This document shows, piece after piece, positions 1-56,687 of a stretch of 56,687 nt of DNA (positions are counted from its first letter, which is position 1; each line of letters starts with the position of its first letter). The position numbers and the translations under genes were made by a program. The notes beneath the pieces were generated by a model that was not told where the DNA came from, did not search any database, and saw only the letters and a program-made list of their open reading frames with translations. Origin of the DNA: Chloroflexota bacterium (GTDB lineage: Bacteria > Chloroflexota > Dehalococcoidia > SHYD01); assembly GCA_016190485.1 (NCBI GenBank), contig JACPQN010000020.1, positions 1 through 56,687 of the forward strand. The letters are read 5' to 3'.

Positions 1-115
1 CGGCTGCGTTCACCCTCCCCTACCCCTCCCTGCCAGGGAGGGGAACCGTTGTTCCTCCCCCTCCCAGGGGGAGCCTGCCTGCCGCAGGCAGGGCTAGGTG
101 GGGGTAAGAGGTCCG
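1..115. repeat. Three consecutive GC-rich hairpins downstream of the DUF255 gene
   Basis: Three perfect or near-perfect inverted repeats follow one another: 23-43 (9-bp arms, 3-nt loop), 55-73 (8-bp arms, 3-nt loop) and 74-92 (CCTGCCTGC and its complement around one base). The last palindrome recurs in variant form at 2028-2043, 45122-45140 and 47143-47161, so it belongs to a dispersed intergenic family. The cluster lies just past the stop of the minus-strand gene and could help end its transcripts, but there is no clear U-run. No gene is seen here. Confidence 0.7.
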
Positions 116-1903
116 CTACAGGCTCTTGAGCGGCTGGTTCAGGCCCTGGAAGGTGGCCTCCAGCGCCGCGGGGTCCGTCACCGGGGCGGAGCAGGCCCCG
201 CTGAAGCACACGTAGGCCGCCGGCGCCGGTGACGGAGGATACCCCAGCTCCTCCAAGCGCTCCGCATCCCGGGCCGGGTCAACCACCTCCAGGGACTTGA
301 CCATCTCCGGTAGGCCGTGGGCTGACCAGAGGAGCGCTCTGGTGCGGGCGTCCGCCGGATCCCCGACGATGTGCGCCTGCAGCGGCTGCCGCCGCAGCCA
401 GAGCCAGGCCCTGGCGTAGCCCGCGGCGAAATCGCCGTACTGCTGGTAGCTGTCGGCAAAGGCCCGCAGCGCCGAGTCCGCGGCAGCGCGATAAGCCGTG
501 CGCTCCGTGTGGTGAAAGAGGCGCGCGAAGAGGGCAGCCCCTTCGCCGTTCTCCCCAATGGCCTTGTCCCGGTGCTGGAGCTTACCCACCGGCTGGAGGG
601 CATCCCGCACGTCGAAGAAGCCGCCCCGGGGGTCCTGGTAGTCCCGCAGGATGACCTCTGCCAGCTCCAGCGCCCTGTCGCGGTAGGCCCGCCGCCCCGA
701 GACCTCGAAGGCATCCAGGCAGGCACGCGCCATAGTGAGCTGATCGGTGAGCAGGCCCGTCACCCGGGGCATCCCGTCATAGAAGTGGTACATCCCCTGC
801 TCCGGGTGCCGGCAGCGCTCCCAGAGGAAGTCCAAGGCTCGCAGCGCCCGCTCCATGTACCCCTCTTCACTCAGCATCCACCCGGCCCGGAGGTACTGGG
901 AGGTTGCCAGCGCGTTCCAGTTGACGTAGAGGGTCTTGTCCGTCCCTGGCGCGGCAGTCCTGGCGCGTTCCGCCGCCACCAGGGTGTAGTAGTGCTCGTC
1001 GGCGTCCTGGCTCCCGTAGAAGGCGCCAGACTGAGGATCCGAGAGCGCAGTGTCCAGGTAGGAGATGATGCCCCGCACGGTCTCCCGATAGGCGGCGTCC
1101 CGGGTGACCTGGAAGGCATCCAGGTAGTTCCCCAGGAGGCCGGCGTTGCCCTCCAGCATCTTTTCGTAGTGGGGGACCGCCCAGTCTCTGGTAGTGGAGT
1201 AGCGGAAAAAACCGTGCTCCACCCGGTCGTGGATGCCCCCAGAGCGCATCTGGTCCAGTGTTGTGGTGACGGTGAGGAGCAGGCGCAGCTCCCTGGTGTT
1301 CCGATAGACGTCCAGCAGCAACCCGATGGAGTCCACCATGGGAAACTTTGGCTCCGTGCCGAAGCCGCCGTAGGTGGCGTCGAAGCGGGCCTGAATGGCC
1401 TGGACCACATCGAAGGTGACGGTGTTGCCGATCTCTGTCACTTGAGGGGCCGCAGCCACCGCCGCCTGCCGCTGTTCCCGCAACTGCTGGGCCCGCTGGC
1501 GCACCTCGGCCTGGTTCCTGGCATAGTAGTCCCCCACCTGGGCCAGCGCCTCACGCAGTTTCTCCGGCGGCAGGTAGGTGGCGCCCACCAGCACCTCGCC
1601 CTCCGGGGTGAGGAAGGCCGTGGTGGGCCAGCCACCCATGTTGTAGCGGATGTTGATGTCGGGCCGGCGGTCGTTGTCCACCCGGATGGGCACGTAGCCC
1701 TCGTTAAGGAGGCGGATATTCTCGTCGTCGGAGTAGGAGGTTTCGTCCATCACGTGACACCAGTGGCACCACACCGCGGAGATGGAGAGCAGCACGGGCT
1801 TGCCCTGCTGCTCCGCCTCCTGGAAGGCAGCCTCGCCCCATTCACGCCAGGCGATGAGGTGGGCCTTGTTGGGCCTGGGAGAGAAGCGGAAGTCCGAGGA
1901 CAT
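116..1903 (-). CDS. Thioredoxin-domain DUF255 protein (YyaL/SPATA20-like)
   Basis: The protein has 595 residues. The N-terminal 120 or so residues form the DUF255 thioredoxin-like domain, with the signature WCHWCH (Cys46 and Cys49) followed by VMDETSY. The rest is alpha-helical and resembles the six-hairpin glycosidase/epimerase-like part of YyaL and SPATA20. The family is usually near 650-700 residues, so this is a slightly short member. The N-terminus retains the REWGEAAF segment typical of the family. An AAGGAG ribosome site lies 8 nt before the ATG. It is transcribed alone, divergent from the methionine/folate genes. The biochemical role of the family is not settled; a redox or chaperone function is only inferred. 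No signal peptide is evident. Confidence 0.9.
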   Translation of the reverse strand: MSSDFRFSPRPNKAHLIAWREWGEAAFQEAEQQGKPVLLSISAVWCHWCHVMDETSYSDDENIRLLNEGYVPIRVDNDRRPDINIRYNMGGWPTTAFLTPEGEVLVGATYLPPEKLREALAQVGDYYARNQAEVRQRAQQLREQRQAAVAAAPQVTEIGNTVTFDVVQAIQARFDATYGGFGTEPKFPMVDSIGLLLDVYRNTRELRLLLTVTTTLDQMRSGGIHDRVEHGFFRYSTTRDWAVPHYEKMLEGNAGLLGNYLDAFQVTRDAAYRETVRGIISYLDTALSDPQSGAFYGSQDADEHYYTLVAAERARTAAPGTDKTLYVNWNALATSQYLRAGWMLSEEGYMERALRALDFLWERCRHPEQGMYHFYDGMPRVTGLLTDQLTMARACLDAFEVSGRRAYRDRALELAEVILRDYQDPRGGFFDVRDALQPVGKLQHRDKAIGENGEGAALFARLFHHTERTAYRAAADSALRAFADSYQQYGDFAAGYARAWLWLRRQPLQAHIVGDPADARTRALLWSAHGLPEMVKSLEVVDPARDAERLEELGYPPSPAPAAYVCFSGACSAPVTDPAALEATFQGLNQPLKSL

Positions 1904-2027
1904 GCGGGGTGCTCCTTAGGGACTATCCGATGCGGGCTGGCCCATCCATTGTAGGGAGGCCCGGAAGGGGGGTCAAACGGGGATGCGGTTTACCGCGCCA
2001 CGCCCCTGTGTTACCATCGTGGTGCAT

Positions 2028-2043
2028 GGCAGGCCCGCCTGCC
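2028..2043. repeat. Short palindrome GGCAGGC-CC-GCCTGCC
   Basis: A perfect 7-bp inverted repeat with a 2-nt loop lies in the 210-nt divergent intergenic region between the DUF255 gene and metH/metF. It is related to the CCTGCCTGC palindromes at 74, 45122 and 47143. Confidence 0.6.
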
Positions 2044-2113
2044 GGTAGGAAGGGACTGCCCCAGCGGTCCCTGCCCTATTTCCGAAAGGTCGCGAACCGT
2101 ACCAACCTCCCTC

Positions 2114-3967
2114 ATGGACTATCCCTTCCTCCAGCGGCTCCGCAGCGGCCCTCTCCTGGCCGATGGCGCCATCGGCACCCTGCTCTACGCCGAGGGTGTC
2201 GACTACCACCGCTGCTTTGAGGAGCTGAACCTCTCCCAGCCCAACCTGGTGCAGGGCATCCACCGCCGCTACATCACCGCAGGCGCCGAGCTGATCGAGA
2301 CCAACACCTACGGCGGCAACCGCATCAAGCTGGCGGCCCACGGCCTGGAAGGCCGGGTGCGGGACATCAACTACGCGGGCGCCAAGGTGGCCAGAGAGGC
2401 CAGGGAGGTCTCCGGCGAGCCGGTGTACGTGGCCGGCTCCATGGGGCCATCGGGACTGTCGCTCCGCCCGGGAGTCAGCCTCAAGCCGGAGGCGCTGGCG
2501 GCCGCGTTCCAGGAGCAGGCGGAGGCGCTACTGGAAGGAGGCGTAGACCTCCTGATCTTTGAAACCTTTACCGATGCGGAGGAGCTGGCCCTGGCTGTTC
2601 GGGCCGCCCGCGGGGTCAGCGACCTGCCCATCATAGCGCAGGTGACCCTTACCGAGGACCTGAAGACCCTGGCCGGCCAGGACGTGGCGGCGGTGGTGCG
2701 CGCCCTGGAGGGGTTGGAGGTGGATGTGCTGGGCGCCAACTGTACCATCGGCCCCCAAGGGGTGCTGGACGTGGTCACCGCCATGGCGGGCCTCACCAGC
2801 AAGCACATCTCCGCCATGCCCAACGCCGGCCTGCCCCGCTACCAGGAGGGGCGCTACTTTTACCTCTCCACCCCCCAGTACTTCGCAGAGTACGCCGGCC
2901 GCTTCCTGCGGGCGGGCGTCCGCATCATCGGGGGCTGCTGCGGCACCACGCCCCAGCACATCCGGGCCATGCGAGAGGCTCTGGCGGTGGCGCGGCCTTC
3001 CCAAGCGCAACACCATGCGCGCCCCACGGTGGTGGAGGAGCATCCGGAGGCGGAGGATGCGCCCTCACCGCCCGCCGAAGCCCCCACGGAGCTGGCGCGC
3101 AAGCTGCGGGAGGGCAAGTTCGTCGTCAGCGTGGAGCTGGACCCCCCAAAAGGGATCAACCCGGCTAAAGTGCTGGCGGGCGCCGCTATGCTCAAGGAGC
3201 AGGGAGTGGACTGCATCAACATCGGCGACAGCCCCATGGCCCGGGTGCGCATGAGCGCGCTGGCCATGGCGGTGCTCATCCAACAGCGGGTGGGGCTGGA
3301 GACCATCATCCACTTCACCGCCCGGGACCGCAACCTTATGGCGATCCAGTCGGACCTCATTGGCGCGCACGCGCTGGGCGTCCGTAACGTCATCGCGCTG
3401 ACGGGAGACCCGCCCCGCATCGGCGATTACCTCAACGCCACGGCGGTGTGGGACGTAGACTCCATCGGCCTCATCAGCATCCTGAAACGCCTGAACGAGG
3501 GGCGAGACTTCGCGGGCAACTCCATCGCCCGCCCCACGAACTTCTTCGTGGCCTGCGCCGTCACTCCCACCGCGCCCGACCTGGCCAAGGAGCAGGAGCG
3601 GTTCCGCCGCAAGTTGGAGGCGGGCACGGACTTTGTCATGACCCAGCCCCTCTACACCGAGGAGGACCTGGAGAAGTTCCTGGACGACTTCGGGCCGGTG
3701 CCGGCGCCCGTGCTCCTGGGCATCCTGCCCATGCAGAGCTATCGCCATGCCGAGTTCCTGCACCACGAGGTGGGGGGCATCGAGATCCCAGAACGCCTGC
3801 GGGAGCGCATGCGGCGCGCGGGCGACCGGGGCCGGGAGGAGGGGTTGGCCATCTCCCTGGAGTTCGTGACGCAGGTCAAGGGCAAGGTGGACGGCATCTA
3901 CATCATGCCCTCCTTCGGCCGCTACGAGCTGGCCGCCGACATCGTGCGGGCGCTGCACCAGGAGTAG
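2114..3967 (+). CDS. Bifunctional homocysteine S-methyltransferase / 5,10-methylenetetrahydrofolate reductase
   Basis: The protein has 617 residues in two domains. Residues 1 to about 300 are a Zn-dependent homocysteine S-methyltransferase barrel: the three thiolate ligands are visible in GANC (about residue 210) and GGCCGT (about 274-275). Residues about 325-617 are a MetF-type FAD barrel, with the catalytic Glu in VSVELDPPKG and the conserved LTGDPP. This fusion is known in Firmicutes and other phyla that lack E. coli-type MetH or MetF. The enzyme would reduce methylene-THF and pass a methyl group toward methionine. It ends 2 nt before the folD ATG, so the two one-carbon genes are clearly co-transcribed. 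The first ATG of the frame is used; the ribosome site is weak. Confidence 0.93.
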   Translation: MDYPFLQRLRSGPLLADGAIGTLLYAEGVDYHRCFEELNLSQPNLVQGIHRRYITAGAELIETNTYGGNRIKLAAHGLEGRVRDINYAGAKVAREAREVSGEPVYVAGSMGPSGLSLRPGVSLKPEALAAAFQEQAEALLEGGVDLLIFETFTDAEELALAVRAARGVSDLPIIAQVTLTEDLKTLAGQDVAAVVRALEGLEVDVLGANCTIGPQGVLDVVTAMAGLTSKHISAMPNAGLPRYQEGRYFYLSTPQYFAEYAGRFLRAGVRIIGGCCGTTPQHIRAMREALAVARPSQAQHHARPTVVEEHPEAEDAPSPPAEAPTELARKLREGKFVVSVELDPPKGINPAKVLAGAAMLKEQGVDCINIGDSPMARVRMSALAMAVLIQQRVGLETIIHFTARDRNLMAIQSDLIGAHALGVRNVIALTGDPPRIGDYLNATAVWDVDSIGLISILKRLNEGRDFAGNSIARPTNFFVACAVTPTAPDLAKEQERFRRKLEAGTDFVMTQPLYTEEDLEKFLDDFGPVPAPVLLGILPMQSYRHAEFLHHEVGGIEIPERLRERMRRAGDRGREEGLAISLEFVTQVKGKVDGIYIMPSFGRYELAADIVRALHQE

Positions 3968-3969
3968 CC

Positions 3970-4872
3970 ATGGCCGCCACCATCATCGACGGCAGCAGCG
4001 TGGCCGAAGCCATCCGGACCGAGGTCAAGGCAGGGGTGCAGGAGCTGCGGAGCCAGCACGACCTGCTGCCGGGCCTGGCTGTAGTGCTGGTGGGAGACGA
4101 CCCGGCCTCCGCCGCCTACGTCCGGGGCAAGGAGCGAGCCTGCCGGGAGGTAGGTATCGAGACCGTCACCCTCCGGCCCCCCGCCACCACCACTCAGCGG
4201 GAGCTGTTGCACATCGTGGAGGAGCTGAACGGCAACGCCCGCTATCACGGCATCCTGATCCAGCTCCCGCTGCCGTCCCACATCGACGAGCGGGCGGTGC
4301 TGGAGGCCGTTGACCCGCGCAAGGACGTGGACGGCCTTCACTCCCAGAACATGGGTAAGCTGCTGAAGGGGGAGGGCGAGCTGCTGCCCTGCACCCCCGC
4401 GGGGGTGCAGCAGCTCCTGCTGCGGGCGGGCCACTCGCCGGAGGGCCGGCACGTGGTAATCTGCGGGCGCAGCAACCTGGTGGGCAAGCCCCTGGCGGGC
4501 ATCCTGGTGCAGAAGCGGCCCGGCGCCAACGCCACCGTCACCCTGTGTCACACGGGCACCCGGGATCTGGCCCGCTTCACCCGCCAGGCGGACATTCTGA
4601 TAGCGGCCATGGGCAGCCCCGGCAGCATCACCGCCGACATGGTGAGCGCACACACCGTGGTGGTGGACGTGGGCATCAACAGGGTGCCCGACGCCTCCAG
4701 CAAGACCGGCTACCGCCTGGTGGGCGATGTTGACTTCGAGCCGGTGCGGGAGAAGGTGGCCGCCATCACCCCCGTTCCTGGCGGCGTCGGCCCCATGACC
4801 GTCGCGATGCTCCTGGTCAACACCCTGCGGGCGGCCCGCAGCCAGGTGGGCCGCCTGACACAACCCGCTTAG
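3970..4872 (+). CDS. folD: FolD, methylene-THF dehydrogenase / methenyl-THF cyclohydrolase
   Basis: The enzyme interconverts 5,10-methylene-THF, methenyl-THF and 10-formyl-THF in the cytoplasm. The 300-residue protein has the expected length. Tyr50 and Lys54 (in YVRGKERAC) match the catalytic pair of E. coli FolD, and DVDG, PCTPAG, the GRSNLVGKP dinucleotide loop and ITPVPGGVGPMT are all present. The open frame runs further upstream, but that part overlaps the preceding gene; the ATG at 3970, two bases after the metF-domain stop, gives the family N-terminus. It works directly with the upstream reductase in the folate cycle. A strong terminator-like hairpin follows. Confidence 0.96.
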   Translation: MAATIIDGSSVAEAIRTEVKAGVQELRSQHDLLPGLAVVLVGDDPASAAYVRGKERACREVGIETVTLRPPATTTQRELLHIVEELNGNARYHGILIQLPLPSHIDERAVLEAVDPRKDVDGLHSQNMGKLLKGEGELLPCTPAGVQQLLLRAGHSPEGRHVVICGRSNLVGKPLAGILVQKRPGANATVTLCHTGTRDLARFTRQADILIAAMGSPGSITADMVSAHTVVVDVGINRVPDASSKTGYRLVGDVDFEPVREKVAAITPVPGGVGPMTVAMLLVNTLRAARSQVGRLTQPA

Positions 4873-4878
4873 ATTAGC

Positions 4879-4913
4879 AGGCTGTTGAAAAACCGCTCAT
4901 TGCGCAACAGCCT
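4879..4913 (+). repeat. Inverted repeat AGGCTGTTG...CAACAGCCT after folD
   Basis: Perfect 9-bp arms are separated by 17 nt, directly after the folD stop and before the terminator-like hairpin. It could form a stem in the mRNA 3' end. Confidence 0.5.
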
Positions 4914-4922
4914 CACCATGAG

Positions 4923-4968
4923 CCGCTCGTCCTTCGACAGGCTCAGGATGAGCGGCACTGCTTTTTTT
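4923..4968 (+). terminator. Rho-independent terminator-like hairpin built from a dispersed repeat
   Basis: An 11-bp stem (CCGCTCGTCCT with AGGATGAGCGG, one G-U pair) encloses TCGACAGGCTC, and a run of seven T residues starts 6 nt after the stem (4962-4968). The stem-loop itself is a copy of the dispersed family found elsewhere in the window (for example 19814-19842), apparently recruited as the folD terminator. Confidence 0.65.
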
Positions 4969-4996
4969 CGCAGCCTGAGTGCCCACAGGAGGAGCC

Positions 4997-5287
4997 ATGG
5001 CCATCCAGGCAAGATGGACTCGACTGGGCGCCTGGGCCATGAACAACCTACCCCAAGGCCCCGGCGTCTACGAGCTGGCCAACGTGACCTTTCAGACCAT
5101 CTTCTTCGGGAGCTGTGAGGACCTGAGCCTGCGCCTCCACCAGCACCTCTACACCCGGGACCCCTGCCTCTCCCGGGCCTGGCACTTCCGCTTCGAGGAG
5201 CACGCCAACGCTGCAGCGCGCCTGCGGGAGTTGGTGGAGGAGTACCAGCATGAGCAGGGCGCGCTGCCCGACTGTATGAAGCAGTAG
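4997..5287 (+). CDS. Small GIY-YIG-like domain protein (degenerate)
   Basis: The protein has 96 residues. The core GPGVYEL followed after about ten residues by IFFGSCEDLSLRLHQHL matches the GIY and YIG strands plus helix of the GIY-YIG fold, but the motif is changed to GVY/FFG. The later catalytic Arg and Glu are not clear, so nuclease activity is doubtful. The ATG at 4997 has AGGAGG only 4 nt upstream; an ATG 42 nt later and a GTG at 4979 are alternatives. It lies between folD and sfsA, separated from folD by the terminator-like repeat. The call rests on motif spacing only and the function is unknown. Confidence 0.6.
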   Translation: MAIQARWTRLGAWAMNNLPQGPGVYELANVTFQTIFFGSCEDLSLRLHQHLYTRDPCLSRAWHFRFEEHANAAARLRELVEEYQHEQGALPDCMKQ

Positions 5288-5375
5288 CGGCTGGGATCCC
5301 TGACCATTCAGCTCATTGTTTGGCCTCGGCCGGTCCGCTTGCCATCGCACCATGCTGCCTATCCTGGTTTGAGCC

Positions 5376-5404
5376 GCTCATGGTGAGCTTGTCGAACCAT
5401 GAGC
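5376..5404. repeat. Dispersed hairpin repeat (GCTCATGG...CCATGAGC)
   Basis: Perfect 8-bp arms flank TGAGCTTGTCGAA. An almost identical unit is found at 20848-20876. It supplies the presumed ATG start of sfsA, whose first residues (MVSLSNHEQ) are therefore repeat-encoded. Confidence 0.75.
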
Positions 5405-6120
5405 AGGGACGGGTGGAGGTGGCGCTATCCCTCCCCGGCCCGCAGCGGCTGGGGCGCTTCCTCCGCCGGGTGAACCGCTTTGCGGTGGAGGTGGAGGTGG
5501 AGGTGGACGGCGAGCCCATGATGGCCCACCTGCCCAACTCCGGCCGGATGACGGAGCTGCTGGTGGCCGGCCATCCGGCGCTCCTGATCGCGCGCCCAGG
5601 GCCGGCCCGCAAGACCGCCTATGACATGGCGCTGGTACAGTACCGGGGCATCTGGGTCTCCGTGGACTCCCGGCTGCCCTCCGCGCTGGCTTACGAGGCG
5701 CTGCGGCAGCGGGCGTTGCCGCCCTGGGCGACGTACACCCAGGTGCGGCGGGAGGCGGCCTACCGGGACAGCCGGCTGGACCTGGAGCTGTGGGACGGCC
5801 AGCGCCGCTGCCTGGTAGAGACCAAGTCCGTGAACCTGGTGTGCAACGGCCGCGCCCTCTTTCCCGATGCGCCGACGGCACGGGGCGCCAGACACCTGCG
5901 CACCCTCACCCAGGCTGTCTCAGAAGGCATCAGCGCGGGGGTCCTGTTCATTGTGCAGCGGGAGGACGCCACCAGCCTCTCCCCCTACGACGACGCCGAT
6001 CCCGAGTTCGGGCAAGCGTTGCGGGAGGCCGCCCGGGCCGGCGTGGCGGTCCATGCCTACCGGTGCTCCGTCTCCCCGGAACGCATCGCCCTGGACGGCC
6101 CGGTGCCGGTGGAGCTGTAG
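5380..6120 (+). CDS. sfsA: SfsA-family protein
   Basis: The protein has up to 246 residues, close to the family length of about 230-240. The conserved PNSGRMTEL, the LVETKSVNL segment with nuclease-like Glu/Lys, FPDAPTARGARHL and GVLFIVQRED identify SfsA, described as a DNA-binding sugar fermentation stimulation protein with a restriction-endonuclease-like fold. The frame is open upstream to a TTG at 5320, but that part looks like translated intergenic DNA. The ATG at 5380 falls inside a dispersed repeat. A downstream GTG near 5414 is a possible native start, because family alignment begins around the GRVEVALSLPGP segment. Confidence 0.85.
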   Translation: MVSLSNHEQGRVEVALSLPGPQRLGRFLRRVNRFAVEVEVEVDGEPMMAHLPNSGRMTELLVAGHPALLIARPGPARKTAYDMALVQYRGIWVSVDSRLPSALAYEALRQRALPPWATYTQVRREAAYRDSRLDLELWDGQRRCLVETKSVNLVCNGRALFPDAPTARGARHLRTLTQAVSEGISAGVLFIVQREDATSLSPYDDADPEFGQALREAARAGVAVHAYRCSVSPERIALDGPVPVEL

Positions 6121-6182
6121 GAGTCAATGAAGAGCGCTGAACAACAGGATCATCGGGCTTACAACCAGGCCAGGCCGCCGTT

Positions 6183-6207
6183 CGGTTCGACAGGCTCAGG
6201 CAACGCC
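6183..6207. repeat. Partial dispersed repeat (GGTTCGACAGGCTCAGG)
   Basis: This fragment of the TTCGACAAGCTCAGG repeat family sits in the 227-nt gap between sfsA and the first thiolase-like gene. The same gap has a TATACT hexamer at 6264-6269, 78 nt before the thiolase ATG, that could be a -10 box, without a convincing -35. Confidence 0.55.
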
Positions 6208-6347
6208 GTAGCGAGTGATTCAGCTCTTGCGAAGGTGCGCTTCTGTTCCTGCCAGACATGGCCTATACTGTGAAACGCTCGGCTCGCAGGGACCTGTGAG
6301 GAGAACACCACACCACTGGCAGAAGTCCATGAGCTAGAGAGGACCCT

Positions 6348-7532
6348 ATGAGCATTCGAGGAAAGGCCGCCATCGTGGGCATCGGCGAGACGCCCCACCG
6401 CCGGGTGTGGCCGGGGCGCAGCATGTGGGGCCTCTGCGCCGAGGCTGCCGCGGAGGCCATTCGGGACGCCGGCCTGCGCCGGGAGGACATCGACGGCCTG
6501 ATGACCTTCGGCTTCGACGCGTTCCCATCGCCCATGGGGGAGTACATTGGCATCTTCCCCAGCAAGTTCGCGGTGGCCTCCGGGTTCTGGGGCGGCAGCA
6601 GCGGCTGCGCCCTCACCATCGCTGCCAACGTGGTGGCCAACGGTGGCGCCAACTACATCATGTTTGTGGGCGGCGGCGCCCGAGACCCGGGGAACCCCGC
6701 GGCCTCCATCTTCATGGGGGGTGGGACGCCGCCGCCCAGCGTCAACTCGGAGTGGACCGAGCCCTTCGGCCCCACCATCGCCGCCAACAACAGCTACGGC
6801 ATGATCTACACCCGCCACATGTACCAGTTCGGCACCCGGCAGGAGCAACTGGCCCACCTGGTGGTGAACCAGCGCTTCAACGCCCAGGAGAACCTGCTGT
6901 CAGCCTTCCGGGGCCAGCCCATCACCATCGCCGACGTGCTGAATTCTCGTTATGTCAACTATCCCCTGCACCTGCTGGAGTGCGTCATGCCCGTGGCGGG
7001 GGCCATCGCCTTCATCGTCACCAGCGCAGAGCGCGCCGCTACCCTCAGACATCCCCCGGCCTACGTCCTGGGCGCGGGCCTGGCCTCGGGCTACGCCAAT
7101 AGCTGGTTCAAGCCCGACATGGTGGAGACGCCGGTGCGCTACTCCGCCCAGAGCGCCTACGAGATGGCGGGCTATGCCCCCAGGGACATCCAGTTCGCCG
7201 AGTTCTACGACTGATACTCCATCCTGGAGGCCGTGTGCCTCGAGGACGCCAGGATCATGGCCAAGGGTGAAGTGGGGCCCTTCTTCGAGAGCACCGACAC
7301 CACCTACAAGGGGACTTTCCCCATCAACACCGACGGCGGCCAGCTCTCGGCCGGACAGCTCAACCCCGCGGGCGCCAGCGGCACCCAGCAGATCGTGGAG
7401 GCCACCCGCCAGATCCGGGGCCAGGCCGGCGTACGCCAGATCCCCCGGCACGACCTGGGCATCGTCAACACCTGAGGGGGAAGCCCGTCGCAGATGGCGA
7501 CGCTGATCCTGGGCAGCGCAGCCGCGCTGTAA
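6348..7532 (+). CDS. SCP2-thiolase-like protein with two in-frame TGA codons (candidate double selenoprotein), copy 1
   Basis: Read straight through TGA at 7212-7214 and 7473-7475, the frame gives 394 residues ending at TAA 7530, the normal length of SCP2-type thiolase-like proteins. The first TGA (residue 289) lies in EFYD-U-YSI, aligning with the Cys of the HDCF motif of SCP2-thiolases. The second (residue 376) lies in VNT-U-GGSPS, aligning with the C-terminal CxG/GG loop that carries the second catalytic Cys of classical thiolases. The usual N-terminal nucleophile position reads GGSSGC, so the standard Cys is replaced by Gly, and the catalytic GHP His region reads GQLNPAG. A hairpin follows each TGA. 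The next genes are a paralogue with the same two TGAs and a DUF35 partner. Selenocysteine is inferred; the sel genes are not in the window. Confidence 0.85.
7222..7246 (+). promoter_or_regulatory. SECIS-like hairpin after first TGA, copy 1
   Basis: Arms TCCTGGAGGC (7222-7231) and GCCTCGAGGA (7237-7246) pair with a single mismatch around a five-base loop CGTGT. The loop lies 18-22 nt after the TGA and has G as its second base. This fits the general layout of bacterial SECIS elements: an in-ORF stem-loop shortly after UGA with a small G-containing apical loop. Confidence 0.75.
7486..7502 (+). promoter_or_regulatory. SECIS-like hairpin after second TGA, copy 1
   Basis: Perfect 6-bp arms CGTCGC and GCGACG enclose loop AGATG, located 17-21 nt after the TGA at 7473. 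The position and loop size match the hairpin after the first TGA. The paralogue keeps the stem with a compensating base-pair change. Confidence 0.75.
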
Positions 7533-7551
7533 CCACTGCGCCCTTCATCGG

Positions 7552-7586
7552 AGGCCGCCAGGCACGCGCCCGGCGGCCTTCTTCGT
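7552..7586 (+). terminator. Terminator-like hairpin between the two thiolase genes
   Basis: AGGCCGCC (7552-7559) pairs perfectly with GGCGGCCT (7572-7579) around a 12-nt loop, followed by a T-rich tail (TCTTCGTTCC). It begins 20 nt after the TAA of copy 1. It may end or attenuate transcription before copy 2. Confidence 0.6.
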
Positions 7587-7715
7587 TCCATAGGCTCCCG
7601 CTATCTTGACACGCTGAGCTATACTGGGACTGCGTCTCTGCCTGGCGGTCGATGTGCCTCCGGGAGGGGCGAAGCGAACCGCTCTGGCAAGAAGTAACCG
7701 AAGGGGGTTAGTTCC

Positions 7716-8906
7716 ATGACCGTGAGCCTACGGGGGACCGCGGCCATCGTCGGCATCGGCGAGACCGAGCACCGGCGAGTGTGGCCTGGTCGCAGCATGT
7801 ATGGCCTCTGCGCCGAGGCGGCCGCCGAAGCCGTCCGAGACGCCGGCCTGCGGCGGGAGGACATCGACGGCCTCATCGGGTTCGGCCCCGTGGCCGCCGC
7901 GGGCCTGGCGGAGTACATCGGTATCCGCCCCGTCCACTATGGTATGGGGTCCAACTTCGCCGGCAGCAGCAGCGGCGGCGCCCTGGCCATCGCCACCGCC
8001 ATGGTGTCGGCCGGCGTGGCCAACAATATCCTGTTTGTGGGCGGCGGCGCCCGGGACCCCGGCAACCCCGATGCCTCCATCTACATGGGCGGCCCGGCGG
8101 GTGGCCCACCCAGCATGGCCTCGGAGTTCTACAACCCCTTTGGCCCTACCATCGCCGCTAACAACACCTACGGCCTGCTCTACACCCGCCACATGTACCA
8201 GTACGGCACCACCCAGGAGCAGATCGCGCACCTGCCGGTGAACCAGCGCTTCAACGCCCTGAAGAACCCGCGGGCGGCCTTCAAGGACCAGCCCATCACC
8301 GTGGAAGACGTGCTCAACTCCCGCTACGTCAACTACCCGCTCCACCTGCTGGAGTGCGTCATGCCCGTAGCGGGGGCCATCTCCTTCATCGTCACCACGG
8401 CGGAGCGGGCCCGCACCCTCAAGCAGCCGCCGGTCTACGTCCTGGGCTTCGGCGTGTGCCAGGGCTTCAGCAACAGCTACTACAAGCCCGACATGCTGGA
8501 GTCGCCCGCCCGCTACTCGGCGCCCGCGGCCTACAACATGTCCGGCTACGGGGTGAACGACGTCCAGTTCGCCGAGTTCTACGACTGATACTCCATCCTG
8601 GAGGCCGTGAGCCTCGAGGACGCTGGGATCTGCCCCAAGGGTGAGATCGGGCCCTTCTTCGCCAGCACCGACACCACCTACAAGGGTACCTTTCCCATCA
8701 ACACCGATGGCGGCCAGCTCTCCGCGGGACAGCTCAACCCCGCGGGCGCCAGCGGCACCCAGCAGATCGTGGAGGGCACCCGCCAGATCCGGGGCCAGGC
8801 GGGCGAGCGCCAGGTGGCCCGCCACGACCTCGGCCTGGTGAACACCTGAGGCGGCAGCCCGTCACAGTTTGTGACGGCAGTGCTGGGCTCGGCGGCGGCG
8901 CTGTAA
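7716..8906 (+). CDS. SCP2-thiolase-like protein with two in-frame TGA codons (candidate double selenoprotein), copy 2
   Basis: This is a 396-residue read-through product, a close paralogue of the preceding gene. TGA occurs at 8586-8588 (residue 291, in EFYD-U-YSI) and 8847-8849 (residue 378, in VNT-U-GGSPS), exactly matching copy 1; the frame ends at TAA 8904. Between the TGAs the two copies differ mostly by synonymous or conservative changes, which indicates selection for translation past the first TGA. The position of the classical nucleophile reads SSSGG, again without Cys, and the GHP His is absent (GQLNPAG). The DUF35 gene starts 12 nt downstream, the usual companion of thiolase-like enzymes that act as a two-protein complex. 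A TATACT hexamer at 7620-7625 could be a -10 box. The substrate is unknown. Confidence 0.85.
8596..8620 (+). promoter_or_regulatory. SECIS-like hairpin after first TGA, copy 2
   Basis: The same arms as in copy 1 (TCCTGGAGGC and GCCTCGAGGA) enclose loop CGTGA, 18-22 nt after the TGA at 8586. The stem is unchanged between the paralogues and the loop differs at one base. Confidence 0.75.
8859..8877 (+). promoter_or_regulatory. SECIS-like hairpin after second TGA, copy 2
   Basis: Perfect 7-bp arms CCGTCAC and GTGACGG enclose loop AGTTT, 17-21 nt after the TGA at 8847. Compared with copy 1, one stem pair is G-C there and A-T here, a compensatory double change that also alters an Ala codon to Val. 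This supports selection on the RNA structure. Confidence 0.78.
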
Positions 8907-8918
8907 GGAGAGCACACC

Positions 8919-9338
8919 ATGGCAGACTACAAGAAGCCCCTACCACGACCGGAGAACATCGAGCTGACCAAGCCCTTCTGGGCCGCGGCCAAGCGCCACG
9001 AGCTGGTGGTGCAGCGCTGCAAGCACTGCTCCAACTGGATCTTCTACCCCAGGGAGCAGTGCCCCATCTGCTTCTCCCAGGAGCTGGAGTGGGCCAAGGC
9101 CAGCGGGCGGGGGCGGGTGCACGCCTACACCGTGGTGTATCAGCCGGCGCACCCAGCGTTCCAGGACGAAGCGCCCTACACCTTTGCGGTGGTGCAATTG
9201 GACGAAGGGGTGCGGATGGCGACCAACATCGTGGGGATACCGCCGGACCAAGTGAAGGTGGACATGCCGGTGGAGGTAGCCTTTGACGATGTGACGCCGG
9301 AGTGGACCCTGATAAAGTTCAAGCCAGCGGGGACGTAG
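8919..9338 (+). CDS. DUF35 zinc-ribbon/OB-fold protein, thiolase partner
   Basis: The protein has 139 residues. The N-terminal rubredoxin-like zinc ribbon has Cys34, Cys37, Cys48 and Cys51 (CKHC and CPIC), followed by an OB-fold with GRGRVHAYTVV and the FAVVQLDEGVR strand typical of DUF35. Members of this family form complexes with SCP2-thiolase-like proteins, for example in steroid side-chain aldolases and in archaeal HMG-CoA synthesis, where they bind the CoA part. AAGGAG lies 8 nt before the ATG, and the gene starts 12 nt after the second thiolase-like gene. Either or both UGA-containing thiolase-like proteins are the likely partner. Confidence 0.9.
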   Translation: MADYKKPLPRPENIELTKPFWAAAKRHELVVQRCKHCSNWIFYPREQCPICFSQELEWAKASGRGRVHAYTVVYQPAHPAFQDEAPYTFAVVQLDEGVRMATNIVGIPPDQVKVDMPVEVAFDDVTPEWTLIKFKPAGT

Positions 9339-9455
9339 CATCACAACATGTCGGACATGCACCGGCTGCAGTGACCCTGCAGTTGGTGTATGATTGTTGT
9401 ATCACCCTGCATGTAGAGTCTAACGTTGGGCTTGGGAGCGATACTAAGTCAAGCC

Positions 9456-9845
9456 ATGACAGCCACCTCGCTCGTATTGTCTATCATCTTTCCGGTGATC
9501 GCCCTGTTGTTGCGTGTGGCGATCATTAGGAAATCCGATAACGTGACCATGTTCCCATGTGATGTATGTTATAGCGTAGTGAGCTATGACCTCTGGGCGT
9601 TGGGGGCTCTTGCAGCGGGTGCTACGCTTTTGTATTGGGTGGAAGCCAGGTTGAACAGTGAAATAGTTGTGGCTGTGTTATTGATACACCTAACGCTTTT
9701 TGCAGGCTTTTTGTGGTGGAAACAGGACCACGACAGCTGGTTCTCCAAGCATAGCGGTTGGCTGAGTGGGTTTGCTGTTTTATTGTCATACACATTCCCT
9801 CTTATTGTTCTTGGAAACTCCTTACCAGTGGCAAGAGGTGGATGA
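9456..9845 (+). CDS. Small polytopic membrane protein, unknown
   Basis: The product is about 129 residues from the ATG at 9456 (a TTG at 9426 is an upstream alternative) with about four hydrophobic segments: SLVLSIIFPVIALLLRV, LWALGALAAGATLLYWV, EIVVAVLLIHLTLFAGFLWW and WLSGFAVLLSYTFPLIVLG. I do not recognise a family. Base composition is clearly less GC-rich than the flanking genes, shared with the next gene, so both may have been acquired together. Its TGA stop is one base before the ATG of the sugar transferase, so translation is probably coupled, suggesting a joint role at the membrane. Confidence 0.6.
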   Translation: MTATSLVLSIIFPVIALLLRVAIIRKSDNVTMFPCDVCYSVVSYDLWALGALAAGATLLYWVEARLNSEIVVAVLLIHLTLFAGFLWWKQDHDSWFSKHSGWLSGFAVLLSYTFPLIVLGNSLPVARGG

Positions 9846-9846
9846 G

Positions 9847-11595
9847 ATGCTTCTCTTTTTAATCCTCTGGCTCTTGCTGTTCTCTTTCGTGGTGTGGGTC
9901 CCTCTTGTGGCGCACGACAGGTGGAGGCTCTTAGCGTCACCCGAGAGTAAGAAGCCAGGTGTGTGGAACACTGTTGTAGTGCTCTATGGTGGTATTATCC
10001 TGGTTGGTTTGATTTCGATTATCCTTGCTGGATTGCTTCAACGAAGCCCGTTCTGGAGCAGAACTTTGTCGGCAGTCGGCATCCTGCTCGCTGGAGCGCT
10101 CATGGTAGGTTTCTTAGCCGAGCTAAAGGACCGTTCTCAGAAATTACCCAGCGTATTTCGTTCCGTCAGAAGTTGGATCGCGAATTTGGGCCCATTACCC
10201 CTGTGGGGTTCAGCTTTAGGGGGCTTAGTTCAATGGGGCATCCTAGGTTGCCTGATAGTTCAAGCCTCGTCTGGTTCGATTTCAGAACTGCCAGTCGGGT
10301 CTATCCTGATGTTAGATCTGTATCTTTTTGCCTACACAATGTATGTAGTTTTATACATTAGGGGATCTGAAGCAAATCCAGTGAACTTAGATTCGGCTGT
10401 ACCTCACGCCTGGGTAGAGCACCTAAAGCAACTCCTTGCTAACGATTGGTCAAACGCTGAGATCCGAGCCAAGGGGCGAGCAGACGTATTGCGTCACTTG
10501 ACTAGCCGCTCGTACCAAGAAAGCGGCTACCAGTTGGCACAGTACTTCAGCAGCGAGGACCAGACCGTTAAGGCCAATGCGTGGGACATACTTAGCATAT
10601 TGGAGACCGACTCGCTATTGGGTCGCTTTCTGAGTCCCATCAGATATGGTGCTCAGGTCGCGTGGGATCGTCAGGAAGTAGAAATCGAGTATAACCTGAA
10701 AAAGCAAAGAATTAGGGGCTACTTATCGGGCGCTGACACCGTCTGGAAGAAGATCAGGTTCAGCAAAGCATTGTCGCTTACTCTAAAGCGTTTCTGGCTC
10801 GATCTGCCTCTTTCTTTCTTGTTATTGGTCTTATTAGCACCAGCAATCATGGTCATAGTCGTGAGGTCCAGACTGCGCGGTGGCGAGCCCTTCTTTCTTG
10901 AAACCTACCTGGGTATGGATCTTGAGGATTTTCGCTATTATCGGTTCAATCTATTTGGTGGGAAGAGTTTCCCAATGGGCGCCTCCTCAGAACGGTCTTC
11001 TTCAATACTTGAATGGGTATCCCTTCTGGGTCTCGAGCGCCTACCCGCTCTGGTGAATGTCATGGCTGGTGAAATGAGCATAATTGGTCCTCGCCCTCGC
11101 CGGCTAGACTGCATGATTGCCACACACGAGCTTCTGCGAGAGAAAGGGATGTCAAAAGAGAGCAGTGGCGAGCTGTTACTAACCCGGCTGGCTGTTCCTC
11201 CCGGGTTGACTGGGGAATCCCAACTTAAGGCGCTATTTCGTCCCGAACTGGCAACTACCCAGATATGCCTGTTTTGGGATTACATCTATGCGACGCAGTG
11301 GTCGTTCTGGAGGGATATCCCTCTGATGTTGCAGACACTCCTCGCAGAGTCCTCAATTGCATGGAACCTAATGACCGTGAGGTCCGGTGTCTTCCAATTC
11401 GGCGAAGTTGGTGCACATGAGGTTGTTCCCCCGCTTGAAGAGGCTATCAATGACTTCTTTAGGTCCCTAAACAACAGGAGCAGGGAGGCCTTGGAAGCAA
11501 TAATACAGAGACTGAAAGCTATAGAAAAAGCAGCTATCGTGCCTTCTGCCGTTATCCTGATGCTAAAGCAATTTCGGAACACGGTCAATCCCTGA
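9847..11595 (+). CDS. Sugar-phosphate transferase (WcaJ-like PGT domain) with long membrane N-terminal region
   Basis: The protein has 582 residues. The C-terminal third has the hallmarks of monotopic phosphoglycosyl transferases that start lipid-linked glycan assembly: a hydrophobic re-entrant helix (LDLPLSFLLLVLLAPAIM), RLPALVNVMAGEMSIIGPRP, VPPGLTGESQL, and WDYIYATQWSFWRDI matching the Leu-Asp-x-x-Tyr region. Before it lie about five transmembrane segments and a soluble part of about 130 residues without a recognised domain. The usual Lys-Phe-Arg motif is replaced by YYRFNLFGG. The upstream extension to 9766 overlaps the previous gene; ATG 9847 follows its stop by one base. Composition is lower in GC than the neighbours. 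The substrate sugar is unknown. Confidence 0.8.
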   Translation: MLLFLILWLLLFSFVVWVPLVAHDRWRLLASPESKKPGVWNTVVVLYGGIILVGLISIILAGLLQRSPFWSRTLSAVGILLAGALMVGFLAELKDRSQKLPSVFRSVRSWIANLGPLPLWGSALGGLVQWGILGCLIVQASSGSISELPVGSILMLDLYLFAYTMYVVLYIRGSEANPVNLDSAVPHAWVEHLKQLLANDWSNAEIRAKGRADVLRHLTSRSYQESGYQLAQYFSSEDQTVKANAWDILSILETDSLLGRFLSPIRYGAQVAWDRQEVEIEYNLKKQRIRGYLSGADTVWKKIRFSKALSLTLKRFWLDLPLSFLLLVLLAPAIMVIVVRSRLRGGEPFFLETYLGMDLEDFRYYRFNLFGGKSFPMGASSERSSSILEWVSLLGLERLPALVNVMAGEMSIIGPRPRRLDCMIATHELLREKGMSKESSGELLLTRLAVPPGLTGESQLKALFRPELATTQICLFWDYIYATQWSFWRDIPLMLQTLLAESSIAWNLMTVRSGVFQFGEVGAHEVVPPLEEAINDFFRSLNNRSREALEAIIQRLKAIEKAAIVPSAVILMLKQFRNTVNP

Positions 11596-11740
11596 ACAGT
11601 AGGTCATGGCCAGAGGCCACCACCGCGTATGAAAATAGGGCAGGTAGCCGGTATTTCAAGGCAGTTTAGTCGGTCTCTCCCCAGGATTTGGTTTACCTGT
11701 CAGGCCTTACGCATGAGCCACCATGAGAAAGCTAGTCTCC

Positions 11741-11771
11741 CTTCCTGTCGCTCCTATGGAGCGGCAGGAAG
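11741..11771. terminator. Long hairpin between convergent genes
   Basis: Fourteen-base arms (CTTCCTGTCGCTCC and GGAGCGGCAGGAAG, one G-T pair) flank a three-base loop, in the 266-nt gap between the sugar transferase and the convergent thiolase. There is no strong T-run on either side; it may act as a bidirectional terminator or barrier. The rest of the gap shows no gene. Confidence 0.5.
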
Positions 11772-11861
11772 CAAACTTGTCTTAACGATCAGCGAGCCCT
11801 CTTCTACTGCACCTGACGGGCCTCTAGGCCCTTGATACAAGCGGCGGAGCAGTCCTCAGAC

Positions 11862-13049
11862 TTAGCGGGGCCGTTCCACCACCATGGCCACGCCCATGCC
11901 GCCGCCGCAGCACATGGTGGCCAGCCCGTAGCGGGCGCCACGCCGCTCCAGCTCATAGAGCAATGTCAGCACAATGCGGGCGCCGCTCATGCCCACGGGG
12001 TGCCCCAGGGCGATGGCGCCACCGTTGACATTGACCCGGTCCCAGTCCCAGCCCAGCTCCTTGCCCACGGCCAGGGACTGGGCCGCAAAGGCCTCGTTCA
12101 GCTCGATGACCTCCATGTCCTTCAGCTCCAGCCCGGCCCGCTGCAGCACCTTGCGGGTGGCGGGGATGGGGCCGATGCCCATGATCCGGGGCTCCACCCC
12201 CACCGCCGCGAAGGCCCTGATCACGCCCATGGGCTTCAGGCCCAGGCGCTGAGCCCGGCTCCGGGACATCACCACGGTGGCCGCGCCGCCGTCGTTGATG
12301 CCGGAACTGTTGCCGGCGGTCACGGAGCCGCCCTCACCCATGAAGGCGGGACCCAGGCGGGCCAGCCGCTCTGCCGTGGTGTCCGCGCGGGGATGCTCGT
12401 CTTTGTCCACTACCAGAGGCTCGCCCCGGCGCTGGGGAATAGTAATGGGCACGATCTCGTCCTGGAGCCTGCCCTCCGCCTGGGCCCTGGCCACCTTTTG
12501 CTGGCTCCAGGCCGCGAACTCGTCCATCTCCTCCCGGCTCACGTGGAATTGCGCGGCCACGTTCTCCGCGGTGATGCCCATGTGGCAGTTCTCCAGCGCG
12601 CACATGAGGCCGTCCTGCATCAGCGAGTCCAGCAGTTGGCCGTCGCCCATGCGGTAACCAAAGCGGGCCTGGGTCAGGAGATAGGGCGACCGACTCATGC
12701 TCTCGAAGCCGCCGGCCACGATGATATCGGCCTCCTCCAGGCGGATGGCCTGGGCCGCCAGGGCGATAGTCTTCATGCCGGAGCCGCAGACCTTGTTCAC
12801 GGTCATCGCGGGGGCCTGCACGTCTATCCCCGCGCGAATGCCTGCCTGGCGCGCAGGGTTCTCGCCCAAAGAGGCCTGGATCACGTTGCCCATGAGCACC
12901 TCGTCCACCTGGGCGCCGTCGATGCCCGCCCGGCGCATGGCCTCCTGGATGGCCAGCACCCCCAACTGGGTGGCGGGAATATCTGCCAGGGCGCCGCCAA
13001 AGGTCCCGATAGGGGTGCGCGCGCCGCTCACGATGACCGCTTCTTCCAT
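11862..13049 (-). CDS. Acetyl-CoA C-acetyltransferase (thiolase)
   Basis: The enzyme condenses two acetyl-CoA to acetoacetyl-CoA, or runs in reverse. It has 395 residues. The nucleophile Cys is in [10 protein letters not shown], the His in [10 protein letters not shown], and the second Cys in CCGGGMG, all canonical, in contrast to the UGA-containing thiolase-like proteins upstream in the window. The ORF can be extended 17 codons, but the ATG at 13049 gives the family start [15 protein letters not shown] and has AAGGAG 8 nt upstream. It is the last gene of the long minus-strand cluster, downstream of a PhaB-like reductase; together they would make 3-hydroxybutyryl-CoA for the ethylmalonyl-CoA-type route. 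Confidence 0.93.
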
Positions 13050-13170
13050 GACCCTCGCTCCTTCTATCCCAGCGGACGGCACTCTCCCTGCCGCCGCCAC
13101 GCTATACGCTTCCCGATCTCTATGGGCGGGTTCGCCCCGCCCAGCTTGAGTGCGACGCAGGCGCCCGGCG

Positions 13171-13914
13171 CTACATATACATGCCGCCGTTCAGGTTCAG
13201 GCACTGGCCCGTGATGTAGTCCCCTTCGGTGACGATGTACCGCACCAGGGAGGCCACCTCCTCCGGGCGGCCGAAGCGCCCCAGAGGCACCCGGCTCACC
13301 AGTTGCTGCTTGATCTCATCGGAGAGGCCGGCGATGAGGTCCGTCTCCACGAAGCCCGGGCACACCGCGTTCACGGTGATATTGTAGCGGGCCAGCTCCA
13401 CCGCCGCGACCTTAGTAAAGCCGATGATCCCCGCCTTGGAGGAGGCGTAGTTCGCGACGCCGGCATTGGGGGCCTGACCCTGGATGGAGCTCACGTTCAC
13501 GATGCGGCCGCCACCCCGGTCGATGATGTGGGAGACTGCGGCGCTGACGCAGTAGAAGGCGCTGTCCAGGTTGGTGCGCAGCACCTCCTGCCACTCCTCC
13601 ACCGACATGCGGCGGATGGTGCGGTCCCGGCTGATACCGGCGTTGTTCACCAGCACGTCCAGCCCGCCGAAGCGCTCCACCGCGGCTTGGACCAGGGCCT
13701 TGGCCTGCTCCGGGTCTGCCACATTGGCCTGAACCGGGGCCGCCTTGGCTCCCAGTTTGGCCAGCTCCTGGACCACCTCCTGGGCGGCGGCCTCGTTCTG
13801 ATGGTAGTTGACCACCACCGACGCGCCATGCCTGCCCAGCTCCAGGGCAACGGCCCTGCCGATGCCTCTGGACGCTCCGGTGACCAGCGCCACCTTCTCT
13901 TTCAGCTCGTACAT
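13171..13914 (-). CDS. SDR reductase, FabG/PhaB-type (acetoacetyl-CoA or 3-oxoacyl reductase)
   Basis: The protein has 247 residues. [11 protein letters not shown] is the NADP(H) loop, NNAG the structural motif, and the catalytic Ser, Tyr and Lys sit in NVSSIQG and NYASSKAG. The C-terminus GGMYM is typical of FabG and PhaB proteins. Sequence alone does not separate fatty-acid FabG from acetoacetyl-CoA reductase. Its place between a thiolase and a mutase in a cluster containing ccr favours NADPH-dependent formation of (R)-3-hydroxybutyryl-CoA. Confidence 0.9.
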
Positions 13915-13967
13915 ACCTATCGTACTCTCCTTTGTGATAACGCTCTCCGCCCTGCGCGACCCTGGCC

Positions 13968-15647
13968 TCAGATCACCGTCGGCGGATGGTAGTCTCCAAA
14001 GACCTCCCGCATGGCGCCGCAGATTTCACCCAGGGTGGCGTAGGCCTTCACGGCTGCCAGGATAGGAGGCATCAGGTTGTCGGCGCCGCACGCGACGTCC
14101 TTCAGCTCCGCCAGCGCCCGCAGGGCTGCCCCCTGGTCCCGCTCCTTCCGGTAGCGGCGGAGGCGCTCCACCTGGGTCTGGGTCACCCTGGGGTCCACCC
14201 GGAAGATGGCGGGCGAGCGCTCCTCAGCGATCTGGAAGCGGTTCACCCCCACGATGATGCGGGAGCCTTCCTCGATTTCCTGCTGGTAGCGCACCGCGGC
14301 CTCCTGGATCTCCCGCTGGATGTAGCCGCTCTCCAGGGCGGCCACGGCGCCGCCCATCTGGGCGATGCGCTCCAGGTAGGCCCAGGCCTCCCGCTCCAGC
14401 CGGTCCGTGAGGTGCTCCACGTAGTAGGAGCCGGCCAGGGGATCCACCGTGTTGGCCGCACCCGTCTCGTAGGCGATGATCTGCTGGGTGCGCAGCGCGA
14501 TGCGCTGGGCGTGGTCGGTGGGGATCGCCAGGGCCTCGTCGTAGCAGGAGAGGGCCATGGACTGGACGCCCCCCAGCACGGCCGCCAGGGCCTGGATGGC
14601 GGCCCGGGTGATGTTGTTCTCGGGCTGCTGGGCCGTGAGGGTGGAGCCGCCGGTCTGGGTGTGGGTCCGCAGCATCCAGGAGCGGGGGTCTTTGGCGCGG
14701 TAGTGCTCCCGCATGAGCTTGGCCCACATGCGCCGCAGCGCCCGGTACTTGGCCACCTCCTCGAAGAAATCGTTGTGGGTGTTGAAGATCCAAGAGATGC
14801 GGGGCGCAAAGTCGTCGATGCTGAGGCCGGTCTTCAGGGCCTCGTCCACGTAGGCTTTGGCGTTGGCAAAGGTGAAGGCCATCTCCTGGACGGCGGTGCA
14901 GCCTGCGTCCCGCATGTGGTAGCCGCTGATGCTGATGGTGTTCCACCGGGGAACATGCCTGCTGCAATAGGCCATCAGGTCGGCGGCCAGGCGCAGCGAC
15001 GGTCCCGGCGGGTAGATGTACGTGCCTCGGGCGATGTACTCCTTCAGCACGTCGTTCTGGACCGTGCCCTCCAGCTTGTCGGCAGGAACGCCCTGCTGCT
15101 CACCCACGGCCACGTACATGGCCAGGAGCACGGCGGCGGGGGCGTTGATGGTCATGGAGCAGGACACCTGGTCCAGGGGTATCCCACTGAACATGGTCTC
15201 CATGTCCCGCAGGGAGTCGATAGCCACGCCCACCTTCCCCACCTCACCCTCGGCCATGGGGTGGTCCGAGTCGTAGCCAAGCTGGGTGGGCAGGTCGAAG
15301 GCCACGGAGAGGCCGGTCTGGCCCTGGCTCAGCAGGTACTTGAACTTCTCGTTGGACTCCGTGGCGGTGCCGAAGCCCGCATATTGCCGCATGGTCCACA
15401 GCCGCCCCCGGTACATGGTGGGCTGGATGCCCCGGGTAAAGGGATACTCCCCTGGGAACCCGATCTTCTCCCGGTAGCCAGCTTCGCCCGCATCCAGAGG
15501 GCTGTAGAGGCGCTCCACCGACAACGAGCTGGTGGCAAAGGGCTGGTCGGTGCGCTCGGGCCCCCGCTGGAGGGCGGGCTTGAGCGTCTTCTCCTCCCAG
15601 CGCTTCTTCGCCTGGGCTAGCTGCTCTATCTCGTGCTGTTCTAGCAT
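13968..15647 (-). CDS. Methylmalonyl-CoA mutase-type large subunit, catalytic domain only
   Basis: The protein has 559 residues and covers the substrate-binding TIM barrel of acyl-CoA mutases ([19 protein letters not shown], the [11 protein letters not shown] loop, [15 protein letters not shown]), but stops before the cobalamin-binding domain; no Asp-x-His-x-x-Gly region is present. The B12 subunit must therefore be encoded elsewhere. RQYAG agrees with methylmalonyl-CoA rather than isobutyryl-CoA mutases (which have RMFAG). Ethylmalonyl-CoA as substrate is possible from the neighbourhood. ATG 15647 has GGAGG 7 nt upstream and overlaps the stop of the retropepsin gene by 7 nt; an earlier frame extension is rejected. 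Confidence 0.9.
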
Positions 15648-16069
15648 CGTTGCGCCTCCCATCCGGTGCGCCACCCCGCGAGGGTTACGCCCAGAGCCAG
15701 GCTCTCCGCCGGCACTAGGCACTTGTTTGTCACATCTGCCGTGAGGCTGAAGGATTCCAGCGTCACTGCCCCGATCAGGGGCTGCGTTCCTTCGGGAGCA
15801 AAGACGACGAGGGTTGTCACCTGCTCTCCGTTCAGCTCAACCTTCAGCTCCGCCATCTCCCGGCGCACCCGGCTGCCATCGGCCAGGACAAAGCCCCGCT
15901 CTCGGTCCGGTTGCACACCCAGCCGTTGCAGGACCCCCGCGGGGACCCTGCTGAAGCCTGTCCTGAGCCCCGCCGAAGGGTTAGAGCCGGTATCCACCCA
16001 CGCTTCCACGGTCTCGGTGCGGTCACCGGACGGCGAGCGCAGGGTGAGCGGGTGGGTAAAGGTACCCAT
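15641..16069 (-). CDS. Retropepsin-like aspartic protease domain protein 1 (with repeat insertion)
   Basis: This 142-residue single-domain clan AA protein has the active-site DTGS (in EAWVDTGS), the flap-like [11 protein letters not shown] and [11 protein letters not shown] for the second half. Compared with the next gene upstream it carries eight extra residues straight after DTGS ([11 protein letters not shown] against TFT), which are encoded by a dispersed intergenic repeat. Its C-terminus overlaps the mutase start codon by 7 nt. Small bacterial retropepsin-like proteins of this sort are common in operons but have no established role. The insertion may have damaged activity. Confidence 0.8.
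15953..15988 (-). repeat. Dispersed repeat inserted in a coding sequence
   Basis: The segment carries CTGTCCTGAGCCCCGCCGAAGGG, which matches the CTGTCCTGAGCCTGTCGAAGG core of the family with a few changes (compare 22470-22494). It lies in frame within the first retropepsin gene, right after the DTGS codons, and is absent from the neighbouring paralogue. Confidence 0.75.
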
Positions 16070-16087
16070 AGGCCTCCTAGTTCCTTC

Positions 16088-16444
16088 TCACAGCGCGTAA
16101 TTCTTTGCAGGAACCAGACGCTGGTAAGTCGGGTCTGCGGCCAGGCGAAAGGCCTCCAGCGTATGCGCACCGAGCAGCGGTTCGCAGTCCTCCGGGCCAA
16201 AGACACACAGGATAGTGCGACGTTCACCATTGAGCTGTGCACGAACCTCGGCGAGACCTCTTCTTACCACTTGCCCAGTAGCTAGCATGAAGTCGTCTTC
16301 CAGCTCTGGTTGTATCCCCAGTCTCTGTAGCATTGACGCTGGCACCCAGGTAAAGGTGGAACCGGTGTCAACCACTGCCTCAATAGTCTCTGATCGGTCT
16401 CCAGAAGCCGAGAACAGGGTGATAGAGTGTCGAAACACGCCCAA
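16088..16444 (-). CDS. Retropepsin-like aspartic protease domain protein 2
   Basis: The protein has 118 residues. DTGSTFTWVPASML contains the catalytic Asp and flanking loop; LATGQVVRRGLAEV and PLLGAHTLEAF give the flap and the second conserved stretch. It is a clear paralogue of the next gene downstream (18 nt apart) and more distantly of the disrupted third copy at 16930-17317. The start is 6 nt after the MaoC stop, inside the long minus-strand unit. No partner or substrate can be named from the sequence. Confidence 0.8.
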   Translation of the reverse strand: MGVFRHSITLFSASGDRSETIEAVVDTGSTFTWVPASMLQRLGIQPELEDDFMLATGQVVRRGLAEVRAQLNGERRTILCVFGPEDCEPLLGAHTLEAFRLAADPTYQRLVPAKNYAL

Positions 16445-16450
16445 GGGTCT

Positions 16451-16933
16451 TTACCCTTCCTGCGGCCGCCGGGGCACCATGACGCTGCGGCGGTAGCGCA
16501 TGACCATCTGGCCCCGCTGGTTGGTGGCCCGGGTCTCCACGGTGACGATGCCCCGGTCGGGCTGGGAGCGAGACTCCCGCACCTCCAGCACCTCCGACTC
16601 GGAGTAGATGGTGTCGCCGTGGAAGGTGGGGCCCAGGAACTCCACTTTCTCGAAACCCAGGTTGGCGATGGCCTTGCCCGAGATGTCCGGCACGCTCTGT
16701 CCCAGGGCAATATCCATCACCAGGTTGCCCACCACCACGTTCTGGCCGAACTGGGTGCTCTTGCCGTAGTTCTCGTCGATGTGCAGCGGGTGGTGATTCA
16801 TGGTGAGCATGCAGAAGAGCATGTCGTCGGCCTGGGTGATGGTGCGTCCCGGCCAGTGCTTGTAGACGTCCCCCACCGTGAACTCTTCCAGGTAGCGGCC
16901 AAAGCGATGGCCAGGCGGTGGTTGGACAGTCAT
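16451..16933 (-). CDS. MaoC-family hydratase 1 (possible mesaconyl-CoA hydratase)
   Basis: The 160-residue hot-dog fold protein has the MaoC/hydratase-2 signature: ITQADDMLFCMLTMNHHPLH with the catalytic Asp/Asn-His region, then a Gly-rich VVVGNLVMDIALG helix and FLGPTFHGDTI. Such enzymes add water to enoyl-CoA esters. In this cluster, with an acyl-CoA dehydrogenase, lyases of the Mcl/CitE family and ccr, hydration of mesaconyl-CoA to methylmalyl-CoA is the simplest role. It is much shorter than the two-domain alphaproteobacterial mesaconyl-CoA hydratase (about 340 residues), so this is inference. Its ATG overlaps the stop of the upstream retropepsin remnant (ATGA). Confidence 0.8.
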   Translation of the reverse strand: MTVQPPPGHRFGRYLEEFTVGDVYKHWPGRTITQADDMLFCMLTMNHHPLHIDENYGKSTQFGQNVVVGNLVMDIALGQSVPDISGKAIANLGFEKVEFLGPTFHGDTIYSESEVLEVRESRSQPDRGIVTVETRATNQRGQMVMRYRRSVMVPRRPQEG

Positions 16934-17317
16934 GATACGGCTCCTTCGATGGTAAGTAGCTGCTCAGGCCCAGAGAGAAGGATGAGCAGACCGTTCAACA
17001 GGTCGCGCCCGACCAGCGAGTAGGTCCCGTCCCAAGACAGAACCTCCAACTCGCGTGCGGGAAGCTCAGGAAACTTCATGTTCACCAGATACACTTTGGA
17101 TCGGACAGCTACTCGCTCTATCCCGAGAATATCGGATCTCATCTAGCGGGACTAAGCCCAGTTCTCCCATCACCTGTTGAGGGACGACTGTCTGGTCTGC
17201 TCCGGAGTCAAGGAGGGCCAGTACGCTTCGGTCTGGAACCACGCCTGGAGCACTCAGCATCACCTCAACGACTGGCGCTGGAGGGTCAAAGCTCCCGTCA
17301 TAAGGATAGCTGCCCAT
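16930..17317 (-). pseudogene. Retropepsin-like aspartic protease 3, split by a frameshift
   Basis: The first part (from ATG 17317) encodes SVLALLDSGADQTVVP, a retropepsin active site, and runs to LGLVPLDEIR. The rest of a typical protein, with GIERVAVRSKVYLVNMKFPE and YSLVGRDLLN, continues in another frame and ends at 16930. Homology passes from one frame to the other around 17110-17140, consistent with a one-base insertion (or two-base loss). Both ends keep ATGA overlaps with the neighbours (HEPN gene upstream, MaoC downstream), so the gene was recently intact, or this is a sequencing error. Confidence 0.75.
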
Positions 17318-18341
17318 CAGCGTAGGAATGGTGTAGGGATTCTAACCACCCGGGGCGTCCTCTCTACTTTCGGCATGTATATCGCTTTGTATCCGTGCTT
17401 TGCATAGACCCGATGTGCTAAAGCAACTCGGTCAACGTCAGAATCCACGACTTTTTCATCGATGATAGCAATAAACTTGCCTTCGTAGCCCCTCAGCAAC
17501 TCATCACGGTGCCGCGCAAAGAAAGCGACGGCAGGTTCAAAGGAACCGGAGAGTGTCTGCTTGTCGAAGTGAGGAGTAGCTGGCTCAATTTCAAACCAGA
17601 ATCTTGTATTTCCTCCCAGCGGTGGGCCTTCCTTCTGAACCAATCTAACTCCTGCCGCCTGTGCAAACCGATTGCCTCCCAGTGCAGTGCAGATGAGTGC
17701 GTGGCGACTTTTCCAGCCTAGCTCTTTATGAATATCTCCTGCACGAACGGATACCAGCTTCTGTCCTGCCTGCCTGGCCGGTTTAATATAGCGCTCGACT
17801 ACATGGGCTCTCACGCTATCAGCGTAGGTCGGCCTTTCCTTGTGACTAGTTGATTTCCTGACCACGGGGCGTGCGACATCCGTTGCCTGTATGGCAACTG
17901 CCGCTTGAAATAGCCGAGGAACTAGCCTTGCCATCACATCGTCAATTTGATGGGCTTGTTCGTTCGCTGCCACGCATTCTAGCAGTTGTTTAGCAGTGCC
18001 CAACGCCAGAAAGGCCTCAATGGTGCTGAATGATCGTTGATGTGCCCACTTGTTCCGAACATCTAATAGACCAATCACCAGACCTCTCTTCGCCCGATCT
18101 CGGAGTTTGCGGCGGAATACCTCCTCCCAACGATGATCCATGATCTTGAGGAGCGCTTGAACATCGTAAGGCCGTTCAAAGGAGAATTGGTCACCCTGCG
18201 GAGCGCCTCTACGCAAACTCTCTTCAGCTTTCTCTGGCCAATCCATTCCGTATGCCGAAGACATCTCCCCCTCAACGAAGGGAGCAAGCCCTTCTCTCAA
18301 GAAGTACAAGCCCTTCGTCAGGAGGACAAGGTCTTCCAGCA

Positions 18342-18345
<4 letters not shown>
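17317..18345 (-). CDS. HEPN (Swt1-like) domain fused to a DUF5678-like domain
   Basis: The protein has 342 residues. The N-terminal 130 or so residues are helical, resembling Swt1-type HEPN domains, with VRNKWAHQ giving the R-x4-H motif of HEPN ribonucleases. The middle (about 170-260) is not recognised and may be a DNA- or RNA-binding segment. The C-terminus (YEGKFIAIIDEKVVDSD, then KHGYKAIYMPKV) matches DUF5678, a small domain often encoded next to retropepsin-like proteases. Here the protease gene follows with an ATGA overlap, and the start overlaps the acyl-CoA dehydrogenase stop in the same way. A toxin or stress-defence role is suggested by the HEPN motif only. Confidence 0.7.
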
Positions 18346-19511
<1,166 letters not shown>

Positions 19512-19515
19512 CGGG

Positions 19516-19734
19516 CTACTCGTACAGCTTAACGACCTTCACAGTGCCGGGCGGGCAGGCCTGGATGCAAAGGTCGCACAGGGTGCACTCGTCCAGGTTC
19601 TGCTCCACGATGGCCAGCGCGCCGTCCTGCCCGGTGGCGAAGATGTCCACCGGGCACACCTCCACCAGCTTTTTGACCAGGTCGGCCTGGCCTGCGACCT
19701 GGGGGTCTACCTCCACCCGGATGAACATCGCCAT
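19516..19734 (-). CDS. FixX-like ferredoxin
   Basis: The protein has 72 residues. A single complete [4Fe-4S] motif, CTLCDLCIQACPPG, lies near the C-terminus. The first half has only one Cys (VCPVDIFA) of the second motif, so it resembles FixX/ETF:quinone oxidoreductase-associated ferredoxins. GGAGG precedes the first ATG by 8 nt. Encoded just ahead of the acyl-CoA dehydrogenase, it is a likely electron acceptor or part of the chain to quinone. Confidence 0.85.
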   Translation of the reverse strand: MAMFIRVEVDPQVAGQADLVKKLVEVCPVDIFATGQDGALAIVEQNLDECTLCDLCIQACPPGTVKVVKLYE

Positions 19735-19813
19735 CAGGCGGCCTCCATGCTAGTTTGCTTGTCTTACCTGGCGGAAGCGGTGCAGCTTCACGGCGGTGAC
19801 ACAGGTCTCGCTC

Positions 19814-19842
19814 GCTCATCCTTCGACAAGCTCAGGATGAGC
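19814..19842. repeat. Dispersed hairpin repeat (GCTCATCCT...AGGATGAGC)
   Basis: Perfect 9-bp arms flank TCGACAAGCTC, in the 155-nt gap between sucD-like and ferredoxin genes. This is the best-preserved copy of the family in the window. Confidence 0.8.
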
Positions 19843-19889
19843 GCTCGTAGCGCAACGAGGCTCCTACGAGTGGCACCGCTGGCGCATCC

Positions 19890-20786
19890 TTACCCCAGCC
19901 GCTCCCGCACCAGCCGTGGGATCTCCGACACCTCCTCGGCCACCGAGATGCCCGCCTCCCGCATGCGGCGGATCTTCTCCGCCGAGGTGTCGGCCTTACC
20001 CTCCACGATGGTGCCGGCGTGGCCGAAGCGCATGCCGGGCATCTGGTCCATGAAGCGGCCCGCCATGAAGGCCACCACCGGCAGCCTGCTCTTCTGCTCC
20101 CGTAGGTAGGTGGCGAGCTGGGCCTCCATGGTGCCGCCCGGCTCCGAGTAGATGACGATGGCCCGGGTCTCGGGGTCGGCCTCGAAGAGGGGCATGAAGT
20201 CGGCGTAGGTGTTGCCGATGATGGGGTCGCCGCCGATGCTGATGGCGGTGCTCTGGCCCAGCCCCGCGGCGGTGAGGGTGTTGGCGATCTCCGTGGTCAT
20301 GCCGCCGCTGCGGGACAGCACGCCCACGGGGCCGGGCATGTAGGCCTTGCGGGTATCCTCCGCAGGGCCACCCACGCCCCCCACCTTGGACTTGTGGGGC
20401 GAGATGATGCCCAGGCAGTTGGGGCCGATGACCCGGGCGCCGTACTGGTCCGCCAGCTCAATGAGCTGCACCGTCTCGTTGCGGGGCATGCGCTCGGTGA
20501 CGATGACGATGAGCTTGATGCCCGCCTCAATGGCCTCCATGGCCGCGTCGGCGGCGAAGGCGGGCGGCACCGTGACCACCGAGGCGTCCACCCGCATCCG
20601 CTCGGTGATCTGGCGCACGGTATCGAAGACGGGAACGCCGTAGACGTCCCGCCCCTTGCGGCCCGGCGTCACCCCGCCGACTACCTTGGCCCCGTAGTTC
20701 AGGCACTCCCGGGTCACGTTCACGGCCTCCCGGCCCGTGATGCCCTGGATGATGAAGGTAGTGTTCTCGTCGATAAGGATGGACAT
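19890..20786 (-). CDS. CoA ligase (ADP-forming) alpha subunit, SucD-like
   Basis: The protein has 298 residues. The N-terminal CoA-binding Rossmann domain has IIQGITGREA and GVTPGRKG; GPNCLGIISP and the phospho-His motif GHAGTIVEGK are intact. The family includes succinyl-CoA synthetase and malate-CoA ligase (MtkB). ATG 20786 has GGAG 6 nt upstream and gives the family start MSILIDENT. Its place in a cluster with malyl-CoA lyase homologues raises malate or a C5 diacid as an alternative substrate. It pairs with the beta subunit encoded upstream. Confidence 0.88.
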   Translation of the reverse strand: MSILIDENTTFIIQGITGREAVNVTRECLNYGAKVVGGVTPGRKGRDVYGVPVFDTVRQITERMRVDASVVTVPPAFAADAAMEAIEAGIKLIVIVTERMPRNETVQLIELADQYGARVIGPNCLGIISPHKSKVGGVGGPAEDTRKAYMPGPVGVLSRSGGMTTEIANTLTAAGLGQSTAISIGGDPIIGNTYADFMPLFEADPETRAIVIYSEPGGTMEAQLATYLREQKSRLPVVAFMAGRFMDQMPGMRFGHAGTIVEGKADTSAEKIRRMREAGISVAEEVSEIPRLVRERLG

Positions 20787-20801
20787 GTTATGCTCCCCGT
20801 G

Positions 20802-20834
20802 CCGCCCGCCCTTCGACAAGCTCAGGACGGGCGG
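20802..20834. repeat. Dispersed repeat, CCGCCCG...CGGGCGG variant
   Basis: The TTCGACAAGCTCAGG core is enclosed by 7-bp arms of different sequence from other copies. The arms change while remaining complementary. Confidence 0.7.
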
Positions 20835-20847
20835 AAAACATATCTCC

Positions 20848-20876
20848 GCTCATGGTGAGCTTGTCGAACCATGAGC
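20848..20876. repeat. Dispersed hairpin repeat (GCTCATGG...CCATGAGC), second copy
   Basis: This is identical in arms and loop to the unit at 5376-5404, 13 nt after another family member. It lies between sucC-like and sucD-like genes. Confidence 0.75.
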
Positions 20877-20885
20877 AGCGTTGTC

Positions 20886-22091
20886 CTACACAGTCTGCAT
20901 CTTGGCCACGGCCCGACGCGCCGCCTCGTCCATGGACACACTCCGGTCGTAGTACTCCACGCCGTACTTGCGGAGGATCTTGAAGCCCTCGCCCTCCCAT
21001 GAGCCGGGGATGCGGAAAATCGCGATCTTCTCCGCGGGGTCGTAGCCCGACTCCACCACGCCCTTGATGACGCCCCGGGCCACGATGTCCACCCGGGTGT
21101 TGCTCACCACGTTCATCATCACCGCGATCTTGTCCACGCCCGGCTTGGAGAGGATGAGCTTGGTCAGCTCGCAGGCCTTGCTGACACTGGGATTGCCGCC
21201 GATCTCGCAGTAGTTGGCGGCCCTGCCGCCGTACTTGCGGACGGCGTCGAAGAGGGTGAGGCTGCCTCCGCCGGCGCCGATGATCAGCCCCAGGTCGCCG
21301 TCGAACTCCACGATGCGGCCGGCCACGCCCCGGGTGTCCTGAGCGTCGATCTGGGCGCCCCGAATCTCGAAGGGCGTCGGCGGCCGGGCCTGCCGGGTCT
21401 CCTCCCGCCCGATGCCCAGCTCCTGGAGCAGCGCCCCCTGGCGGTCCCGGGCGTCCTCGTCCATGTCCACGTGGCAGTCCAGGCAGACGAAGCTACCGTT
21501 CTCCAGCCGGGCCAGGGGATTGATCTCCGCCAGGGTCAGGCCGTGGGCCAGGAAGGCCCGGGCCAGCCTGCTGAGGATGGGCGTCAGGGCCGTGAGCTCG
21601 TTGCCGGTGATGCCCAGGGAGGCCACAACCTCCTTCATCTTGTAGTCGGAGACAGGGCGCAGGCTGGAGAAGGTGGCCTGGGTCAGGTGCTCCGGGTGCT
21701 GCTCCGCCACTTCCTCGATGTCGATACCGCCCATGTCGCTGAAGATAATGGCGGGCCGCTTGGCCAGGGTGTTGTAGATGACGCCGGCGTAGTACTCCTT
21801 GGCCACGGGCGCCTTCGGCTCGATGAGCACCGAGCGGGGCACCTGGCCGCTGATGGGGAGCCGGAGGATCTCCGCCGCGGCCTGGCGCGCTTCCTGGGGC
21901 GAGCTGGCGAACTTGACGCCGCCCGCCTTCATGCGGCCGCCGCTGAGCACCTGGGACTTGAGCACCACCGTGCCGCCCAGCTCGCCCGCGGTGGCCGCGG
22001 CTTCCTCCGGGGTGGACGCCACCCGGAAGCTCGCCAGGGGCACCTCGTACCGGCGGAGGAGGGTCTTAGCTTCGTACTCGTAGAATCGCAT
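20886..22091 (-). CDS. CoA ligase (ADP-forming) beta subunit, SucC-like
   Basis: The ATP-grasp protein has 401 residues. The N-terminal FYEYEAKTLLRRYEVP, VVLKSQVLSGGRMKAGGV, GGIDIEEVAEQHPE and INPLARLE are the ATP-grasp and metal segments; GAGGGSLTLFD and NYCEIGGNPS belong to the C-terminal CoA-ligase domain shared with succinyl-CoA synthetase. It differs noticeably from housekeeping SucC (for example LSGGRMKAGGV), so malate, citramalate or another diacid is possible. It is followed after two dispersed repeats by the alpha subunit. Confidence 0.87.
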   Translation of the reverse strand: MRFYEYEAKTLLRRYEVPLASFRVASTPEEAAATAGELGGTVVLKSQVLSGGRMKAGGVKFASSPQEARQAAAEILRLPISGQVPRSVLIEPKAPVAKEYYAGVIYNTLAKRPAIIFSDMGGIDIEEVAEQHPEHLTQATFSSLRPVSDYKMKEVVASLGITGNELTALTPILSRLARAFLAHGLTLAEINPLARLENGSFVCLDCHVDMDEDARDRQGALLQELGIGREETRQARPPTPFEIRGAQIDAQDTRGVAGRIVEFDGDLGLIIGAGGGSLTLFDAVRKYGGRAANYCEIGGNPSVSKACELTKLILSKPGVDKIAVMMNVVSNTRVDIVARGVIKGVVESGYDPAEKIAIFRIPGSWEGEGFKILRKYGVEYYDRSVSMDEAARRAVAKMQTV

Positions 22092-22119
22092 ATCAAGCTC
22101 TTTCGTGAGGAAAACTTTG

Positions 22120-22422
22120 CTATCTATTTCTGCTGCGCTGCTCTAACCAGCGCTTTAAAGAACGCTGGCTTTCACCCAACGGGTAACCGGCCAGTAAGCC
22201 CTCAATACTGATATCCTCATCAAGGTCCGGCCAGTGTATTCCCTCGCCTCCGCCGCTCAGTTGCCAGTTGTGACGCGCTTTCAGCGTGCCATGGAGGAGC
22301 CGGGGAAACCATCCGATGGGCACCGAGAGAGTGCGTCCATCCATAAGATCGACGGTTAACGTGTCCTCCGTGACTCGAACGTCTTTTACCTGCTCCCCTG
22401 GGTTAATGTCCGAACCTCGCAT
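22120..22422 (-). CDS. DUF2442 protein, copy 1
   Basis: The protein has 100 residues from the ATG at 22422 (frame open four codons further). VTLTVDLMDG-type core (TVDLMDGRTLSVPIGWFPRLL), HWPDLDEDISIEGLL and a basic tail are characteristic of DUF2442, usually found beside a DUF4160 gene in a putative toxin-antitoxin-like pair. The DUF4160 partner is missing here; a second copy at 22977 retains it. The first part is nearly identical at DNA level to that copy, so this is a duplicate. Confidence 0.8.
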   Translation of the reverse strand: MRGSDINPGEQVKDVRVTEDTLTVDLMDGRTLSVPIGWFPRLLHGTLKARHNWQLSGGGEGIHWPDLDEDISIEGLLAGYPLGESQRSLKRWLEQRSRNR

Positions 22423-22469
22423 CCCAAGCCTCAAAAGGTCCTCTTACGTTCAGTCCCCAATACCACCGT

Positions 22470-22494
22470 TCGTCCTGAGCCTGTCGAAGGACGA
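22470..22494. repeat. Dispersed repeat copy (TCGTCCT...AGGACGA)
   Basis: Seven-base complementary arms flank GAGCCTGTCGA, in the space between the first DUF2442 gene and the GIY-YIG gene. Confidence 0.65.
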
Positions 22495-22506
22495 GCTACA
22501 CAGTAA

Positions 22507-22851
22507 TTACCCTATTGTTGCGTCACCCGCCGATGTGCTGGATTGTTGCCGAGCCCTTGCGAGCTGTTTTATACGGGCCCTGTCTCCTTGAATAAGCGCT
22601 TCCTTCTTGCTCCTTGACCAACCCTTGATTTGCCTCTCCCGCTCAAGAGCTTCGATCCGTGTGGAAAAATAGTCAGCGAAGACAAGCCTAACGGGTTTTC
22701 GGCCTTGAGTATATCCAGGAACCAGGCCCGCGTCGTGTTCCGCTATTCTCTTTTCAAGATTGTCAGTATGGCCCACGTAGTATGAGCCGTCTGAGCAATG
22801 GAGAATGTAGACGTAAAACGTTGATCGCCTCTTTACTTCGGCCCCGTTCAT
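22507..22851 (-). CDS. GIY-YIG superfamily nuclease-like protein (UPF0213-like)
   Basis: The protein has 114 residues from the ATG at 22851. FYVYILHCSDGSYYVGHTDNLEKRIAEH holds the paired VYI and YVG strands and the conserved Arg, and RIEALERERQIKGWSRSKKEALI contains the conserved Glu and basic helix. Such small proteins are common and mostly uncharacterised. The open frame continues 14 codons upstream, but those residues (STSSGQACRT) come from a dispersed repeat, so the later ATG is preferred. It lies between two DUF2442 duplicates. Confidence 0.85.
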   Translation of the reverse strand: MNGAEVKRRSTFYVYILHCSDGSYYVGHTDNLEKRIAEHDAGLVPGYTQGRKPVRLVFADYFSTRIEALERERQIKGWSRSKKEALIQGDRARIKQLARARQQSSTSAGDATIG

Positions 22852-22891
22852 GGTTCGACAAGCCTGTCCCGAGCTTGTCGAAGGGCTCACC
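22851..22891. repeat. Two abutting dispersed repeat units upstream of the GIY-YIG gene
   Basis: GGTTCGACAAGCCTGTC and GAGCTTGTCGAAGGGCTCACC lie back to back in opposite orientation. They are fused to the start of the GIY-YIG reading frame. Confidence 0.65.
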
Positions 22892-22976
22892 ACGAATGGG
22901 CATATCTCATTCCTTCAAAGCCAGAACTCTTTTCCCGTGACGCGAGCTGCTCGGCCGACTCGGCGTCCAGTTTGCT

Positions 22977-23249
22977 CTACCGGACAGGCGCCGACCGGTG
23001 CGCCGCCGGAGCGCCACGCAGCAAGCCCTCCGTGCTCAGGTCTTCGTCAATGTCCGGCCAGTGGATGCCATAACCTCCGCCACTTATTTTCCAGTTAGCC
23101 CTCTGTTCCGGTGTGGCATGAAGAAGGAGCGGAAACCACACGATTGGCACGGAGATGGTGCGGCCATCCATAAGATCAACGCTTAATGTATCTTCGGTGA
23201 GGTGCACGTCCTTCACCTGCTCGCCTGGGTTAATGTCCGAACCTCGCAT
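22977..23249 (-). CDS. DUF2442 protein, copy 2
   Basis: The protein has 90 residues from ATG 23249, with GGAGG 6 nt upstream. SVDLMDGRTISVPIVWF and HWPDIDEDLSTEGLL match copy 1. The C-terminus (RGAPAAHRSAPVR) differs and looks replaced by unrelated low-complexity sequence. It overlaps the end of the DUF4160 gene by about 20 nt, the usual arrangement for this pair. Confidence 0.8.
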   Translation of the reverse strand: MRGSDINPGEQVKDVHLTEDTLSVDLMDGRTISVPIVWFPLLLHATPEQRANWKISGGGYGIHWPDIDEDLSTEGLLRGAPAAHRSAPVR

Positions 23250-23466
23250 CCCAAGCCTCCCGTAGTCTTTCCTCATGCTCGTTGAGCAACTGCTCTATCC
23301 TTCGCAATTCTGAGGGGCTGAAGCCGAAATTTCGCGCGAGAGCGATTGGAGACAACCAGAACTTTGCGCTCTGATTGTCTCGATCAACATGAACGTGCGC
23401 CGGCTCGTTTGGTTCGTGGCTATGGAAATAGACACGATAGGGGCCACTCCTGAGAATCGTTGGCAC
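23230..23466 (-). CDS. DUF4160 protein
   Basis: The protein has 78 residues. MPTILRSGPYRVYFHSHEPNEPAHVHV is a textbook DUF4160 start, with the conserved His cluster, and the C-terminal helix LRRIEQLLNEHEERLREAW is retained. It is paired and overlapping with the downstream DUF2442 gene. Function unknown; the pair resembles toxin-antitoxin organisation. It sits in an otherwise metabolic cluster, probably as an insertion. Confidence 0.88.
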   Translation of the reverse strand: MPTILRSGPYRVYFHSHEPNEPAHVHVDRDNQSAKFWLSPIALARNFGFSPSELRRIEQLLNEHEERLREAWDARFGH

Positions 23467-23506
23467 ATCGGCTTCCTGGTTACGTTTCTCGTTTCAAGCA
23501 TACTTC

Positions 23507-24535
23507 TTAGCCGCGACGCCCCATGGCCGTCAGAATATCGTACCCTGTCACCGCGGCGGACTTGGCGGCCTGCTCCCCGAGCCAGCCTGCATCCAGCACC
23601 CCAGCCTGCACCGCTTTGGCAAGCTGCATCAGCAGCCCCTTGATGGTGGCCTCATCGTGGAACTCCCCCGTCTCGGGCACCACCAGCGCACCGCCGCCCG
23701 CCTTGTGGTAGTACTCCAGGGTCAGCTTGGCCCTGGCGATCTGCTCGTCGTCCGGGGTGAAGACCTGGTTGGCGATCTCCGCCTGCTGGGGGTGGATCAC
23801 CCAGGCGCCGTCCATCCCCAGGTCCCGGGCGCCGATGTTTTTCTGCCGCAGATCCTCCCGTATCCTCGCCGCTTCATCCTCCGGCGTGTCGCGGCGGATA
23901 AGGGTCAGGAAGGCGTTGTCGATGGCGTGGAGACCTGCGGCCTTGGCGGCCACCACCGTGGCCTGCTTGGCGTAGTGAAAGTTCTGGTTCTGGTTGGCCA
24001 CGTTCTCGTTGACCCCCAGGGCTGCTGCGAAGTCGGCGATGCCGAAGATCAGCCCCACCATCCGGTCCGATGCCGTGGCGATCTGGTAAGCGTTGACGAC
24101 GCCCAGGGGCGTCTCGATCAGGGCCTCGACCTGCACCCGGGTGGTCCAGCCGCCCTGCTGCTCCAGGTCCTCCAGCAGCCGGGCGAGATAGACGATGTCC
24201 TCCGGCCCGTTGGTCTTGGGGAGGATGATGCCGTGGAAGCGGTCGGGCGCACCCAGCATGATGGCTTGCAGGTCGCCCAGGAAGAATTTCGACTTGATGT
24301 TGTTAGGCCGGATGGTGACGACTTTCAGGCCGAAGTCGATACTGCTCAGGGCCTCTACCATGGTCTGGCGGGAGGCCTCGCCCTTGAACTCGTAGGGGCA
24401 GGCGTCCTCGAAGTCGGCCATTACGTGGTCCACCGGCGCGCCCGCAGCGTTCTGGTGCATCCGGAGCTGGTGGCAGGGGTAGGTCAGCTCGGTGCGGGGG
24501 ATCACAAAGCGGCGACCGCCGTCGATGACGTACAT
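23507..24535 (-). CDS. HpcH/HpaI-family CoA lyase, Chloroflexus Mcl-like (malyl-/methylmalyl-CoA lyase)
   Basis: The protein has 342 residues. Conserved parts include HVMADFEDACP (metal-site Glu-Asp), VTIRPNN, IILPKTNGPED, ALIETPLGVVNA with the second metal Glu, and AWVIHPQQAEIANQVFTPD. Length and C-terminal organisation resemble the Chloroflexus malyl-CoA/methylmalyl-CoA/citramalyl-CoA lyase more than short CitE. It would cleave methylmalyl-CoA to propionyl-CoA and glyoxylate and condense glyoxylate with acetyl-CoA. GAGGAG lies 5 nt before the ATG. The exact substrate range is inferred from the neighbouring ccr and hydratases. Confidence 0.8.
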   Translation of the reverse strand: MYVIDGGRRFVIPRTELTYPCHQLRMHQNAAGAPVDHVMADFEDACPYEFKGEASRQTMVEALSSIDFGLKVVTIRPNNIKSKFFLGDLQAIMLGAPDRFHGIILPKTNGPEDIVYLARLLEDLEQQGGWTTRVQVEALIETPLGVVNAYQIATASDRMVGLIFGIADFAAALGVNENVANQNQNFHYAKQATVVAAKAAGLHAIDNAFLTLIRRDTPEDEAARIREDLRQKNIGARDLGMDGAWVIHPQQAEIANQVFTPDDEQIARAKLTLEYYHKAGGGALVVPETGEFHDEATIKGLLMQLAKAVQAGVLDAGWLGEQAAKSAAVTGYDILTAMGRRG

Positions 24536-24559
24536 GGGACTCCTCGGGTACTTCTGGTA

Positions 24560-25432
24560 TCAGCTCTGGGGCTGGCGCTCCAGCGCCTGGAGGATGGCCA
24601 GGGCCCGGGTGTAGACCGGCCAGTCCACCACGGTCCCCTCCAGGGCCACCGCGCCCACTCCCTGGCGCTCTCCCTCCCGGTAGGCCACCACCACCTTGCG
24701 GGCGAACTCCAGCTCCTCCTCCGAGGGTGAGAAGATGCGGTTGACCACCGCCACCTGGTCCGGGTGGATGCAGTACTTGCCCCGGAAGCCGATGCTGCGG
24801 GCGAAGGCGGCGTCCCGCTCCAACTGCTCCTGGTCTCTAAAGTCCATCTCCGGGGTGTCCAGGGCCAGCACCCCCGCTGCGGCGCAGGCGATGGCCAGGG
24901 CGTAGCGTGCCCACTCCACCTCCTTGCCGCCCTTGGTGCGCATGACCCCCATGCTGTTGGCGTAGTCCTCCGCGCCCAGCGAGGCGCCGATCACCCTGGG
25001 GGACGCCCGCAGGATCTCCTCGGCGTGCAGCAGGGCCTGGGGCGACTCGATCCAGGGGAGGAGCTTGACGTGGCCGGCGGCCTGCCCCCGGGTCTGCTCC
25101 AGAAAGGTGAGATAGGCGGCTACCTGCCGCAGCACCTCCACCGAGTGGCACTTGGGCAGGCTGACGGCGTCCAGGCCATCACCGACCACCGCCTCCAGGT
25201 CCGCCTCCAGCAGGCCGGTGTCCAGCCCGTTGACCCGCACCACCAGCCGGTAGCCGGTGCGGGGCATGGTGGGGATGGCGCTCCGCACCATCTCCCGGGC
25301 GCTGGCCTTCTCCGCCGGTGGCACCGAGTCTTCCAGGTCCAGACACACCGCGTCGGCCCCGGAGCTGGGCGCGCGCTCGATGAAGCGCTGGCGGACTCCG
25401 GGGACAAAGAGCAGGCTGCGGATGAACTCCAT
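24560..25432 (-). CDS. HpcH/HpaI aldolase family, CitE-like lyase
   Basis: The protein has 290 residues, the standard CitE-like length. SLLFVPGVRQRF, VCLDLEDSVPPAEK, VRVNGLDT, SLPKC, LPWIESPQALLHA and KYCIHPDQVAVVN are all present, with the Glu and Asp metal ligands. Possible roles are (S)-malyl-CoA thioesterase (a CitE-like protein used in the ethylmalonyl-CoA pathway), citramalyl-CoA lyase, or a second malyl-CoA lyase. It lies 24 nt upstream of the Mcl-like gene and 18 nt downstream of a MaoC gene, clearly in the same unit. Confidence 0.85.
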   Translation of the reverse strand: MEFIRSLLFVPGVRQRFIERAPSSGADAVCLDLEDSVPPAEKASAREMVRSAIPTMPRTGYRLVVRVNGLDTGLLEADLEAVVGDGLDAVSLPKCHSVEVLRQVAAYLTFLEQTRGQAAGHVKLLPWIESPQALLHAEEILRASPRVIGASLGAEDYANSMGVMRTKGGKEVEWARYALAIACAAAGVLALDTPEMDFRDQEQLERDAAFARSIGFRGKYCIHPDQVAVVNRIFSPSEEELEFARKVVVAYREGERQGVGAVALEGTVVDWPVYTRALAILQALERQPQS

Positions 25433-25450
25433 GGGGTGGCCCGCTGTATG

Positions 25451-25888
25451 CTAGGGGGCGACGTAGGGATAGGCGTCCAGCAGCACCACGGCCTCACCGG
25501 TCATAAGCTGCTCGTCCCTCTGGTTGACGCAGGTGGTGCTCACCGTCACCCTGCGGCGCTCCGGGTCCACCGCGGTGACCTCCAGGCTGGCGGTGATCGT
25601 GTCGTTCACGAAGACGGGACGGGTGAAGCGCAGGTTCTGGCTCAGGTAGACCACGCTCTCGTTGGGGCCGGCCAGCTTGGTGCCCAGGGCGGCCGAGACG
25701 ATGCTGAGGGTCAGCACGCCGTGGGCCACCCGGTGGCCGAAGCGGGTGCGGGTGGCGTAGGCCTCATCCAGGTGAATGGGTTGGACGTCGCCCGATACCC
25801 GGGCGAAGTCCCGGATGTCCTGGTCCGTCACCTGTTTGGAAAAGGTGACCTTCTGCCCCACGCTGACACTCAGTCCGACATCTGCCAT
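25451..25888 (-). CDS. MaoC-family hydratase 2, PhaJ-like (R)-enoyl-CoA hydratase
   Basis: The protein has 145 residues from ATG 25888 (GAGGAG 6 nt upstream). VTDQDIRDFARVSGDVQPIHLDE holds the hydratase-2 Asp and His; RVAHGVLTLSIVSAALG is the following helix. This matches PhaJ-type enzymes, which interconvert (R)-3-hydroxybutyryl-CoA and crotonyl-CoA, exactly the step between the PhaB-like reductase and ccr. The long upstream extension of the frame is a shadow of ccr. It is the second gene of the unit, 26 nt after ccr. Confidence 0.87.
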   Translation of the reverse strand: MADVGLSVSVGQKVTFSKQVTDQDIRDFARVSGDVQPIHLDEAYATRTRFGHRVAHGVLTLSIVSAALGTKLAGPNESVVYLSQNLRFTRPVFVNDTITASLEVTAVDPERRRVTVSTTCVNQRDEQLMTGEAVVLLDAYPYVAP

Positions 25889-25914
25889 CCTGCGCTCCTC
25901 TCGCCGTGACTCTG

Positions 25915-27168
25915 CTAGGGCAGGCCCGTCAGGCCCTGGCGCGGCGCGCCCACCATACAGACCATGTTGCCACCGGAAGCCCGGTTCTCGTGCATGAGCT
26001 GGTGGGCCTGCCCGACCTCCTGGAAAGAGAAAACCTGGCCCAGGCAGGGGTCTACTGCTCCCTTGGTCAGCAGCTCGTTGTAGGCAGCGCTCTGCTGGTC
26101 GTTGGCAAAGTGAGAGCCCTGGAACCGCTTCTGGCGCATCCACAGGTAGCGCAGGTCCACGGTGGCGGTGTAGCCGGAGGTGCCCGCGCAGATCACCACC
26201 ATCCCGCCGGTGTCGCACACGAAGATGGAGGTGGGAATAGTGTCCTCCCCGGGATGCTCAAACACGATGCGCGGGTTCTTGCGCTCGCCTATCGCCTCCC
26301 AGAGGGCCCGCCCGAAGGCCCGCACGCTCTGGCTCCACCTGTTGTAGGCCTCGGTATCCTTCCAGTGGGGCATCATGCCCCAGTGGTCGAAGCTGCGGCG
26401 GTTGATGTAGCCCTTGGCCCCCAGCTTCTTGCAGTACTCGCCCCGCTCGTCGCTGGATACCACGGCCACGGGGACCCCGCCGAAGTGCTTCACGAGCTGG
26501 ATGGCGATGGAGCCCAGGCCACCGGAGCCACCCCAGATGAGCACCACGTCGCCGGGGCGGACGGCATGCTCGGGCCAGCCGGTGAGCATGCGGTAGGCGG
26601 TGGCGCCCACCAGTATGGACGCGGCGGAGGCCTCCCAGGTCAGATGAGGCGCCTTGGGCAGGCACTGGTGGTCCTGCGCCTTGCAGAACTGGGCAAAGCT
26701 GCCCCAGTTGGTCTCGTAGCCCCAGATGCGCATGCTGGCGCTGAGGCAGGGGTCGCCGCCCGCGAGCACCAGGGGGTCGTTGCGCTCCCACACACCGCAG
26801 TGGATGACCACGTGGTCCCCCACCTTGACGTTGCGGGCCTCGCTGCCCACGGCGTAGACGATGCCCGAGGCGTCGCTGCCACCGATATGAAAACTGGCCG
26901 GCGGGTCGTCCCGCTCGTGGAGCTGCACCACGTCCAGCGGAGACCCCAGGGCAGCCCAGACGTTGTTGAAGTTGACGCCAGCGGCCATCACGTAGACCAG
27001 CACCTCGTCGGGCTTCAGCGGGGGGACGTCTACTTGCTCGATCTGGAAGGCGTCTTTCGGCTCCCCAAAGCGTTCACGTCGAATAGTCTGAGCGTACATG
27101 TGCTTTGGCACATGGCCAAGGGGAGGCGCCTCACCAATCTCGTAGATATCCTTCATCTGAGTCGTCAC
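25915..27168 (-). CDS. ccr: Crotonyl-CoA carboxylase/reductase
   Basis: The enzyme reductively carboxylates crotonyl-CoA with NADPH and CO2 to ethylmalonyl-CoA. It is a 417-residue MDR protein. The N-terminal [15 protein letters not shown] is nearly diagnostic for Ccr, and GVNFNNVW (CO2-site Asn), [14 protein letters not shown] (Tyr/Phe-Glu pair), [12 protein letters not shown] (NADPH loop), [10 protein letters not shown] and QGSHFAN (His) are present. GTG at 27168 with GGAGGT 5 nt upstream is preferred over the ATG four codons later. It is first in the long minus-strand unit and divergent from a LysR gene that may regulate it. Confidence 0.93.
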
Positions 27169-27318
27169 GTCGCACCTCCGACAGCGGGGTGTGGATAAGG
27201 CCTCGTCTTCCGGGAAAAAGAGCGCGCTCGTCTCCGTTTACACGGGGGGAGACTGCGCAAGGGACGGCGCGTTCCCCCCCCTTTTTTGCCGAGCTATCAA
27301 TGTTTTTGTAAAGTCCCC

Positions 27319-27347
27319 TAGACTGTAGCACGAGGTTTCTGTATAAT
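27319..27347 (+). promoter_or_regulatory. Sigma-70 type promoter for the LysR gene
   Basis: TAGACT (27319-27324) and TATAAT (27342-27347) are separated by 17 nt. The -10 box is perfect and the -35 matches TTGACA at four of six positions. Transcription would start near 27354, about 60 nt before the LysR ATG. Confidence 0.7.
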
Positions 27348-27373
27348 GCAACCTACTGGGGGTTATGCTGGAT

Positions 27374-27388
27374 ATAGATCATCTCTAT
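27374..27388. promoter_or_regulatory. Candidate LysR-type operator (T-N11-A dyad)
   Basis: ATAGA-TCATC-TCTAT is a perfect 5-bp dyad with the T-N11-A arrangement of LysR boxes. It lies between the presumed transcription start and the ATG of the LysR gene, where binding would permit autoregulation and possibly control of divergent ccr. Confidence 0.5.
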
Positions 27389-27414
27389 GGAGGTGGTCAG
27401 CGGAGTCGGGGGTC

Positions 27415-28320
27415 ATGGAGCTAAGCCAGATCGAGACCTTCCTGCGAGTGGCCGAGCTTGGCAGCCTGAGCCGGGCGGCGGAAGTGATGGAGTTGACTCA
27501 GCCCACACTGAGCGCCCGTATTCAAGCCCTGGAGCGCGACGTGAGCCAGCGCCTCTTCGAGCGCATGGGACGGGGCGTGCGCCTTACCGAGGCGGGGCGG
27601 GCCTTCCTCCCCTTTGCCGAGCGCAGCCTCGGCCTGCTGCTGGAGGGGCGGGAAGCCATCCTGTCCTCCCAGAGCCCGTCCAAAGGCAAGCTGCGCATCG
27701 GCACCGCCCGGGTCATCGGCGCGTACGTCCTGCCCGACTACCTGGAGCACTTCCACAAGGAGTACCCGGGCGTGGAAGTCTCCATCTCCACGGGGCGCTC
27801 CCACGAGGTGCTCCAGATGGTCCTGGACGAGGAGGTGCAGGTGGGGGTGGGGCGCACCCTGGTGCACCCGGAGATCGAGTCTACCTACCTCTACGACGAG
27901 GAGATCGTCTTCGTCACGCACCCCCAGCACCCCCTGGCCCGACGCCGCACGGTGGCCATCGCCGAGATTGCGCAAGAGCCGCTGATCCTCTATGACAAGG
28001 ATTCCACCTACTACGTGCTCATCACCCGGGAGTGCCGGGAGGCCGGCATTGTCCCCCGGGTGACCATGAACCTGGACAGCGTAGAGGGGACCAAGAAGAT
28101 GATCGAGCGGGGGTTGGGAGTCTCCTTCCTCCCCGTCAGCGCCATCCGCACCGAGCTGTCTCTTGGGTCCCTGGCTTATATCCCCCTGGCAGAGGGGCAC
28201 CGGGTCACCCTACCCACTTCGCTGATGGTGCGCAAGTCCACCAGCCCTCACCCCCTGGTCTCCGCCTTCGTGGAGCTTATGTGCCGGCTGAGCCCTCCCC
28301 GCCTGCCCGTACCGGCGTGA
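27415..28320 (+). CDS. LysR-family transcriptional regulator
   Basis: The protein has 301 residues from ATG 27415. The winged helix-turn-helix is clear: QIETFLRVAELGSLSRAA, LTQPTLSARIQALE, LFERMGRGVRLTEAG. The C-terminal two-lobed effector domain begins at KLRIGTARVIGAYVLP. The frame is open 23 codons upstream, but those lie in the leader with the operator dyad. It is divergent from ccr and 69 nt ahead of a LarA-like gene; either may be its target. The effector is unknown, an acyl-CoA or organic acid by context. Confidence 0.92.
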   Translation: MELSQIETFLRVAELGSLSRAAEVMELTQPTLSARIQALERDVSQRLFERMGRGVRLTEAGRAFLPFAERSLGLLLEGREAILSSQSPSKGKLRIGTARVIGAYVLPDYLEHFHKEYPGVEVSISTGRSHEVLQMVLDEEVQVGVGRTLVHPEIESTYLYDEEIVFVTHPQHPLARRRTVAIAEIAQEPLILYDKDSTYYVLITRECREAGIVPRVTMNLDSVEGTKKMIERGLGVSFLPVSAIRTELSLGSLAYIPLAEGHRVTLPTSLMVRKSTSPHPLVSAFVELMCRLSPPRLPVPA

Positions 28321-28389
28321 CTTGGGCAACACCCCTCCCTTGTGCTAAAATAACCAGAAACTCCTCAATTCACACCAGGGAGGCGGGCC

Positions 28390-29709
28390 ATGGCCCAGGA
28401 ATATACCGTCCCCTACAGCAAGGCGAAGATCACCTTTCGCCTCCTGGAGGGAATGGACGGCACGCTGGTGCAGTCTAAGTACATGCCGCCCCTTACTGGG
28501 GCAACGTTGGACGGGGCGATCCGAAACGCCCTGGAGCATCCCATCGCGTCGCCCCGGCTGCGGGACCTGGCCAGGCCCACGGACAAGGTCTGCATCGCGG
28601 TTACGGACATCACCCGCTCCTGCCCCGACGACAAGCTGTTGCCGCCCCTCCTGGCTGAGCTGGAGCGGGCCGGAGTGCCGGACCAGAACATCACCATCCT
28701 CATCGCCGTGGGGATGCACCGCGCCTCCACCGTGGAAGAGCGACGGGTCATGCTGGGAGAGGCTATCGTGGCCCGCTATGCCGTGCGAGACCACGAGCCT
28801 CAGAACCCGGAGATGCTGGTCGACCTGGGCAAGGTGGCCTGGGACGTGCCCGCCGTGACCAACAAGATCGCTTATGAGGCCGACCTGCTCCTGGCCACGG
28901 GGATTGTGGAGCCCCACCAGTACGCGGGGTTTTCCGGCGGCCGCAAGACCGTGGCCATCGGCGTGGCCGGCGAAGCCACCATCGAGTACACCCATCTCCC
29001 CTGGGCCCTGGATCATCCCAAGACGCGCCTGGGCAACCTGGAGGGGAACCCTTTCCATGAGGCGGTCACGGAGATCGCTCAGCGGGTCGGCCTGCGCTTC
29101 ATCATCAACGTGGTGGTGGACGACGACGGGAACGTGGTGGCTGTGAAGGCGGGGCACCCCATCGAGGCCTTCCACGCCCTGGTGGAGGTCGCCAAAGGCC
29201 TCTACGTCGTGCCCATCGAGCACGATTTCGACGTGGTGGTGGCAGGCGTCGGCTACCCCAAGGACGCCAACCTGTACCAGGCCTCCCGGGCCGCCAGCTA
29301 CCTGGTCTTCGCCCCGGAACCGGTAGTGCGCAAGGGAGGTATCATCATCATCCCCATGCGTTGTGAGGAGGGGGCGGGGCAGGGCGTGGGGGAGAAGCGG
29401 TTCTTCGAGCGGATCAAGAGCGCTACCACCATGCAGGAGGTGCTGGACGAGGCCCGGAGGCACGGTTACAAACCGGGCGAGCAGCGGGCCTTCGTCATGG
29501 CCAAAGTGCTAGAGCACTGCGACGTGGTCATCGTGGGTTCCGATTGCCCCGACGAGGTGGCCGCCGCCCACATGATCCCTGCTGACGACCTGCACGAGGC
29601 CCTGGAGATCTGCCAGCAGCGCCTGGGGCAACGGCTACGAGTAGCGGTGGTGCCTCATGCCCTCCTGACGCTCCCCGTCATCCAGCGGGAGAAGGCGCTG
29701 GCCCGGTAG
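28390..29709 (+). CDS. LarA-like nickel-pincer racemase/epimerase family (DUF2088)
   Basis: The protein has 439 residues. VTDITRSCPDD, VGMHRAS with the catalytic His, PHQYAGFSGGRKTVAIG (second His and the Lys that attaches the pincer cofactor) and the alpha/beta C-terminal domain with VVAGVGYPKDANLYQA are characteristic of lactate racemase LarA and relatives. These enzymes interconvert 2-hydroxyacid stereoisomers using a nickel pincer nucleotide. No larB, larC or larE is in the window, so cofactor synthesis must be elsewhere. The substrate is not determined; malate-type or lactate-type acids are possible next to the C4/C5 acid cluster. Confidence 0.87.
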   Translation: MAQEYTVPYSKAKITFRLLEGMDGTLVQSKYMPPLTGATLDGAIRNALEHPIASPRLRDLARPTDKVCIAVTDITRSCPDDKLLPPLLAELERAGVPDQNITILIAVGMHRASTVEERRVMLGEAIVARYAVRDHEPQNPEMLVDLGKVAWDVPAVTNKIAYEADLLLATGIVEPHQYAGFSGGRKTVAIGVAGEATIEYTHLPWALDHPKTRLGNLEGNPFHEAVTEIAQRVGLRFIINVVVDDDGNVVAVKAGHPIEAFHALVEVAKGLYVVPIEHDFDVVVAGVGYPKDANLYQASRAASYLVFAPEPVVRKGGIIIIPMRCEEGAGQGVGEKRFFERIKSATTMQEVLDEARRHGYKPGEQRAFVMAKVLEHCDVVIVGSDCPDEVAAAHMIPADDLHEALEICQQRLGQRLRVAVVPHALLTLPVIQREKALAR

Positions 29710-29712
29710 ATC

Positions 29713-29775
29713 ACCGCTCGCTCCGGGCAGCGCCAGGCTCAGGGTGAGCGGGAAAGCGGGCACCCATTTCATCTG
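29713..29775. repeat. Dispersed repeat in the larA-fliM convergent gap
   Basis: Thirty-one bases at 29741-29771 (starting AGGGTGAGCGGG) are found in perfect inverted orientation at 46867-46897, near a CCGCTCG/GAGCGG dyad of the same repeat family. No gene is seen in the gap. Confidence 0.75.
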
Positions 29776-29796
29776 CCATCGAGTCTAGCTCGCCGA

Positions 29797-30777
29797 TTAC
29801 AGACCGTCTTCCGCGAGCACCTGGGTGATCTGCACGGCCAGCCGGTTGTCCACTACCCCTGGCAGCGCATTGAAACGCTCCAAACCCCCCACGGCTACCC
29901 GCAGGAACTGGCCGGGATAGGAATCCAGGCGGATGATGTGGCCGGGCTGGAGCCGGGTCAGCTCGGCCAGGCTCACCGCCGCGGTCCCCAGGATGGCGGT
30001 CACCGGCAATACGGCCCGCCCTAACTGCTCCTGGGGAGAGAAGCCCTCCTGCTGCTGGCCGGAGCGCCGCGTATCGGACAACCATTTCTGCGCATTGATG
30101 CGGCCCATCACAGGTTCCAACACCGTGTAGGGCATCGCGATGCTCATGGTGCCGGTGACGCCGGAAACGCCGATCTCGAGGAGCGCCAGGGCGGCCACGG
30201 TGCCCGATACAGCCGAAGGGATGAACGCGGTGTTGAACATCGCCTCTTCCAGGTGGGGTTCCGTGGCCACCACGGGGTTCCAGGCCAGGGCAAAGCTGGG
30301 CAAAAGGTTGCTGACCACGAGACGGAAGAGGGACTGCTCGATGTCCGTCACCGCTCGGGTCCGGTGCGGCGTTTCCCCTTTGCCGCCCAGCAGGCGATCG
30401 ATCATAGCGTAGGCGACGGGCAGATTGATCTCCAGGACGAAGCGCTCCGGCAGCGGTTCGGCGGAGATGAGGCTGATGGCCGTGGGGTTGGGTAGCTGCG
30501 CCACATACTCGCTGTAGGAGAGCTGCTCCACCGAGGTGAGGCGCACCTGCACCTGGCCCCGCATCAGGGAGGAGAGCGTCGGGCCCACCAGACGGGCAAA
30601 GGTATCAAAAATGATCTGTAGCCCATTGAGGTGGTCCTTGGAGAACTTGTCCGGGTGAAAGAAGTCATAGGGCTTGACCAGGACTTCGGTGGAAGGCCGT
30701 GCGGCCTCCTCCTCCTTGGGACCCATGCGAGAGAGGAGGGCATCGATATCCTGCTGGGATAGCTGGCCGCTAGGCAA
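29797..30777 (-). CDS. fliM: Flagellar motor switch protein FliM
   Basis: FliM is part of the C-ring that binds CheY-P and switches rotation. The protein has 326 residues, the normal length. LSQQDIDALLSRMG at the N-terminus is the CheY-P-binding peptide, then the CheC-like middle domain (SSLMRGQVQVRLTSVEQLSYSEY and AMIDRLLGGKGE) and a C-terminal SpoA domain from about residue 250 (LGTAAVSLAELTRLQPGHII). It is the last gene of the chemotaxis unit, 85 nt after cheW. Other flagellar genes are not in the window. Confidence 0.93.
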   Translation of the reverse strand: MPSGQLSQQDIDALLSRMGPKEEEAARPSTEVLVKPYDFFHPDKFSKDHLNGLQIIFDTFARLVGPTLSSLMRGQVQVRLTSVEQLSYSEYVAQLPNPTAISLISAEPLPERFVLEINLPVAYAMIDRLLGGKGETPHRTRAVTDIEQSLFRLVVSNLLPSFALAWNPVVATEPHLEEAMFNTAFIPSAVSGTVAALALLEIGVSGVTGTMSIAMPYTVLEPVMGRINAQKWLSDTRRSGQQQEGFSPQEQLGRAVLPVTAILGTAAVSLAELTRLQPGHIIRLDSYPGQFLRVAVGGLERFNALPGVVDNRLAVQITQVLAEDGL

Positions 30778-30862
30778 CGGGCGTCATCCTCTAGCCCGGC
30801 CCTGGCCGAGCGCCGGGCGACTCTGTGGCTGTTCGCAGGCCATACCCACCCCTCTCGGCTCG

Positions 30863-31429
30863 CTAGGCCGCCCTAGCCCCAGCGTCCCCCGGCACGCCCT
30901 GGCGCAGGGTGTCTATGAGCAGCACGTCCTCCGTGGCCAGCACCCGGTCGATGTCCAGCAGCAGCTTGACCTTGCCGTCGGACTTGCCGATGCCCAGCAG
31001 AAAGTCGGTGTTCACCTGGGCGCCAAAGGAGGGCGCGTCTTCGATGTCTCCCTCCGGGATGTCCAGCACCTCGGAGACCTTGTCCACCACCACGCCCATC
31101 TCCAGACCCTGCGCCTGCACCACGATGATGCAGGTCTCTTCCGTCTGGGCCTTGGCCGCCATGCCGAACTTGAGCCGCAGATCCATGACGGGGATCACCT
31201 TGCCCCGCAAGTTGATGACGCCCAGGATAAACTGCGGGGTGCGCGGCACCGGGGTGACCGGCATCATCCCGAAGATCTCCTGCACCTTGAGGATCTTCAG
31301 GCCGTACTCCTCGTTATCCAGGAAAAAGGTGAGGAACTTACCGCCCCGATCGCCGGCGCGTGTCGACCCCTCCCGGGTAGTCCGTTCCGGCTCGACCCGA
31401 GTCGCTACGGCCCCTGCCTTGTCACTCAT
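30863..31429 (-). CDS. cheW: CheW coupling protein
   Basis: CheW bridges chemoreceptors and CheA. The protein has 188 residues, slightly long because of a charged N-terminal tail of about 30 residues. FLTFFLDNEEYGLKILKVQEI, the FILGVINLRGKVIPVMDLR core and LLLDIDRVL are standard CheW motifs. The gene follows cheA by 51 nt. Confidence 0.93.
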   Translation of the reverse strand: MSDKAGAVATRVEPERTTREGSTRAGDRGGKFLTFFLDNEEYGLKILKVQEIFGMMPVTPVPRTPQFILGVINLRGKVIPVMDLRLKFGMAAKAQTEETCIIVVQAQGLEMGVVVDKVSEVLDIPEGDIEDAPSFGAQVNTDFLLGIGKSDGKVKLLLDIDRVLATEDVLLIDTLRQGVPGDAGARAA

Positions 31430-31480
31430 GATGGTCCCTCCTATCCAAAATATCCCAGACCTGTGCTCGTGGTATCACCA

Positions 31481-33691
31481 CTACACCCTCACCAGTTGCC
31501 CCGCCTCCTGCTCCACCGGAACTGGAGCCTGCTTTGCCAGGGCAGCGGTGCCCGCTGTATCCAGGATCAGGCCCACCCGGCCGTCTCCCAGGATGGCGGC
31601 GCCGGCCACCCCCTGCACCTTCCCGATCCCTTCGCTGAGAGGCTTGGCTACCACCTGCTGCTGACCCAGGAGAGCATCCACCAGCAAGGCGCAGCGCCGC
31701 CGGGCGTCATCGTCCACGATGACCAATAACCCTTCCGTGGGGTCTTCCACTGCGCCCTCCACCCCAAAGAGCCGGTGCAGCCGCACCAGGGGCAGCAGCT
31801 CTCCCCGCAGCATGACCATCTCGCCCCGCCCGGCCACGGTGGAGACCGCGTACCTCTGGGGCCGGATGGTCATGTAAATGTTGACCGTGGGAATGATATA
31901 GCGCTCGCCGCCCACGTTCACCAGCATGCCATCGGTGACAGCCAGGGTGAGGGGCAGGCGCAGCGTGAAGGTAGACCCCTGGTCCGGCCTGGACGCCACG
32001 TCGATGTGGCCGCCGATCGCGTCCACGTTGCGTCTGACCACGTCCATCCCCACGCCACGGCCCGAGACCGCAGTCACCTGCTCAGCGGTGGAGAAACCGG
32101 GGACGAAGATCAGACTCAGGAGCTCGCTGTCGGAGACACCTGCGTCGGACTCCAGCAGCCCCTTGGCCACGGCTTTTTCCAGGATCCTGGCCCGGTCCAG
32201 CCCCTTGCCGTCGTCCGCTATCTGCACCATCACGTTGCCCTCGGCGTGGTAGGCTCTGAGACGCAGCGTGCCCGTCCGAGGCTTGCCCTTCTGCGCCCGC
32301 ACATCAGGAGGCTCGATGCCATGGTCCACTGCGTTGCGGATCATATGCACCAGGGGGTCGGTGATGACGTCGACCATGTTCTTGTCGATCTCCGTCTCCT
32401 CCCCTTCGGTGATAAGCTGCACCTGTTTGCCGCTCTTGTGGGCCAGGTCTCGGACCAGCCGTTGCATCTTTTGAAAGGTGGCCTTCAGGGGGACCATGCG
32501 CATGGACATGCTGAGACCCTGTAGCTCTCGCACGATCTTGCCCAGGTGGGTCACCTTACGTTGCAGGTCGAAGTGGCGGCCGGCCACCACGGTCTTGTCC
32601 TGGTCTACCATGGAGTGCGCTATGACCAGCTCGCCCACGGTGTCAATGAGGCGGTCGAGCCGCTCGGTCCGCACCCGCACCGAGGCCTCGCCGGCGGGCT
32701 CTGCGCTGGCCAGGCGGCGCGGACCGCGCCCGCCCTGCTCCGGCGCAGCGTCGGCCGCGCCCCTTTCCTCTTCTTCCCGGCGTGGCGCATCCTGCCCCCC
32801 TGCGATGTCGGCCAGCAGGGAGGCGCCGGCCTCCGGGCTGCCTGCATCGCCGGAGATGCCATAGGCTTCAGGCTGGGCCAGGGTCCGCAGCAGCCCGTCA
32901 AAGTAGTCGGGCTTGGTCTGGGGCTGCCCCGCCAGGGCATCTTCCAGCATCTGGAACAGGTCCTTCAACCCGTCGGCGGCGCGCAGAGAGAGGTCGGCGT
33001 AGCCGCCGCCGAAGTGGACCTCCCCATCCCGGATGCGGCTGAGCAGCGATTCCGCGTGGTGCGCCAGCTCCGACACCGGCGTGACGCCCACGAAGGCCGC
33101 GGTGCCCTTGATGGTGTGAAAGGCGCGGAAGACCGTGTTGATGGCTTCGGTGTCCTGGGGGTCTTGCTCCAGGGAGAGCAGCGCGGCCTCGGCGCCCTGG
33201 ATGTACTCCCGGCACTCGGTGATAAACTCCCCCATCAGCTCAGGGTCCTGGTCGGCCGGCAACAGGTCGAAGGGCCGCTCCTGGTCACTCTCCTCCTCCT
33301 CGCTGCCGTAGATGCTACGCAGCGCCGCCTCCAGCGTCTGTGCGGCAGCCTCCACCTGCTGCGACGCCGCGGCACTCCCCGGCTGCGACAGGGCCTGGAG
33401 GGCCATCTCCAAGGCCGCGGCCGAAGCTTCGATGAGCCGGACCCGCACTTCTTCAGGGGTAGACTCCGGCGCCTGGAGCGCGCTCCGTACTAGGATGAGG
33501 AGCTGGGCCAGCCCCAGCACCTCTTCGGGCGCGATGACCACGGCGTCTCGCAGCGCGTCACCCAGGTCGTCCAGCCTGTCCTGGTCCTCGGGCGCCAGGC
33601 TGCGGAGGTCCTCCGCAATGGCCCGCAACAGCTCGGTGAATTCGAGGCTATCCTGCACGGCGCCAAGCTCCTTCCGGTGTCGACTAGGCAT
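31481..33691 (-). CDS. cheA: CheA chemotaxis histidine kinase
   Basis: The protein has 736 residues. Order: an unusual helical N-terminal region (about 1-160), Hpt with phosphoacceptor His about 192 (FHTIKGTAAF), a flexible Ala/Gly/Glu-rich segment where P2 would be, the dimerisation helices, the HATPase domain (MIRNAVDHGIEPP, DDGKGLD, SGRGVGMDVV) and a C-terminal CheW-like domain. ATG 33691 overlaps the cheB stop by 8 nt; the longer frame to 33952 lies inside cheB. A clear P2 (CheY-docking) domain is not seen. The extra N-terminal region of about 160 residues before Hpt is not typical. Confidence 0.92.
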   Translation of the reverse strand: MPSRHRKELGAVQDSLEFTELLRAIAEDLRSLAPEDQDRLDDLGDALRDAVVIAPEEVLGLAQLLILVRSALQAPESTPEEVRVRLIEASAAALEMALQALSQPGSAAASQQVEAAAQTLEAALRSIYGSEEEESDQERPFDLLPADQDPELMGEFITECREYIQGAEAALLSLEQDPQDTEAINTVFRAFHTIKGTAAFVGVTPVSELAHHAESLLSRIRDGEVHFGGGYADLSLRAADGLKDLFQMLEDALAGQPQTKPDYFDGLLRTLAQPEAYGISGDAGSPEAGASLLADIAGGQDAPRREEEERGAADAAPEQGGRGPRRLASAEPAGEASVRVRTERLDRLIDTVGELVIAHSMVDQDKTVVAGRHFDLQRKVTHLGKIVRELQGLSMSMRMVPLKATFQKMQRLVRDLAHKSGKQVQLITEGEETEIDKNMVDVITDPLVHMIRNAVDHGIEPPDVRAQKGKPRTGTLRLRAYHAEGNVMVQIADDGKGLDRARILEKAVAKGLLESDAGVSDSELLSLIFVPGFSTAEQVTAVSGRGVGMDVVRRNVDAIGGHIDVASRPDQGSTFTLRLPLTLAVTDGMLVNVGGERYIIPTVNIYMTIRPQRYAVSTVAGRGEMVMLRGELLPLVRLHRLFGVEGAVEDPTEGLLVIVDDDARRRCALLVDALLGQQQVVAKPLSEGIGKVQGVAGAAILGDGRVGLILDTAGTAALAKQAPVPVEQEAGQLVRV

Positions 33692-34745
33692 CTTGGCCCA
33701 TCGGACGTCGCAGGGCCCGCAAGATGGCCGGGGCGATCTGGCGCAGTGGCAGGACCTCTCTGGCGGCCCCCAGCTCGATGGCCTCTTTGGGCATACCAAA
33801 GACGACGCAGCTCTGCTCTGCCTCCGCCACGGTATGGGCGCCGCTGTCCCGCATAGCCCGCAAGCCCTCCGCGCCATCCGCCCCCATGCCGGTGAGCAGC
33901 ACCCCAACAGCATCCTTGCCCGCCGTACGCGCGACGGAGTGAAAGAGCACATCCACGCTGGGGCGCTGGTACTGGACGGGGGGGGAGTCCGTGAGCTGCG
34001 CGCTGAAGGTGTGGCCGCGGTCCCGAGTCAGCACCAGATGCCGTCCGCCGGGCGCGATGAGCACAGTTCCCGGCCGCACCACATCTCCTTCCCGCGCTTC
34101 CCGTACCTCCATGGGGTACAACCGGTTGAGGCGCTCGGCAAAGGCTCTGGTGAAGTGCTGGGGCATGTGCTGCACGATGAGGACGCCCGGCGTGTCGCCC
34201 GGCAAGCCGGCCAGCACCTCTTCTATGGCCCGCACGCCACCCGTGGACGCGCCGATGGCCAGGACCCTGGGTGGCTGATCCCTCCGGAACTCGCCCTGGG
34301 GCGGCGGCGGAGCAGCTACGCTCCCTGGCGCTGGTCTTGAGACGCCGTTGCCCACCGTGGCCCGCGCGGCCGTCCGGATGGCCCCGGCCAGTTCCTGGGT
34401 CGTCTCGGCCGCAATCCGGGTGGATCCCGGCTTGCAGACCACATCCATTGCGCCCAGCGCCAGCGACTGCACCGCATGGGTGCTGTTGCGGGGTGTGAGG
34501 GAGCTCACCACCACGACGGGCAGCGGATGGTACTTCATGAGTCGCTCCAGAAAGCTCAGACCGTCCATCTTGGGCATCTCCAGGTCCAGGGTGAGCACCT
34601 GGGGCTCCAGCTCCACGATCTTGTCCCGGGCCTCGTAGGGGTCTCCCGCGGTGCCCACCACCTGGATATCCGGATAACGTGAGAGCTGGTCTACCAGCAC
34701 GCGCCGTACTATGGCGGAGTCGTCCACTATCAGCACGCGGATCAT
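33684..34745 (-). CDS. cheB: CheB receptor methylesterase/deamidase
   Basis: The protein has 353 residues. The receiver domain has IVDDSAIVRR and the phosphorylated Asp in LTLDLEMPKMDG; the methylesterase domain has the catalytic Ser in IGASTGGVRA, His in QHMPQHF and Asp in TGMGADGAEG. It removes methyl groups from receptor Glu residues. Start overlaps the cheX stop (ATGA) and its stop overlaps the cheA start. Confidence 0.95.
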   Translation of the reverse strand: MIRVLIVDDSAIVRRVLVDQLSRYPDIQVVGTAGDPYEARDKIVELEPQVLTLDLEMPKMDGLSFLERLMKYHPLPVVVVSSLTPRNSTHAVQSLALGAMDVVCKPGSTRIAAETTQELAGAIRTAARATVGNGVSRPAPGSVAAPPPPQGEFRRDQPPRVLAIGASTGGVRAIEEVLAGLPGDTPGVLIVQHMPQHFTRAFAERLNRLYPMEVREAREGDVVRPGTVLIAPGGRHLVLTRDRGHTFSAQLTDSPPVQYQRPSVDVLFHSVARTAGKDAVGVLLTGMGADGAEGLRAMRDSGAHTVAEAEQSCVVFGMPKEAIELGAAREVLPLRQIAPAILRALRRPMGQDA

Positions 34746-35221
34746 GCGCTTGGCCTGACCTTCCGAGGCTTCGCGTCGAGAAAGAGCCGGACTTCGGCTG
34801 GCCCTTCATCCAGGAGCACCTGTACCGCGGCCGCGGGCGGGTCACCTCCGTCGGGAGCGGAAGCCCGCAGCTCCCGCACCCGCGGGGCGCCCATCTGGAA
34901 GACCTCCAGCGGCGAGGTCACCCTGGGCAACAGATGGCCGCAGATCACATTGGCCAGCTCCCCCAGGGCATCGCGCTGCTGGGCAGAAGAAGGGGCTTCC
35001 TCGTCACCCAGCATGTTCACCGCGATGGACCGCAGCACGGCGCGGTCCACCTGCACCGTGAGCCGGCCATCCAGAGGCCCGCGAAACAGCACCTGGGCCA
35101 CGGCCCGGGGCCTGATGGGAGCGCTGCCCTCCTCCGGTTCCGACACCAGGAACATGAAGCAGAGGTCCTCGAAGGTGCTGGCCGTGGCCCTCAGGAGCTC
35201 CACCGCTAGCCGGTCATCCAT
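34742..35221 (-). CDS. cheX: CheX-like CheY-P phosphatase
   Basis: The protein has 159 residues from ATG 35221. The single CheC/CheX active helix is seen as LGELANVICGHLL with the Glu-x2-Asn phosphatase pair; ESPLEV-like strands follow. The frame extends upstream into cheY, but ATG 35221 overlaps the cheY stop by 8 nt and gives the expected N-terminus. It would dephosphorylate the CheY encoded just upstream. Confidence 0.8.
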   Translation of the reverse strand: MDDRLAVELLRATASTFEDLCFMFLVSEPEEGSAPIRPRAVAQVLFRGPLDGRLTVQVDRAVLRSIAVNMLGDEEAPSSAQQRDALGELANVICGHLLPRVTSPLEVFQMGAPRVRELRASAPDGGDPPAAAVQVLLDEGPAEVRLFLDAKPRKVRPSA

Positions 35222-35597
35222 CGCGGCCCCCCAGCGTCTCCCGCACCGCGGCGCCCAGGACTTCAGGGCTGAAAGGTTTACGCACAAAGCCAGTCCCCAG
35301 CGCCGCGAGGTTCGCCCTGCGGGTCTCGCTGCCTTCGGTGGAGACCACGATGATGGGCACCGTTGCGGTTTTGGGGTTCTGGCGGGCCCGATGGATCATC
35401 TCCTCCCCGCTCAGCACAGGCATGTTGAGGTCCGCCAGCACCAGATCGACCTCCTGGTCGTCCAGCACCTGGAGGGCTTCCGCCCCGTTTGCAGCTTCCA
35501 GGATGCAATCAACGGCACAGCCGCTGAGGCGCAGCGAGCGAATGATCATCTTTCTGATGACCGCGCTGTCGTCCACTATCAGCACCGTGAGCGCCAT
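35214..35597 (-). CDS. cheY: CheY-type response regulator
   Basis: This 127-residue stand-alone receiver has acidic residues in LIVDDSAVIRK, the phosphorylated Asp in LVLADLNMPVLSG, Thr/Ser in IIVVSTEGS and Lys in GFVRKPFSPE. It lies between cheD and cheX; FliM and CheX would be its partners. Confidence 0.92.
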   Translation of the reverse strand: MALTVLIVDDSAVIRKMIIRSLRLSGCAVDCILEAANGAEALQVLDDQEVDLVLADLNMPVLSGEEMIHRARQNPKTATVPIIVVSTEGSETRRANLAALGTGFVRKPFSPEVLGAAVRETLGGRDG

Positions 35598-35633
35598 AAC
35601 CAGCCTCTCTTTTGCGACTCTCCGGGTCTGGGC

Positions 35634-36113
35634 CTACAGGGTCCAGGTCTGCCCGTTGTGGGAGAGGGTCACGGCGCCGCTGACCAGCTCCAGGTACATG
35701 GTGCGGGAGACCGTGCCTCCAACGTCCTCGGTACGCAGGAGGACCTCGTTTTTCCACAGCAGCTTGCGGAGCACCACAAAGTTCCTCCTGCCTATCTGAA
35801 AATAGTCGTCTTGTTCGCTACGGTTGATAGAGGCGCCCCCCGCCACCTTGACTACCAGCCGCTCCTTCCGGGCGCCGGCTTTGTAGCACTCCTGGAAGAA
35901 ACGGGGAAGGCCGGTATCCACGAACATATAGGGATTCTCCTGGGCCTTCTGGGGGTTCAGGGTAGAAACGGGCAGCATGACATGCAGCAGCCCGCCCACG
36001 CCGGCCACCGGGTCGAAGAGGCTGATACCCAGGCAGCTCCCCAGGGCATAGGTGGCCAAAGTGACATCCCGATTGGTGGATATCTTCATGTCGGCTACGC
36101 CTACAGTGATCAT
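35634..36113 (-). CDS. cheD: CheD chemoreceptor glutamine deamidase
   Basis: The protein has 159 residues. The catalytic Cys is in ALGSCLGI and the His in GGLLHVMLP; NAEKRFGP-like regions are replaced by the FVDTGLPRFF and KVAGGASI motifs usual in the family. It deamidates receptor Gln residues and interacts with CheC-type phosphatases, here probably CheX. Confidence 0.92.
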   Translation of the reverse strand: MITVGVADMKISTNRDVTLATYALGSCLGISLFDPVAGVGGLLHVMLPVSTLNPQKAQENPYMFVDTGLPRFFQECYKAGARKERLVVKVAGGASINRSEQDDYFQIGRRNFVVLRKLLWKNEVLLRTEDVGGTVSRTMYLELVSGAVTLSHNGQTWTL

Positions 36114-36139
36114 GTGTTTCCAGACCGCTCCGAGTGTTT

Positions 36140-36976
36140 CTACAGCGCTTGCTTTACGTAGATGGCGGGCCGGACGTACCGGAACCGATGGGAGAGGCCG
36201 TTGAGGCTCTCCGAGTGGCCCACGAAGAGGTGCCCACCGGGTTCCAGGAGGTCCCAGAACCGCTGGATCAGGCGGGCGCGGGTGGCCTGGTCGAAGTAGA
36301 TCATGACGTTGCGGCAGAAGATCACGTCGAAGGGTCCCTGCATAGGCCAGCTATCCATCAGGTTGAGCTGAGCGAACTGGACCATCCTCCGGACGACCTC
36401 CTTCACACGATAGACCTGATCGGGCGAAGCGCCGGAGGCGGAGAAGTAGTGATCAACCAGCGACGGCGCCAGGCCCCGCAGGACGACTTCGTGATACTGC
36501 GCCATCCGGGCCCTGGCCAGAACGGCCCCCGAGATGTCCGTGGCCAAGATGCGCACATCGCGAGAGGCCCCGACAGGCAGCGCCTCCTGGAGCGCGATAG
36601 CCAGGGAGTAGGGCTCCTCTCCCGATGAGCAGCCCGCGCTCCAAAACCGCATGCCGGTTACCGTCGCCTTCTTGGCGGGCAAGATCTGGCCCCGCAGGTA
36701 CTCGAAGTGCTGCGCTTCCCGAAAGAAGCTGGTGGTGTTGGTGGTGACCGCATCGATGAGCTGGTGCAACTCCTGCCCAGACTTGTCCTGTTCCAGGTAG
36801 TCCAGATACGCCGCGTAGCTGGCCACGTCCAAGGCCCGCAACCGTTTGCCCAGCCGGGCCTTGACCAGGTCTTCCTTACCCTGAAACAGGGTGATACCAC
36901 ACTTCTCGTACACCAGTTGGCTGATCTGCTGGAACTGGTCACGGGTCAGTTGTGCAGGCAAGAGGGGGGCAAGCAT
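36140..36976 (-). CDS. cheR: CheR chemoreceptor methyltransferase
   Basis: The protein has 278 residues. The helical N-terminal domain is followed by an SAM-binding domain: TSFFREAQHFEYL, FWSAGCSSGEEPYSLAI, ILATDISGAVLARA, FDVIFCRNVMIYFD and FVGHSESL. It methylates receptor Glu residues using SAM and is the counterpart of CheB. It lies 26 nt upstream of cheD. Confidence 0.95.
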   Translation of the reverse strand: MLAPLLPAQLTRDQFQQISQLVYEKCGITLFQGKEDLVKARLGKRLRALDVASYAAYLDYLEQDKSGQELHQLIDAVTTNTTSFFREAQHFEYLRGQILPAKKATVTGMRFWSAGCSSGEEPYSLAIALQEALPVGASRDVRILATDISGAVLARARMAQYHEVVLRGLAPSLVDHYFSASGASPDQVYRVKEVVRRMVQFAQLNLMDSWPMQGPFDVIFCRNVMIYFDQATRARLIQRFWDLLEPGGHLFVGHSESLNGLSHRFRYVRPAIYVKQAL

Positions 36977-37123
36977 GATGGCAATTCCTTGGACGGGCTA
37001 TGCCCGACTACATCGGCGGCTTTCCTGAAGCGCCTGTCGGCGCAGGTCCGCCTGGGTTATCCCAGTAGGCCAGTGGGGCCGGAGCGTGGCCATCGCTGGG
37101 AGACGCTACGGCCCGTCTCTCCT

Positions 37124-38137
37124 CTAGAAGCTATGCAGGACGCCCAGGTCGTCCTCCCGGTCCAGGGGGATCAGCTTCGCCGGCCCAGGCGTCCGGGCGT
37201 AGCCATTCCCCTTGCCTTTGCTCTGTCCTCCCACCGGCGCCGGCGCCTTCTCCACCCGCCCCCGCTGCACCGGCATCGGGACCCCTGACCGGCCCGGCGT
37301 CTTCACGCTCCCACGTCCCGCCGCCTCCGTCAGCTCAAAGCTCCCCACCATGTTCAGCATCTCCTCCGCCTGCCCCGATAACTCCTCCGCCGCACTCGCC
37401 GACTCCTCCGCATTCGCCGCCGTCTGCTGCGTTACCTGGTTCATCTGCTCCACCGCTACGTTCACCTGGTCCACCCCCTGGCTCTGCTCGTCCGATGACT
37501 GCGCTATCGCCGCAATCGACTCGCTCACCCGGTTCACCCGCTCCCGGATCTCCTCCAGGTTCCGCAACACCTCCTCGTTGACGGCCACCCCCTCCTCGGC
37601 GTTCTTCACCGACCCCTCGATCAGGTTCGCCGTGTTGCGGGCCGCCTCCGCACTCCGCATCGCCAGGTTCCGCACCTCCTCGGCCACCACCGCAAACCCC
37701 TTCCCCGCATCCCCCGCCCGCGCCGCCTCCACCGCCGCATTCAGCGCCAGCAGGTTCGTCTGGAACGCGATCTCTTCGATGGTCTTCACAATCTTCGCCG
37801 TCTCGTCCGAGGAGGCTTTGATCTTGGCAATGGCCTCTGACAGCCGCCGCATGCTCTCCATCCCGCGCGCCGCCGTCTGCTGGTTCTCCTCCGATACCGC
37901 CCTGGCCTCCTTGGCCGACGACGCGTTCTGCTTGGAGGTGGCCGCCAGCTCCTGGAGGTTAGACGCCACCTCTTCCAGGGTGCTGGCCTGCTCCGAGGCC
38001 CCCTGGGAGAGGGACTGGCTGCCGGCGGAGATCTGCTGCGAGGCCGAGGTCACCTGCTGTGCCCCCACCGCCACCTGCGCCAGCTCAGCTAGCAAGCTAA
38101 CCTCGCTCGCGCCCACCGCCTCAGCGGGCACCCGCAT
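37124..38137 (-). CDS. Methyl-accepting chemotaxis protein, signalling domain only (truncated)
   Basis: The 337-residue product holds a long coiled coil with the highly conserved hairpin tip ([41 protein letters not shown] in full family form) and methylation-helix pattern, followed by a Gly/Lys/Pro-rich tail ending in DDLGVLHSF. There are no transmembrane segments, ligand domain or HAMP. The first methionine follows sequence that has stops in every useful frame, so the N-terminal half is missing. It is either a small soluble receptor or a remnant. It precedes cheR in the same orientation. Confidence 0.85.
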
Positions 38138-38430
38138 AGTTGGACGCCAGAATACCCACGACCCGTGGAAGCACCCAGTCCCGTTACTCTCCGCTTCGCT
38201 CCGCCCGGCGCAGGCTGTTCGTCGCGTACAGGCGCGCCCGCGCCATCCCCCAAGTGTCGTCGTTCTTTTCGATAAGGTAGCGCTCGTTGCCCGCCCGTCC
38301 GCCGCCTCGCGCCCATCTCACTTCGGGGGCAGCGGCACCCTTCGGGCCGGTATCCACCTTGCCGCTTGCCCCCTGCGCCGTCGGCCCTGAGCAACGGGCC
38401 GTCGTTGTCTCCCGTCGTCATGGGGGTAAG
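38138..38430 (-). other. Degraded sequence upstream of the truncated receptor
   Basis: No continuous receptor coding is visible. One minus-strand frame contains the fragment [20 protein letters not shown], which looks protein-like, but is soon ended by stops; another long frame is Gly/Arg-rich and looks non-coding. It may be remnants of a former receptor or another gene. Confidence 0.4.
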
Positions 38431-38731
38431 TTAGTTTGACTGGCGACAGGGGTCCCCACGGGGCAGGAACCGCCGAACCCGGACCAGTGGCCGCACGTAC
38501 TTTAGGACTAGGAGAATTACGGTTGGCCGTGCTTTCCTAGCGACACTACCTCATAGGGAGAGGTCTGATTTGCGGGCCACTGGCCCTTTCCCCTTTGCCC
38601 CTCACCTGGGCGATTTCCTGCCCCTTGCTGGGAACCCTCAGCCCGCATGTATTGTACCGGCGGGTTAAGTTCCTTCATTGAGACTTCGCTTCGTAGCTAG
38701 ACACTGCCCTAGATGCTATACTTCCGCTGCG
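38431..38731. other. Non-coding stretch before the structured RNA
   Basis: No convincing gene was seen in these 300 nt. A TATACT hexamer at 38717-38722 would place transcription start near 38729-38731, exactly at the first base of the RNA stem P1; no good -35 box is recognised. Confidence 0.4.
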
Positions 38732-38842
38732 AGAGAACTCATAAAGGCAACTACCCTCATCAAGTGAGGGGAAAACCTGTCAGAAGCAGGGGTACGGCCA
38801 TCCGTGCCCTGAGTGGCCTCTGACAGGGATAGTGAGTTCTCT
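38732..38842 (+). ncRNA. Highly structured 5' leader RNA, three-way junction (candidate riboswitch or ribozyme, unidentified)
   Basis: P1 pairs AGAGAACTCA (38732-38741) with TGAGTTCTCT (38833-38842), ten perfect pairs. P2 is CCCTCA-TCAAG-TGAGGG (38754-38770). P3 pairs CCTGTCAGA (38776-38784) with TCTGACAGG (38819-38827), nine perfect pairs, enclosing P3b, GGGTACGG (38790-38797) with CCGTGCCC (38802-38809) around CCAT. Unpaired junction segments are TAAAGGCAACTA and GAAAA. A possible -10 box at 38717-38722 puts the transcript start at P1. The next gene, a secreted protease, starts 120 nt downstream. I do not recognise it as a known riboswitch class. Confidence 0.65.
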
Positions 38843-38961
38843 AGCAAGGCTCGTATTCTGCCACCAGGGGGCGCTTTCTAGTGATGAAGCCGCAGATAAC
38901 CCGTTAATCCTCGTTCTCGTCACCGTTAGGTTCATGACAGTCCCTTCGCAATTGGCTGGAA

Positions 38962-41900
38962 ATGATGAATCCAAGGCTGTATTTATGGATAGTTGTCAGC
39001 ATGGTAGGAGCGATTCTGGCTACTACCAGCAGTAGCGATGCCACAAACCAGTATCCCGAACCGTCCTCCGCCCACCCACTCGTTACCGGCACACTGCGCC
39101 AAGGGTTTAAGGAATCTGTACTCTATCCCCCTGAGCAACAAACGCAAGGCGAAGGCACAAAGCTGCCTTTCAGTCATTCTGCGCTCGGCTTGGCAAGTAG
39201 CTCTTTACCTGCTGAGACTGCTGGCCTCAGCAATCTAAACGATCTCAGCGAAAGGGTCGACGCACCAAATGACCGCACCGCGGCGCAAGACCTCTCACAG
39301 AAGTGGCGTGATGAATTCGAGCCTGGAGTGTTACTCGTGGGTCTAACCAGGGGGCGCACCTGGCAGCAGTTCCAAGCTTTGTTCGTTGGGCAGGGTGTCA
39401 ATCTGTTGGATACGCTCCCCCAGTTTAACGTCCACAAGGTCACAGTCCCTGTGGGTGAGGAGGACAAATACATCGCTCTACTCCGACAAGTTTCAGGAGT
39501 GGCTTATGTTGAGCCCAACTTCTACCAGCGGCTTCATGTTGTTCCCCAGAGCCCGCCAGCCGTTATTGGCTCGCCTCAATTGCTATCGCCGCCTGATGGC
39601 GGCACGGCCACTGATTTTAAGCCGCTGTTACTCTGGAACAACCCTCCGAGCGCCAAGGTTGTCCAACTCACAGTCGCTCCGGCTAACAATGATGGTGCTG
39701 GAGTTAACCTGATTCTGGGCGCAGATAACAGCTTTACGATCCCGCCACCTCCAGAATGGTACGGCCTTCTACCTGATATGACCTACACGTGGCGAGTCAG
39801 AGCCAGCGACGCAGAAACCTTAGTCCAAGAAGACGACCCCCGCTGGGGGCCCTGGTCAGCCGTATGGAGATTTCGGACGCCACCAGCCTTCGCTTCCTCT
39901 ATCGCCCCCCTTTATCCAACCCCAGGGATGGTAGTCCCCTCACTAACACCACTAGTTCGATGGACTGACAACAGTCGTAGTTTTTACTATGAACTCCAGC
40001 TTAGCCCCGATCCAAGCTTCAACGCTGATCCAGCCACAGCGACGGCCTTCGTTATTTGGGTACTTCTCCACGGCGGTGCAACAAATCCCCAAAACACTTA
40101 CGCGGTTCCTGGTGGATTCTTAACCACGGGCCAAACCTACTATTGGCGGGTCCGTCCGAGGGTGCAGGGGGACGGCAAGCCAGCAGCCTGGTCGCCGACC
40201 TGGAGTTTCCAAACGACAACTGGCTCTCCCGCACCTACTCCAACCCCAACAGCAGCGCCTCCTGGCCGGCTGATATTCGGCCCTATTACCTTTGCCACTT
40301 CTGCCAATATCAGCGGCCCCGCCGATGGTTGTCGCGCCCGCGATGCCACGACCTCATTCCCTCCGAGTACCAGTTACGTTCAGGCCCGCGTTGACTACAC
40401 AGGCGCAGGAACGTTCTCAGGACTGCGCTACCTGGATGGTAGGTTATTCCAGAGTGGCGAGGGTTTTCTAGCGGGTCCAGCTGGGTGTACTGTCGTAAGC
40501 ATTTCAGGCTTTCCTCCCCCTGTTGGATTGTTGGACGGCGCTTACAGGCTGGACCTTGTAGTGGATGGCTTCGTTGTTCGGTCTGGCTCATTCACGGTGG
40601 GAAGCTTTGGAAGTCAAGTAACGCCGACAGCTGTGTCAGCGCCTATCGCTTCTGCGACGTCAATACCTACTCCTCAGGCAACTCCCTCTGGCTTCTCAGG
40701 AGCCACGCCTAACGACCCTGGTTATTCGCGCCAATGGAACCTACAAAAGATCAATGCTCTGGCCGCATGGAGGAAGACTACCGGAAATGCTAACATACTT
40801 GTTGCGGTGCTCGATTCGGGCGTAGACCCCTGGCATCCTGACCTGGCTACCGGCTTAATCGTAGGTGATAGCTGCGTCCCCGGTGCAGCTACACCTCAAG
40901 ACGACAACGGACATGGAACCCATGTAGCCGGCACCATCAACGCAAAAGGTAACAATGGTGTGGGCGTCGCTGGTGTTGCGTGGAACGTGAGAATCATGCC
41001 GGTCAAAGTTGCGAATTGGAAGGGTAATGCAGACAACTTCTGCACGGCTAGAGGAATCGAGTACGCGGTGAATCGTGGCGCTAAAGTCATAAACCTTAGC
41101 TTAGGGGGGTCATACTCCTCCACTGCCCAAGAACAAGCAGTGAACTATGCTCTGAGCAAAGGCGTCGCCGTAGTCGCATCCGCGGGAAACTGTGGAGACC
41201 CTCGTAGCTACATCGACAACGGTTGCAAAACATTAAGTCCGGCCGAGTATCCCGCCGCATTTCCTGGAGTGCTGGCCGTTGCGGCCACCGGTTCAGACGA
41301 CCAGCGAGCAAGCTACTCAACTTATGGTTTATATGTCCAGATAGCGGCTCCAGGAGGAACCTCAGACGGACCTGGTGGCATCTTGAGCACTTGCTGGCGG
41401 GAAGCCAACTGCGATTTTCGTGATGGCTACACCTACAATGCTGGCACCTCGATGGCCGCCCCCCACGTTTCCGGACTTGCAGCGCTCATCCTATCCGTAA
41501 AACCAGAACTCACCGGAGTTCAAGTAGCAGATATTGTCAAGCGCTCCGCCGTCGACCTGGGCCCTCCTGGGAAGGACGACCAATATGGCTATGGCCGGAT
41601 TGACGCCGCGGCGGCCGTAGCGTTGGCCTTGGGCGAGGGTTCCCCAATAGCCATACCGACCAGGACACCGACGCCTCCTCCCACCTTCACTGCATTGACC
41701 TTTGGCTCTATTGCCTTTGGCACTGGTTTGGGACCCAACGAGGCCGCCTGCGAGCTTGCCAGAATTGGCAGCACGTTCCCAGCGGGCACCAACCGTGTGT
41801 ACTATCGCCACGATTACACTGGCGCGGGATACTACACCCGAAACTGGTACGTGAATGGGGAAATGGTTGCATCACGGGTGCTCCAAGAAGAAGGCCCCTC

Positions 41901-42501
41901 CGGTTGTGCTTACTCTTTTATTTACGGGACTAGCACTAGCCCTCTGCTACCGGGCACCTACAAGCTTGAGCTAGTCGTTAACAGCCAGGTAGCGCGCCAG
42001 GCCAGCTTCGTCATCGCTGCGCGGACTGCGCCGACAGCTACTCCAACCCGCACCCCTACGCCTACGGCCCCGTTAACGTTTGGCACCATTACCTTCGGAA
42101 CTGGTGTTGCTGACGCTACGCGCTGTCTCTTGAGCGGCACGGGAACCACTCTCAGTAACGTCGGTAGCAAGCTCTATGCTCGTTATGATTACACGGGAGG
42201 AGGACTGTTCACCAGCACCTGGTATCAGAATGGTAGGCGGGTTGCAGGGCCCAGCGATCCCTACACCCTCGAGGGGCCGTCCGGCTGTACTTGGGAATCC
42301 ATTTACACGCTCGGCGGCTCTGCCATACCCCCAGGCACTTATCAACTTGACCTCGCTGTATTCGGGACGGTTGTCCGCTCAGGCAGTGTGACCGTCACCA
42401 CCGCTGCTCCAACGCCAACTGCGACGCCTACGCCGACAGCTACAAGAACGCCTACAAAAACATCAACGCCTACGCCAAGAGCGAGTGCAACGGCCCGCTA
42501 G
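38962..42501 (+). CDS. Secreted subtilisin-like (S8) serine protease with three copies of an unnamed domain
   Basis: The protein has 1179 residues. There is a signal peptide at 1-25 (YLWIVVSMVGAILATTSSS), a pro-domain-like part about 110-195 (GVLLVGLTRGRTWQQF to GVAYVEPNFY), two Fn3-like modules with WRVRASD and YYWRVRPRV, then a first copy of a domain of about 100 residues, the S8 domain with Asp618 (VAVLDSGVD), His651 (NGHGTHVAG) and Ser830 (GTSMAAPHV), and two more copies of the 100-residue domain. Linkers and tail are Thr/Pro rich (TPTRTPTP). No anchor is seen, so it is likely secreted or wall-associated. Composition is less GC-rich than the core genes. A structured RNA leader lies upstream. 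Confidence 0.9.
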   Translation: MMNPRLYLWIVVSMVGAILATTSSSDATNQYPEPSSAHPLVTGTLRQGFKESVLYPPEQQTQGEGTKLPFSHSALGLASSSLPAETAGLSNLNDLSERVDAPNDRTAAQDLSQKWRDEFEPGVLLVGLTRGRTWQQFQALFVGQGVNLLDTLPQFNVHKVTVPVGEEDKYIALLRQVSGVAYVEPNFYQRLHVVPQSPPAVIGSPQLLSPPDGGTATDFKPLLLWNNPPSAKVVQLTVAPANNDGAGVNLILGADNSFTIPPPPEWYGLLPDMTYTWRVRASDAETLVQEDDPRWGPWSAVWRFRTPPAFASSIAPLYPTPGMVVPSLTPLVRWTDNSRSFYYELQLSPDPSFNADPATATAFVIWVLLHGGATNPQNTYAVPGGFLTTGQTYYWRVRPRVQGDGKPAAWSPTWSFQTTTGSPAPTPTPTAAPPGRLIFGPITFATSANISGPADGCRARDATTSFPPSTSYVQARVDYTGAGTFSGLRYLDGRLFQSGEGFLAGPAGCTVVSISGFPPPVGLLDGAYRLDLVVDGFVVRSGSFTVGSFGSQVTPTAVSAPIASATSIPTPQATPSGFSGATPNDPGYSRQWNLQKINALAAWRKTTGNANILVAVLDSGVDPWHPDLATGLIVGDSCVPGAATPQDDNGHGTHVAGTINAKGNNGVGVAGVAWNVRIMPVKVANWKGNADNFCTARGIEYAVNRGAKVINLSLGGSYSSTAQEQAVNYALSKGVAVVASAGNCGDPRSYIDNGCKTLSPAEYPAAFPGVLAVAATGSDDQRASYSTYGLYVQIAAPGGTSDGPGGILSTCWREANCDFRDGYTYNAGTSMAAPHVSGLAALILSVKPELTGVQVADIVKRSAVDLGPPGKDDQYGYGRIDAAAAVALALGEGSPIAIPTRTPTPPPTFTALTFGSIAFGTGLGPNEAACELARIGSTFPAGTNRVYYRHDYTGAGYYTRNWYVNGEMVASRVLQEEGPSGCAYSFIYGTSTSPLLPGTYKLELVVNSQVARQASFVIAARTAPTATPTRTPTPTAPLTFGTITFGTGVADATRCLLSGTGTTLSNVGSKLYARYDYTGGGLFTSTWYQNGRRVAGPSDPYTLEGPSGCTWESIYTLGGSAIPPGTYQLDLAVFGTVVRSGSVTVTTAAPTPTATPTPTATRTPTKTSTPTPRASATAR

Positions 42502-42502
42502 T

Positions 42503-42730
42503 GGCATAGCCCTCAGCTTCGCTTTCCTGGACGGCAGTACATACTTAGTTGAGGCGGATGATCGCATTGAGTATACACAGTACTTGCGAGACGTATCCTC
42601 AAACTGTTTCGCGACCAACTCAATCGTGAATGAGTTTGGCCACTACGGTAGCCCATTCTCTCCTACGAGCATAAACAACGAGTTTGGGACTTGGGGCAGT
42701 CCTTACAATGTAACTGCCTTGAAAATAGCC
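42503..42730 (+). pseudogene. Remnant of a repeat-motif protein (NEFG-x-YGSP repeats) cut by an IS110 fragment
   Basis: One frame encodes LDGSTYLVEADDRIEYTQYL and then VNEFGHYGSPFSPTSINNEFG followed by TWGSPYN. These repeats (N-x-FG-x-x-GSP) are found as C-terminal modules of various bacterial proteins. The frame is shifted relative to the protease and has no start of its own; it stops making sense near 42715, where minus-strand transposase coding begins. It may have been the C-terminus of the protease or a separate small gene. Confidence 0.6.
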
Positions 42731-43288
42731 TCAGGCAGCGGGTTCAAGATGGACCTTGCAGCCTAGCGCCTCGAGGCGGCGAACCAGGCGTCGTTGGACG
42801 GCCTCTTTGTTGCGCTCCTCAAAGTACGTGCCTCCCAGGTCCTCGTAGGTGCGACCATCTCGCAGCAGGAAGTAGCAGATAACCAGTAGGCTGTGGGCCA
42901 CGGCCAGTGCGGCACGCTGAGCCCCGCGCCGGGCTGCCAGCCGGTGGTACTCGGCGGCCAGGTAGCCCTGGGTGTGGCTGGCGGCGCGTGCCGCTTCGAC
43001 CAGGCCGGTGCGGAGCCATGGGCTGCCCTTGCGGGTGCGCCCGCTCGTGCGCTTGCCGGCACTCTCGTGGTTCCCAGGACACAGCCCTGCCCAGGAGGCG
43101 AGGTGGGCGGCACTCCCAAACCGGCTCATGTCCGCTCCTATCTCTGTCAGCAGCAGCTGTGCGGTGCGCTCCCCGATGCCTGGGACCGTCTGCAGCCGCT
43201 GCAGCGCATCAACAACAGGGCGCAGCCGCCGCTCCACTTCGTCGCTCACGGTAGCGATTGCCGCCTCCAAGCCGTCGAGCTCCTGGAG
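42731..43288 (-). mobile_element. IS110-family transposase fragment (C-terminal part only)
   Basis: The part corresponds to about 185 residues of the C-terminal transposase domain including the conserved Ser-containing HESAGKRTSGRTRKG region. The N-terminal RuvC-like half and both element ends are missing. The remnant abuts a broken plus-strand coding fragment on one side and is joined to the GAF gene on the other. Confidence 0.8.
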
Positions 43289-44848
43289 TTGGGCCTGCAG
43301 CCGGTAGCGCCGGAAAAGCTGGTCCGTAAGCCTGTCGCCGTGGAGCAGGGAGAGCGTGTAGCGGCCGACGCCCTCCGCCAGGGCAAAGCGCTCGGCCGTG
43401 GGCCAGCGGGGGTCCTGGTAGGCCAGCACGATGGACCGCAGGAACCCTTCGTCCTCAGCCAGGGGGATAAGCAGGAGCGCTGCCGGGGTCTCGCCAGTCT
43501 CGGTAAGAACGGGGGTGCAGGCCGCCTGCCCGATGTTCACCCACCTGGGCACGCCGGGCGTCACCACAAAGGGGTCGCCCCGGGGCGGCGCTGGGCCTTT
43601 GGGCGCATCCTCGGACAGGGTCATGCCCAGCGCTGCCTCCAGGTGGGGCCGCCCGTCGCGCCAGGCGCACACGGCCACGCCGTCGCACGCCATGAGCTGC
43701 CGTACGCTCCCCAGAAAGCTGCCCAAAAGCGACGGGCTTCCCAGCTCCCCCGCTGGCGCATCTGCCACGGGGACGGTGAGCGACAGCATCGCCACCGCCT
43801 GGTCGGCGGCCAGCCCTCGGGCGTGCAGCAGCACCGCAGCCAGCCAACGGCCAAAGCCTGCCGCGAGCTGCAGGTCCACCTGCGCCACGTCGGCGGGCGC
43901 GCGCCATCCCAGTAGCACGACGCCCGGCGTCTGGTCTCCCAGGATGGCAGGCAGGACCACGGCGGTCCTGACATGCGGGGCGACGAAGGGAAGCGCGCTC
44001 CAATGGGGATGGCTCTCCACATCACGTAGCGTCAGATAGCGCTGGGTGGCCACCGCCACCTGGAGCAGCGGCGAGGCGCCCAGCGGGACCACTGGGCTGC
44101 CCAGGCCTGGCCCCTCCTGGGAGTCCAGCACCGCGCTGAGCACTGCCTGGCTGCCATGGACGGAAAAGAGCGCGGCGAAGTCGAAGGGAACGTGCCGTTG
44201 GAACGCCTGAAGGTGCTCCCTGGCCAGGGTCTCGATGCTCTGGTTACCGCGAGCAGCCAGCCGGTCCGCGCCCAGGTCTGCGAACAGCTCCCCCGCAGTG
44301 AGGCTCTGGCCACTGCCGCCGCGGCTCCCCTGGTAGGCGGTGATCAGCCCCGCGAGGCCGAGCAGGGCAGCAAGGGCGGTGTCACGCAGCGGCTCATCTG
44401 CGGCGGCCACCGCGACCAGCCGCGAAGGTCCCGGCAGGAGCACCGCGCCGTACCAGAGGTGCGCAGAGCCTTTGATAATGCCGTGCCCACCAGGGACCTG
44501 CCCTGCCCACACCGTGCCCGCCTTGCTCACGGCCTGGAGCAGGAAGTACCACTCCTGATCCGGAGCGCCGAGCGTGGCCAGCCCCCGGTCTACCCGGACC
44601 CGCACTTCTTCATCCTGCCCGGTAATGAGCGCCCAGGCGCAGGGCAACTCGGCCAGGGCCGTGCTCACCAGGTCGCCCAGGGCCGCATCGGCCTGCCGGG
44701 TGGGCGTAGCCAGCAGTTGCTGGCTGGCGCGATGGAGCCCGCTCCTGATGGCGCTCGCCATCCGGAGCACCCCCCCGTCCTCCAGGCCTACTCGTCCTGT
44801 GCTCATCTCCGCCTCGACGGCCGGTAGCTGGCTCACCTTGCGCGGCAT
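42731..44848 (-). CDS. GAF-type sensory protein fused in frame to the C-terminal half of an IS110-family transposase
   Basis: The protein has 705 residues. Residues about 1-510 have two GAF-like regions (for example ETLAREHLQAFQRHVPFDFA with LRDVESHPHWSALPFVAPHV, and SVRQLMACDGVAVCAW) with no kinase or output domain. Residues about 521-705 are the Transposase_20 domain of IS110/IS1111 elements: LQTVPGIGERTAQLLLTEIG, LASWAGLCPGNHESAGKR, LAARRGAQRAALAVAHS and a C-terminal KVHLEPAA. The catalytic DEDD N-terminal part of the transposase is absent. The junction is in frame, so a chimeric protein could be made. It is divergent from a two-component pair that it may once have fed. Confidence 0.8.
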   Translation of the reverse strand: MPRKVSQLPAVEAEMSTGRVGLEDGGVLRMASAIRSGLHRASQQLLATPTRQADAALGDLVSTALAELPCAWALITGQDEEVRVRVDRGLATLGAPDQEWYFLLQAVSKAGTVWAGQVPGGHGIIKGSAHLWYGAVLLPGPSRLVAVAAADEPLRDTALAALLGLAGLITAYQGSRGGSGQSLTAGELFADLGADRLAARGNQSIETLAREHLQAFQRHVPFDFAALFSVHGSQAVLSAVLDSQEGPGLGSPVVPLGASPLLQVAVATQRYLTLRDVESHPHWSALPFVAPHVRTAVVLPAILGDQTPGVVLLGWRAPADVAQVDLQLAAGFGRWLAAVLLHARGLAADQAVAMLSLTVPVADAPAGELGSPSLLGSFLGSVRQLMACDGVAVCAWRDGRPHLEAALGMTLSEDAPKGPAPPRGDPFVVTPGVPRWVNIGQAACTPVLTETGETPAALLLIPLAEDEGFLRSIVLAYQDPRWPTAERFALAEGVGRYTLSLLHGDRLTDQLFRRYRLQAQLQELDGLEAAIATVSDEVERRLRPVVDALQRLQTVPGIGERTAQLLLTEIGADMSRFGSAAHLASWAGLCPGNHESAGKRTSGRTRKGSPWLRTGLVEAARAASHTQGYLAAEYHRLAARRGAQRAALAVAHSLLVICYFLLRDGRTYEDLGGTYFEERNKEAVQRRLVRRLEALGCKVHLEPAA

Positions 44849-44926
44849 CGCTAGCCGGGCCTGCCAACAGGCCCGCGGCTACCTCGCGGTTGTCCTGAGG
44901 AGCAACTGCTGGAGGGTAACCTGCGT

Positions 44927-44955
44927 ATCATACTTGCAACCTGCGGAGCAGTAAA
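44927..44955 (-). promoter_or_regulatory. Sigma-70 type promoter for the GAF-transposase gene
   Basis: On the minus strand TTTACT (44950-44955) and TATGAT (44927-44932) are spaced by 17 nt. Each matches the consensus at four or more positions. Transcription would start about 70 nt before the ATG at 44848. Confidence 0.5.
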
Positions 44956-45121
44956 GCGCCATACCACCGCCTGCGGCCTGCGGCAGGGAGTCGGTCAACC
45001 GCCCGCTGGTCGCGGTTGACTTCCTGGCCGCAAGCACTTCCCGCGAGAGTACAATTTTCCTTGTTTTGGCGGTCTGACTCGGCTACCATGGGGCTGCCGA
45101 CTGGGAAGCTGCCGTGTCCTG

Positions 45122-45140
45122 CCTGCCTGCGGCAGGCAGG
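45122..45140. repeat. Palindrome CCTGCCTGC-G-GCAGGCAGG
   Basis: Perfect 9-bp arms surround one base. The same palindrome as at 74-92, with a different central base, placed in the divergent gap before the histidine kinase gene. Confidence 0.75.
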
Positions 45141-45211
45141 TTTGAGTGTGTCCCAGTGCCACGGAGCAGGCTGTGCCTTGTGGCTGGCGAACAAGCTTCG
45201 TAGGAGCGTCC

Positions 45212-45928
45212 GTGACCGAGAAGACCTGGGACCAGCATTCCACGACCGCGCTCGCCCTGGCGCCCATGGAGCGCCTGGCACGGGCCTTCGCGCACCAGAT
45301 GGGGAACGAGATCGCCTATCTGCTGGGCTCGTTGGAGCTAGCAATGAAGGACTGGCCTCCAGAGCGTATGATGGCCTCGCTGCAACAGGGTCAGGAGAGC
45401 CTGCTGAGGGTCCATCAGACCCTCACCCAGTCCAGCCTTGGCCTGGCCGCGCCCCGGCCTGAGGAGTATGGGTGGTGCCGCCTCTCGGAGGTCATCGCCA
45501 GCGGGGCGGCCAAGGCCCGAAACGACGCTGGGCTCTCGGAGGCATCCGCCACCCTGGTAGTGAGCAGCTCCCCTCCAACGGAACTCAGCCTCCAGGGCTA
45601 TTGCTGCCTACTGGAGCGGGCGCTGGCGGCGCTCCTGACCAACGGATGGGAAGCGGGCGCGCCCGAGGTATCCCTGGAGGTCCGGCCAGCGCCCCCAGAC
45701 CTGACCCTGAGGGTGACCGATGGGGGCGCTGGCATCCCCGAGGAGTTGGTTGACCAGGTGGCGGACCCTTTTTGGACCAGGAAGGCGGCGCCTCACATTG
45801 GTCTGGGCCTCTCCATCGCGCTGCTAGCGGCCGTGCACCACAACGGCTCCCTCAGCGTGGCCTCACCAGGACCAGGGCGGGGAACCACGGTCACGCTGCG
45901 CCTCCGCGTTCCCCTGAACATCTCGTGA
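45212..45928 (+). CDS. Small sensor histidine kinase
   Basis: The protein has 238 residues. The phosphoacceptor is probably the His of FAHQMGNEIAYLLGSLELA; the HATPase domain has ALLTNGWEA (N box), DGGAGIP, DPFWTRKAAPHIGLGLSIAL and GRGTTVTLRL. No sensing or membrane domain is present, so input may come from the GAF-type protein encoded divergently. GTG 45212 with AGGAG 6 nt upstream is preferred to the frame start at 45146. Its partner response regulator follows after 97 nt. Confidence 0.85.
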   Translation: MTEKTWDQHSTTALALAPMERLARAFAHQMGNEIAYLLGSLELAMKDWPPERMMASLQQGQESLLRVHQTLTQSSLGLAAPRPEEYGWCRLSEVIASGAAKARNDAGLSEASATLVVSSSPPTELSLQGYCCLLERALAALLTNGWEAGAPEVSLEVRPAPPDLTLRVTDGGAGIPEELVDQVADPFWTRKAAPHIGLGLSIALLAAVHHNGSLSVASPGPGRGTTVTLRLRVPLNIS

Positions 45929-46025
45929 AACTGCTGCTTGAGCTTGTCCTGTGGAGCCGAGGAGACTCTCCAGGCCACCTGCACGTTGCCGCAACCGGCG
46001 CCCAGACATCTTGGGGGAGGGAGCT

Positions 46026-46691
46026 ATGACAATCCGTGTCCTGCTGGCCGACGACCACACCCTCTTTCGCCAGGGACTGCGCAAGCTGCTGGAGGGAGAG
46101 CAAGACCTCGCTTTGGTAGGCGAGGCTGCCACAGGCGACGAGGCAGTGGCCCTGGCCGAGAAGCTGAAGCCGGACGTGGTGCTCATGGACATCAACATGC
46201 CCGGCCTCAGCGGCCCCCCGGCCACGGAGGCGATCCTGCGCCAACAGCCCCAGATCGGCGTCATTGTTTTGACCATGTACGATGGGGATGAGCATCTCCA
46301 GGCGGCCATCCAGGTGGGGGCCCGCGGCTACCTTCTGAAGACGGCCAGCAGCAGAGAGGTCGCGGCGGCGGTGCGGGCCGTGCATAGCGGGGCCAGCTCC
46401 CTTGACCCGCTGATGACCGCCAAGATGCTCAACCAGTACCGCCGCATCTCCCGGGGCGGCGCACAGGAGGACGGCCCCAGCCTGACGGACAAGGAGCTCG
46501 CGGTGCTGCGCCTCCTCGCAGCGGGCCGCAGCAACAAGGAGATCGCCCGGGAGCTGAGCTACTCTGAAAGCACCGTCAAGAACCGCCTCAGCATCATCTT
46601 TGAGAAGATCGGGGTGCAGGACCGTACCCAGGCAGTGTTGTATGCCCTCCAAAAGGGCATCCTGAGCCTGGCGGGAGTGCGGGGCTCCTAG
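46026..46691 (+). CDS. NarL/FixJ-family response regulator
   Basis: The protein has 221 residues. The receiver has LLADDHTLFRQG, the phosphorylated Asp in VVLMDINMPGLSG, Thr in IVLTMYDGD and Lys in GYLLKTAS; the LuxR-type helix-turn-helix has LTDKELAVLRLLAAGRSNKE and YSESTVKNRLSIIFEKI. GGAGGGAG precedes the ATG at 46026. It is the likely partner of the upstream kinase. Confidence 0.93.
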   Translation: MTIRVLLADDHTLFRQGLRKLLEGEQDLALVGEAATGDEAVALAEKLKPDVVLMDINMPGLSGPPATEAILRQQPQIGVIVLTMYDGDEHLQAAIQVGARGYLLKTASSREVAAAVRAVHSGASSLDPLMTAKMLNQYRRISRGGAQEDGPSLTDKELAVLRLLAAGRSNKEIARELSYSESTVKNRLSIIFEKIGVQDRTQAVLYALQKGILSLAGVRGS

Positions 46692-47210
46692 TGTCCTGTT
46701 TCCGAAGTTCGTTCACTATTACAGGACTGCCCGTATATCATGCTGAACCCTTCGTGGGCCTCAGGGTAAACTGCGTGAAGCATCTACTTCAGGGCTAGTA
46801 GACCCTTCGCTACCGCTCAGGGTGACATTTGCGACGTTTTTCGGGGACACCACACTCGATGACAGCTGAAATGGGTGCCCGCTTTCCCGCTCACCCTGTC
46901 GAAGGGCGAGCGGCTCATGGTTCCCTTCGGCAAGCTCAGGGCAAACTCGGCTCACCATGAGCGGATAGATGGCCTCGCCCCCCAATTCATGCGTCATGCA
47001 GTACTAGCGTCCCGAAGGGCGCGCCCGGCGATCACCTCCCCCTCCGTGGCTCGCTCATGGCAGCTTGACCTGTGCCTTCGCAGGCCCTTGTGAGAGGGCC
47101 ACGTCGGGGGTATCATCAGATGTCGGGCCACGGCACGGGCGCCTGCCTGTCCGGCAGGCAGACCCAGCAGCGCCGGACCGGTTTCACACCATGCAGGAGG
47201 GGGCACAAAA
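46692..47210. repeat. Repeat-rich intergenic region
   Basis: No gene was seen in these 519 nt. They include imperfect terminal-repeat-like ends (GTGTCCTGTTTCCGAA near 46691 and TTCGGGGACAC ending at 46850), CTGAACCCTTCG and CTCAGGGTGA repeat pieces, a 31-nt segment (46867-46897) that is the perfect inverse of 29741-29771, a GGCTCATGG/CCATGAGC dyad (46913-46961), and the CTGCCTG-TCCGG-CAGGCAG palindrome (47143-47161). It appears to be a landing zone for small repeats and perhaps a miniature element. The AGGAGG site before the transketolase GTG is at its end. Confidence 0.6.
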
Positions 47211-49289
47211 GTGAACCTGGCCACGGGAGCCGCGAGCAATTCCCCCGACCCAGCCCTGGACGAGCTGTGTATCAATACGGTGCGCACCCTGGCCATGGAC
47301 ACTGTCCAGCAAGCCAAGTCGGGGCACCCCGGCATGCCCATGGGCGCCGCGGCCATGGGCTACGTGCTCTGGACACGCTTCCTCCGGCATAACCCGTCTA
47401 ACCCCCACTGGCCCAACCGGGACAGATTTGTCCTCTCCGCCGGCCACGGCTCGGCCCTCCTCTACATCCTGCTGCACCTCACGGGCTACGACCTTCCCCT
47501 GGAGCAGCTCAAGCGCTTCCGCCAGTGGGATAGCAGCACGCCGGGACACCCGGAGTACCGCCGGGCGCCGGGCGTGGAGACCACCACGGGCCCCCTGGGC
47601 CAGGGCTTCGGCAACGCGGTGGGCATGGCCATGGCCCAGCGCTTCACCGCCGCCCGCTTCAACCGGCCCGGCCACGCCATCGTGGACCATCACATCTACA
47701 CCATCGCCAGCGACGGCGATTTCATGGAAGGCGTCAGCTCCGAGGCCGCGTCCCTGGCGGGGCACCTCCACCTGGGTAACCTCATCTGCCTGTATGACGA
47801 CAACCACATCTCCATCGAGGGCGACACGGCCCTGGCCTTCACCGAGGACGTGGGCCGGCGCTTCGAAGCCTACCGGTGGCACGTGCAGCAGGTGGAGGGC
47901 AACGACCTGGAAGCGGTGGCCCGGGCCATCGCGGCGGCCCAGGCGGAGACGGAGCGGCCCTCTCTGATCGTGGCTCACACCCACATCGCCTACGGCAGCC
48001 CCAATTTCCAGGACTCGGCGGCGGCCCACGGCGCGCCCCTGGGCGAAGAGGAGGTCAAGCGCACCAAGGAGCGCTTCGGGTTCTCGCCCGACCAGACCTT
48101 CCACCTGCCGCCCGCGGCCCTGGCGCACTTCCGCAAGGCCGTGGCCAGGGGCACAGTGCTGGAGCAGGAGTGGCAGCAGCGCCTAGCGGCCTACCGCGTG
48201 GCTCACCCGGAGCTGGCTGCCCAGTGGGACCTGCACACACGGGGTGAGCTGCCAGCGGGCTGGCAGGCGGCCCTGCCGGTCTTCACCCCCGCGGATGGCG
48301 CGCTGGCCACCCGCACCGCGTCGGGCCGGGTGCTCAACGCCATCGCCCCGGCGCTCCCCCAGCTCCTGGGCGGCTCGGCGGACCTGGCGCCATCCACCGA
48401 GACCTATCTCAAGGGTCTGCCCGACTTCGGCCCCCAGGACTACAGCGGCCGCAACCTCCACTTCGGCGTGCGGGAGCACTCCATGGGCGCGCTGCTCAAC
48501 GGAATCTGCCTCTATGGGGGACTCCGGCCCTACGGCGCTACCTTCCTCATCTTCTCCGACTACATGCGGCCTCCCATGCGTCTGGCCGCCATGATGGAGC
48601 TGCCGGTGATCTACGTCTTCACCCACGACAGCATCGGCCTGGGGGAAGACGGCCCCACCCACCAGCCGGTGGAGCAGCTCCTCGCCCTGCGGGCGGTGCC
48701 TAACCTGGTGGTGCTGCGCCCGGCGGACGCCACCGAGACGGCCGAGGCTTGGCGCATCGCGCTGGAGCGCACCGAAGGCCCGACGGCCCTGGCCCTGAGC
48801 CGCCAGCGCCTGCCGGTGCTGGACCGGTCGGCCCTGGCCCCCGCCGAGGGACTAGCGCGCGGCGGGTATGTCCTCTCCGAAGCCCAGGGCGGGACGCCGC
48901 AGGCCATCATCATCGCCACAGGATCAGAGGTGCACCTTGCCCTGGCGGCCCAGGCGCAGCTCCAGGCTCAGGGTGTAGCGGTCCGGGTGGTGAGCATGCC
49001 GAGCTGGGAGCTCTTCGACGCCCAGCCCCACGCGTACCAGGACGCGGTGCTGCCGCCCGGGGTGCGGGCCAGGGTCGCGGCGGAAGCGGCCACGACCCTG
49101 GGGTGGAGCCGCTACGTGGGCGACGCCGGCGCAGTGGTTGGGATCGATCACTTCGGCGCGTCGGCACCTGCGGAGGTATTGTACCAGCAGTTCGGCTTTA
49201 CCCCGGAGCACGTGGCGCAGCGGGTGCAAGACGTGCTCTCCCCTTCGACAGGCTCAGGACAACGCCGGACAGGCGCCCCCTCCGGATAA
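47211..49289 (+). CDS. tkt: Transketolase
   Basis: This TPP enzyme transfers two-carbon units in the non-oxidative pentose phosphate pathway. The protein has 692 residues. [42 protein letters not shown], the TPP motif [10 protein letters not shown] to [10 protein letters not shown], and the [14 protein letters not shown] pyrimidine-domain segment are present. Start is GTG 47211 with AGGAGG 7-11 nt upstream. The last 16 or so residues ([16 protein letters not shown]) are encoded by a dispersed repeat copy and so are not native to the family. It is the first gene of a six-gene sugar-phosphate operon. Confidence 0.95.
49239..49272. repeat. Dispersed repeat forming the 3' end of tkt
   Basis: CCCTTCGACAGGCTCAGGAC, a member of the TTCGACAAGCTCAGG family, is translated as STGSGQ near the transketolase C-terminus, followed by a GGCGCC-rich end and the stop. 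Confidence 0.7.
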
Positions 49290-49304
49290 GCAAGGAGGTC
49301 CCTC

Positions 49305-52300
49305 GTGCGGGTGGCCATCGGCGCAGACCACGCCGGATTCTCCCTGAAGGAGCTGCTGCGGCAGCGCCTGGCGGCCGCCGGCCATACCGTCCTGGACGTG
49401 GGCGCCCACAACGAAACCCCCGTGGACTACCCGCCCTACGCCCGAGCTGTGGCGGAGATGGTGATCCGGGGTGAGGCGGAGCGGGGCATCATGCTGGGCG
49501 GCTCCGGCGAGGGGGAGGCCATCGCCCCCAACAAGCTCCCGGGCATCCGGGCCGCCCTCTGCCACGACACCTACACCGCCCGCATGAGCCGGGAGCACAA
49601 CGACGCCAACGTCCTGGCCATGGGGGCCCGGGTCATCGGGCCGGAACTGGCCTGGGAGATCGTGCAGACCTGGCTGGCCAGCGAGTTCACCGCTGTGGAG
49701 CGCCACGCCCACCGCCTGGCGGAGATCGCGACCTGGGAGCGGGACCGGCGCTTCCCCCTGCGGGAGCTGGCCCGCCAGGGCCAGAGCCTCTGGTACGACA
49801 ACATCCGCCGCAGCCTGCTGACCTCCGGCGAGTTCTTGCACCTGGTCCAGGAAGGCGTGTCGGGGGTCACTTCCAACCCCACCATCTTCGAGAAGGCCAT
49901 CACCGGCAGCACCGACTACGAGGAGGACATCCGGGCGCTGGTGAGCCAGGGCAGGCGGGAAGAGGAGGTCTTTCAGGCCCTGGCCCTGGAGGACATCCGC
50001 GACGCGGCCCGGCAGCTCCGCCCGGTGTGGGAGCTCTCCGGCGGGCGGGACGGCTACGCCTCCATCGAGCTGCCGCCGGCCCTGGCCCACGACACCGCGG
50101 GCTCCGTGGCCGCCGCCACCAGACTATGGCGGGCGCTGGCCACGGAGAACGTGATGATCAAGGTGCCCGGCACGCCGGAGGGCGTTCTGGCCCTAGAGCA
50201 GCTCACCGCCCAGGGGGTCAACGTCAACGTCACCCTCCTCTTCTCCATCACCACCTACGAGGCCGTGGCCGAAGCCTACATCGCCGGCCTGGAGGCCCTG
50301 GCCAGGGCGGGCAAGCCCCTGGAGGGAGCGGCGTCGGTGGCCAGCTTCTTCGTCAGCCGGGTGGACACCGCGGTGGACGCCCTCCTGGAGGAGCGCCTCC
50401 GAAGCGCCCCCACTGCCCAGCATCGGGCCGAGCTGGAGCGCCTGCTGGGAAAGGCGGCCATCGCCAACGCGCGCCTAGCCTACCAGAAGTTCAAGGAGGT
50501 GTTCAGCGGCCCCCGCTGGGAGGCCCTGGCCCAGCAGGGCGCCCGGCCGCAGCGCCCGCTGTGGGCCAGCACCGGCACCAAGAACCCCCGCTACCGGGAT
50601 GTGCTCTACGTCGAGGAGCTCATCGGCCCGGACACTGTCAACACCGTACCGCCCGCGACGCTGACGGCCTTTCTCGATCATGGCTACGTGCGTCTCAGTC
50701 TGGAGGAGGGCGTGCAGGAGTCTCGGGCCACCCTGGACGCGCTGGAACGGCTGGGCATCGACCTGGATTCGGTGACGGCCCGCCTCCAGGAGGAGGGGGC
50801 GCGGGCCTTCGCCGAGTCCTACGACAAGCTACTCCAGAGCATCGCCGCCAAGCGGGAGGAGCTGCTGCAGGGGGCACGCCGCCGCCAGAGCGCCAGCCTG
50901 GGCACGCTGGAGCACGCCGCGCAGCAGACCCTGGCCGCCCTGCGGCGAGAGCACGCCGTGCGGCGCATCTGGCGCTTCGACCCCTCCCTCTGGAAGCCCG
51001 ATGACCCCAACCACGGCCGCATCATCGCCAGCCGCTTGGGCTGGCTCACCGTGCTCTCCGAGATGCAGGAGCATCTACACAGTCTCACCGCCTTCGTGCA
51101 GGAGGTGCGGGAGGCCGGATTCACCCACGCGGTGCTCCTGGGCATGGGCGGCAGCAGCCTGGCGCCCGAGGTGCTCCGGACGACCTTCGGAGTGGCGCCG
51201 GGCTACCTGGACCTGGCAGTGCTGGACACCACGGACCCAGCGGCCATCCGCTCCCTGGAGGCCTCGTTGCCCCTGGAGCACACCCTTTTCATCGTGTCCA
51301 GCAAGTCGGGCACCACCACTGAGACCCTGGCCTACTACCGCTACTTTTTCGAGCGCCTCCGCGGGCGGGTGGGCGAGCGTGCTCCCGAGCACTTCGTCGC
51401 CATCACCGATCCTGACACGCCTCTGGAGCAACTGGCCCGGGAGCAGGGCTTCCGCCGGGTCTTTGCCAACCCGCCGGACATCGGGGGGCGCTACTCTGCC
51501 CTCTCCTACTTCGGGCTGGCGCCGGCGGCCCTCCTGGGCATGGACCTGGCCGGGCTGCTGGATCGGGCCGACATCATGGCCCACGCTTGCATGCCCGGCG
51601 TGCCCGCGGCCGATAACCCCGGCCTGTGGCTGGGGGCTATTATGGGCACCCTGGCCAAAGCGGGCAGAGACAAGGTAACGCTCCTGCTGTCGCCGGGGAT
51701 CCGGAGCTTCGGCTACTGGGCCGAGCAGCTCCTGGCAGAGAGCACCGGCAAGGAGGGCACGGGCCTTGTCCCCGTCGAGGGCGAAGCGGCCGGCCCGCCG
51801 GCGGTCTACGGGAACGACCGCCTCTTCGTCTACCTGCGGCTGGATGGCGACGACCCGAGGGAGCTGGACGACGTGGCGGTCGCCCTGGCAGAGGCAGGCC
51901 ACCCGGTGGTCACCCTGCGCCTGCGGGACGCCCTAGACCTGGGCGGCGAGTTCTTCCGCTGGGAGTTCGCCACCGCGGTGGCAGGGAGCCTGCTAGGCAT
52001 TGATCCCTTCGACGAGCCGAACGTCCAGGAGAGCAAGGACAACACCCAGCGCGTGCTCTCCTCGCTCCACGACGCGCTGACCACCGGCCGCCTGCCGGAG
52101 CCTGAGCCTTCCGCACGAGTGAACGGCCTGACGCTGTACGGCGCACCGGGTGGCGCCCCGCCTGACCAAGCGCTGGCACGGTTCCTGGCCCAGGCCCAGC
52201 CGGGCGACTACCTGGCCATCATGGCCTACCTGACGCCCTCGTCCGAGCAGCACGCGGCCCTGAATGCGCTGCGCACGCGGTTGCGGGACTCATTGAGGGT

Positions 52301-52604
52301 CGCCACCACCCTGGGGTTCGGGCCCCGCTTTCTCCACTCCACGGGGCAGCTCCACAAGGGCGGCCCCGGCGCCGGGCTCTACCTCCAGATCACCGCAGAC
52401 GGTGCAGAGGACATGCGGGTGCCCGGGTCGCCCTACACCTTTGGGACCCTGAAGGGCGCGCAGGCCCTGGGCGATTTCCTGGCCTTGCAGCACCACGGCC
52501 GGCGGGTGCTGCGGGTGCACCTGAGCGGCGGTCCCCAGGATGCCATAGCAGCCCTGGACCGCCTGGCGGACGCGGCCTTGGCCGACGTCGCCGCCCGACG
52601 GTAG
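49305..52604 (+). CDS. Triple fusion: ribose-5-phosphate isomerase B + transaldolase + glucose-6-phosphate isomerase
   Basis: The protein has 1099 residues. Residues 1-150 are RpiB (IGADHAGFSLKE, LGGSGEGEAIAPNK, SREHNDANVLAMG); like actinobacterial RpiB it lacks the Cys base and has a Glu-rich loop instead. Residues about 155-525 are transaldolase with the Schiff-base Lys286 (ENVMIKVPGTPEG), GVTSNPTIFEKAI and STGTKNPRYRD. Residues about 535-1095 are phosphoglucose isomerase (GMGGSSLAPEV, SKSGTTTET, FFRWEFATAVAG, STGQLHKGG). The last two are known as a fusion; RpiB at the front is additional. There is no stop or start between domains. One polypeptide thus contains three sugar-phosphate steps; it lies between tkt and gnd. 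Confidence 0.93.
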   Translation: MRVAIGADHAGFSLKELLRQRLAAAGHTVLDVGAHNETPVDYPPYARAVAEMVIRGEAERGIMLGGSGEGEAIAPNKLPGIRAALCHDTYTARMSREHNDANVLAMGARVIGPELAWEIVQTWLASEFTAVERHAHRLAEIATWERDRRFPLRELARQGQSLWYDNIRRSLLTSGEFLHLVQEGVSGVTSNPTIFEKAITGSTDYEEDIRALVSQGRREEEVFQALALEDIRDAARQLRPVWELSGGRDGYASIELPPALAHDTAGSVAAATRLWRALATENVMIKVPGTPEGVLALEQLTAQGVNVNVTLLFSITTYEAVAEAYIAGLEALARAGKPLEGAASVASFFVSRVDTAVDALLEERLRSAPTAQHRAELERLLGKAAIANARLAYQKFKEVFSGPRWEALAQQGARPQRPLWASTGTKNPRYRDVLYVEELIGPDTVNTVPPATLTAFLDHGYVRLSLEEGVQESRATLDALERLGIDLDSVTARLQEEGARAFAESYDKLLQSIAAKREELLQGARRRQSASLGTLEHAAQQTLAALRREHAVRRIWRFDPSLWKPDDPNHGRIIASRLGWLTVLSEMQEHLHSLTAFVQEVREAGFTHAVLLGMGGSSLAPEVLRTTFGVAPGYLDLAVLDTTDPAAIRSLEASLPLEHTLFIVSSKSGTTTETLAYYRYFFERLRGRVGERAPEHFVAITDPDTPLEQLAREQGFRRVFANPPDIGGRYSALSYFGLAPAALLGMDLAGLLDRADIMAHACMPGVPAADNPGLWLGAIMGTLAKAGRDKVTLLLSPGIRSFGYWAEQLLAESTGKEGTGLVPVEGEAAGPPAVYGNDRLFVYLRLDGDDPRELDDVAVALAEAGHPVVTLRLRDALDLGGEFFRWEFATAVAGSLLGIDPFDEPNVQESKDNTQRVLSSLHDALTTGRLPEPEPSARVNGLTLYGAPGGAPPDQALARFLAQAQPGDYLAIMAYLTPSSEQHAALNALRTRLRDSLRVATTLGFGPRFLHSTGQLHKGGPGAGLYLQITADGAEDMRVPGSPYTFGTLKGAQALGDFLALQHHGRRVLRVHLSGGPQDAIAALDRLADAALADVAARR

Positions 52605-52622
52605 CGAGCAAAGGAGGCTCCC

Positions 52623-53531
52623 GTGGAACTGGGACTCATCGGACTGGGCCGCATGGGCGGCAACATGGTGCTGCGGTTGCTCCAGGGCGGCCACCGGGTG
52701 GTGGTCTACGACCGCAGCCCGGAGGCGGTGGCGCGCCTGCGTGGCGAAGGGGCCCGCGGGGCCAGTTCCCTGGAGGAGCTGGTGCGTCAGCTCACGCCGC
52801 CCCGGGCCGTGTGGCTCATGGTGCCCGCAGGCGATCCCGTGGACGAGACGCTCCAGGCCCTGATGGCTGTGGCGGAGGCCGGGGACATCCTCATCGACGG
52901 GGGCAACTCTTACTACAAGGACTCGATGCGCCGCGCCAGGGAGGTGGAGGCACGCGGCTTCCACTACCTGGACGCCGGGACCAGCGGCGGCATCTGGGGC
53001 CTGGAGATCGGTTACTGCATGATGGTGGGCGGCCGCCCCGAGGTCTTCGCCCGTCTGGAGCCGGCCATCAAGACCCTGGCCCCGGAGCAGGGATATGCCC
53101 ACGTAGGCCCCAGCGGCGCGGGGCACTTTGTGAAGATGGTGCACAACGGCATCGAGTACGGCATGATGCAGGCCTACGCCGAGGGTTTTGAGATCCTGCA
53201 ATCGTCCCAGTTCCAGCCCGATCTGGCCCGCGTCGCCGGGCTCTGGAACCACGGCAGCGTGGTGCGCTCCTGGCTGCTGGAGCTGGCGGAGCGGGCTTTC
53301 CAGCGGGACCCCCAGCTGGCCGGCATCCAGGGCTACGTGGAGGATACTGGCGAGGGCCGCTGGACCGTGCTGGCGGCCATCGAGGAGGACGTGCCCGCGT
53401 CGGCCATCGCCCTCTCCCTCTTCACCCGCTTCCGCTCCCGCCAGGACGACTCCTTCGGCAACAAGGTGCTGGCCGCGCTGCGCAACGAGTTCGGCGGCCA
53501 CGCGGTGCGCCCGGCCGAAGGCGCAGGATAG
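52623..53531 (+). CDS. gnd: 6-Phosphogluconate dehydrogenase, short (decarboxylating) type
   Basis: The protein has 302 residues, the size of the short GntZ/YqeC-like class, against about 470 in E. coli Gnd. GLIGLGRMGGNMVLRL is the cofactor loop, DGGNSYYKDS and DAGTSGGIWG bind substrate, and KMVHNGIEYGMMQAYAEGFE contains the catalytic Lys. Start is GTG 52623 with AAAGGAGG 6 nt upstream. It oxidises 6-phosphogluconate to ribulose-5-phosphate, likely with NAD or NADP. It lies 18 nt after the triple fusion. Confidence 0.93.
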   Translation: MELGLIGLGRMGGNMVLRLLQGGHRVVVYDRSPEAVARLRGEGARGASSLEELVRQLTPPRAVWLMVPAGDPVDETLQALMAVAEAGDILIDGGNSYYKDSMRRAREVEARGFHYLDAGTSGGIWGLEIGYCMMVGGRPEVFARLEPAIKTLAPEQGYAHVGPSGAGHFVKMVHNGIEYGMMQAYAEGFEILQSSQFQPDLARVAGLWNHGSVVRSWLLELAERAFQRDPQLAGIQGYVEDTGEGRWTVLAAIEEDVPASAIALSLFTRFRSRQDDSFGNKVLAALRNEFGGHAVRPAEGAG

Positions 53532-53539
53532 GGAACCCC

Positions 53540-55105
53540 ATGACCCAGGCGAGGACCACGCCATCGGTCGAGGAGCAGGCCATCAACCCCCTGCGCGAGG
53601 GGCTGCGCTTAGAACGCACCGCGCCGCCCTGCGCCATGGTGATCTTCGGCGGCGGCGGCGACCTGGCCAAGCGGAAGCTGATGCCGGCGCTCTACCAGCT
53701 CGCGCTCAACCGCCTGCTGCCTGCGGAGTTCACCGTGCTGGGCTTTGCCAGGTCCCCCTTGAGCGACGAGGAGTTCCGCAGGACCATGCGGGCCGCGGTG
53801 GGCGAGTTCTCCCGCACCCAGCCCCTGCGAGAGCCGGTGTGGGACAGCTTCTCCCAGGGCCTCTTCTATCTGTCCGGCAACCTGGACGATCCCCAGGCCT
53901 ACCAGCGGATCGCAGCGCGACTGGATGAGCTGGACCGCACCCGGGGCACCTGCGGCAACCGCCTGTTCTATCTGGCCACCCCGCCCAGCGCCTTTCCGGT
54001 CATCGTACAACGCCTGGGCGAGGCGGGGCTGACCCAAGGTCCTCAGCCCCAGAGCTGGGTCAGGATCGTCATCGAGAAGCCCTTCGGTAGAGACCTGAAG
54101 ACGGCCATCGAGCTGAACCACACGGTTCGGTCGGTCTTCCAGGAGCGGCAGGTCTACCGCATCGACCACTACCTCGGCAAAGAGACGGTGCAGAACCTCC
54201 TGGCCTTCCGCTTCTCCAACGGGTTGTGGGAGCCGGTGTGGAACCGCCAGTACATAGACCACGTGCAGATCACCGTGGCCGAGAGCGTGGGCATCGAGAA
54301 CCGGGCCTCCTACTACGAGGAGGCGGGCGCGCTGCGGGACATGGTGCAGAGCCATATGTTCCAGCTCCTGGCCCTGGTGGCCATGGAGCCGCCCGTCAGC
54401 TTCGAGGCCGATACGGTTCGGGACGAGAAGGTGAAGGTGCTGCGGGCCATCCGGCCCATCCCAGAAGACCGCTTTCACGATTTCACTGTACGGGGCCAGT
54501 ACGGCGCCGGCTGGATCGGCGGGCGGGAGGCGCCGGCCTACCGGGACGAGCCCGGCGTGGCCCGGGACTCCCCCCGGGAGACCTACGCCGCCCTGAAGCT
54601 CTTTATCGACAACTGGCGCTGGGCCGATACGCCCTTCTATCTCCGCCACGGCAAGCGGCTGCCCAAACGGGTCACCGAGGTGGCCATCCAGTTCAAACGG
54701 GCGCCCCACCTCCTCTTCGCTGAGAGCGGCGGGGAGCAACTGGAACCCAATCTGCTCCTGGTGCGCATCCAGCCCGACGAAGGCATCTCCCTCCGATTCG
54801 CCGCCAAGGTGCCGGGGCCTACCATGCACCTCCGCTCGGTCCACATGGACTTTCTCTACGGCAGCGCCTTTCTGGTAGATGCCCCGGACGCCTACGAGCG
54901 GCTGCTGCTGGACTGCATGCTGGGCGACGCCACCCTCTTCACCCGCAACGACGAGGCGGAGCAGGCCTGGGCCTACGTCACCCGCCTTCTGGAGGGCTGG
55001 GAGCGCGCCACCCCCGATTTTCCTAACTACGAGGCGGGCGCCTGGGGGCCGGAAGAGGCCGATCGCTTCCTGGAGCGGGACGGCCGGCGCTGGCGCGTCC
55101 CCTAG
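53540..55105 (+). CDS. zwf: Glucose-6-phosphate 1-dehydrogenase
   Basis: The protein has 521 residues. GGGGDLAKRKLMPAL binds NADP; EKPFGRD and RIDHYLGKETVQN (catalytic His and Lys) are diagnostic; DNWRWADTPFYLRHGKRL and the C-terminal YERLLLDCMLGDATLF are conserved. It opens the oxidative pentose phosphate branch. It starts 8 nt after gnd and is followed by an OpcA-like gene, its usual partner. Confidence 0.96.
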   Translation: MTQARTTPSVEEQAINPLREGLRLERTAPPCAMVIFGGGGDLAKRKLMPALYQLALNRLLPAEFTVLGFARSPLSDEEFRRTMRAAVGEFSRTQPLREPVWDSFSQGLFYLSGNLDDPQAYQRIAARLDELDRTRGTCGNRLFYLATPPSAFPVIVQRLGEAGLTQGPQPQSWVRIVIEKPFGRDLKTAIELNHTVRSVFQERQVYRIDHYLGKETVQNLLAFRFSNGLWEPVWNRQYIDHVQITVAESVGIENRASYYEEAGALRDMVQSHMFQLLALVAMEPPVSFEADTVRDEKVKVLRAIRPIPEDRFHDFTVRGQYGAGWIGGREAPAYRDEPGVARDSPRETYAALKLFIDNWRWADTPFYLRHGKRLPKRVTEVAIQFKRAPHLLFAESGGEQLEPNLLLVRIQPDEGISLRFAAKVPGPTMHLRSVHMDFLYGSAFLVDAPDAYERLLLDCMLGDATLFTRNDEAEQAWAYVTRLLEGWERATPDFPNYEAGAWGPEEADRFLERDGRRWRVP

Positions 55106-55118
55106 CCCGGGACCGATC

Positions 55119-56282
55119 GTGCTCCAGACTCCCCTTCGCACCCTCAGCCGTCACCTGCCCTCCACCGATGTGGAGGGGGTGGCGCGGCAGCTCGCCGCAG
55201 TAATGCGGGAGATCAGTACATCTCCGGATCAGCAGCCACAGGAGGCGCACGCTCTGGCCAGGGCCAGCGTCCTCAATCTCGTGGTCTACACCCAGGACCT
55301 GGACGCCGCCCAGCGGGGCGCGGAGACCATCGGCGCGCTCGCGGGCCTCCACCCGTCCCGCTCCCTGGTGGTAGTGGCGGAGCCGGCAGCGCCCCAGCCA
55401 GACCTGGAGGCCACGGTCACCGTCCGCTGCCAGCTCCACCCCTCGGGAGGCGAGCTCCTGTGCCAGGAAGAGGCACTCCTCACCGCCCGGGGCGCAGTGG
55501 CCCAGCACCTGGGCAGCGTGGCCGTTCCCCTGCTCATCCCCGACCTGCCCGTCTACCTCTGGTGGGTCGGCCCGCCACCGCCCCAGGAAGAAGAGTTGCT
55601 GTGGGTGTGCCACCGCCTCATCGTGGACTCCGCGCTCTTCCCGGATCCCCTGGCGCAGCTCGGGGAGCTGCACCGCCTCACGGCCGTCCTGGCCTCGCGC
55701 CAGCGGGCCATCGCCTTCAGTGACTTCACCTGGGCCCGCCTCACGCCCTGGCGGGAGCTCATCGCCCAGTTCTTTGACGGGCCGGAGACCCTGCCCTATC
55801 TCGCCACCCTGCGCCAGGTGCGCATCGAGTGCGCGGTGGACCCCGGCGGCACGGCCCTCACGGCGCAGCCCTTGCTCCTGGCGTCCTGGCTGGCCGCCCG
55901 CCTCGGCTGGCGCCCCAGAGGCATCGAGGCGCTGGCCGACGCCCGGGAGCACCTGCTGACCTTCGATTGTGGAGAGCGGCAGGCGGAAGTCCGGGTGGCG
56001 CCACGGATGCGCATTGGGGAGACCGGGGCCTCCGGCGAGGTGCGGGCCGTGGAGCTGGTGGCGGGGGAGGGCGACCGGGAGGGGCGGTTCACCGTGGCCC
56101 GTACACCCGACGGCGAGCATGCCACCACCCGGGCGCGCCTGGCGGGAGCCTGGGAGGTGACCCGCACCGTCCCCATGGAGCGGGCCTCCCTGGTTGACCT
56201 GCTACGGGGCGAGCTGGCCATCCTGCGCCACGACCGGGTCTTCGAGCAGAGCCTGGCCGTGACCGCCCGCCTGTTGCCCTGA
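55119..56282 (+). CDS. OpcA-like glucose-6-phosphate dehydrogenase assembly protein
   Basis: The protein has 387 residues from GTG 55119; a longer frame overlaps zwf. SVLNLVVYTQD, HPSRSLVVVAEPA, VPLLIPDLPVYLWWVG, HRLIVDSALFP and FSDFTWARLTPWRELIAQFFD are characteristic of OpcA/GlcP-dehydrogenase subunit proteins of cyanobacteria and actinobacteria, which control or assemble Zwf. The middle part has the usual low-complexity loops. It lies directly after zwf and before the lactonase gene. Confidence 0.88.
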   Translation: MLQTPLRTLSRHLPSTDVEGVARQLAAVMREISTSPDQQPQEAHALARASVLNLVVYTQDLDAAQRGAETIGALAGLHPSRSLVVVAEPAAPQPDLEATVTVRCQLHPSGGELLCQEEALLTARGAVAQHLGSVAVPLLIPDLPVYLWWVGPPPPQEEELLWVCHRLIVDSALFPDPLAQLGELHRLTAVLASRQRAIAFSDFTWARLTPWRELIAQFFDGPETLPYLATLRQVRIECAVDPGGTALTAQPLLLASWLAARLGWRPRGIEALADAREHLLTFDCGERQAEVRVAPRMRIGETGASGEVRAVELVAGEGDREGRFTVARTPDGEHATTRARLAGAWEVTRTVPMERASLVDLLRGELAILRHDRVFEQSLAVTARLLP

Positions 56283-56289
56283 GGCCAGG

Positions 56290-56687
56290 GTGGGCGCCAC
56301 CCTGCATGTCGCCCCCACCCTGGAGGAGCTGAGCCGCCAGGCGGCCGGCTTCGTGGTGCGGAGCTGCCAGAGCGCAGTACACGCAGCCGGACGCTGCGCC
56401 CTGGCCCTCTCTGGCGGCTCCACCCCCAGCATGCTCTACGGGCTGCTGGCGCATCCCCCCTACGCCGGCCAGATGCCCTGGGGCCAGCTCCACTTCTTCT
56501 GGAGTGACGAGCGCTGCGTCCCCTCCCATGACACCCTGAGCAACTACCACCTGGCGGAGCAGCGGTTGCTGAGTCTAGCGCCCGTGCCGCGGGAGAACGT
56601 GCACCGTGCTCCGGTGGAGCTGGAGGACCCGGAGGCGATTGCCCTGGCCTACGCGGAGGAGATCCGGCGCTTCTTCCGCCTCGGCCC
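56290..56687 (+). CDS. pgl: 6-Phosphogluconolactonase (partial, runs off the window)
   Basis: At least 132 residues are readable from GTG 56290. LALSGGSTPSMLYGLLA is the phosphosugar-binding loop and FFWSDERCVPSHDTLSNY is the catalytic segment of the Pgl/DevB family. It hydrolyses 6-phosphogluconolactone between Zwf and Gnd, and completes the oxidative branch. The start is 7 nt after the opcA-like stop. The C-terminal half is outside the window. Confidence 0.92.
   Translation, partial: MGATLHVAPTLEELSRQAAGFVVRSCQSAVHAAGRCALALSGGSTPSMLYGLLAHPPYAGQMPWGQLHFFWSDERCVPSHDTLSNYHLAEQRLLSLAPVPRENVHRAPVELEDPEAIALAYAEEIRRFFRLG

Follow-up and report, generated by a model that had tools for sequence, protein, structure and literature searches.

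Two neighboring genes in a Chloroflexota genome very probably encode thiolase-fold proteins with two selenocysteines each

How are four in-frame TGA codons read in two neighboring thiolase-like genes of a Chloroflexota bacterium? The DNA analyzed here, called the window below, is the whole stretch of 56,687 nt that makes up positions 1-56,687 of contig JACPQN010000020.1 (assembly GCA_016190485.1; Chloroflexota bacterium, Dehalococcoidia, SHYD01). Copy 1 (6348..7532, plus strand) specifies 394 aa and copy 2 (7716..8906, plus strand) specifies 396 aa; both end at TAA and both match Pfam Thiolase_C_1 (E 3.9e-42 for copy 1). In copy 1 the plus-strand TGA codons lie at 7212..7214 (site 1, residue 289, motif YD-U-Y) and 7473..7475 (site 2, residue 376, motif VNT-U-GG), and in copy 2 at 8586..8588 (site 1, residue 291) and 8847..8849 (site 2, residue 378), also on the plus strand. 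The two predicted selenocysteine (Sec) positions are 87 residues apart in the chain, in two separate catalytic loops, and the two proteins share 74-75% identity. The original prediction held that both genes are open through these codons to their TAA, with Sec as the best reading. Translation confirmed the open frames and showed no further disruption in either copy once TGA is read as a residue, and the TGAs sit at homologous positions, in columns shared far beyond chance.

A species-genome scan found 60 close loci, labeled Chloroflexi, Dehalococcoidia or SAR202 with the exception of one oddly labeled MAG. Wherever the label is reliable all family members are from Chloroflexota, and the family occurs in ocean and groundwater bacteria. 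A MAG labeled Bordetella parapertussis carries a Chloroflexota family gene (L062) and is probably mislabeled or mixed. The host genome has two further copies, a third with both TGAs (L022, G000:C113:19346-20530, minus strand) and a fourth that has TGA only at site 2 and Cys at site 1 (L024, G000:C124:21262-22473, plus strand). In a phylum-wide draw of 400 genomes (E <= 1e-120), one TGA-bearing genome was found besides the host. After removal of duplicates the non-redundant genes comprised 30 TGA/TGA, 30 Cys/TGA and 4 Cys/Asn forms; L063 and L112 were excluded from the family counts, their reported match ranges being out of frame. Site 2 is TGA in 60/60 non-redundant full-length rows of the TGA-bearing set, and no other in-frame stop was found in the full-length rows of relatives. 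That the genes are pseudogenes or carry sequencing or assembly errors, as might be supposed of MAGs in which a normal stop codon interrupts a frame, has a negligible probability and is refuted by conservation across independent assemblies, the same two TGA positions recurring in about 50 genomes with frames otherwise intact and with strong amino acid conservation after the TGAs.

Site 1 is always Cys or Sec where site 2 is Sec, and Ser, Ala or His occur there in non-Sec relatives. At site 2 the relatives carry Sec or Asn/Thr/Ser-type residues. Trp was never found at either site in the aligned family rows. The expectation that the TGA columns would hold Cys or Sec in homologs was thus borne out at site 1 (30 Cys rows) and not at site 2, where Cys was never found among all relatives aligned. 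Cys homologs are common for selenoproteins and not required, Sec decoding being independent of them. A protein tree built without U letters implies three changes at site 2 and at least nine exchanges of Sec and Cys at site 1. Two Cys/Asn forms, L032 (genome G001) and L062, are nested beside the clade of the window genes in genomes that have selB; both Sec were apparently lost in them.

The search for a Sec machinery called for by the original prediction found it complete in the host genome (2.89 Mb, 83.6% complete): selA (456 bits), selB (365 bits), selD (390 bits) and a tRNA-Sec (selC) with anticodon UCA (72 bits), called by both Rfam and ARAGORN. The host selD (L010, G000:C74) has an in-frame TGA of its own in the context ASCAGUAAKF, the usual SelD Sec site. 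Across the 48 genomes with TGA forms selB is present in 41, and selA in three of the seven others by hand count; the four assemblies that have neither are probably incomplete. selB scored above cut-off in 130/197 genomes of the class generally, so that its co-occurrence with the TGA forms is necessary but weak evidence. Cys at site 1 in relatives would also agree with UGA being read as Cys, and a suppressor tRNA for Cys or Trp, or a general read-through, was therefore weighed. It is very improbable: the tRNA-Sec has the only UCA anticodon among the host tRNA genes examined, which include no UGA suppressor (tRNA-Trp has CCA and tRNA-Cys has GCA), Trp is absent from both sites, and the mRNA hairpin constraint described below exists only where TGA is present. 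TGA is also a genuine terminator in 2/60 family genes. L034 is one of them, so that UGA serves as both Sec codon and terminator within one gene; L034 and L053 (G025:C107) form a tandem pair of double-TGA genes. ARAGORN called a tRNA-Pyl (CTA) at G000:C92:6103-6177 (minus strand, L163). It was rejected as a second recoding system, with no pyl genes nearby and an anticodon loop (CTTCTAA) that reads UCU, which makes it probably a tRNA-Arg(UCU).

SECIS-like hairpins follow all four TGA codons on the plus strand. The site 1 hairpins lie at 7222..7246 in copy 1 (loop CGUGU, starting 17 nt past the TGA) and at 8596..8620 in copy 2 (loop CGUGA). The site 2 hairpins lie at 7486..7502 in copy 1 (CGUCGC-AGAUG-GCGACG; z -2.5 against synonymous shuffles) and at 8859..8877 in copy 2 (CCGUCAC-AGUUU-GUGACGG; z -3.4, none of 150 synonymous shuffles being as stable). 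One example of the site 1 hairpin of the TGA forms is UCCUGGAGGC-CGUGU-GCCUCGAGGA, whose loop contains GU and begins about 17 nt past the TGA; it agrees with the published bSECIS model. Some site 2 loops depart from the published consensus. The median stability of the site 1 hairpin is -9.2 kcal/mol in TGA forms vs -2.7 kcal/mol in Cys forms (Mann-Whitney p = 2e-11). Synonymous codon identity, a measure independent of any folding model, points to the same places. TGA/TGA genes are most constrained over the five codons +5 to +9 past site 1 (0.91, rank 1 of 369), with the next separate peak at +4 past site 2. For Cys/TGA genes the value at the site 1 block is only 0.33 (rank 318 of 378), and the site 2 block ranks first.

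At site 2 the hairpins exceed synonymous shuffles in stability (mean z -2.4; 39/60 at p <= 0.05) and contain compensatory pairs, with 18 cells changed on both sides. Their paired cells amount to 74% vs at most 51% for slid structures. A single fixed site 2 helix was rejected, since the hairpin is present in more than one register and such a helix accounts for only 74% of cells. The site 1 hairpins do not surpass their synonymous shuffles (mean z -0.9), since the encoded residues themselves favor the hairpin; the case for site 1 therefore rests on the contrast with the Cys forms and on the codon constraint. Scanned against Rfam, the window matched no RNA family, and hence no curated SECIS family. 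No reading other than Sec insertion explains at once the machinery, the switching between Sec and Cys, and hairpins that the Cys forms lack. We conclude, on computational grounds, that all four UGAs almost certainly direct Sec incorporation, and that the proteins are very probably double selenoproteins with Sec at two catalytic-loop positions. The SelB/tRNA-Sec system would decode each UGA as Sec, directed by the in-frame hairpin with its loop about 16-18 nt downstream.

What kind of protein carries the two Sec? NCBIfam gave matches to thiolase-domain subfamilies only, all below cut-offs, and no selenoprotein model was matched. An AlphaFold model built with Cys in place of each Sec reaches a mean pLDDT of 90.7 and a pTM of 0.92. 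Among PDB structures it matches the CtSal-DUF35 aldolase 9MYR best (TM 0.89, 38% identity), and a single-sequence search likewise ranks 9MYR first. Catalysis in CtSal uses Tyr302 as base and Cys304, within Y-D-C-Y, as acid; the variants C304A, C304S and C304H have no activity. The thiol is tuned by Gln347 and Gln352, the oxyanion hole includes Gly391, and where thiolases have their nucleophile CtSal has a Gly (PMC12329534). By sequence alignment CtSal Tyr302/Cys304/Gln347/Gln352 correspond to family Y287/U289/Q332/Q337, so that site 1 aligns to the catalytic Cys304. The oxyanion-hole Gly391 corresponds to G378 and the Gly at the nucleophile position to G82, and the oxyanion-hole Gln161 aligns to Ala146. 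The column of the nucleophilic Cys (Cys89 of Z. ramigera) is occupied by Gly82, invariant in the family, and the column of the thiolase GHP His by Gln337. Of the description of these genes as SCP2-type thiolase-like, the fold stands and the activity does not. With the nucleophilic Cys absent and the aldolase CtSal the nearest structure, "thiolase" names the fold here and not the activity.

Site 2 is two residues before the oxyanion Gly378. In another thiolase-like protein a structure-based alignment equates an NGG motif with the CxG of Z. ramigera thiolase, Asn standing for the catalytic Cys, which is numbered both 378 and 379 in that paper (PMC3406046). The family motif is U-G-G, with N-G-G in non-Sec relatives, and site 2 would thereby be the second catalytic Cys position of classical thiolases. 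We used this published structure-based alignment for the CxG register because sequence aligners slip by one to two residues. A canonical thiolase with a NEAF motif, and with CCGGG as its CxG site, is encoded in the window at 11862-13100 (minus strand); a methylmalonyl-CoA mutase gene (13968-15722, minus strand) adjoins it. The thiolase was tried as a register guide and rejected on account of the same slippage. In SCP2-thiolases the CxG Cys is missing and the HDCF Cys takes its role (PMC7682436). With the CxG register taken from the published alignment, the two acid/base Cys positions of the superfamily, in the CxG and HDCF loops, would both be Sec, or Cys and Sec, in the family. As read from the alignments, Sec would occupy both alternative homes of one catalytic residue, site 1 that of HDCF and site 2 that of CxG. 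Closeness in space is expected from this, and with it contact between the two Sec.

A gene for a DUF35/ChsH2-type partner with a Zn-ribbon and an OB-fold (8919..9338, plus strand; C-x2-C-x10-C-x2-C; Pfam OB_ChsH2_C 9e-25, zf-ChsH2 2.6e-12) directly follows copy 2. A same-strand DUF35 gene is found at 54/58 related loci, with a second thiolase-like copy in between at one of the 54; of the four exceptions, three lie where a contig ends. The upstream genes encode a homocysteine S-methyltransferase/MTHFR, FolD and SfsA, and no clear clue to the substrate came from the upstream or downstream genes. No steroid side-chain genes were recognized beside the window genes, and no redox partner gene was seen there. 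Elsewhere in the window, genes for acyl-CoA dehydrogenase, ATP-grasp, two HpcH/HpaI aldolases, MaoC and zinc dehydrogenase (18342-29463, minus strand) form a stretch for acyl-CoA metabolism. A Swt1-like HEPN domain protein at 17317-18345 (minus strand) is possibly the product of an RNase/defense gene.

We propose that the product is a Sal/Ltp2 aldolase-type enzyme of the thiolase fold, paired with the DUF35 zinc-ribbon/OB subunit. Sec289 would take the place of the catalytic acid Cys in the YDCY motif and Sec376 would stand at the CxG acid/base Cys position of classical thiolases; with Tyr287 as base, the Sec289/Sec376 pair would act as a low-pKa proton shuttle. Cleavage or formation of a C-C bond on a CoA thioester by this route is, in our judgment, somewhat favored. 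We put at about even the broader reading of a C-C lyase/ligase with two Sec in one active site, whether these form a diselenide redox pair, act together as selenol acid/base or provide a selenolate nucleophile that forms an acyl-selenoester.

Sec376 may instead be an accessory residue, for metal binding, structure or substrate contact, with site 1 alone catalytic. The Asn, Thr or Ser at site 2 of non-Sec relatives indicates that the fold needs no acid/base there, and C/N forms occur among close relatives (L032, L062). This is nonetheless unlikely, given the invariance of Sec at site 2 throughout the TGA-bearing set and an mRNA constraint there that stays where site 1 is Cys, both of which point to a strong need for it. 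The main functional rival is that the Sec are real but form a redox couple, a Sec289-Sec376 diselenide or a Cys-Sec selenenylsulfide, in an oxidoreductase or a redox switch. A couple is suggested by the restriction of site 1 to Cys or Sec, never Ser, Ala or His, whenever site 2 is Sec, and by the closeness expected of two alternative homes of one catalytic Cys; redox proteins also make up most of the known selenoproteins (PMC13188914). Against it, the family keeps the majority of the CtSal catalytic residues and the DUF35 partner, and no redox partner gene was seen beside the window genes. We hold the redox couple to be a tentative possibility, and keep the aldolase-type C-C chemistry as the preferred reading.

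A 2026 review lists 119 prokaryotic selenoprotein families with no thiolase-fold member (PMC13188914), and none is mentioned in the main text of the deep-Sep paper. No report of a selenium-containing thiolase was found in the open-access literature without preprints, and an unlisted report is possible. The family would add an enzyme superfamily absent from the current list, in Chloroflexota (the SAR202 cluster and relatives) that are abundant and little understood. Its genes would be cut short by automatic annotation in which UGA ends the frame. Because site 1 alternates between Sec and Cys, and only the Sec forms have the hairpin, the family offers a clean natural experiment on how SECIS elements work. 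The catalytic Cys has changed loops within the superfamily, so that proteins with Sec in both loops allow a test of Sec vs Cys in non-redox chemistry. A C-C lyase/ligase with two Sec, if true, would take Sec beyond the usual Trx-like or metal redox proteins.

Among known systems, CtSal, the bile-acid side-chain aldolase of Comamonas testosteroni (9MYR, PMC12329534), resembles the family in fold, in the YD-[C/U]-Y motif, in the Gln347/Gln352 equivalents, in the Gly at the nucleophile position and in its DUF35 partner. It differs in having Cys304 and Thr389 where the family has its first and second Sec, and the oxyanion Gln161 where the family has Ala; its DUF35 is fused to MaoC and has a C3H1 zinc motif, whereas the family DUF35 is unfused and C4. 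The steroid aldolase Ltp2-ChsH2(DUF35) (6OK1) shares the fold, the DUF35 partner and the lack of a nucleophilic Cys, but has YDHF and a second catalytic Tyr344 in place of YDUY and Gln. Classical thiolases (e.g., Zoogloea ramigera) and SCP2-thiolases belong to the same superfamily, with site 1 in the HDCF/NEAF loop and site 2 in the CxG loop; compared to them the family lacks the nucleophilic Cys (Gly82) and the GHP His (Gln337) and would carry Sec at both alternative acid/base positions. Bacterial selenoproteins with two Sec (e.g., FmdB family UxxU and MbdU; PMC13188914, Table 1) are alike in their in-frame UGA, downstream hairpin and SelA/B/C/D, while the family described here has a thiolase fold with its Sec 87 residues apart in two loops.
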